From Candidatus Paraprevotella stercoravium (GTDB lineage: Bacteria > Bacteroidota > Bacteroidia > Bacteroidales > Bacteroidaceae): a stretch of 41,175 bases of DNA. The stretch spans positions 1 through 41,175 of the forward strand of contig CALUIU010000028.1 of NCBI GenBank assembly GCA_944320795.1, written 5' to 3'. The position numbers were made by a program, and so were the translations under genes. Positions 1 through 41,175 of this stretch are shown one piece after another (the first letter of the stretch is position 1; each line of letters starts with the position of its first letter). A model generated the notes under the pieces. It did no database searches. It was not told the DNA's origin and saw only the letters and a list, made by a program, of their open reading frames with translations.

Positions 1-171
1 GCTATCTCGTTACCCAATTTTCAAGCAATCCGAATAACCGTTTAATTCTAAGATAATTGCAAATTCTGCGATTTTTTATAGAAAAAAACTACTTTAAAAA
101 TTAAAGAAACACATCTTTTTTTACGTATATTTTTTGTAATATTGTATCATAAAAACCAAAAAGAAAATCCG

Positions 172-1338
172 ATGAAATACAATTTTGACGAAGTGATTCC
201 ACGTCGTGGAAGTAATTCTATCAAATGGGATACAGATTGCTGTCCGGACATGTTGCCTATGTGGATTGCCGATATGGATTTCCGTCTGGCACCTAAAATC
301 AAAGAAGCTGTAGCCCGTCGTCTGGAGCAGGGTGTGTTTGGCTATGCTCATATTCCAGATGCTTTTTATGATGCGATAATCAATTGGTTCAACCGCAGGC
401 ATCAGGTTCGTATTGAGCGCGAATGGATTCTTTACACGATTGGAGTTGTTCCGGCATTGGCTACTGCCGTTACCGCATTGACCCAGCCGGGCGACGGTGT
501 GCTGATCCAGCCTCCTGTATATAATCATTTTTATAGCTGTATTGAGGGAAATAACCGTCGTTTGGTTGAAAGTCCGCTTCGTTATGAGGATGGTCGCTAT
601 ACTGTTGACTGGGAAAATCTGGAGCAGAAGGCTTCCGATCCAAATGTCAAACTGATGATTATCTGCAATCCTCATAATCCGGCAGGAAGAGTGTGGACAC
701 GTGAGGAACTGATCCGTATGGGCGAAATCTGTTTGCGCCATGACGTATTCATTGTTTCTGATGAGATTCATTGTGAGTTGGTATCCCCAGGATTTACTTA
801 TACTCCTTTTGCGTCGCTTTCTGAAGAACTGCGTAATCATAGTGTGATTTGCTCTTCACCGAGCAAGGCCTTTAATCTGGCCGGTTTTCAGGTGGCTAAT
901 ATCTTTGTCCCGAATCCCCGGATGCGTGAAAAGCTCAATGCCGTGCTGATGGGTATGGACATCGAGAGCCTGAACTGCTTTGCCGTAGAAGCTCTGATAG
1001 CGGCTTATAACGAGAGTGAGGACTGGTTGGACGAACTGAACGTCTACATCCACGAGAACTATCTCTTTATGAAAAACTTTGTGGAGACCAATATGCCCGA
1101 TCTTTATCTGGTTCCTCTGGAAGGTACTTACCTGGCATGGCTGGATTGCCGTGTCTTGGGAAAAACATCTGAGGAGATGAATAATGATCTGAAATCCAAG
1201 TATTGCCTGTGGCTGAATTCCGGAACGATGTATGGAACTGCCGGTGACGGCTTTTTGCGTTGGAATCTGGCTTGCCCACGTTCTATCTTGGAAGAAGGTC
1301 TGAACCGCTTCCTGAAATATTATCAAGAGCATAAATAA
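172..1338 (+). CDS. PatB/MalY-type PLP-dependent C-S lyase (cystathionine beta-lyase)
   Basis: A 388-residue fold-type I aminotransferase-like enzyme of the MalY/PatB family, which cleaves C-S bonds of cystathionine or cysteine conjugates in the cytoplasm. Visible family marks are the opening MKYNFDEVIPRRGSNSIKWD, the substrate/cofactor loop NPHNPAGRVW, SDEIH with the Asp that contacts the PLP ring nitrogen, SPSKAFNLAG with the Schiff-base lysine at about residue 232, and the carboxylate-binding Arg in RWNLACPR near the C-terminus. Length is normal for the family. The ATG at 172 is preferred; an upstream in-frame TTG at 142 would add ten low-complexity residues. It is a single gene followed by its own terminator. 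Whether the main substrate is cystathionine or another thiol conjugate cannot be told from sequence. Confidence 0.9.
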   Translation: MKYNFDEVIPRRGSNSIKWDTDCCPDMLPMWIADMDFRLAPKIKEAVARRLEQGVFGYAHIPDAFYDAIINWFNRRHQVRIEREWILYTIGVVPALATAVTALTQPGDGVLIQPPVYNHFYSCIEGNNRRLVESPLRYEDGRYTVDWENLEQKASDPNVKLMIICNPHNPAGRVWTREELIRMGEICLRHDVFIVSDEIHCELVSPGFTYTPFASLSEELRNHSVICSSPSKAFNLAGFQVANIFVPNPRMREKLNAVLMGMDIESLNCFAVEALIAAYNESEDWLDELNVYIHENYLFMKNFVETNMPDLYLVPLEGTYLAWLDCRVLGKTSEEMNNDLKSKYCLWLNSGTMYGTAGDGFLRWNLACPRSILEEGLNRFLKYYQEHK

Positions 1339-1357
1339 GAATAAATCATAATATCTG

Positions 1358-1420
1358 AAAAGTCTGCTTTGATCTTTCCATAATGATGACTTAGGAAATA
1401 GATCAAGGCAGACTTTTTTT
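1358..1420 (+). terminator. Intrinsic terminator of the PatB-type lyase gene
   Basis: The arms AAGTCTGCTTTGATCT and AGATCAAGGCAGACTT pair with one mismatch around a loop of about 25 nt, followed by a run of seven T on the plus strand. It starts about 20 nt after the stop codon. Confidence 0.8.
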
Positions 1421-1460
1421 ATGATGAGGGCTGAAAGCAGAAACAGGTCAATACAAACAA

Positions 1461-1494
1461 AAAAGAGTTGTTTCGAATGAAACAACTCTTTTTG
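1461..1494 (-). terminator. Terminator of rpmE2 (usable from both strands)
   Basis: A perfect hairpin with arms AAAGAGTTGTTTC and GAAACAACTCTTT and a 4-nt loop. The minus strand continues with a T run, placing it about 20 nt after the rpmE2 stop. The plus-strand side also ends in several T, so it may back up the lyase terminator. Confidence 0.85.
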
Positions 1495-1513
1495 AATATC
1501 TTGAGTCCTGATA

Positions 1514-1765
1514 TTATTTGCGAGTCTTAGCGTAGCGGCTCATGAACTTGTCAACGCGACCAGCAGTATCAACCAACTTGCTCTTACCAGTGTAGAACGG
1601 GTGAGAAGTGTTAGAGATTTCAAGCTTAACTACTGGGTAAGTTTCGCCTTCGAATTCTACAGTGTCAGTAGTCTTGCAAGTAGAACGTGAAAGGAACATG
1701 TCACCGTTACTCATGTCTTTGAATACAACAGGACGGTAATTCTCTGGATGGATATCTTTCTTCAT
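1514..1765 (-). CDS. rpmE2: 50S ribosomal protein L31 type B
   Basis: An 83-residue ribosomal protein L31 of the B type, a component of the large subunit at the central protuberance. It begins [19 protein letters not shown] and carries the typical [25 protein letters not shown] segment (split here by reading, not by the gene). It lacks the four-cysteine zinc motif of the A type: only one Cys is present, in STCKTT. This zinc-free form can replace the zinc form under zinc limitation in other bacteria. It is monocistronic, with a canonical promoter and a strong terminator. Identification is secure; a regulatory role in zinc homeostasis here is inference only. Confidence 0.96.
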
Positions 1766-1834
1766 AATTTAAAATTTTTATCAATTAAACATATAGCTGG
1801 TAACTATAATGTGTAATGGTCTGTTTACGAGGTG

Positions 1835-1866
1835 CAAAATTACTCGATTTCTTTTTATTTACCAAA
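1835..1866 (-). promoter_or_regulatory. Bacteroides-type promoter of rpmE2
   Basis: Read on the minus strand, TTTG (-33; 1863-1866) is followed after exactly 20 nt by TAATTTTG (-7; 1835-1842), a perfect match to TAnnTTTG. Transcription should begin near 1828, giving a leader of about 60 nt before the ATG at 1765. Confidence 0.75.
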
Positions 1867-1890
1867 TTTATCCGTAAAAAAATGTGGCAT

Positions 1891-2772
1891 TTATTTTAAT
1901 CCGGGCCAACTTTCCAGACTGAAGGTCTTTTCTATAGGATTTTCGATGCGGTCCGGCAGATTGCAGAAGAAATCGATACCGGTTTTTTTCTCCAGTTCGT
2001 CGATGCTGACAGCCCAGGAGCTTACGTCCGGATTGCCGCCATAGGACTTGTGCTCCACCCAAAAGCCGATGGCTTTGTAAGTGCCTGACTTTTTGCACAT
2101 CAGCGCCATGAAATAATATTTCGGAACGGGCATTCCGCTTTTTGTGTAACGCAGAATCTGGTCATCACGAATAGTTCCTCCCTTCACAACATAGAGCGTG
2201 TCGCGGAAAGTGCTGCTGCGTCCCCAGTTCTGAACAAGTCCTTCCAGATCCACCCAGTCCTGCTGGTTGAAACGTCCGATCTGCGGACTCATATTCGACA
2301 GATAAAATGTCTGCTCGTTGCAGTCCTTGCTGTTCAGACGGTCGGCTGAGGCGCAAAGATGTCCGCGGTCGTATCCGCTTCCTTTAAAATCACTCAGTTC
2401 CGTTCGTTCACCGGCAGAAAGTGCCGGATCGGGCTGAAATGGATCACCTCTCCATTCCGTGTTCTTCCAATTATTCCGATTCCAGTTCTGTTTGGAATTT
2501 TCGGCAGTAAAAGTGAATGCTACCCATCTGGAATGTTTTTTGTCGGAATGCCAGTCTACGGTATAGTTCAGGATACCCGAAGCATAATGTGAGATGATCT
2601 TTCCGGCATTGTCGTCAATGCGAGGGATTTCCAGGTTTCCGGCATTCTGTATTACCAGAGGATTGCTGTTGGAGTTTTGAGAACTGCCACTGCCATCGCT
2701 GTCGTTGGAGCAGGAGGATACCAATGCTGTAGCCAGAATAAATATAAACGTATGAATCTTTTTTAGGAACAT
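1891..2772 (-). CDS. NucA/EndoG-family DNA/RNA non-specific endonuclease lipoprotein
   Basis: A 293-residue secreted nuclease of the beta-beta-alpha-metal family that degrades DNA and RNA. The signal peptide ends in lipobox VSSC (Cys at about 21). The residues after it, SNDSDGSGS, are acidic and serine-rich, resembling the Bacteroides signal for display on the outer surface. A linker of about 25 residues precedes the nuclease domain. The catalytic motif DRGH (about 135-138) is present, followed by SNMSPQ and NQQDW, which contain the Mg-binding Asn region and the helix typical of the family. The start is ATG 2772; a TTG three codons earlier is less likely. The gene lies behind a terminator hairpin after the DUF6359 lipoprotein gene and probably belongs functionally to the same locus. 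Confidence 0.9.
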   Translation of the reverse strand: MFLKKIHTFIFILATALVSSCSNDSDGSGSSQNSNSNPLVIQNAGNLEIPRIDDNAGKIISHYASGILNYTVDWHSDKKHSRWVAFTFTAENSKQNWNRNNWKNTEWRGDPFQPDPALSAGERTELSDFKGSGYDRGHLCASADRLNSKDCNEQTFYLSNMSPQIGRFNQQDWVDLEGLVQNWGRSSTFRDTLYVVKGGTIRDDQILRYTKSGMPVPKYYFMALMCKKSGTYKAIGFWVEHKSYGGNPDVSSWAVSIDELEKKTGIDFFCNLPDRIENPIEKTFSLESWPGLK

Positions 2773-2794
2773 TCTTTGCAATATATTTTAAACA

Positions 2795-2843
2795 AAGAAT
2801 TGTCATTCCAGAATCAAATCAAAGTTCCGGAATGACAATTCTT
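2795..2843 (-). terminator. Hairpin terminator between the DUF6359 gene and the nuclease gene
   Basis: The arms AAGAATTGTCATTCC and GGAATGACAATTCTT are perfectly complementary over 15 bp, with a loop of about 19 nt. On the minus strand the second arm runs into TTTG TTT, a weak T tract. It lies 20 nt after the DUF6359 gene stop and 23 nt before the nuclease start, so it may act as a partial terminator that lowers nuclease expression, or as an RNA processing site. Confidence 0.7.
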
Positions 2844-2865
2844 CGTAGTATTATCAATAAAGAGG

Positions 2866-4791
2866 TTACTTAACGCTCAAGTTCTTGATTTCCCAAGTAA
2901 TAGTGTTTGCATTCTCTGCATTCTTATATTTGAATGCAAAGTATGCATTTGCTCCTACAGCCGGCAGTTTGGTGGTTACGGTTTCGAAAGTCCAACCGGA
3001 AGTAGCCGGGTAGGTAATGTTTACCTGAGTCCATGTAGCAGTTGTTACATCACCGTTATAATCTGTAGAAACCCAAACGGTGTACTGTTCTGGTGCATTG
3101 CTCAGATCTTGATTTTTAGGACCCATAGCATGTTCAAAGGTCAGCGTGTGCTCCTTGCTCAAATCGACGGCAGGAGAAACCAACCAGTCTTCGTTTTCCA
3201 AAGACACTCCATTTGAATATGCAGACATGCTGACATAGCCATAACTATCTGTTTTCCATTCTTGGGCACCGCTTACGCTTACTGGAGTGAAGTTTCCAAA
3301 GGTGTTGTTAAAAGATTCTTCCAGAATAGCATCACCACTTGGCTCTTCTGTACCACCAGAGCTTTGTCCGTCCAAAACATATTCTGTAATGGATTTCAGA
3401 CCGTATGTTCCGAAGTATTTCTCCAAAGAACCCTTGACAATGACTTCTTTACCTAAGTTGCTAGGGTTGTCCTTCAGGTTCAAGGCATTGCGTACATCAC
3501 CGCTTGGCAATTGCAGTACCAGACAGTTCTTATAGTCTGTTTCTGTCTTACTGTCCGCAATTAACAGGTTAGTCTTATTTTCATCAGTGATGCTGCTCAG
3601 GTCATTCAGAATTGATCCGTCAATGCTCTTACCGTTTACATAACCTACAATGTAGCCTTTCACCCAAGTGTCAGCCAAAGGCTTGCTAGCATTGTATTTA
3701 GAGATAGCTGTAGCTACGGTAAACGGATTCTCCTTACTGCTTTCGTTTTCAGTTGGAGTTTCCGGCTCTTCTGGAGTTTCACCAGCAGCGCGGTCTTCAA
3801 TAGAAATGTTCTTCAATTCATAAGTACCGGCCTTTTCTGTACAATTATACTTGAATCCGATTTTCACTTTCTTGCCTTTGTAAGCATTCAGATCGATATC
3901 ACCGGATTTTGCAAACGGAGTCCATGCATCCTGCAATACGTGGTTTGGAATAGTCAGCTGTTGCCAGTTTTCAACATTGCTTTCGGTAATCCACAAAGTG
4001 ATGTTTTCCGGCAAATTTGTGAAGTAGCGGGCTACATACTCAAAAGTCAGGGTTGCATTGGTTGCGTTGCTCAGATCAACTTCCGGAGAAATTAACCAAC
4101 TTTCAGCAGCATAATCGGTATAGTTTACGAATGAAGTGGCTTTCATGTACTTGTAAGAGTCCCAAGTCCATACTTCTGCACCCATTTCAGCTGGTACTGT
4201 TACATTCTTCACAGTAAACTCACCCTGGCCAGAAGCGAATGTTTCGCTGAAGATGGCTTTCACTTCTTCTGCCGGAATGTCACCGATAGTGTCGCCGTTC
4301 ATTATATAAGCCTGTACGTTCTTAATACCAGAACCGCCAAAATACTTCTCCATAGTACCCAGCAACATCACTTCCTGATACAGGTTCTGCGGATGGCCTT
4401 TCAAGTTCAGAGAATCTCTGATTTCACCGGCAGGAAGCTGCACGGCCAGACAGTTGTTGATGTTTTTGTCGTCAGGACTTACGGATACCACCATATTGGT
4501 TTCCCCAGCGCCTTCCGCTCCGAATACAACATCTGAAATGGTAGAGCTGACGTCACCTCCCGATGGGATGTAACCTACGATATATGCCTTTACCCAACCC
4601 AATTTGCCGTTTTGGTTAAGCATGGCTCCTTTTACAGAATAAGGATTCTGCATAGTTCCTTCGCCATAAATACTGCTGTTGTCTCCGGTTCCCGGAATGT
4701 CATAAGGAGCAGGAACATCGCTACAGGCATTGAATGAGAATAATGCCATTGAAGCCAAAAACAGTGAACTGATAATCTTTTTAATTTTCAT
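2866..4791 (-). CDS. Surface lipoprotein with duplicated DUF6359 and choice-of-anchor J modules
   Basis: A 641-residue lipoprotein (signal peptide, Cys in NACSDVP at about 23). Its body is an ABAB repeat. Module A is DUF6359-like, at about 45-175 and again 355-475, each with NPYSV or NPFTV, GYIVGYV/IPSG, a NCLAVQLP or NCLVLQLP strand and EKYFG. Module B is a choice-of-anchor J beta-sandwich, at about 180-335 and 490-641, each with ESW/EDWLxSPxVDLS and a TLTFEH/Y strand. DUF6359 resembles OB-fold domains that accompany secreted nucleases, which fits nucleic-acid binding; the anchor-J sandwich is usually adhesive or structural. It is the third gene after a TonB receptor and a DUF5689 lipoprotein, with a 19-nt gap. 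No catalytic motif is seen; a binding role is inferred. Confidence 0.82.
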   Translation of the reverse strand: MKIKKIISSLFLASMALFSFNACSDVPAPYDIPGTGDNSSIYGEGTMQNPYSVKGAMLNQNGKLGWVKAYIVGYIPSGGDVSSTISDVVFGAEGAGETNMVVSVSPDDKNINNCLAVQLPAGEIRDSLNLKGHPQNLYQEVMLLGTMEKYFGGSGIKNVQAYIMNGDTIGDIPAEEVKAIFSETFASGQGEFTVKNVTVPAEMGAEVWTWDSYKYMKATSFVNYTDYAAESWLISPEVDLSNATNATLTFEYVARYFTNLPENITLWITESNVENWQQLTIPNHVLQDAWTPFAKSGDIDLNAYKGKKVKIGFKYNCTEKAGTYELKNISIEDRAAGETPEEPETPTENESSKENPFTVATAISKYNASKPLADTWVKGYIVGYVNGKSIDGSILNDLSSITDENKTNLLIADSKTETDYKNCLVLQLPSGDVRNALNLKDNPSNLGKEVIVKGSLEKYFGTYGLKSITEYVLDGQSSGGTEEPSGDAILEESFNNTFGNFTPVSVSGAQEWKTDSYGYVSMSAYSNGVSLENEDWLVSPAVDLSKEHTLTFEHAMGPKNQDLSNAPEQYTVWVSTDYNGDVTTATWTQVNITYPATSGWTFETVTTKLPAVGANAYFAFKYKNAENANTITWEIKNLSVK

Positions 4792-4810
4792 AATATATCT
4801 CTATTAGTTT

Positions 4811-5623
4811 TTATCTTTCAATATCTCTTGAAGTTCTCACGGTTATTTGCCAGTCGTTGTTGTAACGGGTCAGAAGGCCATTCATGTTGAATGGACGGTT
4901 TGGCATATAATCATTCGCAAAGTTAGCATAAGTGCTGATGCGGAAAGGAAGGGTAGTACTGCCGATATTTAAAGTACGGTTTACACCATTTCCACCGTCA
5001 CCTAATTCTTCCGGAGCGTAGACCGTATAGCCGTCTGCTTCTTCAATTGTTACATCTTTAAGATAGACAAAGAACGGAGCGTCGTCTTTGTTTGCTGAAC
5101 TCAACCAACTGGCATCAATTGTGTCGGGAACCAGTTCTTTGTAATTGAGTGAAGGACGGCCTTCTGTACGCATGTGCTCTTTCCAGATATTTTCCGACAT
5201 ACGTCCGATTTTTCCCTGATAGAGAGTTCCCAACTGGGCCATGGCACCGTATCCTCCAATGTAAAGTCCCTTACAGTTTACCACGATTTTCTGTCCTACA
5301 GGAAGCTTTGAGTAAATACCAGTGGTGTTGATACCGATTACAATGGCAGCTGTGGTGTCGCGCAGGTAGATCTGCTTATATACGTTTCCGGATTCATCAT
5401 CAGCTACAACCACTCCGCTGATAATGATGCTATCTTCAATCTGTTGCACTCCGCTGCTGGAAGTGATGCTCTTGAACTGTTGCTTCAGTTGGGCAATAGT
5501 TGTATTTGCTTCCGGTACACTGGGATTGCCATAAACATCCAAATTGGGTGCGTCGTGTTGATCCATGCATCCGGTCAGGATTACCGCCATCAAGGCAACC
5601 ATGAATAATGTTATTTTTTTCAT
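4811..5623 (-). CDS. DUF5689 domain lipoprotein
   Basis: A 270-residue lipoprotein with a signal peptide and lipobox ILTGC (Cys at about 19), followed by an N-terminal linker and a DUF5689 domain from about residue 40 to the end. The DUF5689 features seen are an ISGVVVADDESGNVYKQIYL strand pair (OB-fold-like), the IVIGINTTGIY strand, a VGQKIVVNCKGLYIGGYG strand and a C-terminal region ending in ITVRTSRDIER. The family is common in Bacteroidetes beside TonB-dependent receptors and is presumed to bind substrate at the outer membrane; no enzymatic function is established that I know of. The gene sits 24 nt after the receptor and 19 nt before the DUF6359 lipoprotein, so the three are almost certainly cotranscribed. 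Confidence 0.85.
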   Translation of the reverse strand: MKKITLFMVALMAVILTGCMDQHDAPNLDVYGNPSVPEANTTIAQLKQQFKSITSSSGVQQIEDSIIISGVVVADDESGNVYKQIYLRDTTAAIVIGINTTGIYSKLPVGQKIVVNCKGLYIGGYGAMAQLGTLYQGKIGRMSENIWKEHMRTEGRPSLNYKELVPDTIDASWLSSANKDDAPFFVYLKDVTIEEADGYTVYAPEELGDGGNGVNRTLNIGSTTLPFRISTYANFANDYMPNRPFNMNGLLTRYNNDWQITVRTSRDIER

Positions 5624-5647
5624 ATTATACCTTTCTTGTTGTTGTTT

Positions 5648-8203
5648 TTAAAAACGGAATCCAATGTTCATGAAGGCATTGATTCCCTGTGCATAGTAAT
5701 ATTTTGAATGTTTGGAGAACTGGTATGGACGCTCGCGGCCGTCGTCATAGCTGTCATCACGGCTTTGCTCATATCCTCCGGTTTTCATATTGGTATTGTT
5801 CAATACATTATTTACAGTCAGGTTCAGACTCAATGTACGGCCTTTTTTCAGACGGATGAATTTACCTATGGAAGCGTCGAGCATAAAACCGCCCTTGAAT
5901 TCCTCTTGTTCCGGAACTTGGACACCTACCGGGTTGCCATTTTCGTCTACAGTACCTGAAGACGCATTTTTCTCCAAAATGCTGGCCAGACGGCGATAAG
6001 TAGAAAAATCGATAAATCCGCGGTGATAGTAGTTTCCGTTTACATTGAAGAACCAGCCGTTTACACTATAATCCAGTCCTAAACTATAGGCAGAGAGTGG
6101 TGTGCCGCTGTCTTTCATGCCCTTGGCATAAACCTTATCGGGAGTAGACTCGCTTTCATTTTCGTAGGTCAAGGTTGCATTCGGATTATTGATATATTCT
6201 GCATTACTGAAAGTACCGATTGCGTTCAAACTCAAGTTTGATGTAATCTTGACACTGGCAGCCAATTCTACACCCATATATTCTTTTTGAATATCACTCA
6301 TAGACAGATAAGTATATCGAGATTCCTGATCATTGTAGAAAGCATCCATCTCTACCAAATCATTAAAACGTGTATAGTAACCGCTTACCTTCATGGTGAA
6401 GCGTGGTAAAGTCAGCGCATAACTGGCTTCTGCTGTATACATTTCCTCATTGGTCAGATTGTCTACGAAGTCATTCTTCAAACGTGGTGCAATGAAGGCA
6501 TTGTAGGCTGTCGGAGCGTTCTCTTCATAACCCAATCCAAAGTTGATGGTATGCTTTCCGTTAGGCTTGAGGGTCAATCCGATCTTACCGCCAGATTCCA
6601 GGAATTTGGCTACGCCACTGCTACCTTTTGACTTGTTGGCTGCACGACCGTTGCGCATCAATCCGTCGCGCTCAATAGTGCTTCCACCCAAACGGAATGC
6701 TGCAAACAGAGTGGTGATGCCCTTTGTGAGCTGATAATTGCTCCAGACATTGGCTTTGTTTACATATACATTGTAATTATATCCAAAGATGTCACCTTCC
6801 CGGATAATGCGGTTTGGATTGTCCAGGTCATTCTGGATCATAGGAGAATTGTAGCCATAGTCACGTACAGAGAACTTGTCAATGTCGGTCATATAGTCTG
6901 CCCCCAGCAAATCGCTCATGGTTTTATAATGCATACCTTTTGTGGTATTTATATTAAAACCGGCTGAGATTGCTCCGTGTTTATTGAATGAATGTTTTAA
7001 TGTAGAATTCAGATTGAATGCCATCTGGTCATTGTGTCTTTCCTCCACATAGTACAATGCTTCTCCCCCTAATGCTTTTTGTTGTGCATTGGCAAAGTAC
7101 ATGGCATCCCAGTCTATTTGTCTGTGGGCTTTATCACTAGTCCAATACTCATAGGCATCTTTCCAGATTTGTATATCCTCATCGCTGAGTGGCTGATTGA
7201 ATACGTTTCCGGAAATCTGTCCGCTTGGCAGTTTCTTATAATAGTCAGGACGTGGGTCTGACGCATTTCCCGACCAACCGAGAGCCGTGTTGCCATACAT
7301 GCTGTATTTGCCCATGAACGAAGTGCTTAAATTCGTCCGGTCGTTAATTTTGAAGTCCCAGGTCAGAACTGCTGTCGGCTCATAGGAGTTTACGACGCGG
7401 GCATTACGTTTTTCTCCGTTCTGGTAACCCCAGTTCGGATTATAGTAATGACTGTTGGCCAACCAGTAGGCTTCTTCTGTTGAGGCGCCCTGCTGTGCTC
7501 TTTCTGTAGGTGATCCCCATGTGCTCAAGTTCAGGCTGTGGCGGTCGTTGAACACCTTCTGCACTGCCAGAAAATAGCCTAAAGAGTTGTAGAAGGTTCC
7601 CTCGATATATCCTTCATTTGCCCAGCGGTATGCCAATGAGCCGGTTACGGCCCAGCCGTTGTTCATCAGTCCGGTGGAATAAGTATAGACGCCACGTGCC
7701 AAATAATTTCTGTTACATCCGGAAAGGGTAATTTTATTACCCGGACTGTATTGGCTCGCTCTCACATTGATGTCGGTAGATCCTCCCAATGCAGAGAAAC
7801 CGAAGTTATTCATATTCAGGAAAGGAGATCCTTCCCGGTTACGGGTTGCATCGTTCAAACCTCCGATAGAACTGTAGCTGAACTGTCCGCGTTCGGCATC
7901 GTTCATCTGTACTCCGTTGATATAAGTTTCGCTTTGCTGGTTATTGTAGGCACGATAACGGAAGCGCATCGGGCTGAACAGATAGCCGACATTCGAAAGA
8001 TACAGGTCATTGTTTACTCCTAAAACGGAGTTTACGGTGCGCCCGTTATCATCATCTTCGTCCAGTTGGGATTCGGTGAATGTGAAGTCTGCGTTTTCCA
8101 TTTTTGCAATGCTTTCAGCAATGGCAACCGTATCTTTTTGCTGGGCAAGAAGATAGGTGGAAAAACAACATGCAGACGCCATTAAAGCAAGTCTTTTGTT
8201 CAT
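5648..8203 (-). CDS. TonB-dependent outer-membrane receptor (nuclease-linked locus)
   Basis: An 851-residue TonB-dependent transporter. It has a signal peptide ending LLAQQ, an acidic N-terminal stretch (DEDDDNGRT), a plug domain (YINGVQMNDAERG and GSTDINVRAS regions) and a 22-strand-type barrel ending in the terminal aromatic NIGFRF. No N-terminal CarboxypepD-like domain is visible, unlike classical SusC. ATG 8203 is chosen because the TATCTTTG promoter element at 8232-8239 would lie inside any longer frame; the open frame extends to 8308. It heads an operon with the DUF5689 and DUF6359 lipoproteins and, beyond a hairpin, a NucA nuclease. Cargo is unknown from sequence; I infer nucleotides or nucleic-acid fragments from the neighbours. 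Confidence 0.88.
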   Translation of the reverse strand: MNKRLALMASACCFSTYLLAQQKDTVAIAESIAKMENADFTFTESQLDEDDDNGRTVNSVLGVNNDLYLSNVGYLFSPMRFRYRAYNNQQSETYINGVQMNDAERGQFSYSSIGGLNDATRNREGSPFLNMNNFGFSALGGSTDINVRASQYSPGNKITLSGCNRNYLARGVYTYSTGLMNNGWAVTGSLAYRWANEGYIEGTFYNSLGYFLAVQKVFNDRHSLNLSTWGSPTERAQQGASTEEAYWLANSHYYNPNWGYQNGEKRNARVVNSYEPTAVLTWDFKINDRTNLSTSFMGKYSMYGNTALGWSGNASDPRPDYYKKLPSGQISGNVFNQPLSDEDIQIWKDAYEYWTSDKAHRQIDWDAMYFANAQQKALGGEALYYVEERHNDQMAFNLNSTLKHSFNKHGAISAGFNINTTKGMHYKTMSDLLGADYMTDIDKFSVRDYGYNSPMIQNDLDNPNRIIREGDIFGYNYNVYVNKANVWSNYQLTKGITTLFAAFRLGGSTIERDGLMRNGRAANKSKGSSGVAKFLESGGKIGLTLKPNGKHTINFGLGYEENAPTAYNAFIAPRLKNDFVDNLTNEEMYTAEASYALTLPRFTMKVSGYYTRFNDLVEMDAFYNDQESRYTYLSMSDIQKEYMGVELAASVKITSNLSLNAIGTFSNAEYINNPNATLTYENESESTPDKVYAKGMKDSGTPLSAYSLGLDYSVNGWFFNVNGNYYHRGFIDFSTYRRLASILEKNASSGTVDENGNPVGVQVPEQEEFKGGFMLDASIGKFIRLKKGRTLSLNLTVNNVLNNTNMKTGGYEQSRDDSYDDGRERPYQFSKHSKYYYAQGINAFMNIGFRF

Positions 8204-8231
8204 AAATAAAACAGTTAATGTGATTTTTCTA

Positions 8232-8239
8232 CAAAGATA
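8232..8239 (-). promoter_or_regulatory. -7 element of the TonB receptor operon
   Basis: The minus strand reads TATCTTTG, a perfect TAnnTTTG match, about 30 nt before the chosen ATG at 8203. No clear TTTG is seen 20 nt upstream. The position argues against the longer open reading frame start. Confidence 0.55.
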
Positions 8240-8429
8240 TGTGATTCTATTGAAGTACCTATTTTCTTCTATCTTTTTTAAATTTAAAAGGCTTAATTTT
8301 AATTTCATTATCTGAATCTTATTACAAATGAATGTCGAATTATATAATGAATAATTAAAGTTTTTGAATTCTTATATCTTTTAAAGTAAGTGAAATTCAA
8401 TTTCATTAGAATAACTCATAAAAATATTG

Positions 8430-8437
8430 CATATTTG
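8430..8437 (+). promoter_or_regulatory. Possible -7 element of the secreted phosphatase/nuclease gene
   Basis: CATATTTG matches TAnnTTTG in seven of eight positions counting the free ones, and lies 39 nt before the ATG at 8477. The 270-nt gap between the divergent genes is otherwise AT-rich with no other recognisable feature. Confidence 0.3.
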
Positions 8438-8476
8438 TAACCTGAAAAATAAGTAGAATATAAAATAAAGGATTTT

Positions 8477-9520
8477 ATGAAGAGACTTTGGTTATTTGCA
8501 GTGTGTTGCAGCATGTTATTGGCTTCGTATGCGCAGGAGAAGAAATATTCCATGTATGCTGTAGGATTTTATAATTTGGAAAATCTGTTTGATACGATTC
8601 ACGATGAAGGTAAGAATGATTATGAGTATTTGCCGAATGGAACAGGCCGTTGGAATGGTCTGAAGTATTTTTCCAAATTGAAAAACATGTCTTCTGTTTT
8701 GGCCGAATTAGGTACTGACCGTTTGCCTAATATCGGTGCAGCAGTAATAGGTGTGTCCGAGGTGGAAAATGCCCGTGCTTTAACGGACCTGATCAGTCAG
8801 CCGGCCTTAAAGAAAAAAGGTATGAAGTTTGTGCATATCGAGGGGCCGGACACCCGAGGAGTAGATTGCGCTTTGCTTTATAACCCTCAGCTGTTTGTTC
8901 CTGAAAAAAGTTTCCTGAAGCCTTATGTGTTTGAACCGGTAGACACTACTTATAAGACCCGTGGTTTTCTTACCGTTCAAGGAACTATGGCAGGTGATGC
9001 CATTACCTTTATTGTATGCCACTGGCCCAGCCGTTTTGCGGGATCTTATCACCGTGAGCTGGCCGGAAAGCAGGTGAAGGTGCTCAAGGACAGTATTCTG
9101 TCCGCAAATCCTCAGATGAAAGTAATTGTCATGGGCGATATGAATGATGATCCGTTTGATCCGAGTATGTCTAAGAAATTGTCGGCCAAAAAGAGCATTG
9201 ACAAAGTTGGACGCGATGATATGTATAATCCTTGGTGGAGCATCCTGACCGACAAGGGACAGGGAACTCTGCTCTATGACGGCAAATGGAATCTGTTTGA
9301 TCAGATTGTTGTTTCGCCGAACTTGCTAAATAAAAAAGGTGAGCGTGACTTTTCTACCTTGAAGTTTTTCAAGAATGAGATCTTTATGCGCGATTATCTG
9401 TTTCAGACCGAAGGAAAATATAAAGGAAACATTAAGAGAACTACGGCCAGCGGTGTCTGGCTCAACGGTTATAGCGACCATTTACCCGTTGTGATTTATT
9501 TATTGAAAGAGAAAAAGTAA
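8477..9520 (+). CDS. Secreted endonuclease/exonuclease/phosphatase family protein
   Basis: A 347-residue protein with a signal peptide (cleavage after about residue 19, SYAQ) and one EEP (DNase I-like) domain. All the metal and phosphate-handling motifs are visible: FYNLENLFDT at the start (Asn), SEVEN with the Mg-binding Glu, CHWPSR with a catalytic-region His, VMGDMNDDP with the Asp/Asn pair, and the C-terminal SDHLP with catalytic Asp and His. Such enzymes hydrolyse phosphodiesters or phosphomonoesters; the exact substrate is not readable. With no lipobox it should be periplasmic or secreted. It diverges from the TonB receptor operon that ends in a NucA nuclease, which supports a shared role in breaking down nucleic acid. 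Confidence 0.88.
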   Translation: MKRLWLFAVCCSMLLASYAQEKKYSMYAVGFYNLENLFDTIHDEGKNDYEYLPNGTGRWNGLKYFSKLKNMSSVLAELGTDRLPNIGAAVIGVSEVENARALTDLISQPALKKKGMKFVHIEGPDTRGVDCALLYNPQLFVPEKSFLKPYVFEPVDTTYKTRGFLTVQGTMAGDAITFIVCHWPSRFAGSYHRELAGKQVKVLKDSILSANPQMKVIVMGDMNDDPFDPSMSKKLSAKKSIDKVGRDDMYNPWWSILTDKGQGTLLYDGKWNLFDQIVVSPNLLNKKGERDFSTLKFFKNEIFMRDYLFQTEGKYKGNIKRTTASGVWLNGYSDHLPVVIYLLKEKK

Positions 9521-9561
9521 AAAAACTGATTTTTTCCGTATCCGGTTTGCAGATTTTTGAC

Positions 9562-9569
9562 TATCTTTG
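9562..9569 (+). promoter_or_regulatory. -7 element of the aldolase gene
   Basis: TATCTTTG is a perfect TAnnTTTG match 40 nt before the fba ATG. A TTTG at 9546-9549 is too close (12 nt) to be a standard -33 element. Confidence 0.55.
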
Positions 9570-9609
9570 TCCGGAGAAAGATACATTACGTTTTTAAATT
9601 TATAAAGAC

Positions 9610-10608
9610 ATGGTAAATTACAAAGATTTAGGTTTGGTTAATACCAAAGAGATGTTTGCTAAGGCCATTAAAGGTGGTTACGCAATCCCAGCATTCAACT
9701 TCAACAACATGGAGCAGATGCAGGCTATCATTAAGGCTGCTGTAGAGACTAAGTCTCCGGTTATCCTTCAGGTTTCTAAGGGTGCTCGTCAGTATGCTAA
9801 CGCTACTCTGTTGCGTTACATGGCTCAGGGTGCTGTTGAGTATGCTAAGGAGTTGGGCTGCGAGAATCCTCAGATTGTATTGCACCTCGACCACGGAGAT
9901 ACTTTCGAGACTTGCAAGAGCTGTATCGATTCAGGTTTCTCTTCAGTAATGATCGACGGTTCACACCTGCCATACGAAGAGAACGTTGCTTTGACTAAGA
10001 AGGTTGTTGACTACGCTCATCAGTTCGATGTAACTGTAGAAGGTGAGCTGGGTGTATTGGCTGGCGTTGAGGATGAAGTTTCTTCAGACCACCACACTTA
10101 TACTAACCCAGAAGAGGTTATCGACTTCGCTACTCGTACAGGTTGCGATTCTTTGGCTATCTCAATCGGTACTTCTCACGGTGCTTACAAGTTCACTCCA
10201 GAGCAGTGTACTGTAGATCCTAAGACTGGTCGTCTGGTTCCTCCTCCATTGGCATTCGACGTTTTGGATGCTGTTATGGAGAAACTTCCTGGATTCCCAA
10301 TCGTATTGCACGGTTCTTCTTCAGTTCCTCAGGAAGAAGTTGAGACTATCAACAAGTACGGTGGTGCTTTGAAGGCTGCTATCGGTATTCCAGAAGAGGA
10401 ATTGCGTAAGGCTGCCAAGTCTGCTGTTTGCAAGATCAACATCGACTCTGACTCTCGTTTGGCTATGACTGCAGCTATCCGTAAGGTATTCGCTGAGAAG
10501 CCAGCTGAGTTCGATCCTCGTAAGTACTTGGGTCCTGCTCGTGACAACATGGAGAAGTTGTACAAGCACAAGATCATCAATGTATTGGGATCTGACAACA
10601 AGTTATAA
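9610..10608 (+). CDS. fba: Class II fructose-1,6-bisphosphate aldolase
   Basis: A 332-residue zinc aldolase that interconverts fructose 1,6-bisphosphate with dihydroxyacetone phosphate and glyceraldehyde 3-phosphate in the cytoplasm. Motifs in order: PAFNFNNMEQ near the N-terminus, LHLDHGD with catalytic Asp (about 94) and a zinc His (about 95), GSHLPYEENV, VEGELGVLAG with the conserved Glu, the zinc His in GTSHGAYK, and LHGSSSVP with the third zinc His; INIDSDSR follows. Codon use is strongly skewed to a few codons (GCT, GGT, AAG, CGT), unlike the neighbours, as expected for a very highly expressed glycolytic gene. It is monocistronic with its own -7 element and terminator. Confidence 0.96.
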   Translation: MVNYKDLGLVNTKEMFAKAIKGGYAIPAFNFNNMEQMQAIIKAAVETKSPVILQVSKGARQYANATLLRYMAQGAVEYAKELGCENPQIVLHLDHGDTFETCKSCIDSGFSSVMIDGSHLPYEENVALTKKVVDYAHQFDVTVEGELGVLAGVEDEVSSDHHTYTNPEEVIDFATRTGCDSLAISIGTSHGAYKFTPEQCTVDPKTGRLVPPPLAFDVLDAVMEKLPGFPIVLHGSSSVPQEEVETINKYGGALKAAIGIPEEELRKAAKSAVCKINIDSDSRLAMTAAIRKVFAEKPAEFDPRKYLGPARDNMEKLYKHKIINVLGSDNKL

Positions 10609-10638
10609 TTTCCGATCGGATTTTAGTTAATCTATAAT

Positions 10639-10674
10639 GGGGTTGTATCAGTAATGATGCAACCCCTTTTTATG
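10639..10674 (+). terminator. fba terminator
   Basis: The hairpin arms GGGGTTGTATC and GATGCAACCCC (one G-U pair) enclose a short loop and are followed by TTTTTAT. It lies about 30 nt after the fba stop. Confidence 0.85.
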
Positions 10675-10788
10675 TCTGTTCCGCTGTTTGCCGGATTCTT
10701 TTCAGAAAGAATGGATCTTTATGGCAATCTTGTTTCTGAAAAGGATAACTTTTATGTGATTTTTCTGTTCTTTGAAATAAAAATATGT

Positions 10789-10796
10789 TACCTTTG
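10789..10796 (+). promoter_or_regulatory. -7 element of the coiled-coil envelope protein gene
   Basis: TACCTTTG is a perfect TAnnTTTG match 26 nt before the ATG at 10823. The candidate TTTG upstream (10771-10774) is only 14 nt away. Confidence 0.5.
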
Positions 10797-10822
10797 CTGA
10801 CAGGTTCTTAAAATCAATATTT

Positions 10823-11920
10823 ATGAAAAAGCTTTTGTCGATATTTGTTTCCCTTGTGGTATTGGGAGGAAATGGTGTGTTGGCTCAAAGTTTAAAGAAG
10901 CAGAATCAGCAATTGAAAACACAAAATACGATTCTGACGGATTCAATCCAGAAATTGAATACTTCTTTAGACTCCGTAGCTCAACTAAAGACCAAGCTGA
11001 CAGCCGATTATGAAAAGCTGAAGGCTCAATACGGAAAATCGGGCACTAAAGCCGATTCTTTATTTAAGGTATGCCAGTTGCAGGCTTCTGAGATCTATGC
11101 TCTTCAAGTGACTAATGATTCATTAAGCAGTCGTATCCAGAAACTGTTGGCAGAAAGAAGTTCCTTGCAATATCAGACGGACAGTCTGCTTGCCTTGCAG
11201 GAGCGTAAACTCGAGGAGAAGAAACAAAAAGAGTTGTGGGATCGTAGAGCTTGGTTTAATGTGGCATATTCTCCACAGAAAATCAACAGTGATTTATACC
11301 GTCCGGAATTGAAGGCTGACTATGCGGTAGGTATTACTTGGGGACGAAGCTATTATCTGCATAAGAAACCTTTGGCAAACATGGTACGCTTTGCCTTGAA
11401 CTGGAGTTTCTTTGACCTGAACATCGCCCAATATTCGGCTCCATACAGTAGCCGTGTGGATGAAGGTGATGATGATCTTTCATCAGGTGGTCTAGCTTCT
11501 GCTTCTTATTACCCTTCAGCCCGGACAGACGATTTTACAGGAAATGAAGGTGATGATTATTGGGAAGAGGATTATGAGGAGGTCGCTTCAAATCAATACA
11601 AGATGGAAGTCGGCATGCAGATAGGTCCGGCTGTTATTGTCAATCCAATCAGTCATCTGATGATACAGGCTTATTTCCACTATGCGCCAACTTATTCTAT
11701 TTTACTGGATGAGGATATGAATTATTATGGAGGATATGCTTCATTTTTCAACACCGGTGTTGCCTTGTCTTATAAAGCTATCGGATTGGGTATAGAGGCC
11801 CGTTGGGGTAATACCACTTATTCTCAGGAGGTATATAATGCGGCTATTGATGATTATGAGTATCAAGATATGAACTGGAAAACCAAAGGAATGCGTGTTT
11901 ATTTGTCATTCAGATTCTGA
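10823..11920 (+). CDS. Envelope protein with coiled coil and C-terminal beta-barrel-like domain
   Basis: A 365-residue protein I cannot name. It has a signal peptide (cleavage after VLAQ, about residue 22), then about 110 residues of heptad-rich coiled coil (LKKQNQQLKTQNTIL onward, through SLLALQERKLEEKKQ). The C-terminal part of about 230 residues has alternating hydrophobic/aromatic strands and ends in MRVYLSFRF, the terminal-Phe signature of outer-membrane barrels. An acidic, serine/glycine-rich insert (DEGDDDLSSGG to EEDYEEV, about 213-255) looks like an exposed loop. The plan resembles proteins that pair a periplasmic coiled coil with an outer-membrane barrel. It is flanked by its own promoter and terminator; no operon partner suggests a function. 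Confidence 0.8.
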   Translation: MKKLLSIFVSLVVLGGNGVLAQSLKKQNQQLKTQNTILTDSIQKLNTSLDSVAQLKTKLTADYEKLKAQYGKSGTKADSLFKVCQLQASEIYALQVTNDSLSSRIQKLLAERSSLQYQTDSLLALQERKLEEKKQKELWDRRAWFNVAYSPQKINSDLYRPELKADYAVGITWGRSYYLHKKPLANMVRFALNWSFFDLNIAQYSAPYSSRVDEGDDDLSSGGLASASYYPSARTDDFTGNEGDDYWEEDYEEVASNQYKMEVGMQIGPAVIVNPISHLMIQAYFHYAPTYSILLDEDMNYYGGYASFFNTGVALSYKAIGLGIEARWGNTTYSQEVYNAAIDDYEYQDMNWKTKGMRVYLSFRF

Positions 11921-11962
11921 TCAGAGAAAATGATACTATAAAGGTTTTATTTGAAGGATATG

Positions 11963-12025
11963 AAAAATCCGGTAAGTTTCATGCCTAAGAGTTAAAGGTC
12001 ATGGTAGCTTACCGGATTTTATTTT
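11963..12025. terminator. Bidirectional terminator between convergent genes
   Basis: The arms AAAATCCGGTAAG and CTTACCGGATTTT form a perfect 13-bp stem with a loop of about 31 nt, with T runs on both strands. It serves the envelope protein gene (+) and the DUF4831 gene (-). Confidence 0.8.
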
Positions 12026-12044
12026 GTTCATGGAGTTTAAAGGA

Positions 12045-13121
12045 CTATTTGGGCTCTTCGGCCGTAAGTTTTTCTATTCCTCCATTATTCTGATAAAAGA
12101 GTACCTGAGTGGTATTCTTTTTGTCAAACAATGCGTTGCTTAGGATTTCTGTATTGCCAAACTGTCCCATGGAAATTTCCTGATCACAGAATACTTTACT
12201 TGGACTGTATACTTTCAGGAAACTGCGTGCCGGAACATTGTATACGACCCCTTCGTCCATTTTGGCTTTCTTTTTTGCCGTTTTCTCATCTTGCACTGGA
12301 ACCGGAAGATCCTGTGCAGACTTCAGGTCTATGTAAATCGGTTCTCCGGCTAAATCTTCATTGTTGAGTACACCCAGTTTTTCAGAAAAACGGAACAGTA
12401 CCGCATGTTCCATTTCCTGCTCCGGAGTGGTACTGAAGGAAAATACCTCAGTGCTTGTTTGAGTATATCCTTTGAACAGCTGGCTCAGTGCTTTCTCCTG
12501 TTGATTCAGCTGATCCAGCATCAGTTTCAGTTGTTCACCGTCTTTAGGAGTGTTATCGGCTTCGCCGCGTATCAGCGCATTTCTGCTTTCACGAATGTCA
12601 TAGATTTCCTGTGCGGTGAGTTCCGCTATTTTAGCGCTGCTTCCTGCTGCCAGAATCTCCTGATTCATAAAATTACGTGGATTCAACACCTTTTCTGCAG
12701 GTTGGGCTTTGGGCAGGTCCGACAGTTTCTCTACTTCCTTGTCCGTATTGATAGCTAATAGAATACCGTCGTTTGTAAGTTTTACCATCGGAGCAACGGT
12801 ACGCTTTTTTAATGCGATGTTATAAATCTTGCTTTTGTCCGGAACACCATATGGTTCCACTTTGATACTTTTAATGGTCCAGCGGGTGTAACCCTGGCTG
12901 GCTGCGTCCTTCAAGCGTAAATATCTGTCGGCATATTTGGCATATTCTCCCGGAACAAAGACTTCTTTTTCTGCTACGACGGTAAAACGGAGTGCCGTTT
13001 TGGGAAGACAATAAGTTACTCCTTCTACTGTGACTCCCGGCATATAAGGGGTCACTTCGGTCTGAGCGTTTCCGCAAAGCGGGAGTAATGCCAGACTGTA
13101 TAACAATAATCTTCTTTTCAT
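12045..13121 (-). CDS. DUF4831 family protein
   Basis: A 358-residue secreted or periplasmic protein with a signal peptide (cleavage near GNAQ, residue 19) and a single DUF4831 domain covering most of the length. Features seen are the N-terminal GVTYCLPKTALRF strand, VPGEYAKYADRYL, a helical mid-section with YDIRESRNALIRGEAD, and a C-terminal MGQFGNTEILSNALF segment. The family is widespread in Bacteroidetes and has no established function that I know. It is the downstream gene of a two-gene unit with nnr (9-nt gap), but the metabolite-repair function of nnr says little about this exported protein. Confidence 0.88.
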   Translation of the reverse strand: MKRRLLLYSLALLPLCGNAQTEVTPYMPGVTVEGVTYCLPKTALRFTVVAEKEVFVPGEYAKYADRYLRLKDAASQGYTRWTIKSIKVEPYGVPDKSKIYNIALKKRTVAPMVKLTNDGILLAINTDKEVEKLSDLPKAQPAEKVLNPRNFMNQEILAAGSSAKIAELTAQEIYDIRESRNALIRGEADNTPKDGEQLKLMLDQLNQQEKALSQLFKGYTQTSTEVFSFSTTPEQEMEHAVLFRFSEKLGVLNNEDLAGEPIYIDLKSAQDLPVPVQDEKTAKKKAKMDEGVVYNVPARSFLKVYSPSKVFCDQEISMGQFGNTEILSNALFDKKNTTQVLFYQNNGGIEKLTAEEPK

Positions 13122-13130
13122 ATCTTTTTG

Positions 13131-14651
13131 TTAAGCTTGTTTTTTTCTTAATTCTTTAAATGCCCGAGGCAAATAGGTAATCAAGTCACTGGCGGTAACA
13201 CATTCTTCTTCCAGGTCCTCTGCCGCAAAATCGCCGGCCATGCCGTGGATATGTACACCTAAAAGTACTGCGGCTTCATAAGAATATCCCTGAGCCAGTA
13301 GGCCAACCAGAATACCAGAAAGAACATCACCGCTTCCAGCTGTGGCCATACCTGCATTTCCGGAATTATTGAACAGAACCATACCGTTAGGCAGACAGAT
13401 AATGCTGTAGTGTCCTTTGATAACAATGTAAAGTTGCTGCTTGATGGCCAGATCTCGGGCTTTGGTCATTTGATCATAGCTGTCCTGGCAGCGGCCGATA
13501 AGGTTTTCCAATTCTTTGGGATGCGGAGTAAGGATTGAATGTTTGGGGATATCCTGAATCCATTCCTTATGATTTCCCAAAATATTCAGGGCGTCGGCAT
13601 CGAGCACTAACGGCAATGACTGTTGCAGCATGAAATCCCGCATGGCAATAGCTGTTGTTTCGCTTTTTCCGATACCAGGTCCGATAACAAGAGCATTGAA
13701 ACTGCCGGTTTCGATAGATCCGGTAATGATGTCATCGTCCAGATCGTGGCTTAGAATGGCTTCGGGAACAGCGATCTGGAGAATGTCGTTATTCATTTTC
13801 GGCGTGTGAATCGTAACCTTACCTGCTCCGGCTTTCATACAGGCTTTGGCGCAGAATATTGATGCTCCGGCCATTCCAAAACTTCCGGCTACAACCAGAG
13901 CATGTCCCATATTGCCTTTGTGGGCAAAAGCATGCCGCTTTTTAAGCAGTTTACAGGCCATGTCGCTTTCCAGCAGATACATGTTGGTTGCCACATTCTC
14001 CATGTATTTCATGTCGAGTTGGATGTCCAACACTTTCAGTTCACCGATATATTTCTGGTTTTCCGGGAAGAGAAATGCCATTTTGGGTAATTGTATGGTC
14101 AGTGTGAGTGTCGCACGCACTACAGTGTTCATGTCATTGTAGGTATTGTCCTCACACATCAGTCCGGAAGGAATGTCTATGCTCACAATGGGCACATTTG
14201 TTTTGTTTATACTTTGTGCCAATGAGGCAAAACCACCGTTGAGCGGCTTGTTTAATCCTGTTCCAAACAATCCGTCAATGATGACGTCTTTTTCTTCTAT
14301 ATTGGGGAATGTGAACTGATCATGTACTTCAATGAATTTGATATTGCTGTATTCTGCCAGACATTCTTTATTGAAAGCACATTCTTCACTGAGTTTCTGA
14401 TTGATATTGAATAAGTAAACAGTGGCTTTGTATCCTTTCTCAGCCAATAGTCTGGCCACAGCCAACGCATCACCGCCATTATTGCCCGGACCGGCAAAAA
14501 TATAGAAATGGGTTTTCAGGCTCCAGCGGGTGGAAACCTCCTCGGCAATGGCTTTGGCTGCTCTTTCCATCAAGTCGATGGCACTGATCGGTTCATTCTT
14601 TATGGTGTACTGATCAAGTTCTTTAAATTGTGCTCCTGTAAGTATTTTCAT
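13131..14651 (-). CDS. nnr: Bifunctional NAD(P)H-hydrate epimerase / ADP-dependent NAD(P)H-hydrate dehydratase
   Basis: A 506-residue metabolite-repair enzyme that restores damaged NAD(P)H hydrates. The N-terminal YjeF_N epimerase domain (about 1-215) shows MKILTGAQFKELD, the GPGNNGGDALAVARLL motif and a DGLFGTGLNKPL loop. The C-terminal ribokinase-like YjeF_C domain (about 230-505) shows GNMGHALVVAGSFGMAGA, VIGPGIGKSE, VLDADALN, LTPHPKE and the catalytic NAGMATAGSGDVLSG with the GSGD motif. Both active sites look intact. ATG 14651 is preferred: the longer frame to 14720 would run across the divergent hpt promoter. It is followed 9 nt later by the DUF4831 gene. Confidence 0.94.
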   Translation of the reverse strand: MKILTGAQFKELDQYTIKNEPISAIDLMERAAKAIAEEVSTRWSLKTHFYIFAGPGNNGGDALAVARLLAEKGYKATVYLFNINQKLSEECAFNKECLAEYSNIKFIEVHDQFTFPNIEEKDVIIDGLFGTGLNKPLNGGFASLAQSINKTNVPIVSIDIPSGLMCEDNTYNDMNTVVRATLTLTIQLPKMAFLFPENQKYIGELKVLDIQLDMKYMENVATNMYLLESDMACKLLKKRHAFAHKGNMGHALVVAGSFGMAGASIFCAKACMKAGAGKVTIHTPKMNNDILQIAVPEAILSHDLDDDIITGSIETGSFNALVIGPGIGKSETTAIAMRDFMLQQSLPLVLDADALNILGNHKEWIQDIPKHSILTPHPKELENLIGRCQDSYDQMTKARDLAIKQQLYIVIKGHYSIICLPNGMVLFNNSGNAGMATAGSGDVLSGILVGLLAQGYSYEAAVLLGVHIHGMAGDFAAEDLEEECVTASDLITYLPRAFKELRKKQA

Positions 14652-14706
14652 AATGCAAATATAACTAAAATAGCGGTTAGCAAGTTTTTGGCTTGCGGAA
14701 TTTTTG

Positions 14707-14714
14707 TATCTTTG
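14707..14714 (+). promoter_or_regulatory. -7 element of the hpt-adk-obgE-pgeF operon
   Basis: TATCTTTG is a perfect TAnnTTTG match. A TTTG at 14687-14690 lies 16 nt upstream, slightly short of the usual 20. The predicted start near 14721 gives a leader of under 20 nt to the hpt ATG, which supports that start over the longer frame at 14693. Confidence 0.65.
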
Positions 14715-14737
14715 CAACAAATTTACTAAAAATAGCC

Positions 14738-15274
14738 ATGCAGACCATTCAAATTAAAGATAAAACTTTCACTGTGTCTCTGAAAGAGGCAGATATCCTA
14801 AAGCAGGTAAAGCGCGTAGCTGCGGAAATAAACCGGGACTATGAGGGTGAAACACCTGTATTTCTTGCTGTTCTCAACGGTTCGTTCATCTTTGCCGCCG
14901 ATCTGATGCGCGAAGTGACTTTACCGTCTGAAATCACGTTTGTCAAACTAGCGTCTTACGCCGGGGTTTCTTCAACCGGGGCGGTGAAAGATCTTATAGG
15001 GTTGAATGTAGAGTTAAAGGGACGTCCGGTAATTATTATTGAGGATATCATTGACTCTGGTCTCACCATGGTGCATTTACTTGATTTACTTAAGCAGCAC
15101 GAGCCGAAATCAATAGATATCTGTGCTTTATTGGTCAAGCCCGACAATCTGAAAGTGTCTTTAGACATCCGTTACACTTGTCTGGAGATACCTAATGATT
15201 TCATTGTGGGTTATGGATTGGACTATGACGGGCAGGGACGTAATACCCGTGATATCTATACGGTAATTGACTAG
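14738..15274 (+). CDS. hpt: Hypoxanthine phosphoribosyltransferase
   Basis: A 178-residue purine-salvage enzyme that converts hypoxanthine (and usually guanine) with PRPP to IMP/GMP. Type I PRTase motifs are seen: FLAVLNGSFIFAADLMRE (PRPP/PPi loop), the flexible-loop region ending GAVKDLIGLN, and the 13-residue PRPP signature VIIIEDIIDSGLT. The lysine of LVKPDNLK and the C-terminal FIVGYGLDYDGQGR base-binding segment complete the set. The start ATG 14738 follows the -7 element closely. It is first in an operon with adk (35-nt gap), obgE and pgeF. Confidence 0.95.
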   Translation: MQTIQIKDKTFTVSLKEADILKQVKRVAAEINRDYEGETPVFLAVLNGSFIFAADLMREVTLPSEITFVKLASYAGVSSTGAVKDLIGLNVELKGRPVIIIEDIIDSGLTMVHLLDLLKQHEPKSIDICALLVKPDNLKVSLDIRYTCLEIPNDFIVGYGLDYDGQGRNTRDIYTVID

Positions 15275-15309
15275 CTGGAGATTTCCTATTTTAATAACTA
15301 AATAAAGAA

Positions 15310-15879
15310 ATGAAGAATATTGTAATTTTCGGTGCTCCGGGATCCGGTAAGGGAACTCAGAGCGACAAGATTGTGGCTAAGTACGGTTTCAAGCACATCT
15401 CTACCGGTGATGTTTTGCGCGGTGAGATCAAGAACGGTACAGAGCTGGGTAACACAGCAAAATCTTACATCGACAACGGACAGCTGATTCCGGATTCATT
15501 GATGATTGATATCCTGGCAAGCGTTTATGACAGTTTCGGTGCCGTAGAAGGAGTCATCTTCGACGGTTTTCCACGTACAATCCCGCAGGCTGAGGCCTTG
15601 AAGGCTATGTTGGCTGAGCGTGGAACTGAGGTAAGCGTGATGCTTGATCTGGAAGTTCCGGAAGATGAATTGATGGATCGTCTGATCAAGCGCGGACAGA
15701 TTTCCGGACGTGCCGATGATAATGAGGAAACCATCAAAAAGCGTCTGACAGTTTATCATAATCAGACTTCTCCTCTGATTGACTGGTATAAGAACGACGG
15801 TAAATATACGCACATCAAGGGTACCGGTGATCTGGAAACTATCTTTGCCGATATCTGTGCAGCTATTGACCGTGCATAA
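15310..15879 (+). CDS. adk: Adenylate kinase
   Basis: A 189-residue cytoplasmic kinase (ATP + AMP = 2 ADP). Motifs: P-loop GAPGSGKGT (residues 8-16), AMP-binding HISTGDVLR, the DGFPRT motif with the AMP-contact Arg, and the LID region KRGQISGRADDNEETIKKR. The LID is of the short type without zinc cysteines, giving a length under 190, typical for Bacteroidetes. It sits between hpt and obgE with gaps of 35 and 45 nt, forming a nucleotide/GTPase housekeeping operon. Confidence 0.97.
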   Translation: MKNIVIFGAPGSGKGTQSDKIVAKYGFKHISTGDVLRGEIKNGTELGNTAKSYIDNGQLIPDSLMIDILASVYDSFGAVEGVIFDGFPRTIPQAEALKAMLAERGTEVSVMLDLEVPEDELMDRLIKRGQISGRADDNEETIKKRLTVYHNQTSPLIDWYKNDGKYTHIKGTGDLETIFADICAAIDRA

Positions 15880-15924
15880 TCAAAAAAATTAAAAACCACA
15901 CATATTATAATTAAGTAAATAGAT

Positions 15925-17100
15925 ATGGCTGAATCGAATTTTGTAGACTACGTAAAGATATATTGCCGTTCCGGAAAGGGCGGAAGAGGCTCCATGCATA
16001 TGCATCGGGCCAAATATGTCCCTAATGGCGGACCGGACGGAGGCGACGGAGGACGGGGTGGCCATGTCTATTTACGTGGTAACCGTAACTATTGGACTTT
16101 ATTGCATCTTCGTTATGACCGTCATGTCTTTGCCGGGCATGGAGGTAACGGCTCCAAATGCCGTTCTACCGGAAAGGATGGCGAAGACAAGTATATTGAA
16201 GTGCCTTGCGGAACCGTAGTGTATAATGCCGATACGGGTGAATACATTTGTGATGTGACGGAGCACGGTCAGGAGGTGATGTTGCTCAAGGGAGGCCGAG
16301 GAGGTTTGGGTAACTGGAATTTCCGTACCTCGACCAACCAGGCTCCGCGCTATGCACAGCCAGGAGAACCCATGCGTGAAATGATGGTGATTCTGGAGTT
16401 GAAACTATTGGCGGATGTAGGACTTGTCGGTTTTCCGAATGCCGGAAAGTCTACTCTGTTGAGTGCTGTTTCTTCTGCCCGTCCAAAGATTGCAAACTAT
16501 CCGTTTACCACTCTAGAGCCGAGTTTGGGTATTGTCTCCTATCGTGACAACCAGTCATTCGTGATGGCCGATATTCCGGGGATTATCGAAGGTGCCAGTG
16601 AAGGTAAGGGATTGGGTTTGCGTTTCTTGCGTCATATCGAGCGAAACTCCCTGTTGCTCTTTATGGTTCCGGGAGATACTGATGATATCAAAAAGGAATA
16701 TGAGATTCTGCTCAACGAGGTTTCTACCTTCAATCCGGAGTTGATGGACAAGCAGCGTGTACTGGCTATTACGAAAAGTGATCTGTTGGACGAAGAACTG
16801 ATGGAAATGCTTTCCGAGAACTTGCCTGATGTGCCGCATGTATTCATTTCTTCTGTTACAGGTATGGGTATTGCCAAACTGAAAGATCTGCTTTGGAAAG
16901 AACTGAACAGCGAGAGCAATAAGTTGCAGGCCATTACTGATCAGCAGAATATTGTGCATAAGAATAAAGATGTGAATTTCTTGCGCAATGAGCTCAAGGC
17001 GATGGGTGAAGACGAAGATTTTGAATTTATCGATGACGCAGAAATAGAAGATCTCGATGACTTTGAATACGAAGAAGAGGATTGGGATGAGCAGAAGTGA
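15925..17100 (+). CDS. obgE: GTPase Obg (CgtA), 50S assembly factor
   Basis: A 391-residue essential GTPase that assists late large-subunit assembly and stress signalling. The N-terminal Obg domain (1-158) has the glycine-rich turns [19 protein letters not shown] and GGRGGLGN. The G domain follows with G1 GFPNAGKST (169-177), G2 TT in YPFTTLEP, G3 DIPG (216-219), G4 TKSD and G5 SSVTG. The C-terminal about 45 residues are very acidic ([27 protein letters not shown] split across the tail), as in many Bacteroidetes Obg proteins. The last 14 nt overlap the start of pgeF. Confidence 0.97.
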
Positions 17101-17917
17101 TAAAGAAACAGAAAAAAATCCCAATCTGCTGCATTATGATTTAGGTGAGGATGTAGTGGCTTTCAGTACCCGAAGAACCGGAGGTGTCAGTGAAGGTAAC
17201 TATGCTTCGTTTAATGTGAATGGTTATTGTGGTGACAATACCTTGCATGTGGCCGCTAATCGGCAGATTCTTTGTGATTATCTGCAGATAGATACGTCTT
17301 GTCTGGTTTTGCCTCACCAGACTCATAGTACACGGGTAAAGGTGATAGACGAGGCGGTGATGGGGTTGTCTGCATTGCAGCGGGCAGCCATGTTAGAGGG
17401 AGTTGACGCATTGATTACCTCAATGCGTGGTGTCTGTATCGGTGTTTCTACCGCGGATTGTATTCCGATACTTCTTTATGACCCTGTACATCAGGTTATC
17501 GCTGCGGTACATGCCGGTTGGAGAGGTACAGTAGGGCGTATCGTTGTTGAGGCTCTTTCAGAGATGTTTCGTACTTTCCAGACATCTGCTTCTGATTTGC
17601 GTGTTGCTATCGGTCCCGGTATTTCCGGTGAATCCTTTGAGGTGGGTAATGAAGTCTATGAGACCTTTGCGTCGGCCGGTTTTCCTATGGAGCGTTTGGC
17701 TGTGAAGAAAACTTCTATTAGAAATATCTCGGAACAAAGTTGGTTTATTGATCTTTGGGAAGCAAATCGTATGCAACTGGAAGCGCGCGGCGTATTGCCT
17801 GAGCATATTTTTATGGCCGGTATCTGTACTTATCAGCACGCTGACGAGTTTTTTTCCGCACGGCGTCTGGGCATTAATTCAGGCCGCATATTCAATGGAA
17901 TCATGATGGAAAGATAA
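17087..17917 (+). CDS. pgeF: PgeF/YfiH family protein (peptidoglycan editing factor, multicopper-oxidase-like fold)
   Basis: A 276-residue member of the DUF152/YfiH family. Homologues remove misincorporated amino acids from cell-wall precursors (PgeF) or act on adenosine/inosine with oxygen or phosphate (FAMIN/LACC1-like). The zinc ligands and conserved residues are visible: [10 protein letters not shown] with a His, [13 protein letters not shown] with the Cys, [14 protein letters not shown] with the second His, and [12 protein letters not shown]. The start ATG 17087 overlaps obgE by 14 nt, suggesting translational coupling. The reported purine-related activities fit an operon with hpt and adk, but the main substrate cannot be decided from sequence. 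Confidence 0.92.
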
Positions 17918-17942
17918 AATTTCTTTTGAGAAAGTATATGCA

Positions 17943-17976
17943 ATGAAGTCTCCTCATAACGAGGAGATTTTTTTGT
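17943..17976 (+). terminator. Terminator of the hpt-adk-obgE-pgeF operon
   Basis: The hairpin arms GTCTCCTC and GAGGAGAT enclose ATAAC and are followed by a run of seven T on the plus strand, 28 nt after the pgeF stop. Confidence 0.85.
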
Positions 17977-17978
17977 AA

Positions 17979-18037
17979 AAAAGAATCATACCGATTCGGT
18001 TGCTTTTCATGAAGCTCCGAATCGGTATGATTCTTTA
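17979..18037 (-). terminator. Long perfect hairpin, terminator of the AICAR transformylase unit
   Basis: The arms AAAGAATCATACCGATTCGG and its exact complement form a 20-bp stem with a 17-nt loop, and on the minus strand run into TTTTTT. It lies about 25 nt after the stop of the small basic gene at 18062-18277 and thereby supports that gene being part of the transcript. Confidence 0.85.
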
Positions 18038-18061
18038 TAGAAGGGGATTTTAATCTGGTAT

Positions 18062-18277
18062 TCAATGATTTCCCTTGTGCCGGTTGGCGCGTCGGCGTCT
18101 GATTTCAGCTTTCATTTTGGCGGAACCAGAACCGTGTGCACCGGTGATATAGGCTTTCTTTTTTGCCTTGGTCTTTACCTTTTCTTCCTGAGGGCCTTTT
18201 TTCTTGCTGCTTCCCCCTTTGAATACAATACCTCCGGTAATGACCTGATCAATATCGTCTCCTCCGAATTTAGCCAT
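18062..18277 (-). CDS. Small basic protein of unknown function
   Basis: A 71-residue protein I do not recognise. It begins MAKFGGDDIDQVITGGIVF, has a lysine-rich middle (SSKKKGPQEEKVKTKAKKK) and ends in an Arg/Lys-rich helix (KAEIRRRRANRHKGNH). There is no signal peptide or membrane segment; net charge is strongly positive, which suggests nucleic-acid or ribosome contact. It starts 16 nt after the AICAR transformylase stop and is followed by a strong terminator, so it looks like the second gene of that unit. Third codon positions look like coding sequence. A longer frame reaching 18358 overlaps the upstream gene and is less likely. Confidence 0.6.
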   Translation of the reverse strand: MAKFGGDDIDQVITGGIVFKGGSSKKKGPQEEKVKTKAKKKAYITGAHGSGSAKMKAEIRRRRANRHKGNH

Positions 18278-18293
18278 AGATGCAGCCTGGAAA

Positions 18294-19475
18294 TTAGTGG
18301 TGGAACAGACGGACACCGGTAAATGCCATGGCAATACCATATTTGTCGCAAGTTTCAATCACATGGTCATCACGAACGCTGCCACCGGCTTGAGCTACAT
18401 AGCATACACCGCTTTTGTGCGCACGCTCAATGTTGTCACCAAATGGGAAGAATGCGTCTGAACCCAGCGATACATTGGTATTTTGGGCAATCCATGCAGC
18501 TTTTTCCTCGCGAGTGAGTGGTTCCGGTTTTTCTGTAAAGAATTTCTGCCATTCTCCATCAGCCAATACATCCATATAATCATCGCTGATATAGATGTCA
18601 ATAGTATTGTCACGGTCTGCACGACGGATTTTTTCAACAAACGGCAGGTTCATTACTTTCGGATGTTGACGTAACCACCAGATATCTGCTTTATTGCCGG
18701 CCAGACGGGTGCAGTGGATACGGCTCTGCTGTCCGGCTCCGATACCGATAGCCTGTCCGTCCTTAACATAGCATACAGAATTACTCTGAGTATACTTCAA
18801 GGTAATCAGGGCTATGATCAGATCACGCTTAGCTTCTTCAGGGAAATTTTTGTTTACGGTCGGGATATTTTCAAAAAGACTCGGATCGTTCAGTTTCACT
18901 TCATTGCGTCCCTGTTCGAAAGTGATTCCAAATACCTGCTTGGTTTCAATTGGAGCCGGAGTGTAGTTCGGATCGATCTTGATTACGTTGTAAGTGCCGT
19001 TTCTCTTGGCACGCAGGATTTCCATAGCCTCTTCGGTAAAATCGGGAGCGATCACACCGTCAGAAACTTCTCTTTTGATCAGAGTGGCAGTAGCGGCGTC
19101 ACAAGTGTCGCTCAAGGCGATAAAGTCACCATAGCTGGACATTCTGTCTGCACCGCGTGCTCGGGCATAAGCACAGGCAATAGGAGAGAGCGGAATCTTC
19201 ACATCGTCTACAAAGTAGATTTTCTTGAGCGTGTCGCTCAGCGGAAGGCCTAAGGCTGCTCCGGCAGGAGACACATGCTTGAAAGAGGCAGCCGCAGGCA
19301 TACCGGTAGCTTCTTTCAGTTCTTTGACCAGCTGCCAGCTGTTCAGGGCATCCAGAAAATTGATGTATCCCGGGCGACCGTTCAGGACTTCGATTGGTAA
19401 CTCACCTTCGGTCATATAAATGCGCGAAGGTTTCTGATTCGGATTGCATCCGTACTTCAATGCCAATTCTTTCAT
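18294..19475 (-). CDS. Stand-alone AICAR formyltransferase (PurH C-terminal type)
   Basis: A 393-residue enzyme of purine synthesis that transfers formyl from 10-formyl-THF to AICAR, giving FAICAR. It covers only the AICAR transformylase domain; the N-terminal IMP cyclohydrolase domain of bacterial bifunctional PurH is absent. Family motifs: KYGCNPNQ, VLNGRPGYINFLDALNSWQLV, the catalytic Lys-His in SFKHVSPAGAA, YARARGADRMSS, KYTQSNSVCYV, GIGAGQQSRIHCTRLAG, SSDAFFPF-like GSDAFFPFGDN, and a C-terminal RLFHH. The motif wording resembles the eukaryotic ATIC C-terminal half more than E. coli PurH. The start at 19475 is 40 nt after a TATCTTTG element. A separate cyclohydrolase or full PurH must be encoded elsewhere. 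Confidence 0.93.
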   Translation of the reverse strand: MKELALKYGCNPNQKPSRIYMTEGELPIEVLNGRPGYINFLDALNSWQLVKELKEATGMPAAASFKHVSPAGAALGLPLSDTLKKIYFVDDVKIPLSPIACAYARARGADRMSSYGDFIALSDTCDAATATLIKREVSDGVIAPDFTEEAMEILRAKRNGTYNVIKIDPNYTPAPIETKQVFGITFEQGRNEVKLNDPSLFENIPTVNKNFPEEAKRDLIIALITLKYTQSNSVCYVKDGQAIGIGAGQQSRIHCTRLAGNKADIWWLRQHPKVMNLPFVEKIRRADRDNTIDIYISDDYMDVLADGEWQKFFTEKPEPLTREEKAAWIAQNTNVSLGSDAFFPFGDNIERAHKSGVCYVAQAGGSVRDDHVIETCDKYGIAMAFTGVRLFHH

Positions 19476-19515
19476 ATTCTAAATATTTAGATTTTTGTTT
19501 GCAAAAACGATAGGG

Positions 19516-19523
19516 CAAAGATA
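19516..19523 (-). promoter_or_regulatory. -7 element of the AICAR formyltransferase gene
   Basis: The minus strand reads TATCTTTG, a perfect TAnnTTTG match, 40 nt before the ATG at 19475. The expected -33 position reads TTTT rather than TTTG. No purine-responsive operator was recognised. Confidence 0.55.
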
Positions 19524-19582
19524 CGACAAAATGCAGAGAAGAGAAAATTGAGCAACAAAGAAATATCTTTATTAACGAATAA

Positions 19583-19618
19583 AACCGACAAACATGTTGT
19601 CCATGCCTGTCGGTTATC
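19583..19618 (-). terminator. Terminator of the TonB receptor/beta-helix lipoprotein unit
   Basis: The arms AACCGACA and TGTCGGTT enclose a loop of about 18 nt that itself contains the short palindrome AACATGTT. The minus-strand T tract is short (TTTTATT). It lies about 23 nt after the lipoprotein stop. Confidence 0.55.
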
Positions 19619-19640
19619 ATAGATTATAGAAAGAGTTTGC

Positions 19641-20852
19641 TTATTTGGTCCATCCAGCAGTCCACAGGTCAGAAGCATCCAAAGCACCCTTACCGTCAAA
19701 AGTACCTACGTACTTGTCTGTGAAAGTAAAGCTTTGACCGGTCTGATTACCGCTATTCAGGAACATATCGTTGGTGTAAGGATTGTTTTCGTCACCTTCA
19801 ACTTGTTTTACCAATACACTGGCAGAAGTGATTCCGATATTTTTCAAGCTGGAAGGATTGTTCATCAAATATTTACCGGTTTCGCTGGTTTCAACCCACA
19901 AGTCATTGGTCTTTCCGGTAATTACGGTATTTTCAATAACAGCATGTGTTCCTGCTCTCAGTTTTACACCGGCAGCTTTGGATCCGGTATCCTTGTTTCC
20001 GATCAGAGTCAGGTTCTTCAGAACTGGCTGAGAGAAAGGAGATGCGATCATATTATCGCCGTTGTTGTCTGCTTCGATCAGACAGTCACAGTCTGCTCCT
20101 TCTGCCTGATAGGCAATCCAGTTTGTACCTTGTCCTCTCCATCCTTCTGTCCAGTCGAAAGAGTCGTCGCCGCAGTTTTCTACAATCGCATGATCTACAT
20201 TTACGGTACCGCCGAAGAACTCAATACCGTCATCGTTACCGTCGCAGATCTGGAGATAAGAAGCTTCTGTTCCGCTACCTACACCGTAAAAAGTGATACC
20301 GTTAGATTCCGTGTCAGAAGACAGAGATTGTCCGGTGTATTCCATGCGGATGTATTTCAGTTTACCGGAGTTGTCCTGATCTTCGTTGCCTCCATAAACG
20401 GCATTTCCGATTTCAGACTTGCCCTGTCCGCCTTCTACATTGATAGAAGCTTTACCGCAGATGTGCAAACCGCCCCATGAGCCGGCCTGAGCTCTTTCCG
20501 CAGTCATGACAATAGGTTGTTCTGCAGTACCTACGGCATAAATCTGGGCACCTTGTTCGATGAGAATATAGGAAATGTTATCAGTATAGGCTGAGATGAT
20601 TTTTACTCCCGGCTCAATGGTCAGTTTACCTGGAGCCTGGATCTGTAATTTGCCAGTCAACTTGTATGTCTGTCCCTGTTTTAGGGTTACATCCTTGTTG
20701 GTAATTCCGTTCAGCTGGTTACCAACCAGTACTTCATCGTTTCCGGAAGAAGATTTGTTTCCATTGTCTTCATTTTCAGAACAAGATACACATGCTACAG
20801 ACGCGCAAAGAGCCATGCTTAAAGTGGCAAACTTAAAAATGTTCTTTTTCAT
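19641..20852 (-). CDS. Right-handed beta-helix-like surface lipoprotein, partner of a TonB receptor
   Basis: A 403-residue lipoprotein: signal peptide, lipobox CVSC with Cys at about 24, then the acidic stretch SENEDNGNKSSSGNDE that resembles a surface-export signal. The body (about 45-403) has repeated strands of the kind found in parallel beta-helix proteins: LTIEPGVKIISAY, IYAVGTAEQPIVMTAE, WGGLHICGKASIN, YIRMEYTGQ, GNDDGIEFFGGTVNVDHAIVENCGDDSFDWTEGW and VLKNLTLIGNK. Acidic loops such as CDGNDDGIEF could bind metal. No catalytic signature is evident. It begins 40 nt after the upstream TonB receptor gene, so the two form a receptor/lipoprotein pair without a SusD homologue. Ligand unknown. 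Confidence 0.82.
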   Translation of the reverse strand: MKKNIFKFATLSMALCASVACVSCSENEDNGNKSSSGNDEVLVGNQLNGITNKDVTLKQGQTYKLTGKLQIQAPGKLTIEPGVKIISAYTDNISYILIEQGAQIYAVGTAEQPIVMTAERAQAGSWGGLHICGKASINVEGGQGKSEIGNAVYGGNEDQDNSGKLKYIRMEYTGQSLSSDTESNGITFYGVGSGTEASYLQICDGNDDGIEFFGGTVNVDHAIVENCGDDSFDWTEGWRGQGTNWIAYQAEGADCDCLIEADNNGDNMIASPFSQPVLKNLTLIGNKDTGSKAAGVKLRAGTHAVIENTVITGKTNDLWVETSETGKYLMNNPSSLKNIGITSASVLVKQVEGDENNPYTNDMFLNSGNQTGQSFTFTDKYVGTFDGKGALDASDLWTAGWTK

Positions 20853-20892
20853 TGTTTTCTTTTTTAAAAGTGGTTGTTATTGATATTTTACA

Positions 20893-23601
20893 TTAGAATT
20901 TATATGAAATACTCAAGTCAAGATCGATACCGTTTTCATATCGCTCCACTTCAACGGTCTTATTGGCTATCGGGAGCTCCTGCGAGAGTACAAAGTCGGA
21001 ATTCAACAGGTTCTTGACTTGCAATTTGGCACTGAGATGTTTGTTGAACTGATACCCCAGATTCAGATTCAGTGTATGTAATGTTTCCTGATATACATCG
21101 CCTTGCTTTTGAATACCAACAGCCTGAATGCGTTTTCCCTGAAGATTGTAGAGCAGAGCCATGGATAATTTCCGGTCTTTACTAAAGGAAGGGGTATAAC
21201 TCAGATCGGCATTGACTATATAGGGTGATGCTCCCTGAAGCTGTCTTTCTGTGTTCGTGTAGACCATTCCGCTGGGCAGCTGGACGTTGGTGTACATGTA
21301 GGAAGCGTTTACCGAGGTACTCAGGTCCTTGATGATTTCTTTTCTTATTTCAACCTCTATACCGGCAGCCAGTCCGTCTGTGGCATTTTGGAAAGAATAT
21401 TCGCGTGCACCTCCAGAAACCCACTGGGTTCTTTCAATTGGAGTTTCCAGATATTTATAGTAACCTGTTATGGCAATCATATCGTTGCTGTTTGGACGGA
21501 ACCATTCATAACGCAGGTCAAAATTGTAGTTATATCCGTTGGTCAGGTCAGCATTACCACGCAGATTAGCCGATCCGTAAGATTCTTGATACTTGAAAGG
21601 AGCCATTTCCACAAATTGCGGACGGGTTACCGTTCGTGAGGCAGACAGACGAATGGCATGGGCCTTATTTATATCATATTTCAGATTCAGGGCCGGGAAG
21701 AAGTCATTGCAGTCCAGATTACGGATTTTTGCCTTATTGTCGCCGTCTTCATAATATTCCACCCATTGTCGGCTGTTTTCGAAGCGTACGCCGGCATTAA
21801 GTGACAGTTTGTTCCATAGCAGAAAGTCTGCATCCAGAAAACCAGCTATAATGCGGTTACCGGCTTGATAACTGTTGCTTGGCACTTTCCGGCGATTAAT
21901 GGTAATGTTTCCTTGCTGTACTTGGTCAAAATTCAAATAACCGTCTGTATCATAGATATTATCAAAAGGAGCATACAGCTCGTTGATCTTATCTACGTTA
22001 TAGAAAAAGTCAACTCCCATGAAATCTCTTTTTTTGTCTTTGATGGCAGCTCCTATCCTCAGCTTGTCGTTTTTGTTCAGGTGATAAGCCACTTTCAAGT
22101 CGCCCACCCATTCATCCTCATTCAGCTCGCCATAGTAGCGCATAATTTCTTGCTGGTTCAGTGTAAAGAGTTTCAAAGACTCGTCATCCTGTATTTCGTA
22201 CATTACCTGACGGCGGTCCGGTTCGTCACTTTTTGAGATATTGTATGATCCGCTCCAGTCAGCTTTCCAGTGATCTCCGAACTCGTGATGTCCGGCAAGC
22301 TGGTAATCCTGCAAGTTATAGATATGTGTAGTTTGGTTACTGCTCAGCAGACGGTGTTTTTCTTCATCGAGCACGTTTCTGCTCATATAGTTGTCAGAAG
22401 CATTGCGGGCATAAAAGAAAGTTCCGCGGATAAAATCGAAGCGTCTGAACTTATAGTTTGTGTTGAAAAGCCCTGATAACCTGTTTTCCTGAGTGAACTT
22501 ATCGTATGTGTATTCACTTTTAAGCACTCCTGTGGCATCATATGATTTGTTGTATGCGTCATAAATGTTCTTATAGTCTGAACTGACTCCGAGTGAGGCC
22601 ATCAGATCCAGATCGCCATGATTCAGATTAAATGTCTTGCCCCAACCAACATTTCCTCCAATATTCGGTAGGGTTGTTCTTTTTCTAGTCTGAAACGAAG
22701 TGGGGAAAATATCATGTGTTTGGGCATATTGGTCGTAATCCTGTAAAGGCAGATCGAGAGCTTTTTGATCTATCTTGCTGGAAGTGAATAGTGTACCTTT
22801 GCGGTCCATCTGATAGAAATCGCTAAAAGTGCTGCCCCATGTTCCTCCTGTATTCAGCGAGAGGGAGAAGAAGCCATCTGTTTTGTTTTCTTTGGTGCTG
22901 ATATTGACATGGGCACCAGAATAGTCTGCAAAAGTAGACGGGCTGTAAACCTTACTAACTGTGATATTTTGTACTGTTGAAGAAGGAAACAGATCCAGCG
23001 GAATCAGCTTGTTGTCCGGATTAGGCGAAGCGATTGGCATTCCGTTGAGTGTGGTAATGCTGTAACGGTCTCCCAGTCCGCGTACCACCAGCTGTCCGGC
23101 GTCGGCAATGGAGATGCCGGAGATACGTTTTACACCTTCCTGTACGTTTGAGATTCCTTTTACACTCATTTCTCCTGCACCCAGATTTTCAATGGCAATA
23201 TTTGATTGCTTTCTTTCTGCCAGAAGAATACGTTCCAATTCGAAGTTTTTACGGGCGGTGACTGTTACCTCGTCAAGTGATTTATTATCGGCTTTCATTT
23301 CAACCTTGACATTTACCGCTCCTTTGGCAGGAACCTGAATCTGTATGTGTTGGGTCAGAAAAGACAAATAGGAAATTTCCAAGGTATATTCTCCTTTCTT
23401 GAGATTCCTGATACTGAAGTTGCCCTCAAGATCTGCTACCGCACCTGTTTGAGAATTCATTACTTTAATTACAGCACCGTAAAGGGGTTCGTTTAGTTCC
23501 GTGTCAATAACGGTTCCAAGAATGTCTCCGGCAAAAGCCTGTGGTATGGATGTGGAAACCAGGAGAGCGGTGCAAAATCTAAGTCTGTTTTTTTGATTCA
23601 T
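20893..23601 (-). CDS. TonB-dependent receptor with CarboxypepD-like N-terminal domain
   Basis: A 902-residue outer-membrane transporter. Order of parts: signal peptide (cleavage at AFAGD, about 24); a carboxypeptidase-regulatory-like beta-sandwich (about 25-110: GTVIDTELNEPLYGAVIKV, LEGNFSIRNLKKGEYTLEIS); a plug (about 125-260) with VVRGLGDRYSITTLNGMPI and LDLFPSSTVQNITVSKVYSP; and a barrel ending DLSISYKF. The plug wording and the presence of the N-terminal sandwich separate it from the receptor at 5648-8203. It is the first gene of a two-gene unit with the beta-helix lipoprotein. A -7 element and an 11-bp direct repeat precede it (23629-23664), suggesting inducible expression, perhaps by phosphate limitation. 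Confidence 0.92.
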   Translation of the reverse strand: MNQKNRLRFCTALLVSTSIPQAFAGDILGTVIDTELNEPLYGAVIKVMNSQTGAVADLEGNFSIRNLKKGEYTLEISYLSFLTQHIQIQVPAKGAVNVKVEMKADNKSLDEVTVTARKNFELERILLAERKQSNIAIENLGAGEMSVKGISNVQEGVKRISGISIADAGQLVVRGLGDRYSITTLNGMPIASPNPDNKLIPLDLFPSSTVQNITVSKVYSPSTFADYSGAHVNISTKENKTDGFFSLSLNTGGTWGSTFSDFYQMDRKGTLFTSSKIDQKALDLPLQDYDQYAQTHDIFPTSFQTRKRTTLPNIGGNVGWGKTFNLNHGDLDLMASLGVSSDYKNIYDAYNKSYDATGVLKSEYTYDKFTQENRLSGLFNTNYKFRRFDFIRGTFFYARNASDNYMSRNVLDEEKHRLLSSNQTTHIYNLQDYQLAGHHEFGDHWKADWSGSYNISKSDEPDRRQVMYEIQDDESLKLFTLNQQEIMRYYGELNEDEWVGDLKVAYHLNKNDKLRIGAAIKDKKRDFMGVDFFYNVDKINELYAPFDNIYDTDGYLNFDQVQQGNITINRRKVPSNSYQAGNRIIAGFLDADFLLWNKLSLNAGVRFENSRQWVEYYEDGDNKAKIRNLDCNDFFPALNLKYDINKAHAIRLSASRTVTRPQFVEMAPFKYQESYGSANLRGNADLTNGYNYNFDLRYEWFRPNSNDMIAITGYYKYLETPIERTQWVSGGAREYSFQNATDGLAAGIEVEIRKEIIKDLSTSVNASYMYTNVQLPSGMVYTNTERQLQGASPYIVNADLSYTPSFSKDRKLSMALLYNLQGKRIQAVGIQKQGDVYQETLHTLNLNLGYQFNKHLSAKLQVKNLLNSDFVLSQELPIANKTVEVERYENGIDLDLSISYKF

Positions 23602-23628
23602 TCTGTTTCTTTCCTTTTGTTTTCACCG

Positions 23629-23664
23629 CAAAGCTAGGTCGTACTTTTTACGATATTTTTACGA
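23629..23664 (-). promoter_or_regulatory. Promoter with PHO-box-like 11-bp direct repeat upstream of the TonB receptor
   Basis: On the minus strand, TCGTAAAAA occurs twice (23656-23664 and 23645-23653) with starts exactly 11 nt apart, followed after 8 nt by TAGCTTTG (23629-23636), a perfect TAnnTTTG. The repeat sits where a -33 element would be. Period, A-rich half-site and distance to the core element resemble PhoB-activated promoters of E. coli (TGTCATAAAA repeats). A PhoB-type regulator is an inference; the repeat and the -7 element are seen directly. Confidence 0.55.
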
Positions 23665-24035
23665 TTGGATAAAGATTTTGATAAATGAATGTCTGTAAAT
23701 GAATTGTAACTCTGTGTTCATGATATTGCGAATCAGTTGTATCATTTCAGAAACAGAAAGATGAATCATCGTTTGTCTCAATGCTATCTACATGAATAGG
23801 GAATAACAGAAATTCTTATTTTTATGAAATGAAAAATTTATGAAGATGATTTTAGGCAACAACGAATAGGAACTTTTAGACTTTTGCGTTTTAGAAGTAT
23901 ACGATATGTATTATAATAGAAAAGTGAACAGATGAATGATGATGCCCCCGAATCTTAGAAACAGATTTGCTGGATTATGCCAATTAATTATAAATGTAAG
24001 AGGAGGTAGGAGAGAGAGGATGAGTATCGGGAAAT
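23665..24035. other. Intergenic stretch with no recognised feature
   Basis: About 370 nt of AT-rich sequence between the TonB receptor promoter and the ssrA terminator. I see no open frame with coding character, no hairpin with a T tract, and no repeat that I would defend. It may hold further regulatory sites for the receptor unit. Confidence 0.5.
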
Positions 24036-24066
24036 AAAAAAAGCCGCTGATTTACAGCGGCTTCTA
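24036..24066 (-). terminator. ssrA terminator
   Basis: The minus strand forms AGCCGCTG-TAAAT-CAGCGGCT followed by a run of seven T, about 12 nt after the tmRNA 3' end. Confidence 0.9.
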
Positions 24067-24076
24067 GTTTGTCTTG

Positions 24077-24472
24077 TGGAGCTGGAGGGAATCGAACCCT
24101 CGTCCAAACAGGGAAATCACATGCTTTCTACACGCTTATCCCGGCCTTCGGTTTTCGAGCAAAAGCAAGACCCGGGCCACCCACTTTTGCCTTATCCTCT
24201 AAAATTTCATCCCCTATGCGAGGCCATACGGAACTATCCCCGATTTAGCTGCACCACTGGATCAGAATGCTTCGGAGCAACAGCTTCTGAGTGATGTCTC
24301 GTTTCAGCACCTGGTGCCGAAATAAAGGTAATCTACTGTACTTCGATTACGCAGCGAGAGCGTAGTTATTTTCGCCAGATAAATTTTTGGTAACTGAGAT
24401 TATAGAGGCAATCACCGACCCTCTGCGTGCTTACACGCCATTCCATCCTGCTGTCAAATCCGTGTCAACCCC
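24077..24472 (-). ncRNA. ssrA: Transfer-messenger RNA (tmRNA)
   Basis: A one-piece tmRNA of about 396 nt that rescues stalled ribosomes and adds a degradation tag. The 5' end GGGGTTG pairs with CAGCTCC at the 3' end to form the acceptor stem, followed by discriminator A at 24077; CCA is not encoded. The T arm is seen as GAGGGTTCGATTCCCTC. The tag frame (24347-24376 on this strand) reads GENNYALAA followed by TAA, matching the -NYALAA tags of Bacteroidales. Pseudoknot-forming G/C blocks lie on both sides. The 5' boundary rests on acceptor-stem pairing. Confidence 0.96.
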
Positions 24473-24492
24473 AAGATTTTTTATATTTTCCA

Positions 24493-24524
24493 CAAAGATA
24501 GATAGAAGTTTTGATTTACCCAAG
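24493..24524 (-). promoter_or_regulatory. ssrA promoter
   Basis: The minus strand has TATCTTTG (24493-24500), a perfect TAnnTTTG, with CTTG (24521-24524, three of four matches to TTTG) exactly 20 nt upstream. The tmRNA 5' end lies about 20 nt downstream, so a short 5' leader is probably removed by processing. Confidence 0.65.
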
Positions 24525-24575
24525 ATTTTGGTCTAAAAATGGATATAACTCTGTAAAATACCTAATAAAAAGACC

Positions 24576-24583
24576 TATATTTG
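24576..24583 (+). promoter_or_regulatory. Probable -7 element of the exopolysaccharide operon
   Basis: TATATTTG is a perfect TAnnTTTG match 107 nt before the first gene. No TTTG is seen at the standard distance. No flanking inverted repeats, and therefore no sign of an invertible promoter, were found in the 24473-24690 gap. The leader of about 100 nt has no obvious hairpin. Confidence 0.45.
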
Positions 24584-24690
24584 TTTGTCCCGAAAAAATA
24601 TGTTTATTTTGCACTCATTTGATATCTACTTAGAATTATTGCATAAATTTTAATTTGAGATTTAGTCTCCTTTGAGACATAAATATATAA

Positions 24691-25305
24691 ATGGTGAACA
24701 TGAAAGACGGTATGAATTTGTGTGAGCAAAGTGTCAAGCGTTTGTTTGACATTGTGGCAGCATTAATAGGTCTGATTTTGCTTTCACCTGTTTTTTTTCT
24801 GATCGCTTTTTTGTTATGGAGGCGTCGTGACGGATCGGTTTTTTTTAGACAGGAACGGATCGGTTTTCAGGGTAAGCCTTTTAATATTTTGAAGTTTAGA
24901 ACTATGCCGGAGCAGAGTGCCGCCAAGGAAAAACCTCAGCTTACAGGAACGAATCAGGTAATTCGAAGTTCTTTGTGTCGTTTTTTAAGAGAACATCATT
25001 TGGATGAGTTACCTCAGTTATGGAATGTGTTGGTAGGAGACATGTCGTTTGTTGGTCCTCGTCCGGAAAGAAAGTATTTTATAGATCAGATTATGGCGGT
25101 GGATCCAAATTATGAGTATATATATAAAATGCGTCCCGGTTTGACTTCCTGGGCCACATTATATAACGGATATACAGATACGTTGGATAAAATGTTGGTG
25201 CGTTTAAGAATGGATCTGGAGTATTATCAGAACCGTTCCCTTTGGACGGATCTCAAGATTATTTTTATGACGGCTGCTTTTATAATTAACGGAAAAAAAT
25301 TTTAG
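24691..25305 (+). CDS. Initiating sugar-phosphate transferase (PglC/WcaJ-type, short form)
   Basis: A 204-residue monotopic polyprenyl-phosphate phosphoglycosyl transferase that moves a sugar-phosphate from a nucleotide sugar to undecaprenyl phosphate, the first step of glycan assembly at the inner membrane. The N-terminal reentrant helix (about 18-45, KRLFDIVAALIGLILLSPVFF) is followed by the catalytic domain: FFRQERIGFQGKPFNILKFRTM, the Asp-Glu dyad in LDELPQLWNVL, GDMSFVGPRPE and MRPGLTSWA. It lacks the N-terminal membrane and CoA-binding-like domains of full-length WcaJ/WbaP. Sugar specificity cannot be read. It is first in the exopolysaccharide operon, 4 nt before the exporter gene. Confidence 0.93.
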   Translation: MVNMKDGMNLCEQSVKRLFDIVAALIGLILLSPVFFLIAFLLWRRRDGSVFFRQERIGFQGKPFNILKFRTMPEQSAAKEKPQLTGTNQVIRSSLCRFLREHHLDELPQLWNVLVGDMSFVGPRPERKYFIDQIMAVDPNYEYIYKMRPGLTSWATLYNGYTDTLDKMLVRLRMDLEYYQNRSLWTDLKIIFMTAAFIINGKKF

Positions 25306-25309
25306 AATT

Positions 25310-27820
25310 ATGATAAAGAAACTATTGGTTAGTATTTGTTTTTTGTGTGGTTTTACGCAGATGCTTTTTGCTCAAAGTACCATGACGGACGAGCAGATCA
25401 TAGAATATGTACAGAGTGAATCTCAAAAAGGAACATCTCAAACGGAGATTGTAACCGGACTGATGAAAAAGGGGGTTTCGATAGAGCAGATTCAACGACT
25501 GAAAAATAAATATTCCAAACAAAATGACGGATCTGTTGTTGGAGCAAAGGATTTGACCGGTAGTTCTCGTTTGCGTGTAAATAATGGAGATAAGAAAAAG
25601 GAAGTTAAGAAGGGGCTTTCTATGAAGCAGGAATTGCAGGAAGATCAGGTAGATTTGACTACAATGTCTCCTTATCAGCGTAAACTTTATATGGAAAAGC
25701 AGCAGTCTGAGTATCTGGATGAGTTGGAATTTATCCTTCCTGATTCAACAAAGATGCTCTATGATATGATGTATCCGGAAGAGAAGAAAAATAAAATTAA
25801 GATTTTTGGACACGATATTTTTAACAAGAAGAATCTTACTTTCGAATCTGACCTGAATATTCCTGCTCCAGATGACTATATCTTGGGCGCGGGTGACAAG
25901 GTCTTTTTGGATGTTTCAGGTGGCTCACAGCTTTCTTTTGAAGGAGAGATTTCTCCCGAAGGAACTATATACGTCAGCGGATATGGTCCCATACAAATTG
26001 GTGGATTGACTTTATCCCAGGCCAATGCTCAGGTAAGACGGGCTTTAGGCAGATATTTTTCCAGTTCAACAATTACATTGACAGTAGGGCAGACCAAAAC
26101 AATTACGGTTAATGTTATGGGTGAGGTGCAGAATCCGGGAACGTATACTCTTTCTGCTTTTGCCAGTGTTTTCCATGCGCTGTATATGGCCGGAGGTGCC
26201 AATGATATTGGTACCTTGCGTAACATTAAGGTATATAGAAACAATCGTTTGATTTCAACAGTAGATATTTACGATTATATTTTAAATGGAAAATTATCGG
26301 GAAATATCCGTTTGGCATCGAATGATGTCATTGTTGTGGGACCTTATGAGGCATTGGTGCAGGTTACCGGACAGGTAAAACGCCCTATGTTTTATGAAAT
26401 GCGCGCTAATGAAAGTGTTGCAACTTTATTGAAGTATTCTGGAGGCTTTACTGGCGCAGCTTATCAGGACCAAGTGCGTCTGGTCAGAAAAAATACCGGT
26501 CGTAAGGAAGTTTATACGATTGATGAATTCCAGATGGGAACTTTCAAGGTTGCAGATGGAGATTCACTTTTTGTAGATTCTGTCTTGAACCGATTTACCA
26601 ATATGGTAGAGGTTAAAGGAGCAGTTTTCCGTCCGGGAATGTATCAGGTCGGCGGAAACATTTCCACGGTGCGTCAATTGATTGAACAGGCCGGTGGACT
26701 AACGGAGGATGCGTTTCTTTCACGTGCGGTCTTGCATCGTTATAAAAAAGACAGGACTCTTGAAGTAATTTCCGTAGCCGTTAAAGAATTAATGGCACAT
26801 GAGATTCCGGATATTACGTTGAAAAATGAAGATGTATTGTATATTCCGAGTATGAAGGAAAGTCAGGATGAATGGGTGTTCTCTATTTATGGAGAGGTCT
26901 TTTATCCTGGAATTTATCACTATGCAGAAAATACAACTATAGAGGATTTGGTTTTACAGGCTGGTGGAGTAAAAGATGCTGCTTCTAGTGTAAGAATAGA
27001 TGTTTCACGCCGGGTGCGAGATACTAAGGCTAAAAGTTTATCTTCTATTTTGGCTCAAACTTATACGTTTGAATTGAAAGACGGTTTGGTGATAGATGGA
27101 GATTCTGGCTTTGTACTTCAACCTTTTGATGAAGTCTTTGTACGTAGAAGCCCTGGTTATGTAGAGCAGAAACATGTTGTTGTTGAGGGAGAGGTTGCCT
27201 TTGCTGGAACATATACTCTTTCGGCGAAGGGACAGCGTTTGAGCGATTTGATAAAAATGGCAGGTGGTCTTACTTCTGAAGCATATCCGAAAGGTGCGCG
27301 ACTGATCAGAATCTTGAATGAAACGGAGCGAATGAAGCAACAGTCACTGAAGAAGTTCATTGTGTCTTCAGATACCACAGAATTAAAGAAATTTGATTTG
27401 AATACAACCCGTTATGTCGGTATAAATCTGGATAAAGCTTTAGAAAATAAAGGAAGCAATGAATGGGATTTGGTTTTGCAGGAAGGTGACCGGTTGATTA
27501 TTCCTCAATATACCAATACTGTGACTATTAATGGCGAGGTGATGTATCCGAACTCTGTAGCTTACATGCCAGGAGAAGGCTTGGATTATTATATCAATCA
27601 GGCCGGAGGTTATAGTTTAAAGGCACGTAAGAATAAAGTTTTTGCGGTAAATATGAATGGTACTGTGACACGAGTACGCAAAGCAAAAGATATACAGCCC
27701 GGATGTGAGATTGTTGTTCCGGCAAAGGAAAAGCGTGATAAAATTACTTTATCAGAAGTAATGGGATTGGGTACAACGTTTGCTGCTATAGCAACAGTAG
27801 TCGCTACTTTGATTAAATAA
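25310..27820 (+). CDS. Wza-like polysaccharide export protein with multiple SLBB domains
   Basis: An 836-residue outer-membrane polysaccharide exporter. It has a signal peptide (cleavage at LFAQS, about 21), an N-terminal helical and charged extension of about 150 residues, a polysaccharide-export domain (about 185-260: PDDYILGAGDKVFLDVSG and SPEGTIYVSGYGPIQIGGLTL), then roughly five to six SLBB modules. These are recognisable by repeated wording such as VMGEVQNPGTYTL, VTGQVKRPMFYEM, VKGAVFRPGMYQVGG, IYGEVFYPGIYHY, VEGEVAFAGTYTL and INGEVMYPNSV. The C-terminal helix (GLGTTFAAIATVVATLIK) could insert into the outer membrane as in Wza. It is about twice the length of E. coli Wza because of the extra SLBB repeats, which is common in Bacteroidetes. 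Confidence 0.92.
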   Translation: MIKKLLVSICFLCGFTQMLFAQSTMTDEQIIEYVQSESQKGTSQTEIVTGLMKKGVSIEQIQRLKNKYSKQNDGSVVGAKDLTGSSRLRVNNGDKKKEVKKGLSMKQELQEDQVDLTTMSPYQRKLYMEKQQSEYLDELEFILPDSTKMLYDMMYPEEKKNKIKIFGHDIFNKKNLTFESDLNIPAPDDYILGAGDKVFLDVSGGSQLSFEGEISPEGTIYVSGYGPIQIGGLTLSQANAQVRRALGRYFSSSTITLTVGQTKTITVNVMGEVQNPGTYTLSAFASVFHALYMAGGANDIGTLRNIKVYRNNRLISTVDIYDYILNGKLSGNIRLASNDVIVVGPYEALVQVTGQVKRPMFYEMRANESVATLLKYSGGFTGAAYQDQVRLVRKNTGRKEVYTIDEFQMGTFKVADGDSLFVDSVLNRFTNMVEVKGAVFRPGMYQVGGNISTVRQLIEQAGGLTEDAFLSRAVLHRYKKDRTLEVISVAVKELMAHEIPDITLKNEDVLYIPSMKESQDEWVFSIYGEVFYPGIYHYAENTTIEDLVLQAGGVKDAASSVRIDVSRRVRDTKAKSLSSILAQTYTFELKDGLVIDGDSGFVLQPFDEVFVRRSPGYVEQKHVVVEGEVAFAGTYTLSAKGQRLSDLIKMAGGLTSEAYPKGARLIRILNETERMKQQSLKKFIVSSDTTELKKFDLNTTRYVGINLDKALENKGSNEWDLVLQEGDRLIIPQYTNTVTINGEVMYPNSVAYMPGEGLDYYINQAGGYSLKARKNKVFAVNMNGTVTRVRKAKDIQPGCEIVVPAKEKRDKITLSEVMGLGTTFAAIATVVATLIK

Positions 27821-27821
27821 T

Positions 27822-28877
27822 ATGAAAATGGAAGAGATGGCAGAAAAAGATAATAAACAGAATTTTTTGGATGTTCTTGTTCCCTTGCTTTTAAGTAAGA
27901 AACTTTTTATCATTAAATTTTGTGCTATATTCATACTGATTTCAATCGTTTATATATTCAGTATACCACGCAAATATAAAAGTACGGTAACCATGTTGCC
28001 GGAGATGACATCTCAGACAGATGTGTCTGGTTCTTTGGGTGCTTTAGCTTCTATGGCTGGTGTAAAAATTGGAGGAGGGTCGAAAGATGCTATCGCTCCG
28101 GAGTTTTATCCGAAAGTTTTGTCGTCTAGCGTATTCATGATTGATCTGCTTTCTATGGAGATAGAACTGAAACCCGGTAAGAAGGTTACTCTGTATGATT
28201 ATTTGGATAAATATCAGAAGACCCCATGGTGGGATATATCGGAACTTTTCAGTTCAAAAAAGGAACAGAAAGCTCCGTTGGATCCTTTGCGTCTGACAAA
28301 GCAACAGCAAAAAATTGTGAAGGCTATGCAGAATTCTTTGTTTTGCATGGTAGATAAGAAAACGGATCTGATAACCATAGAGGTTTCTATGCAAGATTCG
28401 GAAATCGCTTCATTTGTTGCCAATAAAATTCAGGAACGATTGACGGAATACATTGTCAATTATCGAACCAGTAAGCTTCGCAATGATTTGGATTATATAT
28501 CTAAGGTTGTTGATGAAACCTATAACGAGTATAAAGAAGCTGAACGTGAATATGTAGATTATGCCGACTCGAATAGAGATGTATTTTTGGAAAAGAGTAT
28601 ACAAAAAGCAAAAAGTTTGAATAATCAGTTACAATTGTCTTATACTGCTTATTCTCAGGCTGTGCAACAGAAGCAGCTGGCTAAGGCCCGCTTGCAGGAA
28701 CATACTCCTGTTTTTGTGGTTATTCAGCCGGGTACTGTGCCTTTACTGCCGTCAGAACCTAAAAGGGTGATTTTTGTTTTTGTTATGAGTGTTTTTGCAT
28801 TTGTATTATCTACTGGTTGGGTCGTTTTAAAGAACCTTTATTTACTGGAATTTATGCATAAATATAAGAATAAATGA
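27822..28877 (+). CDS. Wzz-type chain-length determinant / polysaccharide copolymerase
   Basis: A 351-residue inner-membrane protein with the Wzz topology: a first membrane helix at about 30-50 (KFCAIFILISIVYIFSIP), a large periplasmic region with coiled-coil character (about 215-290), a proline-rich stretch before the second helix (VPLLPSEPKR), and a second helix at about 315-337. It lacks a cytoplasmic tyrosine-kinase domain, and no separate kinase gene follows, so this is a kinase-free type. It starts 1 nt after the exporter stop and its last codon overlaps the flippase start (ATGA). Confidence 0.9.
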   Translation: MKMEEMAEKDNKQNFLDVLVPLLLSKKLFIIKFCAIFILISIVYIFSIPRKYKSTVTMLPEMTSQTDVSGSLGALASMAGVKIGGGSKDAIAPEFYPKVLSSSVFMIDLLSMEIELKPGKKVTLYDYLDKYQKTPWWDISELFSSKKEQKAPLDPLRLTKQQQKIVKAMQNSLFCMVDKKTDLITIEVSMQDSEIASFVANKIQERLTEYIVNYRTSKLRNDLDYISKVVDETYNEYKEAEREYVDYADSNRDVFLEKSIQKAKSLNNQLQLSYTAYSQAVQQKQLAKARLQEHTPVFVVIQPGTVPLLPSEPKRVIFVFVMSVFAFVLSTGWVVLKNLYLLEFMHKYKNK

Positions 28878-30133
28878 AATTTCTAAAATCAGTTGTAACG
28901 AGCAAAGAAGAGTTGGTTGATACTGTTTATCTGATTGCTTTACAGGGATTCAACCAATTGCTTCCTTTGTTTGTTATGCCCTATTTAATGAAAGTTCTGG
29001 GAGCTGGTGGATATGGAGAGATCGGTTATGCATTGGCTGTTATTCAGTATATTGATTTGATTGTTACGTTTGGTTTTAATTTAAGTGCAACAAAGCTTAT
29101 TGCTCAGTCTGGAGATGACAAGAACCAATATAGTACATATTTTTGGAATGTTGTCTGTGCCAAACTCCTTTTGCTATTGGCTTCTTGCCTTCTTTTGTTT
29201 TTTGCTACAGAGTTTGTCCCCAGCATACATAAATATAAATACGTGATTTACGCCACCTTGCCTATGGCTGTCGGGTCGGCATTTACGTTTATGTGGTTCT
29301 TTCAGGGTATGGGTATGGTAAGATTGTTTTCCATATTGAATACCTGTTCCAAAATCTTATTGTTGCCACTTGTTTTCTTTTTTGTTAAAGATGAGAGTGA
29401 TGTTATCTGGGCTGCTTTTTTACAGGCTTCTGTTTTTGTCTTAACTGCTATTATATCGAATATATACATTCTTAAAAAGAAAATTCTGGTGTGGAAAGCT
29501 CCTAGTATTAAGGGAGTATTGCATGTTGTTAAGGATAGTTTTCCATTATTTTTATCTACTGCCTCGACAAGTGTATATACACAATTTTTTGTGGTTGTAT
29601 TAGGTTTTTATTGTACTTCAGAGATGATTGGAAGATACACGTCGGCAGAGCGGATTATGAGGGCACTGGTATTTCTGGTATATGTTCCTATTTCACAGGC
29701 CTTTTATCCACGAATAAGTAAACAGGTATGCCAGAATTATTCTTTGGCGCGCGAGAATTTTAGAAACGCTCTTTATGTAACAGGGATTTGCATGTTCTGC
29801 ATTGGTGTATTTATCTTCTTTGGAGGTGATTATATTGCAGAATGGTTAGGGGGAGCTTATAAAGGCCTGGATGATATTTTAAGAATTATGGCTTTTGTGC
29901 CATTGGCTATTGGTGTTGGTGGTATTTTGGGGCAGATGGGATTGATCGCGATGGGAACAAATACAGATAAACTCCATTTTAGGAATGTTTATTTTTATGT
30001 TGCCCTAATCTCTCTGGTGACAGTCCTTCCTTTGGTTGCAAACTTTTATGAAACCGGAGCGGCAATAGCCTTATTGGTTTCTGAGTGGTTGGTTCTTATT
30101 TTTATGTTGTTTTATAATGTAAAGAAGAAATGA
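28874..30133 (+). CDS. Wzx-type oligosaccharide flippase
   Basis: A 419-residue polytopic membrane protein of the MOP/polysaccharide transporter family with about 12-14 hydrophobic segments. The N-terminal LQGFNQLLPLFVMPYLMKVLGAGGYGEIGYALAV pattern (read here as two adjacent blocks) is the usual start of PST-type flippases. It moves the lipid-linked repeat unit to the periplasmic face. The ATGA overlaps at both ends, with wzz and with the polymerase, indicate translational coupling. Confidence 0.9.
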   Translation: MKFLKSVVTSKEELVDTVYLIALQGFNQLLPLFVMPYLMKVLGAGGYGEIGYALAVIQYIDLIVTFGFNLSATKLIAQSGDDKNQYSTYFWNVVCAKLLLLLASCLLLFFATEFVPSIHKYKYVIYATLPMAVGSAFTFMWFFQGMGMVRLFSILNTCSKILLLPLVFFFVKDESDVIWAAFLQASVFVLTAIISNIYILKKKILVWKAPSIKGVLHVVKDSFPLFLSTASTSVYTQFFVVVLGFYCTSEMIGRYTSAERIMRALVFLVYVPISQAFYPRISKQVCQNYSLARENFRNALYVTGICMFCIGVFIFFGGDYIAEWLGGAYKGLDDILRIMAFVPLAIGVGGILGQMGLIAMGTNTDKLHFRNVYFYVALISLVTVLPLVANFYETGAAIALLVSEWLVLIFMLFYNVKKK

Positions 30134-31347
30134 TTCTGATTTTAACCCTTTGCATATTGCTTGCTTTGGTATTTTATGGGTGGAAAATTTCTCAGGATAT
30201 TTTTGCACCATTCGTAATTACTCCATTGGTTTGGGCATTTGTGCTTTTTTGTTTTTTGGTATTTCCGCATAATCTGTATCCGATAGGTGAGAAGTTTGCG
30301 GGAAATCTTCTTGTTTGGGTGATTTCATTCTTTCTTTCGTCCCTTGTGGCATATCAGAGAACTTCAATGACTTCTGAGGCTGCAGTTCAAGTGATGCCCA
30401 ATAAAAAGGTGATTAACTTGTACGTGACGCTGACAATCATACTGATGCCTATTGTTATTGTTGTGACGATATGGACCGCTTTTATAAATGATCCGGTAAA
30501 TATGTTTCGATATTTGCGTGTTATGAATACCGGAGTTGATGAAAGTATCGAGGCACCGGACCTTGGAGTCTTGAACTATATGGTGGCAATGGCTTATGTG
30601 ACTCTGTTTTTTACTTTGCTCTACGTTAAGAATAAATGGATATTGGGAACCATCATTTTTCTTAATCTAATGTTGGCGTTTATCACCATGGCTAAGACGA
30701 CGTTCCTGTGTGTTATCTTGTCTTCTCTATATGTACTTTATGTAAAGGAGATTATTAAAATCAGGCATATCACTTATGGACTGTTGTTTTTTGTGCTTTT
30801 AAGTTTGACTCTTCAATCATTGAGAGCGGCAAGTTCACAGGATGAAGTTGTTGCAGTGGATTCTTTTGACTTTTTCATTCTGTATATTTTAACGCCGATA
30901 CCTGCCTTTGAGCATTTCGCCTTACCGTTTTCAGCCGTACATTGGGGAGAAAATACTTTCCGTTTGTTTTATGCCATATTTTATGCTTTGGGCTCAGATA
31001 TCGCACCGGTAAAGACAATCCTTGAATTTGTATATGTACCGGTAGAGACAAATACTTATACGGTTTTATATCCTTTCTATAAGGATTTCGGAACATTTGG
31101 TGTTTTCTTCTTTTCTGCTGTTTATGGATTGTTTTATGGCTATCTCTATAAAAAAACGATTACCGGAAGTAAATTTGCGCTTATTGTTTATGCGATGTTG
31201 TTGAATTATATTATCCTGCAGTTTATTGGTGACTTTATATTTACCAATTTGTCAATGGAAGTTCAACATGTATTTTTTGCTTTATTACCCTTTTTAAAAT
31301 TCAAATATAATGGACAGAAAAGTAGATATATTGATGGCCACGTATAA
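30130..31347 (+). CDS. Wzy-like O-antigen/exopolysaccharide polymerase
   Basis: A 405-residue polytopic membrane protein with around ten to twelve predicted helices and a large extracytoplasmic loop near residues 260-320 (the AFEHFALPFSAVHWGENTF region). The sequence has little conservation, as expected for Wzy; the call depends on topology, the OAP-like C-terminal YPFYKDFGTFGVFFFSAVYGL pattern, and position between flippase and glycosyltransferases. It overlaps the flippase by an ATGA and the next gene by 38 nt. Confidence 0.8.
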   Translation: MILILTLCILLALVFYGWKISQDIFAPFVITPLVWAFVLFCFLVFPHNLYPIGEKFAGNLLVWVISFFLSSLVAYQRTSMTSEAAVQVMPNKKVINLYVTLTIILMPIVIVVTIWTAFINDPVNMFRYLRVMNTGVDESIEAPDLGVLNYMVAMAYVTLFFTLLYVKNKWILGTIIFLNLMLAFITMAKTTFLCVILSSLYVLYVKEIIKIRHITYGLLFFVLLSLTLQSLRAASSQDEVVAVDSFDFFILYILTPIPAFEHFALPFSAVHWGENTFRLFYAIFYALGSDIAPVKTILEFVYVPVETNTYTVLYPFYKDFGTFGVFFFSAVYGLFYGYLYKKTITGSKFALIVYAMLLNYIILQFIGDFIFTNLSMEVQHVFFALLPFLKFKYNGQKSRYIDGHV

Positions 31348-32230
31348 TGGGGAACCGTTTATAAGGCAACAGATATCTTCAATTCAGAATCAAACGTTGA
31401 AAGACTGGGTTCTGTATATTCATGATGATGGCTCTACTGATTCAACAGTTTCTATAATTCGGGACATGGCAGCTCATGATGAGCGTATAGTTTTGATTGA
31501 GGATGGAATTTCTTTTCATGCTCCGGCTCCTAATTTTATGCATTTGCTGAAGTATGCTCAGGCTGAATATGTTATATTTTCGGATCAGGATGATATTTGG
31601 CTTGAAAATAAGCTGCAGGTGACTTATGATTCCATTAGTCGGGAATCTCAAAATATTCCTTTGGCCTATTATAGTAACGGCTATATATATGATAGTGTTA
31701 CAAATGAGATATCAGGACGTTCCGTTTTAGTGCCTCCGCGTGATTTGGGGGCTGCTTTATTTTTAAATGGAGGTGTTCAAGGCTGCGCCATAATGATCAA
31801 TCGCAAATTGCGTGAGATCTGTCTGGATCATCCTGATTTTATATGTATGCATGACCATTTGATTACCCTGGCTGCATTGACATTTGGCCGTATGGTTTAC
31901 ATTGATCAAAAATTAATGTTATATCGTCGGCATTGCCATACGGTTACAGATGTTTCTTCAAGAGGATATAAAGATAAAATAATTCTTTTCTTTCAAAAAA
32001 AGAAACCTATAATAGACGGTCGTCATTTCAAGGCCATACAGGCTTTTTATGAGCATTATTCAGAAAGGATACCGGAACAGCAGAAAGTGCTTTTTGTTGT
32101 ATTCCTTAAAATGGTTCAGATGAACTTTTTTTCTCGTTTTTGGACAATATTAAAGTATCCTTTCAGTTTATATAATAGTAAACAGTTGCTTTTGTGTAAG
32201 CTGTTTCTAAGGCCGTTTAAAGAATTTTGA
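31310..32230 (+). CDS. GT2-family glycosyltransferase
   Basis: A 306-residue GT-A inverting glycosyltransferase. The N-terminus MDRKVDILMATYNGEPFIRQ and DDGSTDST give the nucleotide-binding signature, FSDQDDIWL the metal-binding DxD region, and MHDHLITLAAL-YRRH the catalytic/acceptor area. The wording resembles rhamnosyltransferase-like GT2 enzymes, but donor and acceptor are unknown. ATG 31310 lies inside the end of the polymerase gene (38-nt overlap). Confidence 0.88.
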   Translation: MDRKVDILMATYNGEPFIRQQISSIQNQTLKDWVLYIHDDGSTDSTVSIIRDMAAHDERIVLIEDGISFHAPAPNFMHLLKYAQAEYVIFSDQDDIWLENKLQVTYDSISRESQNIPLAYYSNGYIYDSVTNEISGRSVLVPPRDLGAALFLNGGVQGCAIMINRKLREICLDHPDFICMHDHLITLAALTFGRMVYIDQKLMLYRRHCHTVTDVSSRGYKDKIILFFQKKKPIIDGRHFKAIQAFYEHYSERIPEQQKVLFVVFLKMVQMNFFSRFWTILKYPFSLYNSKQLLLCKLFLRPFKEF

Positions 32231-32238
32231 TTAGGACT

Positions 32239-33330
32239 ATGAAGATTTTGCAAGTAATCAATTCCTTAGGGCTTGCTGGTGCAGAACGTCTGGTATCAGA
32301 GATGGCGCCTATAATGAATCATATGGGACATCAAACTGATGTACTCGTTTTTAATGGAACCAAAAGTGCATTTATATGTGATTTGCAGAAACAGGGAGTA
32401 ACTGTACATGTTTTAGGGCAGAAAAACGGAGAATATAATCCGATGATGGTATTCAGATTAAAGCATTATTTGAATGCATATGATATAGTTCATGTACATT
32501 TGTTTCCTTCACAATATTGGGTGGCTCTTGCTGCAAAAATTTTTGGAAGTCGTGCCAAGATTGTTACTACGGAGCATAATAATTATAATGCTCGCTGTAA
32601 ATATTGGTTGACATCGTGGATGGATCGTAAGGTTTATTCTTGTTATGATGCGATAACCGTCATATCAGATGCCACCTTGGAGTTTATGAAAAAGAGAAGT
32701 CCTGAATCCGTTCCTTTGTATCTGATAATAAATGGAGTTAATGTTGAGAAATTTACGGCTTCTATATCAACGAGAGACAGATTACTGCCCCAAATCGGCA
32801 ATGATAAGTTTATACTTATGCAAGTGGCCTGCTTCAGGCTACAAAAAAATCAGGCCTGCCTGATTAGAGCATTAAAGCATTTGCCGGATAATGTTGTGGC
32901 TGTATTTGTTGGTGATGGTGAAACAATGGATGCTTGCCGCAGTTTGGCTAAAAACATGAATTTGGAATCACGTACCTATTTCTTAGGTAGCAGAAATGAT
33001 GTTCCGGAATTACTGGCACTTGCCGATATTGCCGTAATGTCTTCGCATTGGGAGGGATTTGGACTCTCTGCTGTAGAAGCAATGGCTTCCGGGAAACCGG
33101 TTATAGCTTCCGATGTAGATGGATTAAAGCAGGTTGTTGAGGGCTATGGATTGATTTTTCGTGAAGACGATGCTATTGATTTATCCATAAAAATCTTATC
33201 TTTGTATAATGATCCGGACGTACGTAAACAAATGGCTGAGAGATGCCGCTTGCGTTCTCTTGATTTTGATATCCGCCATATGGTTCGTTCGTATTTGGAT
33301 TGTTATCAAAAAATAATAAATCAGAACTAG
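32239..33330 (+). CDS. GT4-family glycosyltransferase
   Basis: A 363-residue GT-B retaining glycosyltransferase. It has an N-terminal acceptor domain starting MKILQVINSLGLAGAERLV, a C-terminal GT4 domain with LMQVACFRLQKNQ, and the EX7E-like EGFGLSAVEAMASGKPVIA. The likely start is ATG 32239, 8 nt after the preceding stop; a TTG at 32227 would add four residues. Specificity is not readable. Confidence 0.9.
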   Translation: MKILQVINSLGLAGAERLVSEMAPIMNHMGHQTDVLVFNGTKSAFICDLQKQGVTVHVLGQKNGEYNPMMVFRLKHYLNAYDIVHVHLFPSQYWVALAAKIFGSRAKIVTTEHNNYNARCKYWLTSWMDRKVYSCYDAITVISDATLEFMKKRSPESVPLYLIINGVNVEKFTASISTRDRLLPQIGNDKFILMQVACFRLQKNQACLIRALKHLPDNVVAVFVGDGETMDACRSLAKNMNLESRTYFLGSRNDVPELLALADIAVMSSHWEGFGLSAVEAMASGKPVIASDVDGLKQVVEGYGLIFREDDAIDLSIKILSLYNDPDVRKQMAERCRLRSLDFDIRHMVRSYLDCYQKIINQN

Positions 33331-33332
33331 TG

Positions 33333-34478
33333 ATGACAGACTCTAAAAATAGAAAGAAGATCCTTTTTTGTGACAATACTTTGTGGGGACTCGTTAATTT
33401 CCGAGGAGAAGTTATGAAGGCATTTGTGCAAAAAGGACATGAGGTAGTTTTGGTCGCTCCTGAAGAAGATTTGCAGGATATGTTTGCGTGTCTTCCTGAA
33501 AATGTTCGTTTTATTCCGATTGAGATGAAGCGTTGCTCTCAGAATCCTTTGTCTGATTTGCCTTATATGAAGCGTCTGTATCATATTTATCGAAAGGAAA
33601 AGCCCGATTACATATTTCATTATACAATAAAGCCGAATATTTATGGAATGCTGACTGCCGCGATGTTAGGTATAAAAGCTTCTGCTATGGTAGCTGGATT
33701 AGGCAGCAGTTCTTCTTTTAAAGGAATAAAATTCAAACTACTTTTAGGTTTATTGAAAGTATCTTTGTCGAGATGTCATCACGTATTTTCTTTAAATCGG
33801 GAAACATGTGATTTCCTTCTGAAGTCTAAAATATGTACTCCCGAGCAATTAATTTGGCTTAAAGGAGGTGAAGGAGTTAATTTAGAGCGTTTTACTCCTC
33901 CTGCAGATTCAAATGATATAAAAAAGTCTGGGATTCCTATCTTTCTAATGGTTGCGCGTATACTGAAAGAGAAAGGATATTATGAGTTTATTGAGGCTGC
34001 CAGACTCTTGAAGGAAAAAGGATATGAAGCGCGTTTTGCTTTGCTAGGTCCGATAGATGGTTCTAATCCAAGTCATATAACTTTGGAAGAAATAGAAGAA
34101 CAGGTTTCGGCTGGTATTCTTGAGTATTGGGGAACGACTTCAAAGGTAGAAGAATCTTTATCCGATCCTAATATCGTAGTCGTATTACCTTCTTTTTACG
34201 CGGAAGGATTGAACCGCTCTTTAATGGAGGCTTGTGCCATGGCAAGACCAATTATAACGACAGATATTCCCGGCTGTCGGGAATGTGTCCGAGATGGTGA
34301 AAATGGTTTTTTAATAGAACCGAAATCCGTAGATAGCCTGTTGAATGCTTTAGAGAAATATATGGCATTAAAGCCGGAAGAACGAATGCGTTTTTCACGG
34401 AACAGCAGAAAACTTGCAGAGAATCATTTTGATATTCACAAGGTAATTGATGAATACTTCGAAATTATAGGAGATTAG
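33333..34478 (+). CDS. GT4-family glycosyltransferase (PglA-like)
   Basis: A 381-residue GT-B enzyme. N-terminal features are LVNFRGEVMKAFVQKGHEV and FHYTIKPNIYGMLTAAMLG, with a glycine/serine-rich loop GLGSSSSFKG. The C-terminal GT4 domain has VARILKEKGYYEF and the YAEGLNRSLMEACAMARPII motif. The pattern resembles PglA-type transferases that act second in lipid-linked glycan synthesis, which would fit a PglC-like initiator at the start of the operon; this is inference. The start is ATG 33333, 2 nt after the preceding stop. It is the last gene before a strong terminator. Confidence 0.88.
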   Translation: MTDSKNRKKILFCDNTLWGLVNFRGEVMKAFVQKGHEVVLVAPEEDLQDMFACLPENVRFIPIEMKRCSQNPLSDLPYMKRLYHIYRKEKPDYIFHYTIKPNIYGMLTAAMLGIKASAMVAGLGSSSSFKGIKFKLLLGLLKVSLSRCHHVFSLNRETCDFLLKSKICTPEQLIWLKGGEGVNLERFTPPADSNDIKKSGIPIFLMVARILKEKGYYEFIEAARLLKEKGYEARFALLGPIDGSNPSHITLEEIEEQVSAGILEYWGTTSKVEESLSDPNIVVVLPSFYAEGLNRSLMEACAMARPIITTDIPGCRECVRDGENGFLIEPKSVDSLLNALEKYMALKPEERMRFSRNSRKLAENHFDIHKVIDEYFEIIGD

Positions 34479-34490
34479 AGATTTCCAATA

Positions 34491-34538
34491 TAAAATTAGC
34501 CAACTATTTTGTTGAGAAATAGTTGGCTAATTTTATGT
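34491..34538. terminator. Terminator of the exopolysaccharide operon, shared with rny
   Basis: The arms AAAATTAGCCAACTATTT and AAATAGTTGGCTAATTTT are perfectly complementary over 18 bp with a 7-nt loop. T runs lie on both strands; it separates the convergent polysaccharide operon (+) and rny (-). Confidence 0.85.
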
Positions 34539-34581
34539 TTATTCCTGGAATATTCTTCATGAATTATTCCGGGATGAACGT

Positions 34582-36117
34582 TTATTTTGCATAGCTTACC
34601 GCACGGGTTTCTCGGATAACGGTAATTTTTACCTGACCCGGATAGGTCATTTCATCCTGAATCTTCTTTGCAATTTCTGTACTCAGGCTTTCAGTCTGCT
34701 TGTCATCAATTTTGTCTGCACCAACGATGACGCGCAGTTCACGGCCGGCCTGAATAGCATAAGTCTTAGTAACACCCGGATAACTCATGGCAATATTTTC
34801 CAGATCATTCAGACGTTTGATATACGCTTCTACAATTTCACGGCGTGCTCCCGGACGTGCTCCACTAATTGCATCGCACACTTGTACAATAGGCGCAAGC
34901 AGTGAGGTCATCTCCATTTCATCATGGTGTGCACCAATAGCATTGCAGATGTCGGCCTTTTCCTTATATTTTTCAGCCAGTTTGGCACCATATAATGCAT
35001 GTGGCAATTCTGGTTCCTCATCTGGTACTTTACCTATATCATGCAGCAGTCCGGCACGCTTAGCCTTTTTCGGGTTCAAACCTAATTCTGCAGCCATTAC
35101 AGCGCACAAGTTTGCAGTTTCACGCGCATGCTGCAACAGGTTCTGTCCATAGCTGGAACGGTATTTCATTTTACCGATGATACGAATCAGTTCCGGATGC
35201 AATCCATGAACACCTAAGTCTATAGTGGTACGTTTACCGGTTTCGATAATTTCTTCTTCCACCTGTTTGGTCACTTTGGCAACAACTTCTTCGATGCGGG
35301 CCGGATGAATACGTCCGTCAGCCACCAGTTGATGCAGAGCCAATCGGCAGATTTCTCTTCTCACAGGATCAAAAGCAGAAATGACAATCGCTTCAGGAGT
35401 GTCATCAACAACGATTTCTACACCCGTTGCAGCTTCTAATGCTCTGATATTACGTCCTTCACGGCCAATGATTCTACCTTTTACCTCATCATTGTCAATA
35501 TGGAAAACTGTGACACTGTTTTCAATGGCAGTTTCAGTTGCTACTCTTTGGATTGTCTGGATTACAATGCGCTTAGCCTCTTTATTTGCCGTAAGCTTGG
35601 CATCGTCCATAATTTCGTTGATATAGCTGGCCGCATTCGTCTTGGCTTCTTCTTTCAAAGATTCTACGAGTCTCTCCTTGGCTTCTTCTGCGCTCAGGCC
35701 ACTGATAGTTTCCAGTTTGATGCGTTCCTGTTCCTGTAACTGTTCCAGTTCTTCCTCTTTATGTATGAGTTTCTGTTGCTGGCTTTCTATTCTTTTTCTT
35801 TCGTTGTCCAGCTCATTCTTTTTCCGGTTTAGGTCGTCCTGTCTTTGATTCAGGCTGATTTCTCTTTGTTTCAGTCTGTTCTCACTTTGTTGTATTTGCT
35901 GGTTTCTCTGTTGTACTTCCTTTTCCAGTTCAGCTTTCTTGTTCAGAAATTTTTCTTTAACTTCCAGCATTTTTTTCTGTTTCACCACTTCGGCCTCTTT
36001 TTGGGCTTCGTGGATCATTTCCTTATACTTACCGGTAAGGAGGTAGCGGAATATGGCATAACCGCCTACACATCCTATAATGAGACATGCAAATGATACT
36101 ATAATTGTTATTTCCAT
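34582..36117 (-). CDS. rny: Ribonuclease Y
   Basis: A 511-residue membrane-anchored endoribonuclease that starts mRNA decay. The N-terminal membrane helix (about 1-25, [19 protein letters not shown]) is followed by a long charged coiled coil (about 30-165), a KH RNA-binding domain ([19 protein letters not shown]) and an HD metal-dependent catalytic domain with LLHDIGK and the downstream HH in GAHHDEME. All key residues are present and length is normal. It is the last gene of a unit with zapA, 81 nt downstream of the zapA stop, with a hairpin in the gap. Confidence 0.96.
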
Positions 36118-36146
36118 AATTTGTTTTGTTAATAATATATATAAAT

Positions 36147-36206
36147 AAAAGTAGTCTCGATTTTTATCGGTCGAACGATTGTCGGAAGATGCTATTGTCT
36201 ACTTTT
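36147..36206 (-). other. Hairpin in the zapA-rny gap
   Basis: On the minus strand, AAAAGTAG at the zapA stop codon pairs with CTACTTTT about 45 nt later, enclosing a smaller CGAT-AAAA-ATCG hairpin. It may be a weak terminator or an RNA processing/attenuation site before the RNase Y gene. The following sequence is T/A-rich but lacks a clean T run. Confidence 0.35.
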
Positions 36207-36498
36207 GGTCTGTAAGTCCGTTTTCCTCTATTTCTTTCAATAAAGTGGTGATTTTTTCCATAAGGGGAGCGGTATCCTTTCTTTGTTCATCCTTTTTGAG
36301 GGCTACCGCTATATCCAACATGGCCATGGCCATATAGGTTTCATCTCCTTGATGTTGATATTTTCCTGCATAGAAGTTCAGACGCTCGTTGATCAGTTTT
36401 TCTGCAGCACGATAAATTTCCTCTTCCCGTCTTTTAACGGTAATAGGAAAAAGCATCTTGCCCAATCTGATGGTAATTCTTAAAAATTCGCTCTCCAT
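36199..36498 (-). CDS. zapA: Cell division protein ZapA
   Basis: A 99-residue ZapA family protein that crosslinks FtsZ filaments at the division ring. The N-terminal globular part has ITIRLGKMLFPITVKRREEEIYRAAE (read as two halves) followed by the INERLNFYAGKYQHQGDETYMAMAMLDIAVALKK region, then a C-terminal coiled-coil helix. Length and layout match the family. It lies 9 nt after a small coiled-coil gene, as expected for a ZapA/ZapB-like pair, and upstream of rny. Confidence 0.9.
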   Translation of the reverse strand: MESEFLRITIRLGKMLFPITVKRREEEIYRAAEKLINERLNFYAGKYQHQGDETYMAMAMLDIAVALKKDEQRKDTAPLMEKITTLLKEIEENGLTDQK

Positions 36499-36507
36499 GA
36501 TGTATCT

Positions 36508-36780
36508 CTAAATTTTAAGTAGAGCAATGCATTTGTCTATTTCCCGAATCAGCTTCGAGAGTCGCCCTTTGGCGTCTTTCATATCCTGATCACTGATATC
36601 AATCATTCGAGCTATTTTCAGATTTGCATAATTCTTTTTTATGAGTTCCAGTTCTTGGTTCAGGGTATCAACCTGCTTCCGAAGCAACTCGTTCTCTTGC
36701 CGTGTATCCTGATAGAGCAAGATGAGTTGTCGGGTTCTGGTTTCAAATCTTTTCAGGATGATTTCCTCTTCTGGAGTCAT
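36508..36780 (-). CDS. Small coiled-coil protein, ZapB-like
   Basis: A 90-residue protein that is almost entirely coiled coil (TRQENELLRKQVDTLNQEL and IKKNYANLKIA), with a C-terminal SKLIREIDKCIALLKI. It has no signal peptide or membrane helix. In size and heptad pattern it resembles ZapB, the cytoplasmic partner of ZapA in other bacteria, and it sits 9 nt before zapA. The family assignment is by architecture and context, not by a specific motif. Confidence 0.75.
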   Translation of the reverse strand: MTPEEEIILKRFETRTRQLILLYQDTRQENELLRKQVDTLNQELELIKKNYANLKIARMIDISDQDMKDAKGRLSKLIREIDKCIALLKI

Positions 36781-36804
36781 AATTGAGATTTTACAAAAGT
36801 AGCT

Positions 36805-37434
36805 TTATTCGTTGGCTGTGGTTTTAGGTTCTTTTTTTGCGAGCATGACAATCTTGAACACGTATTCGCTCATCCAAGCCTCAGAGTATCCTAAAGTAAC
36901 TGCATATTTTCGAATGTTTACACACGTACGTCTTACAGCTTCGTCTTTCCAGTCATTTCGAGTCAGGATTTGATTGATTGTTTTGGCTGTCATGTTTCTC
37001 AGAGCCTTATGAAACATAGAAGGCATCCGGAATTTCCATTGCATCAGATTTCCAATCAGCATCATCAGGTCCTGACTGAATCCCTGAAACATAATCAGAT
37101 AATTCTTGATGTCGTTTTGTGTACGGCAGTTCTTTTTAATACTTGAATCTATTTCTTTGAAGAAACTGTCGCTCATTCCGTACATGTCAATCAGCATTTT
37201 TTTGCATTTATTCTTTTCACCAATGCCAAGTTTGTTATTTACGGTTGCTACATGCAAGGTCTGTTTGAAAATGCGTAAATCAGGCAGGAATGCCAGATTC
37301 GTAATACCCAGGTTCATGGCAATGACGGCTTGATAATATACACGGATCAGCATCATGAAATCTTCCATGCCACCGACACGTACCTGTTCATCGTCATTCT
37401 TCTTTTTGCCAAATAAATTTGATAATATTCCCAT
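36805..37434 (-). CDS. Conserved-looking protein of unknown function upstream of the zap genes
   Basis: A 209-residue soluble protein I do not recognise. It starts MGILSNLFGKKKNDDEQ, a pattern like a short amphipathic or membrane-surface helix followed by a charged linker. The rest is mainly helical, with YYQAVIAMNLGITNLAFLPDL, KMLIDMYGMSDSFFKEID and KNYLIMFQGFSQDLMMLIG. No catalytic motif, signal peptide or clear transmembrane helix is seen. It is first in a unit (24-nt gap) with the ZapB-like gene, zapA and rny, so a link to division or to RNA decay at the membrane is possible. Confidence 0.82.
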   Translation of the reverse strand: MGILSNLFGKKKNDDEQVRVGGMEDFMMLIRVYYQAVIAMNLGITNLAFLPDLRIFKQTLHVATVNNKLGIGEKNKCKKMLIDMYGMSDSFFKEIDSSIKKNCRTQNDIKNYLIMFQGFSQDLMMLIGNLMQWKFRMPSMFHKALRNMTAKTINQILTRNDWKDEAVRRTCVNIRKYAVTLGYSEAWMSEYVFKIVMLAKKEPKTTANE

Positions 37435-37457
37435 TTTAGATCATTCTAATAAAACAA

Positions 37458-37499
37458 ATTAGTGCAAAGATATGATTTTTTTTTAATCTTTGCACTAAT
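37458..37499 (-). promoter_or_regulatory. Overlapping rfbA terminator hairpin and promoter of the zap/rny unit
   Basis: The arms ATTAGTGCAAAGAT and ATCTTTGCACTAAT form a perfect 14-bp stem with a 14-nt loop, 37 nt after the rfbA stop. The distal arm contains TATCTTTG (37465-37472 on the minus strand), a perfect TAnnTTTG, 31 nt before the ATG at 37434. Thus terminator and promoter appear to share sequence. Confidence 0.6.
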
Positions 37500-37535
37500 C
37501 ATGAATCTTTAATTCAAAGAAAATACTGTTCCAAT

Positions 37536-38420
37536 TTATTTGATCTCCTCTTCTGCAAGCTTGATCAGGTATTGGCCATACTGGTTTTTCAGCATCGGCT
37601 GAGCTACCCGGATCAGGTCATCTTTACTGATCCATTTATTCTGATAGGCAATACCTTCCAGACATGCGATTTTTACGCCTTGGCGCTTTTCAATAACTTC
37701 GATAAATGTACTGGCTTCGCTTAAACTGTCGTGTGTACCGGTGTCAAGCCATGCAAATCCCCTGCCTAGAGTTTGCACTTTAAGCTCCTTCTGGTTTAGA
37801 AATTCCTGATTTACAGATGTTATTTCCAATTCTCCGCGTTCTGAAGGTTTGATTGCTTTAGCTATTTCCACAACCTTATTTGGATAGAAATAAAGGCCAA
37901 CAACAGCATAATTGCTTTTGGGATTTTTAGGTTTTTCTTCAATACTCAGGCAATTACCGTCCAGGTCGAATTCTGCGACTCCATATCTTTCCGGGTCATT
38001 AACCCGATAGCCAAAGACTGTAGCTTTACGTTCTTCAGTCACTTTGCGTACCGCTTCCTTCAATAGTCCCGTGAATCCGGCGCCATGGAACAGATTGTCA
38101 CCAAGCACCAGGCACACGTCATCTTTACCAATGAAGTCTTCACCGATCAAAAATGCTTGTGCCAGTCCATCGGGCGATGGCTGTTCTGCGTATTCAAAAT
38201 GCACTCCATAGTCTGTGCCGTCTCCCAAAAGACGTTTAAATCCCGGTAAATCATTTGGAGTAGAAATAATCAGAATATCCCTGATTCCTGCCAGCATTAA
38301 GACAGATATGGGATAATATATCATAGGCTTGTCAAAAACAGGCAATAACTGTTTGCTGACTCCTTTGGTTATTGGATATAATCTGGTTCCAGATCCTCCT
38401 GCTAAAACAATTCCTTTCAT
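37536..38420 (-). CDS. rfbA: Glucose-1-phosphate thymidylyltransferase
   Basis: A 294-residue enzyme that makes dTDP-glucose from glucose 1-phosphate and dTTP, the first step toward dTDP-rhamnose and related sugars. Motifs: [20 protein letters not shown] (nucleotide loop), [35 protein letters not shown] with a metal-binding Asp, [11 protein letters not shown] and [12 protein letters not shown]. Length is normal. It lies 12 nt after the second initiating transferase gene and is cotranscribed with it. The later genes (rfbB, rfbC, rfbD) are not in the window. Confidence 0.96.
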
Positions 38421-38432
38421 AAGCGTTATTAT

Positions 38433-39848
38433 TTAGTAAGCGTTTTTTTCATTTCTGCAGATGGTTTTCCAGGCTGTTTTTAGAATGATTTTTATATCAA
38501 GCCAGAAATTCCAGTTTTCTACATACCAGATGTCGGCCTGTACCCGGTCTTCCATCTGTTTGAGTTCTTTGGTTTCTCCTCTAAGTCCCAGCACTTGTGC
38601 CCATCCGGTAATGCCGGGTTTTACCCAATGTCTGACCATATATTCTTTGATGAGCTGAGAATACATTTCTGTATGTTTAAGCATGTGTGGACGTGGTCCT
38701 ACGATACTCATGTCTCCGAGCCATACATTAATGAATTGCGGTAATTCATCAATATTTGTTCTTCTCATAAAGTCTCCGAATTGGAACTTTCTCGGATCAT
38801 TTTCTGTTGCCTGTAGCGTGTCCGCTTCTTTATTCACGTGCATGGAACGGAATTTATAGCAGGTGAAGGTTTTTCCGTTCAGTCCACTCCGTTCCTGTTT
38901 GAATAAAACGGGTCCCGGACTTTGTTTCTTAATAATTAATGCTACAATCACATAAATAACAGGAAACAGTGTGAGTAAAAATATGGTGGAGAATAGCCAG
39001 TCGAAAATGCGTTTGATGAGCGCATTGTTTATGTTGCCTAACGGTTCGTTTCTTGAAGTAAGCAGCATGCAGTTGCCTTGCTGTATGCTAACCATCTTTT
39101 TCTTTAACTGATTCAGATATACCGGTAGGGCATAGAAACGGATTACACTATTTTCACAATAGCGTAGTATGTTTCTGGTTTCTGTCTGGTTTTCCTCCAA
39201 TACAGCACAGTAAACGGCTTTAATATCCTGATGCTTCATCAGATATTCGGTTACGCTTTCTATGTTTCCCATGTAAGGAACAGGTATGTCCAATTCATGT
39301 TTTTCTGGTTCGTTGTAAAAGATACCTTCTATTTTGAATCCGTAGTGAGGATCTGAGATTTCCTGATATAAATTATTAAAATAGGCCGGTGCACCTACCA
39401 AAAGTATTTTTTTTATGTTTTTTCCTTTTTTGCGTATGTTCTTGATAAAATCCCGAAGTAGCAGACGTTCAATAGAAAGCAACAGCCAGCTGAATCCAAA
39501 TTGAGACAATATAAAAGCGTATGGGACTTTATTTCCTTTTAGAACCATTAATACAATGGTGAAGATTACCAGATAAAGAACTATCAGGCGAAATGTACGT
39601 TCCAGTATGCGGTCTACATGAACGATTCTTTGGTAAAGCAGAGGCGGGAAATAGAGTAAAGCTGGAATGTATGATAGCCCGCCCAAAACCAACAATGATT
39701 TGAGCTTGAAGTAAAAAATGTAATGTGGGTCAATAAGTTTAATTAAACTATAGCTTGTATAGATGGAGAAGACGATTACTAATAAATCAATGCTTCCAAT
39801 CAAAAGGTTAATAATCGGTTCTCTTTCTGACACTATTTCATTTCTCAT
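38433..39848 (-). CDS. Undecaprenyl-phosphate sugar phosphotransferase (full-length WcaJ/WbaP type)
   Basis: A 471-residue polytopic initiating transferase. The N-terminal half has four to five membrane helices (about 15-125), then a CoA-binding/Rossmann-like domain (KKILLVGAPAYFNN). The C-terminal catalytic part starts with a reentrant helix (KRIFDWLFSTIFLLTLFPVIY) and has FKQERSGLNGKTFTCYKFRSM, the Asp-Glu dyad in NIDELPQFINV, GDMSIVGPRPH and VKPGITGWAQVLGLRGET. It likely transfers glucose or galactose phosphate to undecaprenyl phosphate. ATG 39848 is preferred to a TTG at 39857. It has its own consensus promoter and precedes rfbA by 12 nt. Confidence 0.94.
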   Translation of the reverse strand: MRNEIVSEREPIINLLIGSIDLLVIVFSIYTSYSLIKLIDPHYIFYFKLKSLLVLGGLSYIPALLYFPPLLYQRIVHVDRILERTFRLIVLYLVIFTIVLMVLKGNKVPYAFILSQFGFSWLLLSIERLLLRDFIKNIRKKGKNIKKILLVGAPAYFNNLYQEISDPHYGFKIEGIFYNEPEKHELDIPVPYMGNIESVTEYLMKHQDIKAVYCAVLEENQTETRNILRYCENSVIRFYALPVYLNQLKKKMVSIQQGNCMLLTSRNEPLGNINNALIKRIFDWLFSTIFLLTLFPVIYVIVALIIKKQSPGPVLFKQERSGLNGKTFTCYKFRSMHVNKEADTLQATENDPRKFQFGDFMRRTNIDELPQFINVWLGDMSIVGPRPHMLKHTEMYSQLIKEYMVRHWVKPGITGWAQVLGLRGETKELKQMEDRVQADIWYVENWNFWLDIKIILKTAWKTICRNEKNAY

Positions 39849-39891
39849 TATCAGCAAAGTTTATCTGTTGTTCATTCATTATAATATATTA

Positions 39892-39923
39892 CAAATGTAC
39901 GCAAAAAATATTATAACCTCAAA
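39892..39923 (-). promoter_or_regulatory. Consensus promoter of the sugar phosphotransferase-rfbA unit
   Basis: The minus strand has TTTG (-33; 39920-39923), exactly 20 nt of spacer, then TACATTTG (-7; 39892-39899), a perfect TAnnTTTG. Transcription should start near 39885, leaving a leader of about 37 nt to the ATG. Confidence 0.75.
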
Positions 39924-40038
39924 GACTCATGATAGTTATTGAGATGTAAAAAGTCTGTTTTTTTATGGAGTTTCCTTGTTTCTGCAAAAGAAATGTAGAA
40001 AAAATGCCAGTTCTAATCTTACCATTCTTGTTTTTTAT

Positions 40039-40046
40039 TAAATTTG
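40039..40046 (+). promoter_or_regulatory. -7 element of manA
   Basis: TAAATTTG is a perfect TAnnTTTG match 23 nt before the ATG at 40070. Its position inside the longer open frame (from 39965) argues that the frame's first part is not translated. No standard -33 TTTG is evident. Confidence 0.55.
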
Positions 40047-40069
40047 CACTTTCAACAATTAAAAGAGAA

Positions 40070-41035
40070 ATGTACTTATTTACGTTCAGTCCGATCATGA
40101 AGCCTACTATTTGGGGTGGTAATGAGATTTTAAGATATAAACAGATGCCTGCCGACGGTCGCCGAATTGGTGAAAGTTGGGAGTTGTCTGCCATTCCCGG
40201 ATCGGAAAGCGTTGTCGATCAAGGACCATATGCGGGATATACTTTGCCGGCTTTGACAGAAGCATTAAAGTCTGATTTGTTAGGTAAGGAAAATTATATC
40301 CGTTATGGAGGGCGTTTTCCCTTATTGATAAAATTCATTGATGCGTGCGATGATTTGTCCGTACAGGTTCATCCCGGTGATGCCTTGGCCGAGGCGCGTC
40401 ATCATTGTTCCGGCAAAAGTGAAATGTGGTATGTGGTAAAAGCAGCTCCGGAGGCCCGTTTATATTCCGGATTCTCTTATTCCCTGACTCCGGAAGAATA
40501 TGAACGTAGGGTAGAGGAGTGTACTTTGCCGGAAGCGCTTCAGTGTTATCATGTACACGAAGGTGATGTTTTTTATCAGCCGGCCGGCAGAGTGCATAGT
40601 ATTGGAGCTGGTTGTTTTATTTGCGAAATTCAGCAAAGCAGTGATATAACTTATCGCATATACGACTTTGGTCGCAAGGATCAGAATGGGAATATGCGTC
40701 AGCTTCATTTGGCGGAGGCCAGTGAAGCCATTGATTATTCGGCACAAACAGATGCGTTTACTCCAAAAGTACGCATTAATGAGCCGATAGAATTGTTGAA
40801 TACGGTATATTTCAGTACTAGCTTGTATGATCTGGACGAACCTATGGTTTGTGATTATTCAGAGCTGGATTCTTTCGTTATCTTGATTTGTTTGAACGGA
40901 TCCTGCAAGATTTGCGCAGATCATGAAGAAGTCACGCTGAACGAAGGACATACCATATTGGTCGCTGCGGCATGTCCGGGACTGGTTATTGAACCTTTAG
41001 GCGGTGAGGTAAAACTGATCGAATGTTTTGTATAG
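40070..41035 (+). CDS. manA: Class I mannose-6-phosphate isomerase
   Basis: A 321-residue cupin-fold zinc isomerase that interconverts mannose 6-phosphate and fructose 6-phosphate and so supplies precursors for GDP-mannose sugars. Motifs: FSPIMKPTIWGGNEIL, IGESWELS, PLLIKFIDACDDLSVQVHPGD (two blocks) with zinc-binding Gln/His, GKSEMWYV with Glu, and the catalytic stretch GDVFYQPAGRVHSIGAG with a zinc His, then QQSSDITYRIYDFGR. Short length without the extra helical domain is typical of the Bacteroidetes/Bacillus subtype. ATG 40070 is chosen by the -7 element at 40039. It is monocistronic with its own terminator. Confidence 0.95.
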   Translation: MYLFTFSPIMKPTIWGGNEILRYKQMPADGRRIGESWELSAIPGSESVVDQGPYAGYTLPALTEALKSDLLGKENYIRYGGRFPLLIKFIDACDDLSVQVHPGDALAEARHHCSGKSEMWYVVKAAPEARLYSGFSYSLTPEEYERRVEECTLPEALQCYHVHEGDVFYQPAGRVHSIGAGCFICEIQQSSDITYRIYDFGRKDQNGNMRQLHLAEASEAIDYSAQTDAFTPKVRINEPIELLNTVYFSTSLYDLDEPMVCDYSELDSFVILICLNGSCKICADHEEVTLNEGHTILVAAACPGLVIEPLGGEVKLIECFV

Positions 41036-41059
41036 GCCGCATGGCTGATTAAATAAAAT

Positions 41060-41100
41060 AAGGCTGTACATTCAGATAGGGTCGAATGTACAGCCTTGTT
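41060..41100 (+). terminator. manA terminator
   Basis: The arms AAGGCTGTACATTC and GAATGTACAGCCTT form a perfect 14-bp stem with a 10-nt loop, 24 nt after the stop; the following sequence, GTTCTTTG, is only weakly T-rich. Confidence 0.75.
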
Positions 41101-41175
41101 CTTTGTATGCTCGGCATGAGTATTAGCTAACGGGTGCAAGTCCCCAATGAGCCCTAATAGCGGGAATCATACAGC
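41101..41175 (+). mobile_element. Possible 5' part of a group II intron, cut by the window edge
   Basis: From about 41110 the sequence reads GCTCGGCATGAG (a small hairpin), then TTAGCTAACGGGTGCAAGTCCCC and GCGGGAATCAT, wording that I recognise from domain I of bacterial group II introns ahead of their reverse transcriptase gene. No exact GTGYG 5' boundary can be fixed, and no coding part is inside the window. It could instead be another structured RNA. It follows directly after the manA terminator hairpin. Confidence 0.4.

What the first reader, a model, noticed from the sequence alone, without database searches (positions are those of the whole stretch)
1891..9520. Candidate extracellular nucleic-acid degradation and import locus
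Five exported proteins lie together: a TonB-dependent receptor, a DUF5689 lipoprotein, a DUF6359/choice-of-anchor J lipoprotein, a NucA-type DNA/RNA nuclease lipoprotein with an acidic post-Cys tail, and a divergent secreted EEP phosphodiesterase/phosphatase. Both nuclease families have complete catalytic motifs (DRGH; GDxND and SDH). DUF5689 and DUF6359 look OB-fold-like, a fold often used to bind nucleic acid. The layout is parallel to Sus-like glycan loci, with nuclease in place of glycosidase and OB-type lipoproteins in place of SusD. The likely role is scavenging extracellular DNA/RNA for phosphate, nucleosides or ribose. Seen: genes and motifs. Inferred: cargo and cooperation.
Basis: partly seen in the sequence, partly recalled or inferred. 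Interest (0 to 1): 0.72.

Follow-up and report, generated by a model that had tools for sequence, protein, structure and literature searches.

The report
Likely TonB-powered DNA uptake locus
These genes appear to be a relative's version of a surface receptor and lipoprotein pair that a bird bacterium needs to take up foreign DNA, here paired with DNA-cutting enzymes, so they may help show how this group pulls DNA through its outer membrane.

Summary
The five genes are real and at the stated places. Related loci show a class-wide core: a secreted EEP nuclease, usually divergent; an unusual receptor-like outer-membrane barrel; and a DUF5689 lipoprotein, often with a choice-of-anchor-J part. In 149 genomes of the window's order the receptor orthologue occurs in 70, all 70 with DUF5689; none of 62 DUF5689-less genomes has it. 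The NucA-type nuclease is not core: found in all 5 same-family stretches fetched, 5 of 57 other same-order ones, 0 of 27 of other orders. The telling relative is Riemerella anatipestifer: its single receptor and lipoprotein orthologues, in the same layout near comEC, fit RA0C_RS04915/RS04920, whose deletion abolishes natural transformation. The window's two lipoproteins tile that one lipoprotein. Best reading: an outer-membrane importer of nucleic acid. Whether this host uses it for food, transformation or both is open: seven of nine genomes without a ComEC match keep the receptor. I found no experiment on the window's own genes.

The parts
1891..2772 (-). Lipoprotein NucA-type DNA/RNA non-specific endonuclease (Endonuclease_NS), acidic stretch after the lipobox Cys; accessory, mainly family-level part
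   Evidence: PF01223 162.7 bits; PDB relatives 2o3b, 1zm8, EndoG, 1g8t; catalytic D, G, H, N, E invariant in 11 sequences; within the fetched stretch of 10 of 90 related loci, 5 of 5 of the same family
2866..4791 (-). Lipoprotein with DUF6359 - choice-of-anchor J - DUF6359 - choice-of-anchor J; holds the second half of the split partner lipoprotein
   Evidence: PF19886 in two stretches; NF038128 in two stretches; aligns to positions 296-456 of NF052645 (M949_1556 family), 78.8 bits, below that model's cut-off of 475
4811..5623 (-). DUF5689 lipoprotein; the first half of the split partner lipoprotein
   Evidence: PF18942 207.4 bits; aligns to positions 10-274 of NF052645, 105.2 bits, below cut-off 475; the only PF18942 place found in this genome
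5648..8203 (-). Divergent TonB-dependent-receptor-like outer-membrane barrel; orthologue of the R. anatipestifer gene identified as RA0C_RS04915
   Evidence: single full-length member in G000 (1102.7 bits; next 40.3) and one in R. anatipestifer G392 (1051.2; next 172.4); ORF runs to 8308, signal peptide from 8203
8204..8476 (.). Divergent intergenic stretch, presumed promoter region of both arms
   Evidence: sequence read from 8250; promoter-like sites over 1300-9700 no more frequent than in shuffles (20 against mean 17.7)
8477..9520 (+). Secreted endonuclease/exonuclease/phosphatase (Exo_endo_phos_3), divergent core partner
   Evidence: PF19580 311.6 bits; catalytic residues identical in 69 of 69; in 66 of 82 related loci with room for it, divergent and adjacent in 57

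Best explanation
An outer-membrane importer of nucleic acid, most likely DNA. Surface lipoproteins (DUF5689 and the DUF6359/choice-of-anchor-J protein) capture or present DNA to a dedicated receptor barrel, which passes it to the periplasm with TonB energy. The lipoprotein NucA-type nuclease trims DNA outside, and the secreted EEP enzyme acts on it in the periplasm or outside. From the periplasm the fragments go to ComEC (transformation) or are broken down for nucleosides and phosphate. Shown here: gene content, catalytic motifs, class-wide linkage of receptor, DUF5689 and EEP, one-to-one orthology of receptor and lipoprotein to the R. anatipestifer pair. From the literature, for that pair: each deletion abolishes transformation. 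Inferred: DNA as the transported cargo, TonB energy, protein locations, nuclease substrates, and all functions in this host.
For: Orthology: an R. anatipestifer genome (found by a published comEC primer) has one PF18942 place and one full-length receptor homologue (that profile held both proteins). An HMM built only from the window's order gave its receptor 799 bits in one stretch, against at most 153 per stretch and 304 summed for other receptors in the fetched loci. Layout there: comEC, two genes, EEP, divergent receptor, DUF5689+cAJ lipoprotein, which fits the tags RS04895 to RS04920 in steps of five. Markerless deletion of RS04915 or RS04920 brings transformation below detection; mutation of tonBA or tonBB lowers it. 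Split lipoprotein: the two window proteins cover positions 10-274 and 296-456 of NF052645, which the Riemerella lipoprotein matches end to end. Co-occurrence in 149 genomes of the order: 70 receptor+ all DUF5689+; 17 DUF5689+ without the receptor; 62 neither; Fisher p 1.4e-26, not corrected for kinship. EEP in 66 of 82 loci with room. DUF5689 also occurs fused to PLD nucleases and in an LTD/EEP protein. The genome has an uninterrupted 715-aa ComEC frame.
Against: No positive link to ComEC: 7 of 70 receptor+ genomes lack a PF03772 match against 2 of 79 receptor- (p 0.08), and two more receptor+ genomes (G008, G126) have a reduced ComEC. DUF5689 proteins are acidic (median pI 4.74, n=113; window 5.15, Riemerella 5.60), odd for a DNA binder. 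OB fold not confirmed. Two papers cite work that ties M949_1556, the gene the NCBI family is named for, to antigenicity, LPS and virulence of R. anatipestifer (passages), so a pleiotropic envelope effect is possible; whether it is the same gene as RS04920 was not checked. The EEP tag RS04910 is not in the screen's table of defective mutants. Flavobacterium johnsoniae has the homologues but was not competent under the conditions tried. A few relatives break the linkage: L111 has a strong DUF5689 gene without the receptor in its stretch, and in G047 the two lie on different contigs. I found no transformation or uptake data for the window's genus.
Confidence: 0.62

Rival explanations
1. Purely nutritional: the locus degrades extracellular DNA/RNA and imports oligonucleotides or nucleosides for phosphate, purines or ribose; transformation in Riemerella is a later or additional use of the same importer.
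For: Two nucleases beside the importer, the NucA-type one in 5 of 5 fetched stretches of the window's family; receptor kept in 7 of 9 genomes without a PF03772 match, two of them of one genus; removal of phosphate lowers transformation in R. anatipestifer (passage of the abstract).
Against: The orthologues are indispensable for transformation in R. anatipestifer and stand near comEC, with three genes between comEC and the receptor; the NucA-type nuclease was not found in any of 27 stretches of other orders, although EEP, also a likely nuclease, is in 23 of the 26 with room.
Confidence: 0.25
2. Envelope or other-ligand role: the receptor and lipoproteins move a non-nucleic ligand or shape the cell surface, and loss of transformation in Riemerella is indirect.
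For: M949_1556 work cited for altered LPS antigenicity and virulence (passages); acidic lipoproteins; other envelope genes lower transformation in the same screen.
Against: Linkage to nucleases: EEP in 66 of 82 loci with room, NUC in 10 of 90, a PLD-type protein in 5 of 90; DUF5689 fused to or beside nuclease domains of two superfamilies in one protein; the loss of transformation is complete in both deletions, while most other envelope genes of the screen gave partial effects or, as clean deletions, none.
Confidence: 0.13

Closest known systems
R. anatipestifer RA0C_RS04915/RA0C_RS04920 natural-transformation pair (PMC8459023; abstract and sections 17-21 read)
   Same: Orthologous receptor, DUF5689 + choice-of-anchor J lipoprotein directly downstream, EEP divergent upstream
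   Different: In the window the lipoprotein is split in two with added DUF6359 domains, a NucA-type lipoprotein nuclease follows, and the receptor has no CarboxypepD_reg match; comEC is on another contig (C10)
SusC/SusD glycan uptake loci
   Same: Outer-membrane receptor plus lipoproteins plus degrading enzymes
   Different: No SusD and no glycosidase among the five; the receptor has none of the Pfam plug/barrel matches that the SusC-like receptor at 20893-23601 has
Extracellular DNase BT3563 of Bacteroides thetaiotaomicron (PMC11078008, passages; the 2022 PNAS paper is not held)
   Same: A Bacteroides extracellular DNase; supernatant of the deletion mutant did not degrade DNA
   Different: Its protein family and neighbours were not seen here; any identity with NUC or EEP of this locus is untested
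ExeM/YhcR-type extracellular nucleases (recalled names)
   Same: DUF5689 beside LTD and EEP domains in one secreted protein (L132); B. subtilis holds a PF18942 match over the cut-off, the gene not seen
   Different: There one polypeptide, here separate proteins with an importer

Membership tests
RS04915/RS04920-type transformation pair | One-to-one orthologous receptor | tested here: met
   Single full-length hit in each genome, 1102.7 and 1051.2 bits, next 40.3 and 172.4 (the profile held both sequences); HMM without Riemerella 799 bits
RS04915/RS04920-type transformation pair | DUF5689 + choice-of-anchor J lipoprotein next to the receptor | tested here: met
   Met as two adjacent proteins covering positions 10-274 and 296-456 of NF052645, both below its whole-protein cut-off of 475 bits
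RS04915/RS04920-type transformation pair | Deletion abolishes natural transformation in this host | not testable with these tools
   Shown only in R. anatipestifer
RS04915/RS04920-type transformation pair | Positive co-occurrence with ComEC | tested here: not met
   63 of 70 receptor+ and 77 of 79 receptor- genomes have ComEC; ComEC is near universal (140 of 149), so the test is weak
SusC/SusD (PUL) | SusC-like Pfam plug and barrel; SusD partner | tested here: not met
   No such Pfam match in the receptor; no SusD match among the five proteins
Endonuclease_NS (NucA/EndoG) | Family match and catalytic DRGH, N, E | tested here: met
Exo_endo_phos_3 (EEP) | Family match and catalytic N, E, D, N, D, H | tested here: met
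OB-fold nucleic-acid binder (DUF5689) | OB fold | tested here: inconclusive
   Single-sequence model pLDDT 31; best PDB sequence matches E 0.022 and 0.046, to unrelated proteins
OB-fold nucleic-acid binder (DUF6359) | OB fold | not tested
   Only a PDB sequence search was made; its one match lies in the second choice-of-anchor J part
Type IV pilus DNA uptake | Pilus and secretin genes in this genome | not tested

The most novel reading that the evidence does not exclude
A pilus-free, TonB-powered outer-membrane DNA importer is a shared DNA-entry route of the class Bacteroidia. In the window's order it is dual-use, feeding on DNA and supplying ComEC, with EEP as a built-in processing enzyme; it would supply the missing outer-membrane step of competence in this class, perhaps also in Porphyromonas gingivalis, where that step is stated to be unclear.
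Probability: 0.42. Interest if true: 0.86.

Novelty: new variant of a known kind. Interest (0 to 1): 0.64.

Why it matters
How these bacteria bring DNA across the outer membrane is open: a 2024 P. gingivalis paper found ComEA and ComEC essential and states that import into the periplasm remains unclear (passages and section 14 of PMC11532111). This locus names a specific, widespread candidate (70 of 149 genomes of the window's order, 126 of 251 of its family) with an experimental anchor in R. anatipestifer, and makes the question testable by simple deletions in a gut commensal. If it is also nutritional, it joins DNA feeding and gene acquisition in one machine.

Tried and rejected
Structure: the mature DUF5689 protein folded alone gave pLDDT 31; no fold search was run. 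PDB sequence searches gave nothing convincing for DUF5689, nothing for EEP at E 0.1, and for the receptor weak barrel matches and matches in an N-terminal extension that the window protein lacks.

Phyletic test for competence: ComEC (140 of 149) and HHH_3 (145 of 149) are too common to discriminate; the ~715-aa HHH_3 frames are probably Tex (recall), and ComEA-like proteins were not sorted out.

P. gingivalis: a 16S primer recalled from memory found nothing in 149 genomes of one family and 151 of one genus; I now think that family is not Porphyromonadaceae, so P. gingivalis stays untested.

Promoters: the sigma-70 scan was no better than shuffles. Charge of the receptor: median net -1, no signal. 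Viral collection: one distant receptor paralogue, no DUF5689 match in its stretch.

Selection and dropped rows. Loci were picked by DUF5689 match, strong ones first: 60 of the 87 positive genomes of the order, 40 of the 91 of the class, and Riemerella. One search was chosen partly to include genomes without ComEC. So DUF5689 in 90 of 90 is by construction; the unbiased test is. Of 101 related loci, 11 without a receptor orthologue were left out of the 90: L111, L129-L135, L139, L157, L167. Of these, L129, L134, L135 and L139 hold a PLD-type protein and L132 an LTD/EEP fusion; L111, L157 and L167 are strong DUF5689 matches, and in G047 (L157) and G001 (L167) the receptor is on another contig. 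The four of 90 that fail the 'directly downstream' rule are three with overlapping ORF starts (L044, L062, L123) and one with a gene between (L137). One search used a looser receptor rule (74 of 81 loci) and is superseded.

Full report
What is there. The five ORFs are real and their families are as stated, with small changes to start codons (observation check). Both nucleases keep their catalytic residues: in EEP they are identical in 69 of 69 aligned sequences, in NUC the D, G, H, N and E positions are invariant in 11. The window's nuclease, DUF6359 and DUF5689 proteins have lipoprotein-like N-termini, and EEP a cleavable-type signal (N-termini printed, judged by eye). Of 113 DUF5689 proteins, 88 had a lipobox in the first 45 residues, and 85 of these an acidic residue soon after the Cys, which fits surface export in this phylum (recalled rule). 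No tool named the window's organism; that its order is Bacteroidales and its class Bacteroidia is my inference from the proteins and relatives.

Conservation. PF18942 was found in 87 of 149 genomes of the order and 91 of 247 of the class. I fetched stretches around DUF5689 matches from 60 of those 87, 40 of those 91 and R. anatipestifer: 101 loci besides the window. Of these, 90 hold an orthologue of the receptor. A DUF5689 gene lies directly downstream in 86 of the 90. Of 82 with at least 1300 bases upstream of the receptor, 66 hold the EEP gene, 57 of them divergent and adjacent, 4 adjacent on the same strand, 5 elsewhere (summed over its groups with L064 counted once). Within the fetched stretch NUC occurs in 10 of the 90: 5 of 5 of the window's own family, 5 of 57 others of its order, 0 of 27 of other orders, 0 of 1 in Riemerella. 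In L064, L068, L128 and L154 the order on one strand is NUC, EEP, receptor, DUF5689, so the nuclease link recurs in another gene order. A PLD-type protein like those fused to DUF5689 lies in the stretch of 5 of the 90 (L040, L103, L108, L116, L117).

Unbiased co-occurrence. The loci above were chosen by DUF5689, so I searched the same 149 genomes with the receptor profile alone. Matches split into orthologues (437 bits or more, 70 genomes) and a paralogue group (347-417 bits, the best match in 4 genomes). All 70 are DUF5689-positive; none of the 62 DUF5689-negative genomes has an orthologue; 17 have DUF5689 without it (Fisher p 1.4e-26; the genomes are related, so the number overstates independence). 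In the window's family 126 of 251 genomes have the orthologue; 13 more have only the paralogue and one (G735) a partial match that could be either; in its genus it is 14 of 16 (my count from the table).

The Riemerella anchor. A literature search for DUF5689 gave one paper, PMC8459023 (abstract and sections 17-21 read): a transposon screen for natural transformation in R. anatipestifer. RA0C_RS04915 (predicted outer-membrane protein with a carboxypeptidase-regulatory domain) and RA0C_RS04920 (DUF5689 + DUF5017) are predicted to form an operon; markerless deletion of either brings transformation from 5.4e-5 to below detection. The authors propose, as speculation, that they bind DNA and carry it across the outer membrane. 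I found an R. anatipestifer genome with a published comEC primer. It has one PF18942 place, in the order comEC, two genes, EEP, divergent receptor, DUF5689+cAJ lipoprotein. Gene order and tag spacing identify the last three as RS04910, RS04915 and RS04920; this identification is mine, as the tags were not in the record and the strain differs (CCUG25054). The window's receptor is the single full-length counterpart. NCBIfam NF052645, which the Riemerella lipoprotein matches end to end (590.8 bits, cut-off 475), is tiled by the window's two lipoproteins (105.2 and 78.8 bits, both below cut-off). So the window holds a form of that pair with the lipoprotein split.

Mechanism. TonB is implied by a second R. 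anatipestifer paper (PMC8383284, passages): tonBA and tonBB mutations lower transformation; the authors explain tonBB by iron, and for tonBA they only speculate on nutrient transport. Together with the nucleases and with proteins that join DUF5689 to nuclease domains (PLD type, and LTD-DUF5689-EEP), the best reading is a TonB-powered importer of nucleic acid. The fate of the cargo is less certain. ComEC is present in 140 of 149 genomes, and the window's genome has an uninterrupted 715-aa frame, but 7 of the 9 genomes without a PF03772 match keep the receptor, among them one at 99% completeness (G002) and two species of one genus (G034, G148); a second ComEC domain, PF13567, was over its cut-off in 1 of these 7 (G114). 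G114, G124 and G141 may be assembly gaps. Two members of another family (G008, G126) keep the receptor with a ComEC ORF of only 373 and 365 aa. That speaks for a use besides transformation.

Against. DUF5689 proteins are acidic; the OB fold is unproven; the gene that names the lipoprotein family, M949_1556, is cited for antigenicity, LPS and virulence effects (passages in PMC12566107 and PMC4976936; the primary paper was not seen); F. johnsoniae has the homologues but was not competent under the conditions tried; the EEP tag is not among the screen's defective mutants. I found no experiment on the window's own genes.

Prior art. Searches in the held open-access library: DUF5689 gave one paper, DUF6359 none, the RA0C tags one. 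Broader searches on TonB, DNA uptake and Bacteroidetes, on Bacteroidota, ComEC and SusC, and on P. gingivalis competence listed, among the rows shown, no paper whose title or abstract start links this receptor to Bacteroidales. Subscription papers and preprint servers are mostly not held, so this is no proof of absence.

Noticed in passing
window 20893-23601 (-) and 24691-30133 (+): A conventional SusC-like receptor (Plug, TonB_dep_Rec_b-barrel, CarbopepD_reg_2), and a separate polysaccharide/capsule-type cluster (sugar transferase, Poly_export/SLBB, a sub-threshold Wzz match, flippase-type protein).
   Followed up: partly
L129, L134, L135; L040 14120-19267; L130: A paralogous receptor group (at most 153 bits per stretch) sits beside a PLD-type nuclease protein in L129, L134, L135 and L040; in L130 it sits beside a DUF5689 protein without a PLD match. 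In L103 and L129 the DUF5689-PLD protein carries a T9SS sorting tail. A possible second nucleic-acid receptor type.
   Followed up: partly
L147 1226-2347 (G008), L148 1081-2178 (G126): Two genera of one family have a ComEC ORF of only 373 and 365 aa, beside what looks like ackA, while the receptor locus is kept.
   Followed up: partly
L034 4223-4948 and L153 6664-8046: Several loci share upstream neighbours that look by eye like a polyprenol-phosphate glycosyltransferase (16 loci) and a dihydroorotase (13 loci), suggesting an ancestral neighbourhood beside EEP.
   Followed up: no
L122 3651-4877: A second EEP-like protein (named by eye) recurs within 7 kb of the receptor in 5 loci.
   Followed up: no
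L064, L068, L128, L154: Four-gene same-strand order NUC-EEP-receptor-DUF5689; could match the B. thetaiotaomicron BT3560-BT3563 region (recalled, unchecked).
   Followed up: no
L170: A contig of the viral collection encodes a distant receptor paralogue near what look like DnaK and a phage tail-sheath-like protein (names by eye), so it probably holds bacterial DNA.
   Followed up: partly
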